Shown here: piece by piece, positions 1-64,000 of the stretch
Layout of the letters: every line of letters begins with the position of its first letter
How positions within the stretch are numbered: the stretch's first letter is position 1
Source: Microbispora sp. NBC_01189
GTDB lineage: Bacteria > Actinomycetota > Actinomycetes > Streptosporangiales > Streptosporangiaceae
Direction of reading: 5' to 3'
Assembly (NCBI RefSeq): GCF_036010665.1
Contig: NZ_CP108581.1
Coordinates: 6,195,501-6,259,500 of the forward strand
Length of the DNA stretch: 64,000 nucleotides
Made by a program: the position numbers and the translations under genes
Notes under the pieces: generated by a model
The model's database searches: none
The model's input: only the letters and a program-made list of their open reading frames with translations
What the model was told of the DNA's origin: nothing

Positions 1-210
1 GGCGGGTGTGCTGGACGACGGTGTGATCGGGTCGTTGACGCCGGAGCGGGTGGATCGGGTGCTGCGTCCGAAGGTGGACGCGGCGCTGAACCTGCACGAG
101 CTGACGCGTGATCGTGAGTTGTCGGCGTTCGTGCTGTTCTCCTCGGCGTCGGGAGTCTTCGGCACGCCGGGTCAGGGCAGCTACGCCGCGGCGAACGCGT
201 TCCTGGACGC
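1..210 (+). repeat. 210-bp direct repeat at the left edge (other copy 5131-5340)
   Basis: The KR core of partial module A0 is identical to that of A1 over all 210 bp visible; it probably extends left of the window. Confidence 0.9.
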
Positions 211-790
211 CCTCGCCGCGCACCGCCGCGCGGGCGGGCTGGTGGCGCAGTCGCTGGCCTGGGGCCCGTGGGCGACCGGCATGGCCGGCACCCTGGAGCA
301 GTCGCGCTTCTCCCAGGGCGGCTTCGTCCCGCTGACCGCCGAGACCGGGCTGGCCGCCTTCGACGCCGCCCGCACGACCGCCGAGCCGGTGCTGGCGCCG
401 CTGACCCTGAACCTGCCCGGCCTGCGCGCCCAGGCCGAGAACCTGCCCCACCTGCTGCGCGGCGTCGTCCCCGCGGTCCGCCGGCGCAGCGCCGGGGCGG
501 GATCCGCCGACGGCGCGCTCGCGCGGCGGCTGGCCGATCTGCCCGAGGAGGAGCGGCAGCCCCTGCTTCTGCGGCTCGTGCTCGGACACGTGGCGCAGGT
601 GCTGGGCTTCGCCTCCACCGACGCGATCGAGCCGGACCGGGCCTTCGGCGAGTTCGGCTTCGACTCGCTGTCGGCGGTGGAGTTCCGCAACGCGCTGAGC
701 GCCGAGACCGGCCTGCGGCTGCCCGCCTCGCTGGTGTTCGACTACCCGTCGCCGACCGCGCTCGCCCGCCACCTCGCCGCCGAGCTCACC
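2..790 (+). other. PKS A, partial module A0: KR C-terminal half and ACP
   Basis: The window opens at AGVLDDG, the B-type KR signature, followed by the catalytic Ser and the YAAAN Tyr/Asn motif. The ACP has GFDSL with the phosphopantetheine Ser at 665-667. The KS, AT and any DH or ER of this module are outside the window. Confidence 0.95.
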
Positions 791-3700
791 GGTGCGGGCC
801 GGAAGATCACCGCCGTACGTTCCGCCACGGACGCGACGGACGAGCCGCTGGCGATCGTGGGCATGGCGTGCCGTTATCCGGGCGGGGTGGCCTCGCCGGA
901 GGATCTGTGGCGGCTCGTCGCCGACGGCGTCGACGCGATCTCCGAGTTCCCGGTGAACCGCGGCTGGGATGTGGACGAGTTCTTCGACCCCGACGGCACC
1001 CGGCCCGGCACCAGTTATGTGAAGTCCGGCGGCTTCCTGCACGAGGCGGCGGAGTTCGACGCCGGATTCTTCGGGATCTCGCCGAACGAGGCGCTGGTGA
1101 TGGATCCGCAGCAGCGGTTGCTGCTGGAGACCTCGTGGGAGGCGATGGAGCGGGCCGGCATCGACCCGGCGTCGCTTCGCGGATCGGCGACCGGGGTGTT
1201 CGCCGGGATGATGTACCACGACTACGCCGCGAACAGCAGCACCGGATCCATCGCTTCGGGCCGGGTGTCGTACGTGTTCGGGTTCGAGGGCCCGTCGGTC
1301 ACGGTGGACACGGCGTGTTCGTCGTCGCTGGTGGCGCTGCATCTGGCCGGGCAGGCGCTCCGGTCGGGGGAATGTTCGCTGGCGTTGGTGGGTGGTGTGG
1401 CGGTGATGGCCACGCCGGAGGCCTTCATCGAGTTCTCCCGCCAGCGTGGGTTGTCGCCCGATGGGCGGTGCCGCGCGTACGGCGCGGGCGCGGACGGCAC
1501 GGCGTGGGCCGAGGGCTGTGGTGTGCTGCTGGTGGAGCGGTTGTCGGACGCGCGGCGGCTGGGGCACCGGGTGCTGGCCGTGGTGCGGGGTACGGCGGTG
1601 AACCAGGACGGCGCGTCGAACGGGCTGACCGCTCCGAACGGCCCCTCCCAGGAGCGGGTGATCCGCCAGGCGCTGGCGAACGCGCGGTTGTCGGTGCGGG
1701 ACGTGGACGTGGTCGAGGGTCACGGCACCGGGACCACTCTCGGTGACCCGATCGAGGCGCAGGCGGTGCTGGCCACCTACGGGCAGGACCGCCCGGAGAA
1801 TCGGCCGTTGTGGCTGGGATCGCTCAAGTCCAACATCGGCCACGCCCAGGCCGCGGCCGGGGTCGGCGGGATCATCAAGATGGTGCAGGCGATCCGGCAC
1901 GGGGAGTTGCCGAGGACGCTGCACGTGGACGAGCCGTCCCCGCACATCGAGTGGTCGGCCGGTCAGGTCCGGTTGCTGACCGAGGCGATGCCGTGGCCGG
2001 AGGTGGACCGCCCGCGCCGCGCGGCGGTGTCGTCGTTCGGTATCAGCGGCACGAACGCCCACGTCATCATCGAACAGGCCCCCGCCGACCTCGCCGCCGA
2101 CGTCACTCTCACCGAGGTTCCCTCCCCGGCCCTGCTCGCCGGTGTTGCCGAAGAGGCTGACGAGGACGAGTCCCGGGCCGCAACGCCGGTGGCGTGGGTG
2201 GTGTCGGGGAAGACGGCGGACGCGCTGGCCGGGCAGGCGGCGCGGGTGCTTGCCTTCGTGCAGGACCGCCCCGCTCTGAGTGTCGCGGATGTCGGGTTGT
2301 CGCTGGCGGCGACGCGGGCGGCGTTCGAGCGTCGGGCCGTGATCACCGGTGGTGACCGCGCCGCTCTGCTGGCGGGGCTGGCCGCATTGGCGGAGGGCCG
2401 CACCGTTCCCGGGGTGGTGCAGGGCGTCGCCCGCTCTTCGGGGAAGCTTGGTGTGCTGTTCACCGGTCAGGGCGCCCAGCGGCTCGGCATGGGCCGCGAA
2501 CTGCACGCAGCGTTCCCGGCCTTCGCGCAGGCCTTCGACGCCGTCGTCGCGGAGCTGGATGCGCATCTGGATCGGCCGTTGCGTGAGGTGATCTGGGGCG
2601 CCGACGCCGAGACGGTCGACCAGACCGCGTACGCGCAGGCCGGACTGTTCGCGGTGGAGGTGGCCCTGTTCCGCCTCGTCGAGTCGTGGGGGGTGCGGCC
2701 GGACTACCTGGCCGGGCATTCGGTCGGTGAGCTGGCCGCCGCGCACGTGGCCGGGATGCTGTCGCTTCCGGACGCGTGCCGTCTGGTGGCGGCGCGGGGC
2801 CGGCTGATGCAGGCCCTCCCCTCTGGCGGGGCGATGGTCGCCGTCCAGGCGACCGAAGAAGAGGTACTGCCTCTGCTGACAGGCGGGGTGGACATCGCGG
2901 CGGTCAACGGCCCGCGCGCGGTGGTGGTCTCCGGGCAGGAAGCCCCGGTGCTGGCCCTGGCAGCCCAACTGGCCGAGCAGGGCAGGAAGACGCGCCGGTT
3001 GCGGGTCTCCCACGCCTTCCACTCCCACCTGATGGAGCCGATGCTCGCCGACTTCCAGACCGTGGCGGGGTCCCTGGACTACGGGCGGCCGTCCATCCCG
3101 ATCGTGTCCACCGTCACCGGCGGCCTCGCCGACGACGGGTTCGGCACTCCGGAGTACTGGGTGGGTCAGGTGCGGGGTGCGGTGCGGTTCGCCGACGCCG
3201 TGACCACTCTCGCCGCCCAGGGGGTGACCCGGTTTGTGGAGCTGGGGCCTGACGCGGTGCTGACAGCTATGGCCCAGCAGACCCTCGACGAGGCGGCCGA
3301 CGGCGCGGTGTTCACCGCGACCATGCGTGCCGGGCGCCCCGAGCCGGGCACCGTCGTGGCCGCCCTCGGCCAGCTCCACACCGCCGGCGTTCCGGTCGAC
3401 TGGCAGGCCTTCTACGCCGACACCGGCGCCACCCGGGTCGACCTGCCCACCTACGCCTTCCAGCGCGAGGCCTACTGGCTCGACACCCTCGACTACTGGA
3501 GGGAGGCATGGGCCGGGGCCTCGGCAGGGGTGGCCGACATCGCGTCGGCGGGCCTGGACTCGGCGGACCACCCGCTGCTGGGCGCCGTCGTGACGTCGCC
3601 GGAGTCGGACGGCGTGGTGCTGACCGGGCGGCTGTCCTCCCGTACACAGGCCTGGCTGGCCGACCACCAGGTTCTCGGCAACGTGGTGTTCCCCGGCACC

Positions 3701-6700
3701 GGCTTCGTCGAGATGGCGATCCGCGCCGGTGACCAGGTCGGCTGCGAGGTGCTTGAAGAACTGACCCTGCAGGCTCCCCTGGTGCTGCCCGAAAGCGGCG
3801 TCCCGGTGCGCGTCTCCGTCGGCGCCGCCGACGAGTCGGGCCGCCGGGCGGTCAGCGTCCACTCACGGAGCGAGGACGTCGACGCCCCGTGGGTCTGCCA
3901 CGCCACCGGACTGCTGGCCCCGGGCGCGCCGGAGCCGCCGGCCGCGGAGTCCGAATGGCCCCCCGCCGGCGCCGTCCCGGTCGACCTCGGCAGCCTGTAC
4001 GCCGACCTGGCCGAGGCCGGAATCACGTACGGATCCGTCTTCCAGGGCCTGAAGACGGCCTGGCGGCGCGGTGACGACGTCTTCGCCGAAGTGGCGCTCC
4101 CCGAGTCCGTACGGGAGGAGGCCGATCGGTTCGGGATCCACCCGGCGCTGCTGGACGCGTGCTTGCACGCCATCGGGCTGACCAGCGTGATCGGCGAGGA
4201 GGCGGCGCTGCCCTTCTCGTGGGCGGGGGTCACTCTGCACGCGACCGGCGCGCAGGCGGTGCGCGTCCGGGTCACGACGGTCGGCCCGGACGCGGTGAGC
4301 ATCGCCGTCGCCGACCACACCGGTGCCCCGGTCGCGTCGGTCGAGTCGCTGACCGTACGGGCGATCCCGGCCGGTGGGCTCGACGCGGCCGGATCGCGGC
4401 AGGCCGCCCCGCTGTTCCGGCTCTCGTGGGCGCCGATCGGCGGCGCGTCACCAGTCACCACCCCGATCGACCCGGCCGGCCCGGCCGAGGTGGTCGAGGT
4501 CCGCTCTGAAGCGGGTGTGTCGGCGGATGCGGTGCGTGGGGCGACGCATGCGGTGTTGTCGGCGTTGCGGTCGTGGCCGGGGGAGGAGTCGCCGGCGGAT
4601 GCGGTGCTGGCGGTGGTCACGTCGGGTGCCGTGGGGCTGCCGGGTGAGGATGTGGCCGATCTGGCCGGTGCCGCGGTGTGGGGGTTGGTGCGTTCGGCGC
4701 AGTCGGAGTTGTCCGGCCGGGTGGTTTTGGTGGACACCGACGGTTCGGTGGACGTGCCGGTCGTGGTGGCGTCGGGCGAGCCGCAGGTCGTGGTCCGCGA
4801 CGGGGTGATCTACGCGGCCCGCCTGGCCCGGGTGCCCGCCGCGACCACTGAGACCGAACCGGTGACGTCGTTCTCCGCCGAGGGGACGGTGCTGGTCACG
4901 GGTGGTACGGGGATGCTGGGCCGGTTGGTGGCGCGGCATCTGGTGGTGGCGCACGGGGTGCGTCATCTGCTGCTGACGAGCAGGAGCGCCTCGGCCGAGA
5001 GCGCCGCCGATCTGATCGGTGAGCTCGCCGGGCTCGGCGCCGAGGTGTCGGTGGTGGCGTGTGATGTGGCCGATCGTGACGCGCTGTCGGCTCTGTTGGC
5101 CGGGGTGGACGTCTCGGCGGTGGTGCACATGGCGGGTGTGCTGGACGACGGTGTGATCGGGTCGTTGACGCCGGAGCGGGTGGATCGGGTGCTGCGTCCG
5201 AAGGTGGACGCGGCGCTGAACCTGCACGAGCTGACGCGTGATCGTGAGTTGTCGGCGTTCGTGCTGTTCTCCTCGGCGTCGGGAGTCTTCGGCACGCCGG
5301 GTCAGGGCAGCTACGCCGCGGCGAACGCGTTCCTGGACGCGCTGGCCGCGCACCGCCAGGCGGGCGGACTCGCCGCCCAGTCGCTGGCCTGGGGTCTCTG
5401 GGACGCCCAGGGCGGCATGGGTGGTGAGCTGACCGCCGTCGAGCGGCAGCGGCTGAGCCGCACCGGTGTGGAGCCGCTGTCGGCGGAGCAAGGGCTGGAA
5501 CTGTTCGACGCGGCCTGCGCCTCGGACGCCGCCGCGGTGGTGCCGATCCGGCTGAACCTCACCGCGCTCGCCGCGGCCGGCTCGGAGGCGCCGGCGCTGC
5601 TGGGCGGCCTGGTCCGGCGACCGGCCCGCAGAAGCGCGGCCGGATTTCCCGCGGCGGCGGCGCGACTGGTCGAGCGACTGGCGCCGCTGTCCGAAGCGGA
5701 CCGTGTGGCGGCGCTGCTGGACATCGTGCGTACGCAGGCGGCCGCCGTGCTGGGGCACGCCGGGGCGGAGGCGATCGAGCCCGATCGGGCGTTCGGCGAG
5801 CTGGGCTTCGACTCGCTGTCGGCGGTCGAGTTCCGGAACGCGCTGAACGCCCAGGTCGGGCTGCGGCTGCCGGCGTCGCTGGTGTTCGACTATCCCAACG
5901 CGCTGGCGGTCGCCGAGCACATCGCGGCCGAGGTGGTCGGCGCGGACAGCAGGCGTACGGCGGTCGTGGCCACGGCCGGCTCGGCCGACGAGCCGCTGGC
6001 GATCGTGGGCATGGCGTGCCGTTATCCGGGTGGGGTGGCCTCGCCGGAGGATTTGTGGCGGCTGGTGTCCGATGGTGTGGACGCGATTTCGGATTGGCCG
6101 GCTGATCGTGGCTGGGATGTGGAGGGGTTGTTCGACCCGAGTGGGGAGCGGCCGAACACCAGTTATGTGAAGTCGGGCGGTTTCCTGCACGAGGCGGCGG
6201 AGTTCGACGCGGGGTTCTTCGGGATCTCCCCGAATGAGGCGCTGGTGATGGATCCGCAGCAGCGGTTGCTGCTGGAGACCTCGTGGGAGGCGATGGAGCG
6301 GGCCGGGATCGACCCGGGCGCGTTGCGGGGATCGGCGACGGGGGTGTTCGCCGGGATGATGTACCACGACTACGCCGCGAACGCGAACACCGGGTCGATC
6401 GCTTCGGGCCGGGTGTCGTACGTGTTCGGGTTCGAGGGCCCGTCGGTGACGGTGGACACGGCGTGTTCGTCGTCGCTGGTGGCGTTGCACCTGGCCGGGC
6501 AGGCGCTGCGGTCGGGTGAGTGTTCGCTGGCGTTGGTGGGTGGTGTGGCGGTGATGGCCACGCCGGAGGCGATCATCGAGTTCTCTCGCCAGCGGGGGTT
6601 GTCGCCGGATGGGCGGTGCCGGTCGTTCGCGGCCGGGGCGGATGGCACGGCGTGGGCCGAGGGCTGTGGTGTGCTGCTGGTGGAGCGGTTGTCCGACGCG

Positions 6701-9700
6701 CGCCGGCTGGGGCACCGGGTGCTCGCGGTCGTTCGCGGTACGGCGGTGAACCAGGACGGCGCGTCCAACGGGCTGACCGCGCCGAACGGCCCGTCGCAGG
6801 AGCGGGTGATCCGGCAGGCCCTGGCCAACGCCCGCTTGTCCGTGCAGGACGTCGACGTGGTCGAAGGTCACGGGACCGGCACTACCCTCGGTGACCCGAT
6901 CGAGGCGCAGGCGGTGCTGGCCACCTACGGGCAGGAGCGTCCGGAGGATCGGCCGTTGTGGCTGGGGTCGCTGAAGTCGAACATCGGGCACGCCCAGGCC
7001 GCCGCGGGTGTCGGTGGGATCATCAAGATGGTGCAGGCGATCCGGCACGGGGTGCTGCCCAGGACGCTGCACGTGGACGAGCCGTCCCCGCATATCGAGT
7101 GGTCGGCCGGTCAGGTCCGGCTGCTGACCGAGGCGATGCCGTGGCCGGAGGTGGACCGCCCGCGCCGCGCGGCGGTGTCGTCGTTCGGCATCAGCGGCAC
7201 CAACGCCCACGTCATCATCGAGCAGCCCCCCGCCGACCTCGCCGCCGAGGTCCCCGCCCCGGCCCCGCTGGTCGGCACCGTCTCCCCGTCCACGGCTATT
7301 GCCGAAGTCACCGCCCTGGTGCCGGGCGATGGCGCATCCTCCGGAATCACCCCGTCCACGGCCGAGATAGCGGTAGCTGCCGACGGTGAGGCCCAGGCCG
7401 GAACTCCGGTGGGCTCGGTGGCTCCGGTGGCGTGGGTGGTGTCGGGGAAGACGCCGGACGCGCTGGCCGGGCAGGCGGCGCGGGTGCTTGGCTTCGTGCA
7501 GGACCACCCCGGCCTCAGCATCGCGGACGTCGGCTTCTCGCTGGCGACGACGCGGGCGTCCTTCGAGCGGCGGGCGGTGGTCACCGGTGGTGACCGGGCC
7601 GCTCTGCTGGCGGGGCTGGCGGCGATGGCGGAGGGCCGTGCCGTTCCCGGGGTGGTGCAGGGCGTCGCCCGCTCCTCCGGGAAGCTCGGTGTGCTGTTCA
7701 CCGGTCAGGGCGCCCAGCGCCTGGGCATGGGCCGCGAACTGCACGCGGCGTTCCCGGTGTTCGCCGAAGCGTTTGACGCGGTCGCGGACGCGCTGGATGC
7801 GCATCTGGATCGGCCGTTGGGGGAGGTGATCTGGGGCGCCGACGCCGAGGTGGTCGACCAGACCGCGTACGCGCAGGCCGGACTGTTCGCCGTCGAGGTG
7901 GCCCTGTTCCGCCTTCTGGAGTCGTGGGGAGTGCGGCCGGACTACCTGGCCGGGCATTCGGTCGGTGAGCTGGCCGCCGCGCACGTGGCCGGGATGCTGT
8001 CGCTTCCGGATGCGTGCCGGCTGGTGGCGGCGCGGGGCCGGCTGATGCAGGCCCTCCCCTCTGGCGGGGCGATGGTCGCCGTCCAGGCGACCGAAGAAGA
8101 GGTACTGCCTCTGCTGACAGGCGGGGTGGACATCGCGGCGGTCAACGGCCCGCGCGCGGTGGTGGTCTCCGGGCAGGAGGCCCCGGTGCTGGCCCTGGCA
8201 GCCCAACTGGCCGAGCAGGGCAGGAAGACGCGCCGGTTGCGGGTCTCCCACGCCTTCCACTCCCACCTGATGGAGCCGATGCTCGCCGACTTCGCCGAAG
8301 TCGCGGCGTCCCTGGACTACGGGCGGGCGTCGATCCCGATCGTGTCCACGGTCACCGGCGGCCTCGCCGATAACGAGTTCGGCACCCCGGAGTATTGGGT
8401 GGGTCAGGTGCGGGGTGCGGTCCGGTTCGCCGACGCCGTCACCACCCTGGCCGCCCAGGGCGTGACCCGGTTCGTCGAGCTCGGCCCGGACGCGGTGCTG
8501 ACCGCGATGGCCCAGCAGACCCTCGACGAGGCCGACAGCACGGTCTTCGCCGCGACCATGCGTGCCGAGCGGCCCGAGGCGGGCACCGTCGTCGCGGCCC
8601 TCGGCCAGTTGCACACCGCCGGAGTGCCGGTCGACTGGCAGGCCTTCTACGCCGAGACCGGCGCCCGCCGGGTCGACCTGCCCACCTACGCCTTCCAGCG
8701 CGAGCGCTACTGGCTTAACCCGATCGACTACCTGTCCGAGTCCTGGGTGGCCGACCACATCGGCAACCTCTCCTCGGCCGGGCTGGAGGCCGTCGAGCAT
8801 CCTCTGCTGGGCGCCGTCCTCCCGCTGCCCGAGTCCGGAGGCGTGGTCTTCACCGGTCAGCTGTCTGTACGGAGTCATCCGTGGTTGGCCGATCATCAGG
8901 TGTTCGGGAGTGTGTTGTTGCCGGGGACCGGTCTGGTGGAGCTGGCGCTGCATGCGGCCGAGCACACCGGGTGCGGCCAGGTGGAGGAGTTGACGCTGGC
9001 GGCGCCGCTGGTGCTGTCGGCGGCCGGGTCCGGTGAGGGCGCGGTGCAGGTGCAGGTGGTGGTCGGCGCCGCCGACGGCGACGGCCGCCGTACGGTGGCG
9101 ATCTACTCGCGGGCCGCGCAGGCCCCCGCCGACCTGCCTTGGACACTGCACGCCGAGGGCACTCTGGTCACCACCAACCCGGCCACGGACACGGCCGGTG
9201 CGGACCTGAGCCAGTGGCCTCCGGCCGAGGCCGTCGCGGTGGACCTGACCGACGCCTACCCGATCCTCAACGAGCGCGGTTACGGCTACGGCCCGGCCTT
9301 CCAGGGACTGCGGGCGGCCTGGCGGCACGGCGAGGAACTGTACGCCGAAGTCGCCCTGCCCGACCACGAACACCAGGACGCCACCCTCTTCGGACTCCAC
9401 CCCGCGCTGTTCGACGCGGCACTGCACGCGCTGCACTTCGGCGGGGACGACACCGACGGCGGCCCCACGATGCTGCCGTTCTCCTGGGCGGGCGTGTCGC
9501 TGAGCGCCGTCGGCGCGACGGCGCTGCGCGTCCGGCTGACGCCCGCGGGGCCGAACGCCTTCTCCCTGGAGATCGCGGACGCCAAGGGAGCGCCGGTCGC
9601 CGCCGTACGGTCGCTCACGTCGCGGCCGGTCGCGCCGGAACAGCTGCGGCCCGCGCAACTGCACGACTCGCTCTACCGGGTCGACTGGACCAAGATGCCG

Positions 9701-12700
9701 ACGCCGTCGGCCGTCTCCCTGACGTACGCCGACTGGGCGGCCCTTGACCCGGCCGCGCCGACGGCGCCGGATGTCATCGTGCTCCGGGTGCCCTCCGACG
9801 ACTCGGGCGGGGCTTCCGCGGACGAGGCCGCGGCGGTCAGAGCCACGACCCACCAGGTACTGGCCGCGCTGCAGGAGTGGGCGGCCGGCGAGCGGTTCGC
9901 CGACAGCAGATTGCTGGTCGTCACCCGGGGGGCGGTCGCCCCGCTGCCCGGCGCGGACGACGTGACCGACCTCGCCGGCGCGGCCGTCTGGGGGCTGGTG
10001 CGGACCGCGCAGCGGGAGCATCCCGACCGGATCGTCCTCGCCGACCTGCACGAGAGCGCGGACGACAGCGTGGACGTCGGCGCCGTCATGGCCCTCGGCG
10101 AACCGCAGGTGGCGCTCCGCGACGGAGCCGCGTACGCGCCCCGCCTGGTCCGCGTGCCCGCCGCGACCGCTGAGACCGAGCCGGTGACGTCGTTCTCCGC
10201 CGAGGGGACGGTGCTGGTCACGGGTGGCACGGGGATGCTGGGCCGGTTGGTGGCGCGGCATCTGGTGGTGGCGCATGGGGTGCGTCGTCTGCTGCTGACC
10301 AGCAGGAGCGCCTCGGCCGAGAGCGCCGCCGACCTGGTCGGCGAGCTGGAGGATCTCGGTGCGCGGGTGTCGGTGGCGGCGGCCGATGCCGCTGATCGTG
10401 CCTCGCTCGCGGGGGTGCTGGCAGGCATCCCGGCGGAGCATCCGCTGGTGGGAGTCGTACATCTGGCGGGTGTGCTGGACGACGGCGTAATCGGGTCGCT
10501 GACACCGGAGCGGATGGATCGGGTGCTGCGTCCGAAGGTGGACGCGGCGCTGAACCTGCACGAGCTGACGCGGGATCATGATCTGGCTGCCTTCGTGCTG
10601 TTCTCGTCGGCGTCGGGAGTCTTCGGGACGCCGGGTCAGGGCAGTTACGCCGCGGCGAACGCGTTCCTGGACGCGCTGGCCGCGCACCGCCGGGCGGCCG
10701 GTCTCACCGCCCAGTCGCTGGCCTGGGGACTGTGGGCCGACGACGCCGGGATGGCCGGTGAGCTGGGCGACACCGGCCGGCACCGGCTGAGCCGCAACGG
10801 GGTGGAGCCCCTGTCGGCTCAGCAGGGGCTGGAGCTGTTCGACGTCGCGTGCACCGTGGACTCCGGCACGCTGGTGCCGATCCGGCTGGACTTCGCCGCG
10901 CTCGCCGAAGCGGGAGCGGAGCTCCCGTCGCTCTTCCGCACGCTCGTCCGCGTACCCACCCGCCGGGTGGCCGCCGCGGCCGGGGGCGCGTCCTCCGCCG
11001 TACGGGAGAGGTTCACCGGACTGACCGCGGCCGAGCGGATCGCCGCCGCTCTCGACATCGTGCGTACGCAGGCGGCCGCCGTCCTCGGACATGCCGGGGT
11101 CGAGGCGATCGAGCCCGACCGGGCCTTCGGTGAGCTGGGCTTCGACTCGCTGTCCGCCGTGGAACTCCGCAACGGACTGAACGCGGTCACCGGGCTGCGG
11201 CTGGCGGCCTCGCTGGTGTTCGACTACCCCAACGCGCTCGCGGTCGCCGAGCACATCGCGGCCGAGGTGGTCGGCGCAGACACCCGGCGTACCGCGGTCG
11301 CGGCCACGGCCGGCTCGGCCGACGAGCCGCTGGCGATCGTGGGCATGGCGTGCCGTTATCCGGGCGGGGCGACCTCGCCCGAGGACCTGTGGCGCCTGGT
11401 CGCGGGCGGGGTGGACGCGATCTCCGACCTGCCGGTCAACCGCGGCTGGAACATCGAGGAGATCTTCGACCCCGAGGGCAGGCGTCCGAACACCAGCTAT
11501 GTGAAGTCGGGCGGATTCCTGCACGAGGCGGCGGAGTTCGACGCGGCCTTCTTCGGGATCTCGCCGAACGAGGCGCTGACGATGGACCCGCAGCAGCGGT
11601 TGCTGCTGGAGACCTCATGGGAGGCGATGGAGCGGGCCGGGATCGACCCGGGGTCGCTGCGGGGATCGGCGACCGGGGTGTTCGCGGGGATGATGTACCA
11701 CGACTACGCCGCCAACGCGAACACCGGGTCGATCGCCTCCGGCCGCGTGTCCTATGTCTTCGGGTTCGAAGGCCCCTCGGTGACGATCGACACCGCGTGT
11801 TCCTCCTCACTGGTGGCGCTGCACCTGGCCGGGCAGGCGCTCCGGTCGGGGGAGTGCTCGCTGGCGCTGGTCGGTGGTGTGGCGGTGATGGCCACCCCCG
11901 ACACCTTCATCGAGTTCTCCCGCCAGCGGGGACTGTCGCCCGACGGCAGGTGCCGCGCGTACGGCGCCGGCGCGAACGGCACGGCGTGGGCCGAGGGTTG
12001 TGGTGTGCTCCTGGTCGAGCGGCTGTCGGACGCGCGGCGGCTCGGCCACCGGGTGCTCGCGGTCGTTCGCGGTACGGCGGTGAACCAGGACGGCGCGTCG
12101 AACGGGCTGACCGCTCCGAACGGCCCGTCGCAGGAGCGGGTGATCCGCCAGGCGCTGGCCAACGCAAAGTTGTCGGTGAGCGACGTGGACGTCGTCGAAG
12201 GCCACGGCACCGGCACCACCCTCGGCGACCCGATCGAGGCCCAGGCCGTGCTGGCGACCTACGGCCAGGACCGCCCGGAGGAGCAGCCGCTGTGGCTGGG
12301 GTCGCTCAAGTCCAACATCGGCCACACGCAGGCCGCCGCCGGTGTCGGCGGGATCATCAAGATGGTCATGGCCATGCACAACGGCGTCCTGCCCCGGACG
12401 CTGCACGCGGACGAGCCCTCTCCGCACGTGGAGTGGTCGGCGGGTCACGTGCGACTGCTGACCGAGGCCATGCCGTGGCCGGAGGTGGACCGCCCGCGCC
12501 GCGCGGGTGTGTCGTCGTTCGGCATCAGCGGCACCAACGCCCACGTCATCATCGAGCAGCCCCCCGCCGACCTCGCCGCCGAGTCTCCCTCCCCGATCCC
12601 CGCCGGAATGGTCTCGGGTGAGGTTGAGGCCCAGGCCGACGCTCCGGTGGCGTGGGTGGTGTCGGGGAAGACGGCGGACGCGCTGGCCGGTCAGGCGGCG

Positions 12701-15700
12701 CGGGTGCTTGCCTTCGTGCAGGACCGCCCCGCTTTGAGTGTCGCGGATGTCGGGTTGTCGCTGGCGACGACGCGGGCGTCCTTCGAGCGTCGGGCCGTGA
12801 TCACCGGTGGTGACCGCGCCGGGTTGCTGGCGGGGCTGGCGGCGGTGGCGGAGGGCCACACCGCTCCCGGGGTGGTGCAGGGTGTCTCCCGATCTTCGGG
12901 GAAGCTCGGTGTGCTGTTCACCGGTCAGGGCGCCCAGCGCCTGGGCATGGGCCGCGAACTGCACGCAGCTTTCCCGGTGTTCGCGCAGGCCTTCGACGCC
13001 GTCGTCGCGGAGCTGGATGCGCATCTGGATCGGCCGTTGCGTGAGGTGATCTGGGGCTCCGAGGCCGACCTGGTCGACCAGACCGCGTACGCGCAGGCTG
13101 GACTGTTCGCCGTCGAGGTGGCCCTGTTCCGCCTCCTGCAGTCGTGGGGAGTGCGGCCCGACTATCTGGCCGGTCATTCGGTGGGTGAGCTGGCCGCCGC
13201 GCATGTGGCGGGGATGCTGTCGCTCGCCGACGCGTGCCGTCTGGTCGCGGCGCGGGGCCGGCTGATGCAGGCCCTCCCGACGGATGGGGCGATGGTCGCG
13301 GTCCAGGCCACCGAGGACGAGGTGACCCCTCTGCTGACGGGCGGGGTGGACATCGCGGCGGTCAACGGGCCGCGCGCGGTGGTGGTGTCCGGGCAGGAGG
13401 GCCCGGTGCTGGCTCTGGCGGCGCGGTTGGCGGAGCAGGGGAGGAAGACGCGCCGGTTGCGGGTCTCCCACGCCTTCCACTCGCACCTGATGGAGCCGAT
13501 GCTCGCCGACTTCGCCGAAGTGGCGGCGTCCCTGGACTATGGGCGGGCGTCCATCCCGATCGTGTCCACGGTCACCGGCGGCCTCGCCGACACCGACTTC
13601 GGCGCCCCGGAGTATTGGGTGGGTCAGGTGCGGGGCGCGGTGCGGTTCGCCGACGTCGTGACCACCCTGGCTGAGCAGGGTGTGACCCGGTTCGTGGAGC
13701 TGGGGCCGGACGCGGTGCTGACCGCGATGGCCCAGCAGACCCTCGACGACGCCGACAGCACGGTCTTCACGGCCACCATGCGGGCCGGACGCCCCGAGCC
13801 GGGCACGATCGTCGCGGCCCTCGGCCAGCTCCACACCGCCGGCGTTCCCGTCGACTGGCAGGCCTTCTACGCCGAGACCAGCGCCCGCCGGGTCGACCTG
13901 CCCACCTACGCCTTCCAGCGCGAGTTCTACTGGCTCGAACACGAGCAGGAGGGCGTGGACGCGGCGGCGATGGGCCTGGAGCGCGTCGAGCACCCGCTGC
14001 TCGGTGCCGCGATCCCCGCCCCCGACTCGGACGGGGTCTCGTTCACCGGCCGGCTGTCGGTCCGTACGCACCCCTGGCTGGTGGACCACCAGGTGCTGGA
14101 CAACATCCTGTTCCCCGGCACGGGCTTCGTGGAGCTGGCGGTCGCGGCGGGAAGCCAGGTCGGCTGCGCCGTCCTGGAGGAGCTGACCCTGGCCGCGCCG
14201 CTGCTGCTGCCCGCCGGTGATCCCGGCTCGCGGGATCGCGGGATGCAGGTGCAGGTCGTGGTCGGCGCCGCCGACGAGGCCGACCGGCGTACGGTCGCGG
14301 TCTACTCCCGCAGGGAGAACGCTCCGGCGGACGAGCCGTGGACGCTCCACGCCGAAGGAACCCTGACCGCTTCCGCGCCCACCGCCTCCACCGGGCACCT
14401 GCAGTGGCCCCCGGCCGACGCGACCCCGGTGGACGTGAGCGACGCGTACGACATCCTGCACGAACGCGGTTACGGCTACGGTCCGACGTTCCAGGGCCTG
14501 AAGACGGCGTGGCGGCGCGGCGAGGAGATCTTCACGGAGGTGGAGCTCCCGGCGCAGGAGCGGGAGGACGCCGCCGCGTTCGGCGTACACCCGGCGCTGC
14601 TGGACGCCGCGCTGCACGGGCTGGGTCTCGTGCCTCCGGACGGCGCGGCCGACCGCGAGCAGGCGCTGCTGCCCTTCGCCTGGCGCGGGGTCGTGCTGCA
14701 CGCGGCCGGAGCCGACGCGTTGCGCGTGCGGCTGACCTGGCTGAGCGACACCTCGCTGTCGATGGAGATCACCGACCGGTACGGCGTGCCCGTGGCGTCG
14801 GTCGAGTCCCTGACCCTGCGGGCGACGTCGACCGAGCAGCTTCGCGCGGCGGAGCCGGGCGCGGGCGACTCGCTCTTCCAGCTGTCCTGGACGCCGATCG
14901 CCGCAGCCCCGGCGGCGGTCCCCGTGTCGTGGGCGGCCTGGGCCGATGTGGCCGACGACGACGTGCCTCCGGAGGTGGTCGTGCTGGACGCTGGCCGCGG
15001 CCGCGACGCGGCGGCGGTGCGGGCCGCGACGCACCAGGCGCTCGCCGTACTGCAGGCCTGGGCGGGCGATCCCCGGTTCGCCGGTTCCACGCTGGCCGTG
15101 ACGACGCGGGGCGCCGTACCACTGCCGGGAGAGGACTCCGCCGATCTCGCGGGCGCCGCGGTCTGGGGGCTGGTGCGGTCGGCGCAGTCGGAGAACCTGG
15201 GCCGGATCCTGCTGCTGGACACCGACGACTCCGTCGATCTCGCGACGGTCCTGGCGGCGGACGAGCCGCAGATCGTCGTGCGCGACGGCGTGACGCACGC
15301 CGCGAGGCTCGCCCGGCCGCCGGTCCCCGCCGAGGGCGGCACACCCGCCGCGTCCTTCGGACCTGACGACACCGTCCTCGTCACCGGCGCGACCGGCACA
15401 CTGGGCCGGCTCGTCTCCCGGCACCTGGTCACGCGGTACGGCGTGACGCGCCTGCTGCTGACCAGCCGCCGCGGCCTCGCCGCCCCGGGGGCCGCCGAGC
15501 TGCGCGACGAACTGGCCGCGCTGGGCGCCGACGTGACGGTCGCCGCCTGCGACACCGCCGACCGTCCCGCGCTCGCCGGGCTCCTGTCGACGGTGGACGT
15601 CACCGGCGTCGTGCACATCGCCGGTGTGCTCGACGACGGCGTGATCTCCTCGCTCACCCCCGAGCGTGTGGACCACGTGTTGCGCGCCAAGGTCGACGCC

Positions 15701-16675
15701 GCGCTGAACCTGCACGAACTGACCGCCGACCGGAACCTCTCGGCGTTCGTGCTGTTCTCCTCGGCCGCCGGCGTGTTCGGCAACCCCGGTCAGGGCAGCT
15801 ACGCCGCCGCGAACGCCTTCCTCGACGCGCTGGCGCTGCACCGCCGGACCGCCGGGCTGGTGGCGCAGTCGCAGGCCTGGGGCCTCTGGGACGACGAAGG
15901 CGGCATCGGCGGGGGACTGACCGACGCCGACCGGCAGCGGCTCAGCCGTACCGGTGTGGAACCGCTGACCAAGGAGCAGGGCCTCGCGTTGTTCGACTTC
16001 GCCTGCGCCGGGGATGCGGCCACGGTGGTGCCGATCCGGCTCGACCTGGCCGCGGTCGCGGCCGGCACCGAGCCGCCGGCCCTGCTGCGCGGCCTCGTAC
16101 GCCGCCCGGCCCGGCGCGGCACGGGAAGCGCGTCGGCCGCCGCCGCCCTGCGGAGCAGCCTGGCCGGTCTGTCCGAGGCCGAACGCCAGACGGCGCTGCT
16201 CGACATCGTGCGCACCCAGGCCGCCCTGGTGCTCGGGCACAGCGGCTCGGAGGCGATCGAGCCGGACCGGGCATTCGGCGAGCTCGGCTTCGACTCGCTG
16301 TCGGCCGTCGAATTCCGCAACGGACTGAACACGGTCACCGGGCTGCGCCTGCCGGCGACGCTGGTCTTCGACTACCCGAACGCGCTCGTGCTCACCGCCC
16401 ACCTCGACCGCGAACTCGCGACCGACGCGGACGGGCGGAACGGCTCGGCGGACACCGAGGAACAGGTCCGCCGGATCCTGAACGCGATCCCCCTGAGCAG
16501 GCTCCGCGACGCGGGCCTGCTGGACACCCTGCTGGAACTCGGCGGAGCCCGCGCCGAGTCCGCCGAATCGGCCGATTCGGCACCCACGGCGTCCATTGAC
16601 GAAATGGACGCCGAGAGTCTCATCAACATGGCGTTCCAGGGCCTGGAACTCGACGATATGACGCAGGAATTGTGA
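2..16675 (+). CDS. Type I modular PKS A (5' truncated): partial KR-ACP plus three KS-AT-DH-KR-ACP modules
   Basis: The reading frame is open from base 2, so the gene starts left of the window; 5557 residues are visible. Order: second half of a KR and its ACP, then three complete modules of KS-AT-DH-KR-ACP, then a C-terminal docking region (about 16440-16672) with a helix around [15 protein letters not shown] and a final acidic helix. All three ATs carry GHSVG and HAFH, the malonyl-CoA signature. All KRs carry LDD (B-type). No enoylreductase is present. The TGA at 16673-16675 lies 8 bp before the ATG of PKS B, whose N-terminal coiled coil is the expected partner of this docking tail, so A most likely hands its chain to B. 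As B has the thioesterase, A holds late modules of the line. Large parts of its modules are near-identical to one another at the DNA level. Confidence 0.97.
838..5940 (+). other. PKS A, module A1: KS-AT-DH-KR-ACP, malonyl
   Basis: KS with DTACSSS (Cys codon 1316-1318), HGTGT and NIGH. AT with GHSVG (Ser 2720-2722) and HAFH at about 3011-3022, indicating malonyl-CoA. DH with an intact HxxxGxxxxP (His 3665-3667) and LLDACLH. KR with GGTGMLG, LDD (about 5141-5149) and YAAAN. ACP Ser 5813-5815. All catalytic residues look intact; expected result is an added trans-type double bond. Confidence 0.95.
5990..11280 (+). other. PKS A, module A2: KS-AT-DH-KR-ACP, malonyl
   Basis: KS Cys 6464-6466; AT Ser 7958-7960 with HAFH; DH His 8894-8896 in an intact HxxxGxxxxP; KR with GGTGMLG and LDD (about 10471); ACP Ser 11147-11149. 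The KS-AT linker (about 7245-7430) is longer than in A1 and A3 and rich in Ala, Pro and Thr. The first 131 bp of its KS conserved block are identical to the KS of module B1. Confidence 0.95.
11323..16420 (+). other. PKS A, module A3: KS-AT-DH-KR-ACP, malonyl, altered DH motif
   Basis: KS Cys 11798-11800; AT Ser 13178-13180 with HAFH; KR with LDD (about 15628); ACP Ser 16295-16297. The DH motif reads [10 protein letters not shown]: the Gly of HxxxGxxxxP is replaced by Asp (codon 14099-14101). The catalytic His (14087-14089) and the second-site Asp (LLDAALH) remain. Whether this DH still dehydrates fully is open; if not, the module would leave a hydroxyl. Confidence 0.93.
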
Positions 16676-16683
16676 GGTTGGCG

Positions 16684-19600
16684 ATGAGTGACTCCGACGT
16701 CAAGCTGGTCGAGGCGCTACGGGCCTCGCTGAAGGAGACGGAACGGCTCCGCGGCGAGCACCGCAAAATCATCGCCGCCCAGCATGAGCCGATCGCCATC
16801 ATCGGAATGGCGTGCCGTTATCCGGGTGGGGTGGCCTCGCCGGAGGATTTGTGGCGGCTGGTGTCCGATGGTGTGGACGCGATTTCGGATTGGCCGGCTG
16901 ATCGTGGCTGGGATGTGGAGGGGTTGTTCGACCCGAGCGGGGAGCGGCCGAACACCAGTTATGTGAAGTCGGGTGGGTTCCTGCACGAGGCGGCGGAGTT
17001 CGACGCGGGGTTCTTCGGGATTTCGCCGAATGAGGCGCTGGTGATGGATCCGCAGCAGCGGTTGCTGCTGGAGACCTCGTGGGAGGCGATGGAGCGGGCG
17101 GGCATCGACCCGGGCGCGTTGCGGGGGTCGGCGACGGGGGTGTTCGCCGGGATGATGTACCACGACTACGCCGCGAACGCGAACACCGGGTCGATCGCCT
17201 CGGGCCGGGTGTCGTACGTGTTCGGGTTCGAGGGCCCGTCGGTCACGGTCGACACCGCGTGCTCCTCCTCGCTGGTGGCGTTGCATCTGGCCGGGCAGGC
17301 GCTGCGGTCGGGGGAGTGTTCGCTGGCGTTGGTGGGTGGTGTGGCGGTGATGGCCACGCCGGAGGCGATCATCGAGTTCTCCCGCCAGCGGGGGTTGTCG
17401 CCGGATGGGCGGTGCCGGTCGTTCGCGGCCGGGGCGGATGGCACGGCGTGGGCCGAGGGCTGTGGTGTGCTGCTGGTGGAGCGGTTGTCGGACGCGCGGC
17501 GGCTGGGGCACCGGGTGCTGGCGGTGGTGCGGGGTACGGCGGTGAACCAGGACGGCGCGTCGAACGGGCTGACCGCGCCGAACGGCCCGTCGCAGGAGCG
17601 GGTGATCCGCCAGGCGCTCGCGAACGCCCGCTTGTCGGTGCGGGACGTGGACGTGGTCGAAGGTCACGGCACCGGCACCACGCTGGGTGACCCGATCGAG
17701 GCGCAGGCGGTGCTCGCGACTTACGGGCAGGAGCGTCCGGAGGAGCGGCCGTTGTGGCTGGGATCGTTCAAGTCGAACATCGGGCACGCGCAGGCGGCGG
17801 CCGGTGTCGGTGGAATCATCAAGATGGTGCAGGCGATCCGGCACGGGGAGTTGCCGAGGACGCTGCATGTGGACGAGCCGTCCCCGCACATCGAGTGGTC
17901 GGCCGGTCAGGTCCGGCTGCTGACCGAGGCGATGCCGTGGCCGGAGGTGGACCGTCCCCGTCGGGCGGGTGTGTCGTCGTTCGGCATCAGCGGCACCAAC
18001 GCCCACGTCATCATCGAGCAGGCCCCCGCCGACCTCGCCGCCTCTGATGTCACTGTCACCGACGCACCCGCCCCGGCCGTGCTCACCGGCACCGCGCAGG
18101 CCGAGGGCGAGGAACAGGCCGGAGCCCCGGTTGCCTGGGTGCTGTCGGGCAGGACGCCGGACGCGCTGGCCGGGCAGGCGGCCCGGGTGCTGTCGTACGC
18201 GCAGGACAACCCTTCACTCGGCATCGCCGACATCGGCTACTCGCTGGCGACGACGCGCACGTCCTTCGAGCGTCGGGCGGTGGTCACCGGCGGCGACCGC
18301 GCCACCCTGCTGGCGAGGCTCGCCGCGGTGGCCGAGACCCGCACCGCACCCGGGGTGGTGCAGGGCATCGCCCGCTCCGGTGGCAAGATCGGCATGCTGT
18401 TCACCGGTCAGGGGGCCCAGCGGCTCGGCATGGGCCAGGAACTCCACGCGGCCTTCCCGGTGTTCGCGCAGGCCTTCGACGCCGTCGTCGCCGAGCTGGA
18501 CACGCACCTGGACCGGCCGCTGCGTGAGGTCATCTGGGGCGCCGACCCCCGCCTCGCCGACCAGACCGCGTACGCGCAGGCCGGACTGTTCGCCGTCGAG
18601 GTGGCCCTGTTCCGTCTTCTGGAGTCGTGGGGGGTGCGGCCGGACTACCTGGCCGGGCATTCCATCGGCGAGCTGACCGCTGCGCACGTCGCCGGGACGC
18701 TGTCGCTCGCCGACGCGTCCCGCCTGGTGGCGGCGCGGGGCCGGCTGATGCAGGCGCTCCCGCCCGGTGGGGCGATGGTCGCCGTCCAGGCCACCGAAGA
18801 CGAGGTGACCCCGCTCCTGACGGGCGGGGTGGACATCGCCGCCGTCAACGGCCCCCGCGCCGTGGTCATCTCGGGACAGGAAGCACCGGTGATGGCCCTC
18901 GCGGCGCAGTTCGCCGACCGGGGACGCAAGACCCGCCAGCTGCGGGTCTCCCACGCCTTCCACTCCCACATGATGGACCCGATGCTGGCCGGCTTCGCCG
19001 AGGTGGCCGGCACGGTGGCGTTCGACGCGCCGCGGATCCCGATCGTGTCGACCGTCACCGGCGCCCTCGCCGGTGAGGAGCTGGGTACCCCGCAATACTG
19101 GGTGGACCAGGTGCGCGGCGCCGTGCGGTTCGCCGACGCGGTGACCACCCTCGCCGCCCAGGGGGTGACCCGGTTCGTGGAGCTGGGGCCGGACGCGGTG
19201 CTGACCGCGATGGTCCAGCAGAGCCTCGACGAGGCCGACTCCGCGGTCTTCACCGCCACCATGCGGGCCGAGCGGCCCGAGCCCGGCACCGTCGTCGCGG
19301 CCCTCGGCCAGCTGCACACCACCGGCGTGCCGGTCGACTGGCACGCCTTCTACGCCGGGACCGGCGCCACCCGCGTGGACCTGCCCACCTACGCCTTCCA
19401 GCGCGAGCGCTACTGGCTCGACACCTACGACTATCTGTCCGAGTCCTGGGCGGCCGACTACGTCGGCAACCTGTCCTCCGCCGGGCTGGAGGCCGTCGAG
19501 CACCCGCTGCTCGGCGCGGTCATCCCCCTGCCCGACTCCGGGGGCCTGGTCCTCACCGGCAGGCTGTCGGTCCACACCCACCCGTGGCTGGCCGATCACC

Positions 19601-22600
19601 AGGTTTACGGGAACGTCCTGCTGCCGGGCACCGGATTCGTGGAGATGGCCGTCCACGCCGGGGACAAGGCCGGCTGCCCGATCCTGGAGGAGCTCACCCT
19701 CCAGGCGCCGCTGGTGCTGCCGGAGGGCGCCTACCGCGACGGCCTGGCGGTGCAGGTCGTCGTCGGGGCCGCGGACGACGCCGGCCGGCGGCCGCTGCTG
19801 GTGCGGTCCCGCCCCGACCACGACGCGGAGAGCTGGACCGTACACGCCCAGGGCGTGCTGGCCGAGGGACCGGACGTCCGCGGGGAGTCGCTCGAACAGT
19901 GGCCGCCGCCGGGCGCGACGCCGATCGACGTGCGGGGCGCGTACGAGGAGCTGCTCGCCGCCGGCTACGGCTACGGCCCGACCTTCCAGGGGCTGCGGGC
20001 GGCCTGGCGGCGCGGCGAGGACCTGTTCGCCGAGGTCGCCCTGCCCGACCAGGCGCACCAGGACGCCGCCCTCTTCGGGCTCCACCCCGCCCTGCTCGAC
20101 GCGTCGATGCACGCGATCCTGGTGGACGGCGACGGGCGGGGCGAGGGCGAGACGGTCCTCCCGTTCGTCTGGGGCGGCGTGTCGCTGCACGCCACCGGCG
20201 CGCCCGCGGCGCGGGTACGCCTCACGCCGTCGGCCACCCGGGGCCTGGCGCTGAACGTCGCCGACGCGACCGGCCGGCCCGTCCTCACGGTCGCGTCGCT
20301 GGTGTCCCGGCCGGTGTCGGCCGACCAGCTCAGCGCGACGCGGGACGTCGCCGACGAGGCGTTGTTCGGCATCGAGTGGAGCCCGTCGCCGGCCGCATCG
20401 GACGACACGAACTGGGCGGTTCTGGGCACGGGCCCGTTCCCCGACGGCGTGCCGGTCCTCGAGAGCCTCCGGGTGCTCGCGGACGCGGCCGTCGTGCCCG
20501 GCGCCGTGGTCTGGCAGGCGCCGGACGCGCCCGCCGCGGACGTTCCGTCCGGCGTCCGGTCGGTGACCACCGCGGTGCTGGAGATCGTGCAGGAGTGGCT
20601 GGCCGAGGACCGGTTCGCCGACGCGAGGCTGGTCGTGGTCACCCGGGGCGCGGTCGCGACCGGAGAGGCCGACGACCTGGCGCTGACCCAGGCGCCCGTG
20701 TGGGGCCTGGTGCGGGCCGCGATCGCGGAGAACCCGGGCAGGTTCGCCCTGCTGGACGTCGACGACCACCCCGGCTCGCCCGGCGCGGTCGCCGCCGCGG
20801 TCGCGTCGGCCGAGCCGGAGGCCGCGATCCGGGCCGGCGAGGTCCTCGTTCCCCGGTTCACGCGGCCCGCGCGGCCGGCCGAGGCGACCGCCCCGGCGCT
20901 GGACCCCGAGGGAACCGCGCTCATCACCGGCGGCACCGGCGGCCTCGGCGGGCTGCTCGCCCGCCACCTGGTCACGGCGTACGGCGTGCGCTCGCTCGTG
21001 CTCACCAGTCGGCGGGGCCCGGACGCGCCGGGCGCGGCGGAGCTGCGGGACGAGCTCACCGCGCTCGGCGCCGAGGTGACCATCGCCGCCTGCGACGCGG
21101 CCGACCGCGACGCGCTGGCCGAGGTGCTGGCGGCCATCCCGGCGGAGCGTCCGCTGACCGCCGTCGTGCACGCCGCCGGCGTCGCCGACAACGGCCTCGT
21201 CGGCGCGCTCACCCCGGAACGGCTGGCCGCCGTGCTCGCGCCGAAGGCCGACGCCGCGTGGCACCTGCACGAGCTGACCAAGGACCTCGACCTGGCCGCG
21301 TTCGTGCTGCTCTCCTCGGCGGGCGGCATGGTCCTCGCCGCCGGTCAGGGCAACTACGCCGCCGCGAACGTCTTCCTCGACGCGCTGGCCACCCACCGGC
21401 ACGCCTGCGGCCTGCCCGCCACGTCGATGGCGTACGGCCTGTGGGGTGTGGACGCCGGTCTCGGCGCGCTGCTCAGCGACGCCGACCTCACCCGCATGCG
21501 GCGCATGGGCTATCCCGCGCTCACCGCGGAGGACGGTCTGGCCCTCTTCGACGCGGCCCTCGCCGCCCCCGGCGCCGTACGTGTGCCGCTGCGCATCGAC
21601 CCGGTGGCCCTGCGCGCCAAGCCGGAGCAGCTTCCGCACCTGCTGCGCGGCCTCGTACGGGTGCCGATCCGGCAGGCGGCCCGTTCGGGCGGCGGCGAGG
21701 CGCTGCGGCAGCGGCTGGCCGGGCTCGGCGAGGCGGAGCGCTCGGCAGCGCTGCTCGACCTGGTGAGGTCGACCGTCGCGGCGGTGCTCGGCCACACCTC
21801 GGCCGACGCGATCGAGGCGGACCGCGCGTTCCAGGAGCTCGGCTTCGACTCGCTGTCCGCGGTCGAACTGCGCAACGTGCTGGGCGAGGCCACCGGGCTG
21901 CGGCTGCCCGCGACCCTCGTCTTCGACTATCCCAGCGCGCTCGCGGTGGCCGAGCACATCGGCGAGACGCTCAGCGGCACGCGGGACGAGGCCGGCGTCG
22001 CCGTGCGGGCGCCGCTCGACGACGAGCCGATCGCGATCATCGGCATGGCCTGCCGGTATCCCGGCGGGGTGGCCTCGCCGGAGGACCTGTGGCGGCTGGT
22101 CACCGACGGCGTCGACGCGGTGGGCGAGTTCCCCGCCGACCGCGGCTGGGACGTCGAGGGCATCTACGACCCGGAGCCGGGCGTCCCCGGCAAGACGTAC
22201 GCCCGCCACGGCGGGTTCCTGTACGACGCGGCGGAGTTCGACCCCGGCTTCTTCGGGATCTCTCCGAACGAAGCGGTGATGATGGACCCGCAGCAGCGGT
22301 TGCTGCTGGAGACTTCCTGGGAGGCGTTCGAGCGCGCGGGCATCGACCCGGGAGCGCTGCGCGGCAGCAGGACCGGGGTCTTCGCCGGGGTGATGTACCA
22401 CGACTATGGGCAGGGCGTCGGCGTCGCCAGCAGCAGCGGCGGCAGCCTCGTCTCCGGCCGGGTGGCCTACACCCTCGGGCTGGAGGGACCGGCCCTCACC
22501 GTGGACACGGCGTGTTCGTCGTCGCTGGTGGCGTTGCATCTGGCCGGGCAGGCGCTCAAGTCGGGGGAGTGCTCCCTGGCGCTGGCCGGCGGAGTCACCG

Positions 22601-25600
22601 TGATGTCCGAACCGGCCATGTTCATCGAGTTCTCCCGGCAGCGGGGGCTGTCGCCGGACGGCCGCTGCCGGTCGTTCGCGGCCGGCGCCAACGGCGCGGC
22701 CTGGGCGGAAGGCGCCGGACTGCTGCTCATGGAGCGGCTGTCGGACGCGCGCCGGCTCGGGCACCGGGTGCTCGCCGTGATCCGGGGCTCGGCGGTGAAC
22801 CAGGACGGCGCGTCCAACGGGTTCACGGCACCGAACGGCCCCTCCCAGCAGCGGGTGATTCGCCAGGCGCTGGCCAACGCCAGGTTGTCGGTGCGGGACG
22901 TGGACGTGGTCGAGGGCCACGGCACCGGAACCTCCCTCGGTGATCCGATCGAGGCGCAGGCGGTGCTCGCGACTTACGGGCAGGAGCGCCCGGAGGATCG
23001 GCCGTTGTGGCTGGGGTCGCTCAAGTCCAACATCGGCCACGCGCAGGCGGCGGCCGGTGTGGGCGGGGTCATCAAGATGGTGGAGGCGATCCGGCACGGG
23101 GTGCTGCCCAAGACGTTGCACGTGGACGAGCCGTCCCCGCACGTGGAGTGGTCGGCGGGCCAGGTCGAACTGTTGACCGAGGCGATGCCGTGGCCGGAGG
23201 TGGACCGTCCGCGCCGCGCGGCGGTGTCGTCGTTCGGCATCAGCGGCACCAACGCCCACGTCATCATCGAACAGGCCCCCGCCGACTTGGCAGTAGCGGA
23301 AGACATCTCCCCGATCCCGGCCGAGGGCGAGGCTCAGGCTGCGGCTCCGGTGGCGTGGGTGGTGTCGGGAAAGACGCCGGACGCGCTGGCCGGGCAGGCG
23401 GCGCGAGTGCTGGCCTTCGTGCAGGACCGCCCCTCCCTCAGCGTCGCGGACGTCGGCTTGTCGCTGGCGACGACGCGGGCGGCGTTCGAGCGGCGTGCGG
23501 TGGTCACCGGTGGTGACCGCGCCGATCTGCTGGCGGGGCTGGCGGCGGTGGCGGAGGGCCACACCGCTCCCGGGGTGGTGCAGGGTGTCGCCCGATCTTC
23601 GGGGAAGCTCGGTGTGCTGTTCACCGGTCAGGGCGCCCAGCGCCTCGGCATGGGCCGGGAACTCCACGCGGCCTTCCCCGTGTTCGCCGAAGCGTTCGAC
23701 GCCGTGGCAACCGAGCTGGATGCGCACATGGATCGGCCGCTGCGTGCGGTGATCTGGGGCGCCGACGCCGAGACGGTCGACCAGACGGCGTACGCGCAGG
23801 CGGGGTTGTTCGCCGTCGAGGTGGCGCTGTTCCGCCTCGTCGAGTCGTGGGGGGTGCGGCCCGACTACCTGGCCGGTCATTCGGTGGGTGAGCTGGCCGC
23901 CGCGCATGTGGCCGGGATGCTGAGTCTCTCGGATGCGTGCCGGCTGGTGGCGGCGCGGGGCCGGCTGATGCAGGCGCTCCCTGCGGGTGGGGCGATGGTC
24001 GCCGTGCAGGCCACCGAAGAAGAGGTACTGCCTCTGCTGACAGGCGGGGTGGACATCGCGGCGGTCAACGGGCCGCGTGCGGTGGTGGTCTCCGGGCAGG
24101 AAGCCCCGGTCCTCGCTTTGGCCGCGCAGTTGGCGGAGCAGGGCAGGAAGACGCGCCGGTTGCGGGTCTCCCACGCCTTCCACTCCCAGCTGATGGAGCC
24201 GATGCTCGCCGACTTCCAGACCGTGGCGGAGCCCCTGGACTATGGGCGGCCGTCCATCCCGATCGTGTCCACCGTCACCGGCGGCCTCGCCGACGACGGG
24301 TTCGGCACCCCGGAGTACTGGGTGGGCCAGGTGCGGGGCGCGGTGCGGTTCGCCGACGCCGTTACCACCCTGGCTGAGCAGGGTGTGACCCGGTTCGTCG
24401 AGCTGGGCCCGGACGCGGTGCTCACCGCGATGGCCCAGCAGACCCTCGACGACGCCGACAGCACGGTCTTCACGGCCACCATGCGGGCCGGACGCCCCGA
24501 GCCGGGCACGGTCGTCGCGGCCCTCGGCCAGCTCCACACCGCCGGCGTTCCCGTCGACTGGCAGGCCTTCTACGCCGACACCGGCGCCACCCGGGTCGAC
24601 CTGCCCACCTACGCCTTCCAGCGTCAGCACTACTGGGTGCCGCCGAACCGCGACGGCGTGAACGCGGAGTCGGCCGGGCTCGCGACGGTCGAGCACCCGC
24701 TGCTCGGCGCCGCGATCCCCGCGCCGGACTCGGACGCGGTGGTCTTCACCGGCCGGCTGTCCGTGCGGAGTCATCCGTGGTTGGCCGATCATCAGGTGTT
24801 CGGGAGTGTGTTGTTGCCGGGGACCGGTCTGGTGGAGCTGGCGCTGCACGCGGCCGAGCACACCGGGTGCGGCCAGGTGGAGGAGTTGACGCTGGCGGCG
24901 CCGCTGGTGCTGCCGGCGGCCGGGTCCGGTGAGGGCGCGGTGCAGGTGCAGGTGGTGGTCGGCGCCGCCGACGGCGACGGCCGCCGTACGATGGCGATCT
25001 ACTCGCGGGCCGCGCAGGCCCCGGCCGACCTGCCCTGGACGCTGCACGCCGAAGGCGTCCTGGCCTCCGAGACCGCGCAGAATGGTGTGGACCTGAGCCA
25101 GTGGCCTCCGGACGAGGCCACCGCGGTGGACCTCACCGACGCCTACCCGATCCTCAACGAGCGCGGCTACGGCTACGGCCCGGCCTTCCAGGGACTGCGG
25201 GCGGCCTGGCGACGCGGCGAGGAACTGTACGCCGAAGTCGCCCTGCCCGACCACGAACACCAGGACGCCGCACTCTTCGGACTCCACCCCGCGCTGCTCG
25301 ACGCCGCCATGCACGGGCTGAGCTTCGCCGTACCCGACGAGGCGGACGACGCGCAACGCACGCTGCTGCCGTTCGCCTGGCACGGGGTCGCGCTGCACGC
25401 GGTGGGCGCGCGGGCCCTGCGGGTGCGGCTGACCTGGCTCAGTGAGAACACGCTGGCGCTGGACATCGCCGATCCGGCCGGTACGCCGGTCGCCTCGGTC
25501 GAGCGCCTGACGCTGCGGGCGATCTCGCCGGAGCAGCTGGCCGCGAGCCGGCCGGGCGGACTGGAGACGCTGCTGCGCCCGGAATGGAGTGAGCTGCCCG

Positions 25601-28077
25601 GCACGCGGGCCGAACCGGCCACCGACGCCTGGGTGGCGGTCGGCGGCGACGGTCTCGGCCTCGGCATCCCTGTCGTGGACGACGTCACCGGGCTGGCCGC
25701 CCTCCCGGCGGCGCCGGAGGTGGCGATCTTCCGCTGCCCCGCCCCGGAGACCGGAGACGTCCTGGCCGGCGTCCGCGGCGCGGCGGACGCCGTGCTGACC
25801 ATGGTGCGGGACTGGCTCGCCGACGAGCGTTTGATCGACGCCCGGCTGGTCGTGGTCACCTCGGACGCCGCGCCCGCCGCGCTCACCGTCGACCCGGGGC
25901 TGGCGCCGGTCTGGGGTGTGCTGCGGGCCGCGCAGGCGGAGAACCCGGGCCGGTTCACCATCCTCGACCTGGACGGCACCGAGACTCCCGCGGTGGTGGC
26001 CCAGGCGGTCGTGTCGCGGGAGCCCGAGGTGATCGTGCGGAACGGCGTGGCCGGCGTGCCGCGGCTGGTGCCCGTCCCGGCGGCGGCCGAAGCGCCGGAG
26101 TCGCCGTGGCGTCCGGACCGCACCGTGCTCGTCACGGGAGGCACGGGCGGGCTCGGCAGCCTCGTCGCGCGGCATCTCGTGGTGCGGCACGGCGTACGCC
26201 ACCTGCTGCTGACCAGCCGCAGCGGCCTGGCCGCCGCGGGCGCATCGGAGCTGGTCGCCGAGCTGTCCGCGCACGGCGCGACGGTCACCGTCGCCTCCTG
26301 CGACGTCTCCGACCGCGACCAGCTGGCCGGGCTGCTGGCGGGCGTGCCCGCCGAGCACCCGCTCGGCGGCGTGGTGCACGTGGCCGGGATCGGCGACAAC
26401 GGCCTGGTCGCCACGATGACGCCGGAGCGGCTGGACGGCGTGCTGCGGCCCAAGGCCGACGCCGCCTGGCACCTGCACGAGCTGACCCGCGACCTGGACC
26501 TGACCGCGTTCGCGCTGTTCTCCTCGGCCGGCGGCCAGGTGCTCGCCGCCGGGCAGGCCAGCTACGCGGCGGCCAACGTCTTCCTGGACGCCCTGGCGGT
26601 CCACCGGCACGCGAGCGGCCTGCCGGCCACCGCGATGGCGTTCGGCCTCTGGGACGTGGACACGGGGCTGAGCCAGTGGCTCAGCGACACCGACCTGCAC
26701 CGGCTCCGCCGCCAGGGCCTGCCGCCGCTGACCGCCGAGGAGGGCCTGGCGTTGTTCGACGCGGCGCTGGCGTCGCCGTACCCGGCGCTCACGCCGCTGA
26801 GCGTCGACCGCGCCGCGCTCCGCTCCCGCCCCGGGGAGCCGCCGGCGCTGCTGCGCGGCCTCGCCGGCACGGGGCGGCGCCGGGCGAGCGTCGGCCAGGC
26901 CGACCCGGGCGCGTTCCGCGACCGGCTGGCCGGTCTCGGTGAGCCGGAGCGGAAGGCCGCGCTGGAGGACCTGGTGCGGGGCGTCGCCGCCGTGCTGCTG
27001 GGCCACGCCGGGGCGGCCGACGTCGACCTCGACAAGGACTTCCTGGAGTCCGGGTTCGACTCGCTGTCGGCGATGGAGCTGCGCAACGGCCTCAACGCGG
27101 CCACCGGCCTGCGGCTGCCGCCGATGGTGGTGTTCGACAGCAAGACGCCGCGGGAGCTGGCGGCGTACCTGCACGACGAGATGGCGGTCACGCCGGCCGG
27201 CGCCCCCGCGCCGGGGGCGGCCGCCACGCCGGCGGCGGGGGAGCGGGCGCCCGACACGCTGAGCGCCCTGTTCCGCGCCGCGATCACCGACAACCAGGTG
27301 GCGGGGGCGTTCGACCTGCTGCGCGCGGTGTCCAACCTGCGGCCGAAGTTCACCACCCCGGCCGACCTCGGCGGGCCGATCCCGGCGGTGCAGCTCGCCG
27401 ACGGCCCGGCGCGGCCGCGGCTGATCTGCCTGTCGACGCCGATGGTCACCGGCGGCGTCCACCAGCACGCCCGGCTCGTACGGCACCTCACCCCGCGGCA
27501 CGTCTCGGCCATCCCGACGCCGGGATTCACGGCCGGCGACAGCCTTCCCGCGACGCCGGAGGCGGGCGTGCTCGCGCTGGCCGAGGCCGTCATCGCTGCG
27601 GCCGGGGGCGAGCCGTTCGTGCTGCTCGGTTACTCCTCCGGCGGCACCCTCGCCCACGCGACCGCCGCGTGCCTGGAGGAGCGGTACGGGACCGCGCCCA
27701 GCGGCCTGGTCCTGCTCGACACCTTCAAGCTGCACGAGGGCGCCGGGCAGGCGATCCCGATGCAGCGGCTCGCGGCCGGCCTGTTCGACGTCGAGGAGAT
27801 GTTCGGCGGCTTCGACAGCGCCCGGCTGTCCGGCATGGGCTGCTGGTTCGACATGCTGCCCGACCTCGACATCGGCACGGTGTCCGCGCCGGTGCTGTTC
27901 GCGCAGTGCACCGAGTCGTTCCTCGGCCCCGAGCCCGAGGACGGGTGGCAGGCCACGTCGTGGGACGCGGCCCACACCGTACGGCAGGTGCGGGCGAACC
28001 ACTTCACCATGATCGACGAACGCGCGCATGTCACGGCGCGGGTCGTCGACGAATGGCTGCAGTCCATTTCCGGCTGA
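16684..28077 (+). CDS. Type I modular PKS B: two KS-AT-DH-KR-ACP modules and terminal thioesterase
   Basis: 3797 residues. An N-terminal docking coiled coil (residues about 5-35, heptads around [16 protein letters not shown]) precedes two full modules and a thioesterase of about 270 residues. The ATG at 16684 is preferred over an in-frame GTG at 16672 because GAGG at 16674-16677 sits 6 bp before it. Both ATs have HAFH (malonyl). Both KRs lack LDD (ADN and GDN instead). The thioesterase has GYSSG with the nucleophile Ser at 27634-27636, an Asp in LLDTF and a His at 28000-28002 (ANHFTM). As the only protein with a release domain it is the last in the assembly line; with an amino starter, release by intramolecular amide formation to a macrolactam is expected. 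It follows PKS A by 8 bp and is probably co-transcribed with it. Confidence 0.97.
16795..22010 (+). other. PKS B, module B1: KS-AT-DH-KR-ACP, malonyl
   Basis: KS Cys 17260-17262; AT Ser 18661-18663 (GHSIG) with [12 protein letters not shown] His 19597-19599 in intact HxxxGxxxxP; KR with GGTGGLG and AGVADNG (about 21178) where LDD is expected, and SSAGG...[10 protein letters not shown] Ser 21850-21852. No Trp is present where A-type KRs have one, so alcohol configuration cannot be read from the motifs. Confidence 0.94.
22024..27230 (+). other. PKS B, module B2: KS-AT-DH-KR-ACP, malonyl (last extension)
   Basis: KS Cys 22513-22515; AT Ser 23881-23883 with [12 protein letters not shown] His 24790-24792 in intact HxxxGxxxxP; KR with GGTGGLG and AGIGDNG (about 26386); ACP Ser 27061-27063 in SGFDSL. 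The KS differs from B1 ([12 protein letters not shown] stretch) and resembles C3, while the AT and DH parts match the A modules, so the module is a mosaic. Confidence 0.94.
27265..28074 (+). other. PKS B, thioesterase domain
   Basis: Alpha/beta-hydrolase thioesterase of the PKS type with the opening strand [12 protein letters not shown], nucleophile motif GYSSG (Ser 27634-27636), Asp in LLDTF and His in ANHF (28000-28002). Expected to cyclise the finished chain; macrolactam closure through the starter amine is inferred from the neighbouring starter cassette. Confidence 0.93.
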
Positions 28078-28138
28078 GCCGAGTTTCGATTTATTCGGGT
28101 CCAGCTGATCCGAGTTCCGGCTGATTCGAGGAATAACA

Positions 28139-29074
28139 ATGGCTCTCGCGCCGAACGCGAAGGGCACCGTGCCCTTCGGTGAATACCGGACGTGGTATCG
28201 GGTGACCGGCGATCTGCGGGCGGGCGTGCCGCCTCTGGTGGTCGCGCACGGCGGTCCCGGCAGCACCCACGATTACCTGCGCAATATCGCCGAGCTCGCC
28301 GGGTACGGCCGTCCGGTCGTCCACTACGACCAGCTGGGAAACGGCGGCTCGACCCGCCTGCCCGGCCGGGGCGCCGATTTCTGGACTCCCCAGTTGTTCC
28401 TGGACGAACTGGAGAATCTGCTGGGCGCGCTCGGCATCGCCGGCGACTACACGCTGCTCGGCCATTCCTGGGGCGGCGTGCTGGCCGCGCGGCACGCGGC
28501 GACACGGCCCGCCGGCCTGCGCGGGCTGATCATCGCGAACTCCCCGGCGTCGTACCCCCTGTGGCTGCGGGAACTGGCGGTGCTGCGCCGCGCGCTCCCG
28601 CCGGACGTCGCGGAGACGCTCACCCGGCACGAGGAGGCCGGCACCACCGACAGCGCGGAGTACGTGCGGGCCGTGAAGGTCTTCAACGACCGGCACGTCT
28701 GCCGTCTCGACCCGCTGCCCAGGGACTTCGTCGCCTCCCTGATGGAGATCCACGACGACCCCGCCGTCTACTACACGATGAACGGGCCGAGTGAGTTCCA
28801 CGTCAACGGCACGCTGCGCGACTACTCCGTCGTCGACCGCTGCCCCGACATCGCCGTGCCCACGCTGCTCATCTCCGGCAGGCACGACGAGGTGACTCCG
28901 GCAGCCGTCCAGCCGTTCGCCGATCTCATTCCCGACGTCCGCTGGCAGATTTTCGAGGATTCCAGCCACCTGCCGCATCTGGAGGAGCCGGAGCGTTTTC
29001 TGCGGGTTGTCCGGGAGTTCCTGGAGAGCGTCCCGGACCGCGGTGCGACGCCCGTGCGGGCAGGCGATTTCTAA
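28139..29074 (+). CDS. Alpha/beta hydrolase of the proline iminopeptidase family, likely VinJ-type deprotecting amidase
   Basis: 311 residues. Proline-iminopeptidase features: HGGPG oxyanion motif (residues 37-41), GHSWGG nucleophile elbow with Ser110, Asp250 in SGRHDE and His277 in SSHLPH. In vicenistatin biosynthesis VinJ, of this family, removes the amino-acid cap from the N-terminus of the polyketide chain so that the free amine can close the macrolactam; the same job is inferred here from the complete starter cassette that follows. It begins 61 bp after the thioesterase gene, with GAGGAA 5 bp before the ATG. An ordinary peptidase role is possible but unlikely in this position. Confidence 0.85.
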   Translation: MALAPNAKGTVPFGEYRTWYRVTGDLRAGVPPLVVAHGGPGSTHDYLRNIAELAGYGRPVVHYDQLGNGGSTRLPGRGADFWTPQLFLDELENLLGALGIAGDYTLLGHSWGGVLAARHAATRPAGLRGLIIANSPASYPLWLRELAVLRRALPPDVAETLTRHEEAGTTDSAEYVRAVKVFNDRHVCRLDPLPRDFVASLMEIHDDPAVYYTMNGPSEFHVNGTLRDYSVVDRCPDIAVPTLLISGRHDEVTPAAVQPFADLIPDVRWQIFEDSSHLPHLEEPERFLRVVREFLESVPDRGATPVRAGDF

Positions 29075-29173
29075 GGGCCTGCACGAATAATTAGGGGTAT
29101 ACCGGGTGACCGAATTCTATTTATCGTCAAGTGCTCGCAACAAGCAGACTCAGAAGATCGGAGGAACTTCGGC

Positions 29174-30538
29174 ATGACGCTGCTTGCTGGCAGTTCCTTG
29201 GAGGTCGGGCGATTTCGCGCCTACGGCCCTCGTCATATCGATGAGATCGGTGACAGGTACGGGCTTTCCGGCGACGCCCGCGAGGCGATCCGGCTGATCT
29301 CGCTCGTCCTGCCGTTCCGGGTCAACGACTACGTCCTGTCCCAGTTGATCGACTGGACCCGCGTCCCCGACGACCCGATCTACCGGCTGGTGTTCCCGCA
29401 GCGCGGGATGCTGTCGGACGAGCAGGAGCGGATCCTGTCCGTGTTCAGCGCCACCGGCGACCGGAGCCGCCTCCAGGAGGCCGTCCGGACCATCCGCGCG
29501 GACCTCAACCCGCATCCGTCCGGGCAGAAGGAGCTGAACGTGCCCACCCTGGGCGACGTGCAGATCCCCGGCCTCCAGCACAAGTACCGCGAGACGGTCC
29601 TGTACTTCCCGAGCCAGGGCCAGACCTGCCACGCCTACTGCACCTACTGCTTCCGGTGGGCGCAGTTCGTCGGCGACGCGGACCTCCGCTTCGCCGCGCC
29701 GAACCCCGACCAGCTGATCACCTACCTCGGCCGGCACCCCGACGTCTCGGACGTGCTGATCACCGGCGGCGACCCGATGATCATGACGACGGAGCGGCTG
29801 CGCGGCCACATCGAGCCGCTGCTCGCCGTGGACACCGTGCGCACGATCCGGATCGGCAGCAAGTCGCCCGCCTACTGGCCGTACCGGTACACCACCGACC
29901 CCGACGCCGACGACCTGCTGCGGCTGTTCGAGCGGGTGGTGGCCTCGGGCCGGACGCTCGCGGTCATGGCGCACTACAGCCACCCCCGCGAGCTGGAGAC
30001 CGACGAGGCGCGCACCGCGCTGGCCAGGATCCGGCGCACCGGCGCGGTGGTGTACTGCCAGGCCCCGCTCATCAAGTACGTCAACGACGACGTGGACACC
30101 TGGGCCCGGCTCTGGCGGCTGGAGTTCGCCGCCGGGGCGGTGCCGTACTACCAGTTCGTCGAGCGGGACACCGGGCCGCACGCCTACTTCCGGGTGCCGC
30201 TCGCCCGCTCGGTGGAGATCTTCCACGGGGCGTTCCGCACGCTGCCCGGCCTCGCGCGGACGGTGCGCGGACCGGTCATGTCCGCGACCCCCGGCAAGGT
30301 GATCGTGGACGGGGTCGAGGAGACCCCGCAGGGCCGCTACTTCCGCCTGCGGTTCATGCAGGCCCGCCAGCCGTCGCTCGTCGGCCGTCCCTTCCGGGCG
30401 CACTACTCGCCGACGGCCGCCTGGCTCACCGAGCTCGAACTCGACCCGGACACCCCCGACGACATCATGACGGCCATCGACGGCGGGGCGGCCCGGATCG
30501 GGCGGTGGACGAGGGAGGCGGCCCATGCCCAGTCGTAG
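29174..30538 (+). CDS. Radical SAM 2,3-aminomutase (KamA family), probably glutamate 2,3-aminomutase
   Basis: 454 residues. The radical-SAM cluster motif CxxxCxxC is Cys152-Cys156-Cys159 (CHAYCTYC), followed by TGGDP (197-201), as in lysine 2,3-aminomutases, which use SAM, a 4Fe-4S cluster and PLP to move an alpha-amino group to the beta carbon. The stretch beginning PYYQF aligns with the lysine enzyme, but the Asp that holds the lysine side-chain amine is Arg331 (codon 30164-30166) and the second Asp is Ala371. A positive charge there suits a side-chain carboxylate, so L-glutamate is the better guess, as for IdnL4 of incednine. The PLP lysine is probably Lys375 in TPGK. GGAGGA lies 7 bp before the ATG. 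The 3' end overlaps the next gene by 14 bp. Confidence 0.87.
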   Translation: MTLLAGSSLEVGRFRAYGPRHIDEIGDRYGLSGDAREAIRLISLVLPFRVNDYVLSQLIDWTRVPDDPIYRLVFPQRGMLSDEQERILSVFSATGDRSRLQEAVRTIRADLNPHPSGQKELNVPTLGDVQIPGLQHKYRETVLYFPSQGQTCHAYCTYCFRWAQFVGDADLRFAAPNPDQLITYLGRHPDVSDVLITGGDPMIMTTERLRGHIEPLLAVDTVRTIRIGSKSPAYWPYRYTTDPDADDLLRLFERVVASGRTLAVMAHYSHPRELETDEARTALARIRRTGAVVYCQAPLIKYVNDDVDTWARLWRLEFAAGAVPYYQFVERDTGPHAYFRVPLARSVEIFHGAFRTLPGLARTVRGPVMSATPGKVIVDGVEETPQGRYFRLRFMQARQPSLVGRPFRAHYSPTAAWLTELELDPDTPDDIMTAIDGGAARIGRWTREAAHAQS

Positions 30539-31826
30539 CGTCTCCCCGAACCTCGCGCTCGACCAGCTCGTCGCCCGGCGCAGAGCCGAGGGCGCCGCCA
30601 TCGTGCACCTGGGCTTCGGCGAGTCACGGCTGCCGGTCTTCCGGCCGCTGGTCTCCCGCCTGCTGGAGGGCGCGTCGCGCAACGCGTACGGACCGGTGGC
30701 GGGCTCCGCCGAGGCGCGCGCGGCGGTGGCCGGCTACTTCACCCGCCGCCGCATGCCGACCGACGCCGACCAGACGGTGCTCGCGCCGGGCAGCAAACCG
30801 CTGCTGATGGCGCTGCAACTGGTGCTCCCCGGGGACGTCCTGCTGGCCAGGCCGTCCTGGGTCACCTACGCGCCGCAGGCGCGGCTGGCCGGCAAGCAGG
30901 TGTTCGGGGTGCCGATCCCGGACGAGTGCGGCGGCGTGCCGGAGCCGGAGGCGCTGCGCGAGACCATCCGGTCCGCGCGCGCGTCCGGGCACAACCCCCG
31001 CATCCTGGTCCTCACCACGCCGGACAACCCGACCGGCACGGTCGCCTCGCCGGCCCTCGTCCGCGAGTTGTGCGAGATCGCCGAGAGCGAGGACCTGCTG
31101 ATCCTCTCCGACGAGATCTACCGCGACATCGTGCACGACCCCTGGCGCCCGGTGCTGAGCCCGGCGGAGGTCGTGCCGGACCGGACGATCGTGCTGACCG
31201 GCCTGAGCAAGAGCATCGCGCTCGGCGGCTGGCGGATCGGCGCCGCCCGGTTCCCGTCCGGCCCGTGGGGCGAGCGGATCCGCGACGAGGTGCTCGCGGT
31301 CGCCAGCGAGATCTGGTCGACCCTGGCGGGCCCCATGCAGGCCGTGGCGGAGTACGTGTTCGCCGAGCCGCCCGAGGTGGTGCGCCGCATCGCCGCGGAC
31401 ACCCGCCTGCACGGCGTCGTGGCGAACGCCGTCCACGAGATCATGGCAGGCGCGGGCGCGCTGTGCCGCCCGCCGACCGGCGGTTTCTACGTCTACCCGG
31501 ACTTCGGACCGCTGCGCGAGAGGCTCGACTGGCACGGCGTCACCGACTCGGCGTCCCTGCAGCGGGTGCTGCTCGACGACTTCGGGGTGGCGGTGCTCGG
31601 CGGCCACCACCTCGGCGACGACCCCGGCGCGCTGCGCTTCCGCGCGGCGACCAGCATGCTCTACGGCCAGACCGCGGAACAGCGCGAGGCCGCGCTCTAC
31701 GCCGAACGGCCCCTTTCCCTGCCGCATATCCGCGACGAACTCGACCTGCTCGAGGAAAAGCTGTCGGTGTTCGTCTCGTCTGGGGTTACTAAGGGTGCCG
31801 CCGCGTTCCCCGCCGGTGTACGTTGA
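30525..31826 (+). CDS. Fold-type I PLP enzyme (aminotransferase class I/II), candidate beta-glutamate beta-decarboxylase
   Basis: 433 residues with the class I aminotransferase signature: Asn168 in PDNPTG, Asp196 and Tyr199 in SDEIY, and the PLP lysine Lys229 in SKSIALGGWRIG. By sequence it could be a transaminase. Context argues for decarboxylation: in incednine biosynthesis IdnL3, a PLP enzyme paired with the glutamate aminomutase, converts beta-glutamate to (S)-3-aminobutyrate. Here the ATG lies inside the aminomutase gene (14-bp overlap), so the two are translationally coupled and should act on consecutive intermediates. The decarboxylase assignment is inference; no residue that I can name separates the two activities. 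Confidence 0.72.
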   Translation: MPSRSVSPNLALDQLVARRRAEGAAIVHLGFGESRLPVFRPLVSRLLEGASRNAYGPVAGSAEARAAVAGYFTRRRMPTDADQTVLAPGSKPLLMALQLVLPGDVLLARPSWVTYAPQARLAGKQVFGVPIPDECGGVPEPEALRETIRSARASGHNPRILVLTTPDNPTGTVASPALVRELCEIAESEDLLILSDEIYRDIVHDPWRPVLSPAEVVPDRTIVLTGLSKSIALGGWRIGAARFPSGPWGERIRDEVLAVASEIWSTLAGPMQAVAEYVFAEPPEVVRRIAADTRLHGVVANAVHEIMAGAGALCRPPTGGFYVYPDFGPLRERLDWHGVTDSASLQRVLLDDFGVAVLGGHHLGDDPGALRFRAATSMLYGQTAEQREAALYAERPLSLPHIRDELDLLEEKLSVFVSSGVTKGAAAFPAGVR

Positions 31827-31863
31827 AATTCGAATCAGCCGCTATGTGAATGTGAGGAATGCC

Positions 31864-32163
31864 ATGCCTGTCGACGGCAAGTGGGCGGTCGAAATGCAGA
31901 GCCCCATGGGCAAGCAGACCCTTTTCTTCGACCTGAAGTCGAACGGGGAGGAACTGGTCGGCGCGCTTACCGGAACCGATGAGCCGAACCCCGAGCTGCT
32001 GGAGGGCAAGGTCACCGGCAACGCCGTCACCTGGAAGCTCAAGGTGACCAAGCCCATGCCGATCAAGCTGAAGTTCACCGCCACGATCAACGACAGCACT
32101 CTGTACGGCCAGGTGAAGCCGGGCATGTTCCCCGGCTTCCCGATCACGGGCCGCCGCCTTTGA
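31864..32163 (+). CDS. Small conserved protein of unknown function, predicted all-beta
   Basis: 99 residues, no signal peptide or membrane segment. The chain alternates polar and hydrophobic residues in short strands separated by Gly, Asp and Asn turns (DGKWAVEM, GKQTLFFDL, NAVTWKLKV, IKLKFTATI), as in a small beta-barrel or lipocalin-like fold. I recall similar about 100-residue proteins in many bacteria, annotated as hypothetical, but know of no function. The ATG at 31864 is chosen because GAGGA lies 5 bp upstream; a GTG 69 bp further upstream in the same frame is less likely. It sits in the starter cassette and its stop is 2 bp before the next gene, so it is co-translated with the loading enzymes and may assist there. 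Confidence 0.8.
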   Translation: MPVDGKWAVEMQSPMGKQTLFFDLKSNGEELVGALTGTDEPNPELLEGKVTGNAVTWKLKVTKPMPIKLKFTATINDSTLYGQVKPGMFPGFPITGRRL

Positions 32164-32165
32164 GC

Positions 32166-33182
32166 ATGGACAGCGCCATCGTTTTTCCCGGCATGGGGCC
32201 GTGCGACTTCACGACCGTGGCCAGGTTCATGCTGGTCAACCCGGTCGCCAGGCGGCTGGTGGCGGTCGCCGGCGACGTGCTGGGATATGACCTCTTCGAA
32301 CGCTACCGCGAGACGGGCGGCGACTATTCCGAATACGCGCAGGTCGCCTTCTTTGTCAACTGCGTGGCGCTCGCGACGTGGGCGCGGGAGGAGTCCGGCG
32401 TCGCGCCGGGCCTGTGCGCCGGAGCGAGTTTCGGCGGCAAGGCGGCCGCCGTCCACTCCGGCGCGCTGAGCTTCGCCGACGGGGTGCGGCTCACCGCCGA
32501 ACTGGTGCGCTACGAGACCGAATATTTCGCGGCCGAGCACCCCGACGTGGTGACCCAGTCGTTCGTGCGGGTGCCGAAGGAGAAGCTGGCCGAACTGCTC
32601 GCCGAGATGGACGAACGCGGCGAGTGGTACGAGGTCTCCTGTCACGTCGACGACGACTTCCACATGCTGTCCGTACGGCGCGACGTGCTCGACGGGCTGC
32701 GGAGCCGGCTGCGGGCGCACGGCGGGCTTCCGCTCTACGTCATGGACCCGCCCCTGCACTGCCGCGCCTTCGGCGGCCTGCGGGACAGGGTGGAGGCCGA
32801 ACTGTTCCCGACGCTCACGTTCACGGACCCGGTGATTCCGGTCGTCGCGGACCAGGACGGTGGCGTACGGGACACCGCGGCCGGCGTCCGGGACATCCTG
32901 CTCGACGGGATCGTCCGCCCGGTCCGCTGGCCGGCCGTCGTCGGCACGTTGCGGGAGCGGGGCGTCACGAAGCTCTACGTCTCCGGTCCCGACCAGCTCT
33001 GGGGCCGGGTGGGCGTCACCACCCGCAACTTCGAGGTCGTCGCGCTCGACCCGCGCTGGGCCACGCGTCCGCGCCGGCGGGACCGCGCCGCCCAGGAGCA
33101 CCGCACGGCCCAGGAGCGCGGCGCCGCCCAACAGCGCGCCGCACAAGACACCTTCGCCCGAGCCGGGGCGAGCCCTTCCTAG
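32166..33182 (+). CDS. Discrete acyltransferase, VinK-like (starter transfer to the loading ACP)
   Basis: 338 residues, a stand-alone AT with FPGMGP near the N-terminus, the nucleophile Ser88 in GASFG and a His198 in PPLHC. The family (VinK in vicenistatin) moves the protected beta-aminoacyl group from the discrete ACP to the loading ACP of the PKS rather than loading malonyl-CoA. The presence of a discrete ACP next door and an ACP at the start of PKS C fits this. The ATG at 32166 is favoured; a TTG two codons earlier overlaps the previous stop. The last about 35 residues are a low-complexity tail rich in Arg, Gln and Ala that normal ATs lack. Confidence 0.85.
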   Translation: MDSAIVFPGMGPCDFTTVARFMLVNPVARRLVAVAGDVLGYDLFERYRETGGDYSEYAQVAFFVNCVALATWAREESGVAPGLCAGASFGGKAAAVHSGALSFADGVRLTAELVRYETEYFAAEHPDVVTQSFVRVPKEKLAELLAEMDERGEWYEVSCHVDDDFHMLSVRRDVLDGLRSRLRAHGGLPLYVMDPPLHCRAFGGLRDRVEAELFPTLTFTDPVIPVVADQDGGVRDTAAGVRDILLDGIVRPVRWPAVVGTLRERGVTKLYVSGPDQLWGRVGVTTRNFEVVALDPRWATRPRRRDRAAQEHRTAQERGAAQQRAAQDTFARAGASPS

Positions 33183-33208
33183 AAGACCACCCCGTGGAGA
33201 GAGTCATC

Positions 33209-33445
33209 ATGTGGGACGAGCGATTCGAGACCTTACTCCGCAAACACCTGCCGTTCCTGCCGGACGGGACCCAGCTCACGGAGGGCAGCGACCTGCGTGA
33301 CCTCGGCCTCGACTCAATGAGCATGGTCGACCTGCTCGCGTCACTGGAGAGCACCTACCAGGTCCGCTTCCGCGACGACATGCTCAGCCTCGGCAACTTC
33401 GCCACGCCGGGCGCGCTCTGGGCGACGCTCAGCACGGTCACGTGA
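33209..33445 (+). CDS. Discrete acyl carrier protein, VinL-like
   Basis: 78 residues. The carrier motif DLGLDSM holds the phosphopantetheine Ser36; flanking helices are typical of an ACP. It should carry the adenylated beta-amino acid and then its capped dipeptide form before transfer to PKS C. The ATG at 33209 has GAGAG about 7 bp upstream; an in-frame GTG at 33194 is the alternative start. The stop overlaps the next start (GTGA at 33442-33445), so carrier and ligase are translationally coupled. Confidence 0.9.
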   Translation: MWDERFETLLRKHLPFLPDGTQLTEGSDLRDLGLDSMSMVDLLASLESTYQVRFRDDMLSLGNFATPGALWATLSTVT

Positions 33446-34956
33446 CCGGCGTGACCGACGAGCACGCGCTGTACGACCGGTTCCTGCGCGGGCTCGCGCT
33501 GGCGCCCGACCGCCCGGCCGTCAGGGACGGCGACCGGGTGCTCACCTACGCGGAGCTCCACGAGCACGCGCTCCGCCTGGCGGGCGCGCTGCTCGACGTC
33601 GTGGGCGCGCGGCCGAAGGCGGTCGGCGTGCTGGCCGGCAAGTCCGTGGAGAGCTACGCCGGCATTCTCGCCGGGCTCTACTCCGGAGCCGCGGTCGCGC
33701 CGCTGCACCCGGACTTCCCGGTCGAGCGGACCCGGCGCATGCTGACCGCCGCGGACGTCTCCGTGGTGCTCGCGGACGGGCACGGGCGGCGGCTGCTCGA
33801 CGAGATCGTCGCGTCGGGCACGGACATCCCGGTGATCGGCGTCGACCGGCCCGTCGCCGGGACGGCGCTCGACGCCCCGCTGCCGGTGGCGCCGACCGAC
33901 ATCGCGTACCTGCTGTTCACCTCCGGATCGACGGGCCGGCCCAAGGGTGTGCCGATCACGCACGCCAGCACCGCCCACTACTTCCGGCTGATGGACGAGC
34001 GCTACGACTTCGGCCCGGACGACGTGTTCTCACAGACGTTCGACCTGAACTTCGACTGCGCGATGTTCGACATGTTCTGCGCGTGGGGCGCGGGCGCGAG
34101 CGTGCACCCGGTGCCGGCCACCGCCTACCTCGACCTGCCGGCCTTCCTGGCCGAGCGGCGGATGACCGTCTGGTTCTCCACGCCGAGCGGCATCGTCCTG
34201 GTCCGCAGGCGGGGCGGACTCACGCCCGGCTCGATGCCGACGCTCCGCTGGAGCCTGTTCGCGGGCGAGGCGCTGCGCGGGGACGACGCGGCCGGCTGGC
34301 AGGCCGCCGCCCCCGGGTCGACCCTGGAGAACATCTACGGTCCGACCGAGCTGACCATCACCGTCACCGGGCACCGCTGGTCGCCGGAGACCTCGCCGGG
34401 GCTGTGCGTCAACGGCCTGGCGCCGATCGGCGCGGTGCACGAGGGCCACGACTGGCTGCTGCGCACCGCGGACGGCGAGCACAGCGACACCGAGGGCGAG
34501 CTGTGCATCACCGGCCCGCAGCTGACCTCGGGATATCTGGACACCGCCGACAACGAGGGCAGGTTCCTGCACCACGACGGCCGTGGCTGGTATCGCACCG
34601 GAGACCGCGTGCGGGTCCTGCCGAACGGCGAGCTGGTCTATCTGGGACGGCTGGACTCGCAGGTGCAGGTCCAGGGCTGGCGGGTGGAGCTCGCCGAGAT
34701 CGAGCACGCCCTGCGCTCCTGCCCAGGCGTCCAGGACGCCGTCGCGGTGACGCGTACGGTCGACGGCACCACCGAGCTGGTGACCTTCTACACCGGCGTG
34801 CCCACCCGGCAGGCCGAGCTGGCCGGCCGGCTGCGCCGGGTACTGCCGTCCGGCCTGCTGCCCCGGGAGTACCGGCACGTCGAGGACTTCCCGCTGAACT
34901 CCAACCGGAAGGTCGACCGGGCCCGCCTCGCCCGGGAGGCCGCCGCGATCGCCTGA
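33442..34956 (+). CDS. Stand-alone adenylation enzyme, VinM-like (amino-group capping ligase candidate)
   Basis: 504 residues with the adenylation core motifs in order: LLFTSGSTGRPKG (phosphate loop), FDCAMFD (substrate Asp region), IYGPTE, YRTGD, GRLDSQVQVQGWR and, near the C-terminus, NSNRKVDR with the catalytic Lys. No carrier domain is attached. In vicenistatin-type pathways two such enzymes act: one loads the beta-amino acid, the other adds L-alanine to the beta-amino group as protection. The FD before the pocket resembles alpha-amino acid activating domains, so this one is assigned the capping role; the reverse-strand enzyme is the better beta-amino acid ligase. The assignment between the two could be swapped. 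Start GTG at 33442 overlaps the ACP stop by 4 bp. Confidence 0.82.
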   Translation: MTGVTDEHALYDRFLRGLALAPDRPAVRDGDRVLTYAELHEHALRLAGALLDVVGARPKAVGVLAGKSVESYAGILAGLYSGAAVAPLHPDFPVERTRRMLTAADVSVVLADGHGRRLLDEIVASGTDIPVIGVDRPVAGTALDAPLPVAPTDIAYLLFTSGSTGRPKGVPITHASTAHYFRLMDERYDFGPDDVFSQTFDLNFDCAMFDMFCAWGAGASVHPVPATAYLDLPAFLAERRMTVWFSTPSGIVLVRRRGGLTPGSMPTLRWSLFAGEALRGDDAAGWQAAAPGSTLENIYGPTELTITVTGHRWSPETSPGLCVNGLAPIGAVHEGHDWLLRTADGEHSDTEGELCITGPQLTSGYLDTADNEGRFLHHDGRGWYRTGDRVRVLPNGELVYLGRLDSQVQVQGWRVELAEIEHALRSCPGVQDAVAVTRTVDGTTELVTFYTGVPTRQAELAGRLRRVLPSGLLPREYRHVEDFPLNSNRKVDRARLAREAAAIA

Positions 34957-35195
34957 ACCGCCTGATCGACCGAGGAACCCTCCCGAGGGCACGGCCCTCC
35001 CCGGTGGCCCCACCCCCAGCCACCGGGGAGGGCCGTGGCATGCCCACACACTCCCATCCCGGTGCCTATGTCCCCGTGCGACGAAGCTCCGCGTGCGACG
35101 AAGGTCCCCGCACGACCGGCCCGTACGACGAAGCGACCGGTCCTCGCGGCAGGCGCCTGACGCGAGGACCGGTCGCGGCCGATGGCCCGGGCGGC
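34957..35195. terminator. Convergent intergenic region with two perfect hairpins
   Basis: This gap separates two convergent adenylation genes. Hairpin 1: an 18-bp perfect stem, 34990-35007 with 35020-35037, 12-nt loop. Hairpin 2: a 16-bp perfect stem, 35133-35148 with 35161-35176, also a 12-nt loop. Neither has a long T-run, usual for actinomycete terminators. Hairpin 1 is near the + gene end and hairpin 2 near the - gene end, so each probably stops one transcript. Between them CGTRCGACGAAG occurs three times (35075, 35092, 35122). Confidence 0.7.
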
Positions 35196-36767
35196 TCACC
35201 CGTGCTGGGCGGCCAGCGCCAGGCGGTCCACCTTCCCGTTGGGCGTGAGGGGCAGCTCGCGCAGCTGCACGATGCGCTGCGGAGCCATGTAGTCGGGCAG
35301 CGTGGCCAGGCAGAACGCCTCCAGGTCGCGGTGCTCCAGCGCGGGCGCGCCGGGCTCCAGCACGACGAAGGCCGCGAGCACCGGATCTCCTCCCGGTCGC
35401 GGCAGCATGGTCGCCGCGGCCCCGGCGATGCCGGGGAACTCGAGGATCCGCCGCTCCACCTCGCCGAGTTCGACCCGGTTGCCGCGGATCTTCACCTGCG
35501 AGTCGGCCCGGCCGCAGAAGTACAGCTCGCCTGACGCGCCGAGATAGGCGAGGTCGCCCGTACGGAAGACCGGCTGGCCGGAGCGCGGGTTGAGAGGGTC
35601 GGGCACGAGCGCCCTCGCGGTCGCCTCGGGGTCGTCCCAGTAGCCGCTGAACAGGGCGGCGCTGCGCAGGTAGAGCTCGCCGACGACGCCGGGCGTGTTG
35701 ATCGGGTTGCCCGACTCGCCGATCAGCATCAGGTCCGCGCCCTGGTGCGCGCGGCCGATGGACAGGCGCTTCTGGTCGGGCGGGAGCGGGTTGGGCACGT
35801 CGGTCAGGGAGGCGGCGATCGACTCCGTGCTGCCGAAGCAGTTCACGATCCGCACGCCGGGCAGCAGCTCCTGGATCCGCCGCAGCTCGGGAAGCGGGAA
35901 GTTCTCGCCGGAGTAGAGGATGCCGGAGATCCGGTTGAGCTCCGCGAGGGCGCCGGCCTCGTGCCGCAGCACCGGCCGCCAGATCGACGGCACCCCGTTG
36001 ACCTGCGTGACCTGCGCGTCCCGCAGGAACCCGACGAACCGCCTGGGCCAGCGGAGCAGGTCGCGCGGCACCGGCACGACGGCGGCGCCGCTGCCGAGGG
36101 CGAGCGCGATGTCGAGCAGCGAGAAGTCGAACTGGAACGGCGACGTGGACGCCACCCGCCCGCCGGGCCCGACGATCTCGTGGGCCAGCATCCCGCGGAA
36201 GAAGGCGAGGGCCGCCCGGTGGCTCATCACCACCCCCTTCGGCCGGCCGGTGCTGCCCGACGTGAAGATCATGTACGCCGGGTCCGACGGGATCGGCGTG
36301 CGCCACTCGGCCCGGCGGCCCCGGGGTGCGGTGTCGATCCGCACCCCGTCGGGGCCGAACACCCCGGTCCCGACCTCCGGCGGAAGTTCGACCTCCGGCC
36401 GGCCGGCGGCGCGCAGGTAGAGCGCCGGCTCGGCCGACTCGACGATGGACAGCCGCCGGGCCCGCGGGGTCTCGCTGCTCACCGGGATGTAGGTGACGCC
36501 CCGCGCCGAGCAGGCCAGGAACATCGCGATTCCCGCCGCGGTGGTGTCCGACTCGAGCACGACGCGGTCGCCGACGTCGAGGTCCGCCGCGTCGAGCCCG
36601 GCGGCGTACTCCTCCACCCGGCGCAGCAGTCCTTCGTAGGTGATGACGTCGAATTCGCCGTCGCCGCGCGGCTGTATGACGGCTGGACTGTCCGGCGTCC
36701 ATTCCGCCCATTGCAAGAGGAATTCGTGCAGCAGATCGTTACCCAGACGGATCCGGTGCAGAGACAT
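35196..36767 (-). CDS. Stand-alone adenylation enzyme, VinN/IdnL1-like beta-amino acid:ACP ligase candidate
   Basis: 523 residues on the reverse strand, with MIFTSGSTGRPKG, FQFDFSLLD, CFGSTE, FRTGD, GRADSQVKIRGNR and the C-terminal TPNGKVDR Lys. The Asp of FQFDFS corresponds to the residue that contacts the beta-amino group in VinN-type ligases, so this enzyme is assigned activation of the beta-amino acid (3-aminobutyrate expected) onto the discrete ACP. The ATG at 36767 is taken as start; the frame stays open to a TTG at 36818, but no clear ribosome-binding site marks either. It is divergent from PKS C and convergent with the other adenylation gene, and is the only reverse-strand gene inside the biosynthetic block. 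Confidence 0.83.
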   Translation of the reverse strand: MSLHRIRLGNDLLHEFLLQWAEWTPDSPAVIQPRGDGEFDVITYEGLLRRVEEYAAGLDAADLDVGDRVVLESDTTAAGIAMFLACSARGVTYIPVSSETPRARRLSIVESAEPALYLRAAGRPEVELPPEVGTGVFGPDGVRIDTAPRGRRAEWRTPIPSDPAYMIFTSGSTGRPKGVVMSHRAALAFFRGMLAHEIVGPGGRVASTSPFQFDFSLLDIALALGSGAAVVPVPRDLLRWPRRFVGFLRDAQVTQVNGVPSIWRPVLRHEAGALAELNRISGILYSGENFPLPELRRIQELLPGVRIVNCFGSTESIAASLTDVPNPLPPDQKRLSIGRAHQGADLMLIGESGNPINTPGVVGELYLRSAALFSGYWDDPEATARALVPDPLNPRSGQPVFRTGDLAYLGASGELYFCGRADSQVKIRGNRVELGEVERRILEFPGIAGAAATMLPRPGGDPVLAAFVVLEPGAPALEHRDLEAFCLATLPDYMAPQRIVQLRELPLTPNGKVDRLALAAQHG

Positions 36768-36957
36768 ATGGCCATGGATCACTATTTTTTGATAACACTC
36801 CACCGCGACTTCCGGCAACGCCGGGCGCCGCGACCGCGGGCGAAGTCTGGGGGCGATAGGGGTTATTGGGCGGGTGATTCCCTGTCTTATGGTTTGCCTA
36901 GATAGTGGGTGAGATGTGTCGCCTTTTCAGGCACCTATATTTCGGCAGAGGTACGCC
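36768..36957. promoter_or_regulatory. Divergent promoter region between the reverse adenylation gene and PKS C
   Basis: 190 bp, clearly less GC-rich than the flanking genes. For PKS C a possible promoter is TTGGGC (36866-36871) with TATGGT (36888-36893), 16 bp apart, about 65 bp before the ATG; AGAGG at 36947-36951 is the ribosome-binding site. I could not pick a convincing promoter for the reverse gene. This is the only place where the early PKS genes C and D can be switched separately from the cassette. Confidence 0.4.
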
Positions 36958-53469
<16,512 letters not shown>

Positions 53470-53482
53470 GCAGGAGGGGTAC

Positions 53483-58822
<5,340 letters not shown>

Positions 58823-58841
58823 CCCATGGTCATGGCCCCGC

Positions 58842-58870
58842 AGGGCGCCCGCTCGCCGAGCGGGCGCCCT
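58842..58870 (+). terminator. Rho-independent-type terminator after PKS D
   Basis: A perfect 12-bp stem (58842-58853 with 58859-58870), 5-nt loop, followed by TT, 20 bp after the PKS D stop. It closes the PKS C-D transcript before the TetR gene. Confidence 0.8.
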
Positions 58871-58935
58871 TTGGCGGCCGCGCGTTTTTACGTATGATTA
58901 AGACAACTGTATTAGACGGCGTAAGGATTTCGATT
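58871..58935 (+). promoter_or_regulatory. TetR gene promoter with candidate operator
   Basis: TATGAT (58893-58898) is a good -10 box; TTGGCG (58871-58876) a weak -35 at 16 bp. ACGTATGATTAA (58890-58901) is repeated exactly in front of the exporter gene, and GTATTAGAC (58909-58917) recurs there inverted. AAGGA at 58923-58927 is the ribosome-binding site. Autoregulation by the TetR product is inferred. Confidence 0.6.
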
Positions 58936-59550
58936 ATGGGACACCGCGAGGACCTGCTGGAGGGCGCCAAGCGCTGCCTGCGCGAGAAGGGGTACGCCCG
59001 TACCACCACCCGTGACATCGTGGCGGTCTCCGATACGAACCTCGCCTCGATCGGGTACCACTTCGGGTCGAAGGAGAACCTGCTCAACGAGGCCCTGATC
59101 GACGCGCTCGGGGAGTGGGGCAAGGAACTGGAGGGCGCGCTCGCCGCGGCGATGGGCCAGGACGGCGGCGCGCTGGAGCGGTTCGAGTCCATCTGGAGCC
59201 GCCTCGTCGAGTTGTTCGCCAACGACCGGGCCCTGTGCGCCGCGAACATCGAGGTGTTCGCGCAGATCGAGCACGTCCCGACCGTGCGCCAGGTGCTCGC
59301 CGACGGCCTGGAGCAGGGCAGGGAGGGCCTCGGCCGGCTGTTCGGCACGGTGAGCGAGGACACCGACCAGGAGACCGCCCGCGCCGTCGGGTCGTTCTAC
59401 CAGGCCCTGGTCACCGGGGTCATGGTCCAGTGGCTGATCGACCCCGGACACGCGCCGTCGGGTCACGACCTCACCGTGGCGCTGCGCCAGATCGCCGCCG
59501 GCCTGATGTGGAACGGCGGCGCCCGGGAGCCCGAGCCCGAGCACGTCTGA
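58936..59550 (+). CDS. TetR-family transcriptional regulator
   Basis: 204 residues. The N-terminal helix-turn-helix spans about residues 25-44 (TTRDIVAVSDTNLASIGYHF) and is followed by GSKENLL, the usual TetR linker to the ligand-binding domain. The ATG at 58936 is chosen because AAGGA lies 8 bp upstream; an earlier in-frame ATG at 58894 falls inside the likely -10 box. Its promoter shares a 12-bp block with the promoter of the DHA2 exporter at 62116, so the exporter is the likely target, with the polyketide or a precursor as possible inducer. It ends facing the reverse-strand monooxygenase operon. Confidence 0.9.
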   Translation: MGHREDLLEGAKRCLREKGYARTTTRDIVAVSDTNLASIGYHFGSKENLLNEALIDALGEWGKELEGALAAAMGQDGGALERFESIWSRLVELFANDRALCAANIEVFAQIEHVPTVRQVLADGLEQGREGLGRLFGTVSEDTDQETARAVGSFYQALVTGVMVQWLIDPGHAPSGHDLTVALRQIAAGLMWNGGAREPEPEHV

Positions 59551-59600
59551 GCGCCCGGGCACATCCGAGGGCAGGCGCATCCGAGAGCCGGCACGATGAA

Positions 59601-59627
59601 GGCCCGGAAGGCATCGCCTTCCGGGCC
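59601..59627. terminator. Bidirectional hairpin between TetR and the monooxygenase gene
   Basis: A perfect 12-bp stem (59601-59612 with 59616-59627) around a 3-nt loop, lying between two convergent genes, 50 bp from the TetR stop and 31 bp from the end of the reverse gene. Confidence 0.75.
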
Positions 59628-59658
59628 CTCCGCCGGGTGACGTGGCGCGACGTGGCCG

Positions 59659-60936
59659 TCAGTCGTCCTCGTCGTCGGTGTTCTCCAGCATCTCCGCCTG
59701 CTCCGCGCTGATCACCACGTGGGAGACGTCGACGGTGGCCGGCTGGTGGCGCGAGAGCGCGTCCTTGATCGGCACCTCGAGACGCGCGGCCTTGGCCGCG
59801 TCGAGATCCTCCCGGCGCTCGGCGAACTCGGGCATGACCTCCCGGGCGAACAGCTCCAGCGACTCGCAGATGTGCTCGTGCTTGTTGGCGCCGATCTGCA
59901 CCTGGAAGATGATCTGGTCGACGCCGACCTCCTCGTACGACCGGACCAGCTCGCGCAGCTGGTCGGGCGTGCCGATGGCCTTGCGGAGGTTGTCGATCCG
60001 GGCGAGCAGGTCGGGGTCCATGTCGGCCCGGGTCTCCGGGGGCAGGTGCCGGCTGAAGCCGAAGGCGTCGCGGTTCTCCGCGAAGTCCCTGGCGATGTCG
60101 GTGGCGCCCGGCCGGTGCGCGCCGTGCATCCAGTAGTGCAGGAACGAGTAGGCGAAGAAGTGGGCGCCGTGCACGCCGCGGTCCAGCGCCGTCTCCTCGT
60201 CCTCGTGGCACATGAACGGCATGACCAGCGCGAAGTTGGGGTTGACCGCGTAGCCGGCCGGCACGCACTCCTCGGAGGCGATCAGATCGTAGTAGGTCTC
60301 GACGCGCTCCTTGGCCTCCTCGGGGGAGACGAACGCGAACGACAGCGCGCCCATGCCGTTGCGCGCGGCGTGCTCCACCGTCTCGGGCGAGCTGCACGCC
60401 ACCCACAGCGGCGGGTGGGGCTTCTGCTTGGGCTTGGGCACCACATTGCGCGGCGGGACGTTGATCCACTGACCCTGGTGGCCGGTGAACGGCACCTCGG
60501 TGAGCATGCGGGTGATGACGTCGATCGCCTCCCGCCACTGCTCGCGCTTCTTGTCGCGCTCGACGTCGAAGGCGCCCACCTCCAGCTGCGTGCTGCCCTG
60601 GCCGCTGCCGAAGTCGACCCGGCCGCCGGAGATGAGGTCGAGGGTGGCCAGGCGCTCGGCCACGCGTACGGGGTGGTTCACGTTCGGCGGGATCGAGACG
60701 ATCCCGTGCGCGAGCCGGATGTTCTTCGTCCGGGCCGCGGCGGCGGCCAGGAAGACCTCGGGGGCGGCCGAGTGGGAGTACTCCTCCATGAAGTGGTGCT
60801 CGGTCTCCCACACATAGTCGTAGCCGAGGCGGTCGGCGAGCTCGATCTGCTCAAGGGACTCCCTGAGCACCCGCTCCTCGCTGTCCTCGGTCCACGGCTT
60901 CGGCACCTGGTGGTGGTAGAACAACCCAAAGCGCAT
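59659..60936 (-). CDS. Luciferase-like flavin-dependent monooxygenase (LLM family)
   Basis: 425 residues, about 60 longer than many LLM enzymes. The N-terminus MRFGLFYHHQ, the WETEHHF motif, the SGGRVDFGSGQG stretch and the PPLWVA strand are typical of the bacterial-luciferase TIM-barrel family, which uses FMNH2 or F420H2 with O2. The substrate is unknown. It follows the SDR by 3 bp on the same strand, so the pair forms an operon. It could be a tailoring step on the macrolactam, but LLM plus mycofactocin-type SDR pairs also occur in catabolic operons, so membership in the cluster is uncertain. The tail after about residue 395 is acidic (ENTDDEDD). Confidence 0.87.
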   Translation of the reverse strand: MRFGLFYHHQVPKPWTEDSEERVLRESLEQIELADRLGYDYVWETEHHFMEEYSHSAAPEVFLAAAAARTKNIRLAHGIVSIPPNVNHPVRVAERLATLDLISGGRVDFGSGQGSTQLEVGAFDVERDKKREQWREAIDVITRMLTEVPFTGHQGQWINVPPRNVVPKPKQKPHPPLWVACSSPETVEHAARNGMGALSFAFVSPEEAKERVETYYDLIASEECVPAGYAVNPNFALVMPFMCHEDEETALDRGVHGAHFFAYSFLHYWMHGAHRPGATDIARDFAENRDAFGFSRHLPPETRADMDPDLLARIDNLRKAIGTPDQLRELVRSYEEVGVDQIIFQVQIGANKHEHICESLELFAREVMPEFAERREDLDAAKAARLEVPIKDALSRHQPATVDVSHVVISAEQAEMLENTDDEDD

Positions 60937-60939
60937 GAT

Positions 60940-61791
60940 TTACCACACGCCCCTCTTGAGCAGGGCACCGGCGTCGATCTTGAACTGGTTGCCGGTGACG
61001 TAGCGGGACTCGTCCGACGCGAGGTAGACGATCGCGTGCGAGACGTCGGACGGGTCCAGGCACGGGATGGGCATGCCGTGGATCATGGCGAAGGAGGCGT
61101 TGCCCTCCTCCCGGGTCGGGTGCTCCAGGTCCGGCCGGAACAGCCGCCACACGGACTCGTTCTGGATCATGTCGGTGTCGACGTTGGTCGGGTGGATGGC
61201 GTTGACCCGCCGGCCCGAGGGCGCGAGCTGGAGCGCCAGTGTGTTCACGTACTGGATCAGCGTGGACTTGGCCAGGCTGTATCCGAGGCCGCCGGGGCCC
61301 ATCGGGCCCGGGTCCCCGCGGTCGGGGATCAGGCCGACCATCGAGCCGACCACGATGACCGAGGCGGTCTCGCTCAGGTGCGGCAACGTGGCGTGAATCG
61401 TGTTGATCACGCCGACCAGGTTGATGTCGACGGTGTCGGTGAACGCGGTGATCGGCCGGTCCGGCCCGAGCACGCTGATCCCGGCGTTGGGGATCACGAC
61501 GTCCAGCCTGCCCAGCTCGGCCACGCCGTCGTCGATCGCGTTCTGCAGTTCGGCGCGGTCGCGGACGTCCACCTGCCGGCTGAAGATCCGGCGGCCGGTC
61601 TGCTCGACCAGGCGGACGGTCTCCTTCAGGTCTTCGACGGTGGCCATCGGATACTGGGCGACCTCGATGTCCGTGCAGGCGTCCAGCGCGATGATGTCGG
61701 CGCCTTCCTCCGCCAGCCGGACGGCGTGGCTGCGTCCCTGCCCACGCGCCGCACCGGTGATCACAACGACCTTGTTTTCCACGCGGCCCAT
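60940..61791 (-). CDS. SDR-family oxidoreductase of the mycofactocin-coupled type
   Basis: 283 residues. Rossmann motif TGAARGQG (12-19), NAG (102-104) and the catalytic Ser150, Tyr171 and Lys175 (YSLAK) are intact. ARGQGRSHA and the YPMAT stretch in an insertion after the second strand (residues about 38-70) are hallmarks I recall from mycofactocin-coupled SDRs, such as carveol-dehydrogenase-like enzymes, which hold NAD(P) tightly and pass electrons to mycofactocin. The ATG at 61791 has AGGAGG 5 bp upstream. An open frame continues to 62073 but without SDR-like sequence. It is the first gene of the operon with the LLM monooxygenase; no mycofactocin biosynthesis gene is in the window. Confidence 0.88.
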   Translation of the reverse strand: MGRVENKVVVITGAARGQGRSHAVRLAEEGADIIALDACTDIEVAQYPMATVEDLKETVRLVEQTGRRIFSRQVDVRDRAELQNAIDDGVAELGRLDVVIPNAGISVLGPDRPITAFTDTVDINLVGVINTIHATLPHLSETASVIVVGSMVGLIPDRGDPGPMGPGGLGYSLAKSTLIQYVNTLALQLAPSGRRVNAIHPTNVDTDMIQNESVWRLFRPDLEHPTREEGNASFAMIHGMPIPCLDPSDVSHAIVYLASDESRYVTGNQFKIDAGALLKRGVW

Positions 61792-62115
61792 ACGGCCCTC
61801 CTGTGGTATGTGCGTCAAGGAATCTCCCGAACAGGATGTCCTGCCGGGGATGTCCGTCGCTTCCCGCAAGCACCCCTGACATCGCCGCGAGGCCTCGGCG
61901 CGCGGTAGGGGTGCGTCGGCAGCCGGACCCCTACTCCACCCCTGACCTGTGGCTTCTGCCTTCAGATCGCCGTGACGGCGTGCTTGTCTTGCGGTGCGGA
62001 ATCCGTGTTCACCTCCCCTGTCACCCCCGATGACGAGACGGAGCGACCACATGATCAGGATCCTCAGCGGCAACTCGGTCTATACAAGGGTCTAATACGG
62101 ACGTATGATTAAATC
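61792..62115. promoter_or_regulatory. Divergent intergenic region between the SDR operon and the exporter
   Basis: 324 bp without a credible gene. The SDR side has ACCCCTGAC twice (61872-61880 and 61938-61946) and an inverted pair GTAGGGGT/ACCCCTAC (61905-61912 and 61927-61934), possibly regulator sites. The exporter side has GTCTAATAC (62090-62098), the palindrome ATACG-GA-CGTAT (62095-62106) and TATGAT (62104-62109), a likely -10 box with TATACA (62081-62086) 17 bp upstream. Confidence 0.5.
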
Positions 62116-63687
62116 ATGACTACGAATCAACTCGCCGGACGTAAGGAATGGCTGGCGCTCGTCGCACTCGCGGTGCCGCCTCTGCTGGTCGCCATCGACA
62201 TCACGGTGCTCTACTTCGCCATCCCGTCGATCGCGGCAGACCTCAAGCCCTCCAGCACGCAGCAGCTGTGGATCATCGACATCTACGGGTTCGTGCTGGC
62301 CGGCATGCTCTTGACCATGGGTAACCTGGGCGATCTGTTCGGCCGCCGGCGCACCCTGATGATCGGTTGCACCATCTTCGGGCTCGCGTCCCTCGGCTCG
62401 GCGTTCGCCACGAGTCCCGAGATGCTGATCGTGTGCCGCGCGGTGCAGGGCCTGGGCGGAGCGGCGCTGATGCCGTCCTCGCTCGCGTTGCTGCCGGTCA
62501 TCTTCACCGACGCCAAGCAGCGCCGCACCGCCATCACGGTGTTCTCGCTGGCCATCTCGGCCGGCGCGGGCTTCGGGCCGGTGCTGAGCGGTGTGCTGCT
62601 GAACAACTTCTGGTGGGGCTCGATCTTCCTGATCAACGCTCCGATCATCGCGATCCTGCTGATCGCGATGCCGTTCCTCGTCCCCGCCTTCCGGCCGCCG
62701 CGCGACCAGGTCGGCCAGTTCGACACGCTCAGCGCGCTGCTGTCGCTGGTGGCGGTGCTCAGCGTGATCTGGGGCGTCAAGGAGCTCGCGATCAACGGCC
62801 TGGAGGCGGTCCCGCTCGGCGCGGTCGTCGGCGGCATCGTGCTCGCGGTGATCTTCGCGTTGCGGCAGCGTCACCTGACCCACCCGATGATCGCTCCGCA
62901 GCTGTTCAGGACCCGCGGCTTCCTGCCGGTGCTGACGGTCAGCGCCACCGGGTTCTTCCTGGTGATCGGGTTCTCGGTGTTCACCACGCAGTTCCTGATG
63001 GAGGTCATCGGCCTGCGGCCGCTGCCGGCCGCGCTGTGGTCGATGGCGTCCCCGGTGATCGCGGGCAGCCTCGTGCCGGTCGCCATGGGCATGGTCGAGA
63101 AGGTGAAGCCGGCCTACCTGATGGCGTCCGGGTTCCTGCTCGCCGCGATCGGCTTCGGCATCATGACCCAGGTCACCGCCGACAGCGGCATCTTCCTGGT
63201 CGTGAGCGGCATCGTGGGCATCGGCGTCGGCACCGCGCTGCTGTTCGCCCTGCTGACCGACATGGCGGTCGCGATCTCTCCGCCGCGGCAGGTCGGCGCG
63301 GTCTCCGCGCTCACCAAGACGCTGCAGGAGTTCGGCGGCGCGCTCGGCCTGGCGATCTTCGGCACCATCGGTGCGGCGATCTACCGGAACTACCTGGGCA
63401 CCCAGATCGACGGTGTGCCGGCCGATGCCGTGCGCGCCGCCCGGCAGACCATGGGTGGCGCGGTCGCCGTGACCCAGTCGCTGGCGCCCGACGCCGCGAG
63501 AGCGCTGCTCGCGGTCGCCCGTGAGGCGTTCGCCAAGGCGACCAGCCTCACCGCGATCCTCGGCATCGTGATCGCGCTCGTGTCGGCCGTACTGCTGGTG
63601 ACCCGGCTCAGCCACGTCACGTACACGAAGGAAGGAGAGGAGGTGCTCCCCGGGCCGGTCACTCCGGAGGTCCCCACCGCGATTTGA
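62116..63687 (+). CDS. MFS drug exporter of the DHA2 (14-helix) family
   Basis: 523 residues, strongly hydrophobic with about 14 predicted membrane segments. Family motifs: the loop GNLGDLFGRRRTL after helix 2 and the antiporter motif GAGFGPVLSG in helix 5. This proton-driven family exports antibiotics and is a common self-resistance element at cluster edges. The ATG at 62116 has no ribosome-binding site, and a good -10 box ends 6 bp upstream, so a leaderless transcript is likely. The promoter shares its -10 region with the TetR gene, which suggests control by that repressor. Export of the macrolactam is inferred from position. Confidence 0.9.
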   Translation: MTTNQLAGRKEWLALVALAVPPLLVAIDITVLYFAIPSIAADLKPSSTQQLWIIDIYGFVLAGMLLTMGNLGDLFGRRRTLMIGCTIFGLASLGSAFATSPEMLIVCRAVQGLGGAALMPSSLALLPVIFTDAKQRRTAITVFSLAISAGAGFGPVLSGVLLNNFWWGSIFLINAPIIAILLIAMPFLVPAFRPPRDQVGQFDTLSALLSLVAVLSVIWGVKELAINGLEAVPLGAVVGGIVLAVIFALRQRHLTHPMIAPQLFRTRGFLPVLTVSATGFFLVIGFSVFTTQFLMEVIGLRPLPAALWSMASPVIAGSLVPVAMGMVEKVKPAYLMASGFLLAAIGFGIMTQVTADSGIFLVVSGIVGIGVGTALLFALLTDMAVAISPPRQVGAVSALTKTLQEFGGALGLAIFGTIGAAIYRNYLGTQIDGVPADAVRAARQTMGGAVAVTQSLAPDAARALLAVAREAFAKATSLTAILGIVIALVSAVLLVTRLSHVTYTKEGEEVLPGPVTPEVPTAI

Positions 63688-63888
63688 CCGGCACGACGCG
63701 GCGGCCGGCGAGCCCCACCCGAACCCACCCTCGCCGCACCGCCCGCGCTCTGGGGTCCGGCTTCCACCGGCACCGCCGGAAAGCCGGACCCCCCTCCCTC
63801 TCGGCGTCTTCGATCCCGGAGTTCCCTCTCTGCCCGCGGCGACGTCCAGTGCATCCCCACACGACACACGAGCATGTGAGGAGTTCAC
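63688..63888 (+). terminator. Intergenic region with hairpin after the exporter gene
   Basis: A perfect 12-bp stem (63752-63763 with 63781-63792) with a 17-nt loop, no T-tail. It probably ends the exporter transcript. The rest of the gap holds only the ribosome-binding site (GAGGAG, 63878-63883) of the next gene. Confidence 0.6.
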
Positions 63889-64000
63889 ATGAGCAGTCGG
63901 CAATCCCCGACGCCGCATGCGGTGTCGCTGTCCGGAGTTCGCAAGGTCTACGGCACGGGCGACAACAGCGTGGTCGCGCTCGAATCCGTCACGGTGAGCT
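63889..64000 (+). CDS. ABC transporter ATP-binding protein (3' truncated)
   Basis: Only 37 residues are in the window. VSLSGVRKVYGTGDNSVVAL followed by ESVTV is the usual opening of MacB/LolD-type ATPases (the A-loop Tyr is in KVYG); the Walker A motif lies beyond the edge. GAGGAG 5 bp before the ATG supports the start. A second exporter system, if linked to the cluster. Confidence 0.75.
   Translation, partial: MSSRQSPTPHAVSLSGVRKVYGTGDNSVVALESVTVS

What the first reader, a model, noticed from the sequence alone, without database searches (positions are those of the whole stretch)
30164..30286. Aminomutase has lost both lysine-anchoring acids; Arg331 suggests glutamate
By hand alignment to lysine 2,3-aminomutase, the Asp after PYYIYQC is Arg331 here and the Asp near the PLP lysine is Ala371. 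Known glutamate 2,3-aminomutases replace these with Lys and Asn, so the R/A pair is a third variant. Positive charge in the side-chain pocket points to a carboxylate substrate. The Gly run before the PLP lysine is also shortened to PGK.
Basis: partly seen in the sequence, partly recalled or inferred. Interest (0 to 1): 0.6.

Follow-up and report, generated by a model that had tools for sequence, protein, structure and literature searches.

The report
Glutamate aminomutase for a macrolactam starter
This gene most likely makes beta-glutamate, the first step towards the unusual amino-acid starter of a macrolactam antibiotic; the pathway is already known from incednine, but the enzyme belongs to its own little-described branch with an invariant arginine where lysine-specific relatives have an acid.

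Summary
The ORF at 29174-30538 (454 aa) is a KamA-type radical SAM/PLP aminomutase. It puts Ser370, not Ala371, on Asp330, so the pair is R/S. Arg331 is invariant in 105 homologues and Ser370 in all intact ones; position 371 drifts (A/T). This is the incednine-type starter cassette: glutamate, beta-glutamate (IdnL4), 3-aminobutyrate (IdnL3). It is a new member of a known kind. It does not score as the clostridial glutamate aminomutase family (77.6 bits; cut-off 650). Arg at this column also occurs in the nearest other KamA group, so "third variant" is overstated. One lead is new: the same R/S pair sits in a non-cluster paralogue found in most of 347 Streptosporangiales genomes, including all Nocardiopsis sampled, a genus reported to contain beta-glutamate.

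The parts
29174..30538 (+). KamA-type radical SAM/PLP aminomutase, 454 aa (IdnL4-type, predicted glutamate 2,3-aminomutase)
   Evidence: 2A5H profile match E 2e-110; AF2 pLDDT 90.0, top fold match 2A5H; C152xxxC156xxC159, Lys375
30164..30166 (+). Arg331, column of LAM Asp293
   Evidence: invariant in 105 homologues
30281..30283 (+).
   Evidence: invariant in intact homologues
30296..30298 (+). Lys375, PLP Schiff-base lysine by alignment to LAM Lys337
30525..31826 (+). PLP fold-type I enzyme, predicted IdnL3-type beta-glutamate decarboxylase, overlaps the aminomutase gene by 14 bases
   Evidence: PF00155; homologue within about 100 bp of the aminomutase in 49 of 58 cluster-clade loci
32160..33182 (+). 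VinK-type dipeptidyltransferase
   Evidence: PF21124 VinK_C; 5czc E 2e-115
33209..33445 (+). stand-alone ACP, 78 aa, GLDSM motif
   Evidence: ORF ending at 33445
33442..34956 (+). second adenylation enzyme (VinM/IdnL7-type, predicted to add the protecting amino acid)
   Evidence: 8k4r E 2e-194, 6akd E 2e-184
35196..36818 (-). beta-amino-acid adenylation enzyme, IdnL1-type, Leu at the Leu220 position
   Evidence: 5jjq E 7e-204; 5JJQ = IdnL1, L220 fits 3-aminobutyrate
28139..29074 (+). VinJ-type amidohydrolase (proline iminopeptidase family)
   Evidence: 3wmr E 8e-139
16672..28077 (+). type I PKS, two modules, ends in a thioesterase-like region
   Evidence: translation
36916..53469 (+). type I PKS beginning with an ACP-like region (probably the loading protein)
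   Evidence: translation

Best explanation
The protein is an IdnL4-type glutamate 2,3-aminomutase in a 3-aminobutyrate-primed macrolactam cluster. Inferred chemistry, by analogy with the lysine enzyme: SAM on the [4Fe-4S] cluster gives the 5'-deoxyadenosyl radical, glutamate is held as an imine to PLP (Lys375), its alpha-carboxylate by Arg161 (LAM Arg134), and its side-chain carboxylate by Arg331 in place of the acid that holds the lysine amino group. The amino group moves from C2 to C3, giving beta-glutamate. The overlapping PLP gene product then decarboxylates it to (S)-3-aminobutyrate, the IdnL1-type enzyme loads that on the ACP, the second ligase caps the amine, the VinK-type transferase passes it to the PKS, and the VinJ-type hydrolase removes the cap before ring closure. 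Shown here: sequence, alignment, gene order, family-wide conservation. Inferred: every catalytic step and the contact of Arg331 with substrate (the contact alone I put at about 0.6).
For: Arg331 on Asp293 and loss of both acids. Complete cassette beside it. IdnL1 is the best solved match of the adenylation enzyme, with Leu at the selectivity position; IdnL1 specificity and L220 from PMC11253843. Incednine precedent: feeding goes through beta-glutamate, IdnL3 activity shown, idnL4 disruption confirms its role in 3-aminobutyrate supply (PMC11284099). PLP gene adjacent in 49 of 58 cluster-clade loci and in 0 of 22 others. Two loci without that PLP gene (L025, L031) have an adenylation enzyme with a different pocket, as expected if 3-aminobutyrate is not made there. 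Near-members of the glutamate model carry Lys at the same column.
Against: [quoted passage not shown] No IdnL4 or IdnL3 sequence was available here, so orthology rests on context and on the linked IdnL1-type enzyme. The protein is far below the glutamate aminomutase model (77.6 of 650 bits). PMC9230918 notes that feeding results were not always consistent, as for salinilactam. Arg at this column also occurs in KamA proteins of unknown substrate. No coordinates, no docking.
Confidence: 0.85

Rival explanations
1. Lysine or another cationic amino acid is the substrate; the alignment misleads and other residues hold the amino group.
For: Overall fold and nearest solved relative are lysine 2,3-aminomutase.
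Against: Arg replaces an acid at the side-chain anchor and neither column keeps an acid; the cassette carries the IdnL1-type enzyme for 3-aminobutyrate.
Confidence: 0.04
2. It acts on an acidic amino acid other than free L-glutamate (for example 2-aminoadipate, glutamine, or a carrier-bound or amidated form), which would also explain why activity of IdnL4 was not seen in vitro.
For: Reported lack of in vitro activity of IdnL4; Arg331 fits any carboxylate.
Against: Feeding in incednine goes through glutamate and beta-glutamate, and IdnL3 decarboxylates beta-glutamate.
Confidence: 0.06
3. Arg331 is structural (part of the conserved RDTGP loop) and does not touch the substrate; glutamate selectivity comes from other residues. 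This is compatible with the pathway role and rivals only the anchor step.
For: The whole RDTGP stretch is invariant, not Arg alone; Arg at this column occurs in other KamA groups of unknown function.
Against: Column equivalence with the substrate-binding Asp of LAM and with Lys in glutamate-type sequences.
Confidence: 0.3

Closest known systems
IdnL4, incednine cluster (Streptomyces sp. ML694-90F3)
   Same: Radical SAM aminomutase in a cluster with a PLP decarboxylase, IdnL1-type adenylation enzyme, VinK, VinM and VinJ homologues and a type I PKS
Clostridial glutamate 2,3-aminomutase (NCBIfam TIGR04368)
   Same: Predicted reaction; positive residue at the Asp293 column (Lys there, Arg here); Ser at the Asp330 column in the near-members found here (L111-L115)
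   Different: 77.6 bits against a cut-off of 650; different branch in the tree; shorter loop before the PLP lysine
Lysine 2,3-aminomutase (2A5H, TIGR03820)
   Same: Fold, CxxxCxxC, Arg134 and Lys337 equivalents
   Different: Both side-chain acids lost; 106.9 bits against 525.4
Streptosporangiales non-cluster paralogue (for example L058, Nocardiopsis listeri)
   Same: 55-61% identity, invariant RDTGP, and MSATPGK in nearly all
   Different: Not in a biosynthetic cluster, no PLP decarboxylase nearby; Arg-Thr instead of Tyr-Cys just before Gln296

Membership tests
IdnL4-type aminomutase of 3-aminobutyrate macrolactam clusters | Radical SAM KamA-like enzyme with cluster-binding Cys and PLP Lys | tested here: met
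IdnL4-type aminomutase of 3-aminobutyrate macrolactam clusters | Adjacent IdnL3-like PLP enzyme | tested here: met
   30525-31826, PF00155, overlapping gene; adjacency conserved. IdnL3 sequence itself not compared
IdnL4-type aminomutase of 3-aminobutyrate macrolactam clusters | Adenylation enzyme of IdnL1 type with Leu220 | tested here: met
IdnL4-type aminomutase of 3-aminobutyrate macrolactam clusters | VinK, VinM, VinJ homologues, stand-alone ACP, PKS | tested here: met
IdnL4-type aminomutase of 3-aminobutyrate macrolactam clusters | Direct sequence similarity to IdnL4 | not testable with these tools
   IdnL4 sequence not in the collections
Glutamate 2,3-aminomutase TIGR04368 | Score above 650 bits | tested here: not met
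   77.6 bits
Glutamate 2,3-aminomutase TIGR04368 | Converts L-glutamate to beta-glutamate | not testable with these tools
   needs an assay
Lysine 2,3-aminomutase TIGR03820 | Asp at the 293 and 330 columns | tested here: not met
   Arg331 and Ser370
KamA family TIGR00238 | Score above 199.2 bits | tested here: not met
   120.5 bits; homologous but outside the curated cut-off

The most novel reading that the evidence does not exclude
The R/S branch is a second, separately evolved kind of glutamate 2,3-aminomutase, and its non-cluster members make beta-glutamate as an ordinary metabolite (possibly a compatible solute) across Streptosporangiales. Support: same Arg/Ser pair in 41 non-cluster homologues, matches in 300 of 347 genomes of the order but in only 13 of about 350 genomes sampled elsewhere in the class, cluster copies included, and beta-glutamate reported from Nocardiopsis halophila (PMC1224877). 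Against: the strand before Gln296 differs (Arg-Thr for Tyr-Cys), and the neighbours (arginyl-tRNA synthetase, PlsX-like) give no hint.
Probability: 0.3. Interest if true: 0.55.

Novelty: new member of a known kind. Interest (0 to 1): 0.3.

Why it matters
It gives a testable residue (Arg331) for how IdnL4-type enzymes would choose glutamate, a question left open because IdnL4 activity has not been seen in vitro. It also suggests that glutamate specificity arose outside the clostridial glutamate aminomutase family, and it points to a possible source of beta-glutamate in actinobacteria.

Tried and rejected
Membership in the clostridial glutamate aminomutase family: rejected by score. Ala371 as the second pocket residue: rejected by profile and multiple alignment and by its drift to Thr. 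E330 as the Asp293 counterpart (phmmer gap): rejected because it varies and needs a gap. Gene context of the non-cluster paralogue gave no functional hint. Ruzicka and Frey 2007 (glutamate enzyme, source of the Lys/Asn statement) is not held, so Lys/Asn in the Clostridium enzyme rests on memory; near-members found here have Lys/Ser.

Full report
Observation. The finding lies in an ORF at 29174-30538 (+), 454 aa. The protein matches one solved sequence, lysine 2,3-aminomutase 2A5H (phmmer E 1e-22; profile E 2e-110), and the AF2 model (mean pLDDT 90.0) has 2A5H as best fold match (Foldseek E 6e-20). C152, C156, C159, Arg161 (LAM Arg134) and Lys375 (LAM Lys337) are in place.

The two pocket columns. 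A profile of 74 sequences aligned to 2A5H runs without a gap from PYY to the Asp293 column and puts Arg331 there. A multiple alignment with sequences that score as lysine enzymes (Asp) and as near-members of the glutamate model (Lys) agrees. The Asp330 column is Ser370, not Ala371: the two-residue shorter loop falls after S-A. Among 105 non-identical homologues Arg331 is invariant; Ser370 is invariant apart from L052, whose sequence departs from the family at this point; position 371 is A or T. So the acids are indeed lost, and the pair is R/S. The near-members of the glutamate family found here carry K/S. The nearest other KamA group (L122-L127, 154-217 bits to the family profile, against 77-116 for the other KamA sequences tested) also carries Arg at the first column and a short loop; its substrates are unknown.

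What it is. The tree (quick method, long branches flagged) puts the window protein in a clade of 61 rows (support 97), beside a clade of 20 non-cluster actinobacterial proteins (support 100). In the cluster clade, 49 of 58 loci hold an IdnL3-like PLP gene within about 100 bases of the aminomutase; among the 22 other loci none does within the flanks held. Twenty loci also hold a VinK homologue, the macrolactam type. In the window the order is VinJ-type hydrolase (28139-29074; 3wmr E 8e-139), aminomutase, PLP enzyme (30525-31826), a 122-aa ORF, VinK-type transferase (32160-33182; PF21124, 5czc E 2e-115), ACP (33209-33445), VinM/IdnL7-type ligase (33442-34956) and, on the other strand, an IdnL1-type adenylation enzyme (35196-36818; 5jjq E 7e-204), with PKS genes on both sides. 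PMC11253843 identifies 5JJQ as IdnL1 and L220 as the residue that fits 3-aminobutyrate, against G220 in CmiS6. The window enzyme has Leu at that position, as do its counterparts in the other loci that hold the PLP gene. The mapping of L220 onto the printed alignment is mine: it is the Leu aligned to Gly in 5JJP (CmiS6) in the stretch after FDF.

Literature. [quoted passage not shown] IdnL3 decarboxylates beta-glutamate; [quoted passage not shown] The same gene pair is reported for salinilactam, micromonolactam, lobosamide, pretilactam, silvalactam and mirilactam, with a note that feeding data were not always consistent (PMC9230918). PMC10662134 used IdnL4 and IdnL3 as the markers of 3-aminobutyrate clusters.

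Membership. It probably works like a glutamate 2,3-aminomutase, but it is not a member of TIGR04368 (77.6 of 650 bits), and it is below the cut-off of every KamA model in NCBIfam. If the IdnL4 assignment holds, glutamate use arose on a branch separate from the clostridial enzyme; the tree is consistent with that, but long branches make the deep order unsafe.

The side lead. A homologue of 55-61% identity with the same Arg/Ser pair is present, mostly in single copy, in most Streptosporangiales genomes: 300 of 347 have a match to the window protein at E below 1e-30, nearly all of this type, against 13 of roughly 350 genomes sampled elsewhere in the class at E below 1e-100, cluster copies included. 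All 40 genomes of genus g34 have it; that genus is taken to be Nocardiopsis because G109 contig 82 corresponds to the Nocardiopsis salina record of L061. Beta-glutamate has been reported in Nocardiopsis halophila (PMC1224877). The link is an inference. Against it, the residues before Gln296 read Arg-Thr in these proteins and Tyr-Cys in most of the cluster type. The window's own genome has no second copy, and most other genomes of its genus have none at all.

Limits. No coordinates, no docking, no IdnL4 sequence, and no assay. The contact between Arg331 and the substrate is inferred.

Noticed in passing
L058-L062, L064-L070, L072-L080, L086-L110: Non-cluster KamA homologue with the R/S pair in nearly all Streptosporangiales, often beside argS and a plsX-like gene; function unknown, possible beta-glutamate source.
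   Followed up: partly
L008, L009, L010, L016, L020, L021, L024, L028, L033, L045, L050: A second, apparently non-PKS type of Streptomyces cluster carries the aminomutase plus PLP pair with an ATP-grasp-like enzyme, a carbamoyltransferase-like protein, a condensation-like protein, acyl-CoA dehydrogenase-like proteins and an IdnL1-type adenylation enzyme; probably another 3-aminobutyrate-derived product. Gene names here are from reading the sequences, not from a family search.
   Followed up: partly
L025 and L031: Aminomutase in a cluster without the PLP decarboxylase; the linked adenylation enzyme has a different pocket (FDLSLFD, NSFGHTE), suggesting that beta-glutamate itself may be activated.
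   Followed up: partly
L049, L053, L054, L056: Catenulispora copies of the cluster clade without PLP or adenylation genes nearby, next to a ROK-like regulator.
   Followed up: no
window 31795-32163: 122-aa ORF between the PLP and VinK genes, no Pfam or NCBIfam match; among the loci examined found only in Microbispora (L001).
   Followed up: no
L057: Acanthopleuribacter pedis (Acidobacteriota) carries a copy with the same motifs, outside any cassette of this kind.
   Followed up: no

Follow-up and report, generated by a model that had tools for sequence, protein, structure and literature searches.

A polyketide (antibiotic-type) cluster in Microbispora sp. NBC_01189 houses a tetR gene and a DHA2-like MFS exporter gene with short repeats shared between their promoters, raising the question of whether the encoded TetR controls both genes through a common operator. 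Here, the window refers to the whole 64,000-nucleotide stretch of DNA analysed.

Gene content and repeats shared by the two promoters

The two genes are separated by ~2.57 kb (the tetR stop ends at 59550 and the exporter starts at 62116) and, as the first-pass annotation had described for a gap of 2.5 kb, a reverse operon lies between them, comprising a luciferase-like (LLM) monooxygenase (59659-60936, - strand; PF00296, 185.9 bits) and a mycofactocin-coupled SDR oxidoreductase (60940-61791, - strand; TIGR03971, 341.8 bits, cut-off 300). The TetR-family repressor (58936-59550, + strand; 204 aa) scored above cut-off for the N-terminal TetR_N HTH domain (PF00440, 44.3 bits, cut-off 24) and for two models of the C-terminal ligand domain (PF13977, 30.5 bits, cut-off 27; PF17940, 30 bits, cut-off 27.4). 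Its structure model (nine helices; mean pLDDT 92.5) displays the TetR fold with the all-helical C-terminal domain by which the family is recognised, and Foldseek matched it to TetR-family structures with a probability of 1.00 and a TM of about 0.65. The protein scored below cut-off for the family model of the ScbR-type gamma-butyrolactone receptors (NF041196, 25.2 bits, cut-off 150). The exporter (62116-63687, + strand; 523 aa) scored well above cut-off for MFS_1 (PF07690, 147.7 bits, cut-off 33.4) and below it for the EmrB subfamily (TIGR00711, 168.5 bits, cut-off 230.2); its best NCBIfam model was LfrA, of the mycobacterial LfrA/LfrR system, though far below the equivalog cut-off (NF033896, 329.9 bits against 825), and QepA, also among the best models, likewise fell below cut-off.

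Promoter-like sites precede both genes. For tetR (58871-58898, + strand), TTGGCG at 58871-58876 is followed by a 16-bp spacer and TATGAT at 58893-58898, an assignment by consensus match only (9 of 12 positions; one site found versus a mean of 0.0 in shuffles). The exporter site (62081-62109, + strand) consists of TATACA at 62081-62086, a 17-bp spacer and TATGAT at 62104-62109 (again 9 of 12; one found versus a mean of 0.1). With six bases separating its -10 from the ATG, the exporter transcript is probably leaderless. Translation of tetR most likely starts from the ATG at 58936, rather than the ATG at 58894 within TATGAT; the codon aligned with 58936 is ATG in 104 and GTG in 2 of 107 relatives.

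The repeats themselves were found as first reported: the 12-mer ACGTATGATTAA occurs at 58890-58901 and 62101-62112, with TATGAT in both copies, and a 9-mer at 58909-58917 reappears exactly, in inverted orientation, at 62090-62098. Allowing up to two mismatches, ACGTATGATTAA had 2 matches in the window versus 0.13 expected; with up to one mismatch, the two window copies were the only occurrences in the 7,371,534-base genome (control, 0). The 9-mer alone was weaker, giving 3 window matches at up to one mismatch versus 0.70 expected. As an operator, the 12-mer was rejected because its register differs between the two promoters: its first base falls on base 7 of the main exporter core described below and on base 3 of the upstream tetR core. 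A weak core within it, NNACGTATGATT (6/8), keeps the phase at tetR and is shifted out of it by 4 bp at the exporter, and may represent a candidate additional site.

Predicted operator cores within the window and genome

The predicted operator unit is instead a ANACRNNYGTNT core accompanied by further cores in 13-bp phase. The window contains two perfect ANACRNNYGTNT cores and no others, one at each promoter, and a weaker core lies exactly 13 bp upstream of each. At tetR, the main core AGACAACTGTAT (58901-58912; 8/8) lies within an extended palindrome at 58896-58917, while the upstream core TTACGTATGATT (58888-58899; 6/8) sits over the -10 and contains most of the 12-mer. At the exporter, the main core ATACGGACGTAT (62095-62106; 8/8; extended palindrome 62090-62111) corresponds to the ATACG-GA-CGTAT element of the first-pass annotation, which had placed it over the -10 box; the element is present, and it covers only the first three bases of TATGAT. 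The upstream exporter core ATACAAGGGTCT (62082-62093; 7/8) overlaps the -35. Both window arrays are thus short, each pairing a perfect core with an imperfect one, and no three-unit array was detected in this genome by the pattern used.

Searches of the genome indicated that neither the 12-mer, the palindrome nor the two-core pattern is common; a motif common throughout the genome would have counted against the original proposal. With one mismatch, the palindrome TAATACRNNYGTATTA was found at two places, corresponding to the tetR and exporter sites, and with up to two mismatches at 3 places versus 2 for a backward control pattern. Looser motifs showed no excess: TWDKACRNNYGTMTNA (up to one mismatch) had 16 forward and 17 reverse matches versus 23 and 28 for its control, and GTCTANNACGNNCGTNNTAGAC (up to three mismatches) had 7 versus 5, with both window sites absent from its matches. 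Given that control patterns were as frequent as the loose motifs or more so, we relied on phase and on a position weight matrix (PWM) trained only on relatives of the TetR and subsequently applied to the window. Across the 64 kb the PWM scored 32.0 at tetR and 25.5 at the exporter, followed by 14.9 and 9.9 at positions overlapping those sites and then 5.5, with no high-scoring operator before the SDR gene; the maximum across 400 kb of the same genome was 16.4. Two of the places matched by TWDKACRNNYGTMTNA, 6282778 and 6780598, lacked a separate locus; the first falls in locus L170, where the best score was 4.9. A conserved palindromic site is located near tetR itself, and binding of the TetR to this operator is predicted.

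Thirteen-base-pair arrays and their association with the TetR family

Relatives of the TetR (E up to 1e-25) were present in 170 of the 297 genomes searched, and a 14-position pattern derived from the window was tested on the 150 bp preceding related tetR genes. A first run detected the pattern in 82 of 93 relatives (shuffles, 5.6%; 0/93 in each of three coding controls), leaving out 14 of 107 relatives with loci on the other strand. Upon inclusion of all 107, at least 10 of the 14 positions were matched in 92 relatives, and 15 missed this threshold. The 107 upstream regions contained 355 cores (at least 7/8), with 219 pairs spaced at 13 bp, 142 at 26 bp and 94 at 39 bp, and none at 12 or 14 bp; among 61 dereplicated regions there were 116 pairs at 13 bp, versus 0.005 in shuffles. 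A motif-free self-match of the regions also peaked at lags of 13, 26 and 39. No two cores were in phase in 11 of the 107 relatives, and the number of in-phase units otherwise reached six among the dereplicated regions and nine in one of the 107. Divergent exporters were present in 45 of the 107 relatives, and the mean core run was 4.1 in these divergent pairs versus 2.1 elsewhere. Such arrays suggest that repressors of this family occupy promoters as rows.

Such a strict period, with its appearance of direct repeats, could alternatively have arisen by tandem duplication rather than through repressor binding, and one free position of the unit agrees between neighbours slightly more often than composition predicts (0.35 versus 0.25). 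At the other three, agreement is close to or under the compositional expectation (0.29, 0.30 and 0.38 versus 0.26, 0.32 and 0.46), and the phase is retained across the 61 dereplicated regions, such that we regard a duplication origin as extremely improbable.

Exporter relatives provided a further comparison, with cores found in 6/6 of those having such a TetR nearby and in 0/21 of those without. In the reverse direction, a search of the 297 genomes for three-unit arrays led to loci of which, among the matches listed, 29 of the 30 examined adjoin a relative of the TetR. These results bear on a different reading, in which the repeats merely reflect a shared promoter type (the same sigma factor and a similar -10) plus chance. 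Both 12-mers do have TATGAT at a promoter-like -10, and their differing register relative to the cores is as a chance overlap would produce; however, the conserved feature is the core and its 13-bp phase, which is unlike a sigma consensus, and neither the lack of cores in 21 of 27 exporter relatives nor the return of the array search to this TetR family fits a general promoter element. A shared promoter type is accordingly very unlikely to account for the repeats. One exporter lacking such a TetR (L150) scored 10/14 on the first pattern, at a stretch edge, without possessing a core.

Taken together, the 13-bp arrays, the reverse test and the distribution of exporter cores strongly support control by the TetR of its own gene and the exporter through a shared type of site. 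The proposal of shared-site control thus gains from strong comparative evidence, with the correction that the unit is the phased core in place of the 12-mer.

Which TetR occupies the sites, and at which promoters, was also considered. A paralogous TetR (G000:C1:3537545) shares 50% identity with the cluster TetR, and its own gene is preceded by the same operator type (four 13-bp registers matching 7, 6, 7 and 7 of 8; PWM 26.9), such that it might be the main binder or cross-regulate together with the cluster TetR. We consider this unlikely: neither site is more than about 3.2 kb from the cluster TetR, the tetR and exporter operators are retained beside it in two other genomes (G065 and G200), and the paralogue deviates at residues invariant in 37 aligned rows, e.g. 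H3N, N35S and G44R. The orthologues in G065 and G200 are 95-97% identical, and the persistence of both window sites in these genomes consequently adds little. Somewhat less likely still is that the cluster TetR is autoregulatory only, with the exporter and SARP sites (see below) weakly or never occupied in vivo. The highest PWM score does belong to the tetR site (32.0, versus 25.5 and 25.2), and in one study, of four TetR-family regulators with a divergent neighbour >200 bp away, three exerted no control over that neighbour, and two of those three were judged autoregulatory (PMC3511530). Against this, the exporter cores overlap both the -35 and -10 of the exporter, are retained in an orthologue where the DNA just upstream is replaced, and among the 27 exporter relatives are restricted to those with such a TetR nearby.

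An ancestral divergent tetR-exporter pair that the LLM-SDR operon subsequently separated may be a candidate history of the locus: among exporters flanked by such a TetR, the closest (G182; 49-50%) is divergently arranged. Against this, in the TetR tree the five nearest rows lack a divergent exporter and the branch of this TetR is long.

A third site and a model for cluster control

A third strong site (PWM 25.2) was identified ~10 kb beyond the window, before a SARP-type activator gene. It is conserved in two orthologous clusters (PWM 29.8 and 21.1). The right half of the site is eroded in one orthologue, and no -35/-10 consensus was found beside it. The SARP assignment follows from BTAD (PF03704, 152.7 bits) and NB-ARC (57.1 bits) domains; the DNA-binding domain PF00486 scored 24.4, just below its cut-off of 26.2, and the AfsR model 628.2 bits, below 1430. 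What the sequence itself establishes is the presence of the cores, the 13-bp phase between them, their link to the TetR family and the conservation of this third site.

From these features we infer that the TetR binds, represses, acts cooperatively and responds to a ligand, and that the SARP activates the cluster. In this model, 204-aa TetR subunits would bind as dimers on ANACRNNYGTNT cores with adjoining dimers 13 bp apart, two dimers overlapping the -35 and -10 at the exporter, and the -10 and expected start point at tetR. Release of the TetR would depend on a ligand (probably the product of the polyketide pathway or one of its intermediates) and would switch on export, tetR and, via the third operator, the SARP-type activator. 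We consider it highly probable that the TetR is a cluster repressor co-regulating these three genes. Whether it further typifies a widespread actinobacterial subfamily is about evenly balanced: such proteins would bind exact 13-bp tandem operators as a contiguous row, with half-sites of adjacent dimers one base apart and the number of units setting the steepness or depth of repression, and short versions over three promoters would here tie export to the SARP.

Several known systems offer partial parallels. EthR of Mycobacterium tuberculosis, as described in part of PMC9210681, is a TetR-family repressor of which several dimers bind cooperatively to a repeated operator, as predicted here; its 55-bp operator, however, comprises 15-bp direct repeats plus inverted repeats, in contrast to a 12-bp palindromic core with a strict 13-bp period, and no EthR-named entry occurred among 36 PDB sequence matches of the TetR. 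QacR and CprB place two dimers on one operator (dimer-of-dimers), again as predicted here, although on operators of 28 and 22 bp according to excerpts of PMC4150764, whereas the present units repeat at 13 bp; an exporter gene is the target of repression by QacR, whose structures also rank among the closest folds to the TetR model. In TetR/tetA-type divergent pairs, as outlined in excerpts of PMC3511530, repressor and exporter are similarly associated and operators serve both promoters, while here a two-gene reverse operon intervenes and each gene has a separate operator. The operators of seven regulators presented in those excerpts look different by eye from the ANACRNNYGTNT core, and Pip operators are described differently from those here in part of PMC5743821. 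In the open-licence literature, matches to the core sequences were unrelated by title; among the matches listed, half-operator words returned AvaR1 ARE oligos, which represent another site, and no description of a 13-bp TetR operator array was found.

These results offer a sharp rule predicting where members of a large TetR subfamily bind, permitting targets to be read from sequence, including those that are not neighbouring genes, and connecting the exporter with a regulator encoded in its own polyketide cluster. Furthermore, naturally occurring arrays, ranging from one to six units, would suit the direct study of dimer-dimer cooperativity on DNA.

Operator-like elements at the tetR and exporter promoters

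The window (G000:C1:6195501-6259500 of a 7.37 Mb, single-contig genome) contains large polyketide synthase genes, type I by eye, and genes with VinK_C, aminotransferase and AMP-binding domains. VinK is described in PMC11284099 as the acyltransferase loading the dipeptidyl starter in vicenistatin biosynthesis. The product of the present cluster may be a macrolactam. On its right side, tetR (58936-59550, forward strand) is followed by a reverse-strand LLM monooxygenase and mycofactocin-coupled SDR operon (59659-61791), the exporter (62116-63687, forward strand), and an ABC transporter beginning at the window's end. The SDR (60940-61791), adjoining the LLM monooxygenase inside the polyketide cluster, scores above the cut-off for the mycofactocin-coupled subfamily. 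Between a polyketide synthase gene and the tetR promoter, directly before the latter, lies a near-perfect GC-rich inverted repeat of 27 bases (58843-58869), terminator-like by eye yet absent from the terminator scan output.

The first-pass annotation had noted a 12-bp block common to both promoters (58890-58901 and 62101-62112), together with a 9-mer (58909-58917) inverted at 62090-62098, and had proposed a repressor site in the exporter promoter. Both elements are present as described, and the 12-mer, allowing one mismatch, occurs at two places in the entire genome. The sites can be read as palindromes, TAAGACA-AC-TGTATTA at tetR (58899-58914) and TAATACG-GA-CGTATGA at the exporter (62093-62108); with up to two mismatches their consensus was found at three genome places, these being the two with one mismatch, and its backward control at two. 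At their centre is a 12-bp palindromic core with eight specified positions, the sole perfect copies of which in the 64 kb lie at 58901-58912 and 62095-62106, each preceded at a distance of exactly 13 bp by a second core matching 6 or 7 of the eight positions. Such phased pairs are rare: a perfect core with a 13-bp partner was absent from 400 kb of background, and genome-wide, when up to two mismatches were tolerated, the two-core pattern identified the exporter, tetR and a paralogous tetR only (31 places at up to three mismatches, versus 11 for the control). Looser single-site patterns were no commoner in the genome than their controls, and lone weak matches therefore carry little meaning.

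In the predicted exporter promoter, the upstream core overlaps the -35 and the main core reaches into the beginning of the -10. Since six bases separate this -10 from the ATG, before which no ribosome site was seen, the exporter transcript is probably leaderless. At tetR, the upstream core overlaps the -10 and the main core overlaps the presumed start point. Both operators are identical in two genomes with orthologous clusters, G065 and G200, which is by itself weak evidence given an overall identity of 95-97%. In G200 (L131:12360-12540), window positions ~62056-62068 are exchanged for ~180 bases of GC-rich DNA directly upstream of the exporter promoter; sequence from ~62069 onward, including the exporter -35, is intact.

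Cores recur in 13-bp phase and follow the TetR family

A pattern derived from the window alone was tried on 107 tetR relatives (named records supplied 80 loci and other genomes 27; two near-identical orthologues were excluded). At least 10 of 14 pattern positions were matched within 150 bp before tetR in 92/107; in a first run on 93 of these, 82 reached the threshold versus 5.6% of dinucleotide shuffles, and three coding controls gave 0/93 each. Half-sites outside the main palindrome peaked at -13, +13, -26 and +26 (54, 43, 28 and 29 of 92), with 0 or 1 of 92 at 12 or 14 in either direction. Counting matches to ANACRNNYGTNT at seven or more of the eight specified positions, we identified 355 cores across the 107 regions. 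Pairs spaced by 13, 26, 39, 52 and 65 bp numbered 219, 142, 94, 43 and 14, respectively. No pairs occurred at 8-12 or 14 bp, and the commonest distances off this series were 4 (8 pairs) and 17 (6 pairs). Dereplication left 61 regions containing 189 cores, with 116 pairs spaced 13 bp apart, compared with 7.4 cores and 0.005 pairs in mononucleotide shuffles; longest in-phase runs of 0/1/2/3/4/5/6 cores were found in 5/5/22/9/8/9/3 of these regions. Runs of at least two cores were present in 96/107 regions. Mean run length was 4.1 in the 45 divergent TetR-exporter pairs versus 2.1 in the other 62. Motif-free self-matching also peaked at lags 13 (8.2 SD), 26 (6.0 SD) and 39 (3.8 SD). Agreement between adjoining units was near that expected from composition at three of four free positions and somewhat above it at one, which counts against simple duplication.

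Cores also follow the regulator. Among 27 exporter relatives from other genomes (29 loci minus two orthologues), they were present in all six with a TetR relative in the fetched DNA (22 cores, 14 pairs at 13 bp) and in 0/21 without one. Conversely, a three-unit pattern with up to three mismatches occurred in 77/297 genomes (backward control, 6), and 29 of 30 loci fetched held a TetR relative, with its start 32-67 bp away from the centre of the array; two of the 29 were weak matches (E 1e-10 and 5e-7). The remaining locus, L244, is a simple repeat. Around position 1520 of loci L246 and L250 lie variant arrays whose cores are of the AAAC/GTTT type; these adjoin weaker TetR relatives with an exporter start ~1 kb off, and perhaps represent a sister subfamily sharing the 13-bp phase.

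In the protein, 26/49 N-terminal residues are invariant across 37 aligned rows, including the recognition-helix region, consistent with a single kind of operator being shared throughout the family. The AlphaFold model shows a confident TetR fold; the closest of 50 structural matches listed were uncharacterised regulators, EbrR and QacR (at most 25% identity), and the best PDB match by sequence had E 4e-7.

A third site and a proposed model of cluster control

A PWM built from the relatives ranked the tetR (32.0) and exporter (25.5) sites highest in the window, followed by overlapping sites at 14.9 and 9.9, then 5.5; the maximum in 20 stretches of 20 kb from the same genome was 16.4. No high-scoring site lay upstream of the SDR-LLM operon. 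From a genome-wide pattern search, 26 loci were PWM-scored, and five sites reached at least 25: tetR, the exporter, a SARP gene, the paralogue and a Polyketide_cyc2 gene. The SARP site (L121:10045-10066, G000:C1:6269444-6269465; PWM 25.2, perfect core), ~10 kb past the window, is located 166 bases upstream of the ATG of a gene encoding a SARP-type regulator of 1021 aa with BTAD, NB-ARC and TPR domains; a second such regulator, 832 aa long with the start codon chosen here, comes after it. No -35/-10 consensus was found near this site. Its counterparts in G200 and G065 score 29.8 and 21.1, keeping TATACATTTGT while flanking bases on both sides have changed. The paralogous TetR (50% identity) has its own four-register array (L132:7473-7523, G000:C1:3537472-3537522; PWM 26.9), and may cross-bind the cluster operators. 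The remaining site (L005:1498-1519, G000:C1:1542582-1542603; PWM 31.1) is far from the cluster, 24 bases upstream of a gene whose 180-aa product has a Polyketide_cyc2 domain.

We propose that TetR binds the cores and that adjoining dimers would bind together; at 13 bp, about one and a quarter turns, neighbours would lie ~86 degrees apart. Operators occupied by several dimers are described for QacR and CprB (PMC4150764) and for EthR (PMC9210681). A cluster-related ligand may release TetR from its sites, and the SARP, as the third predicted target, would in turn activate the cluster.
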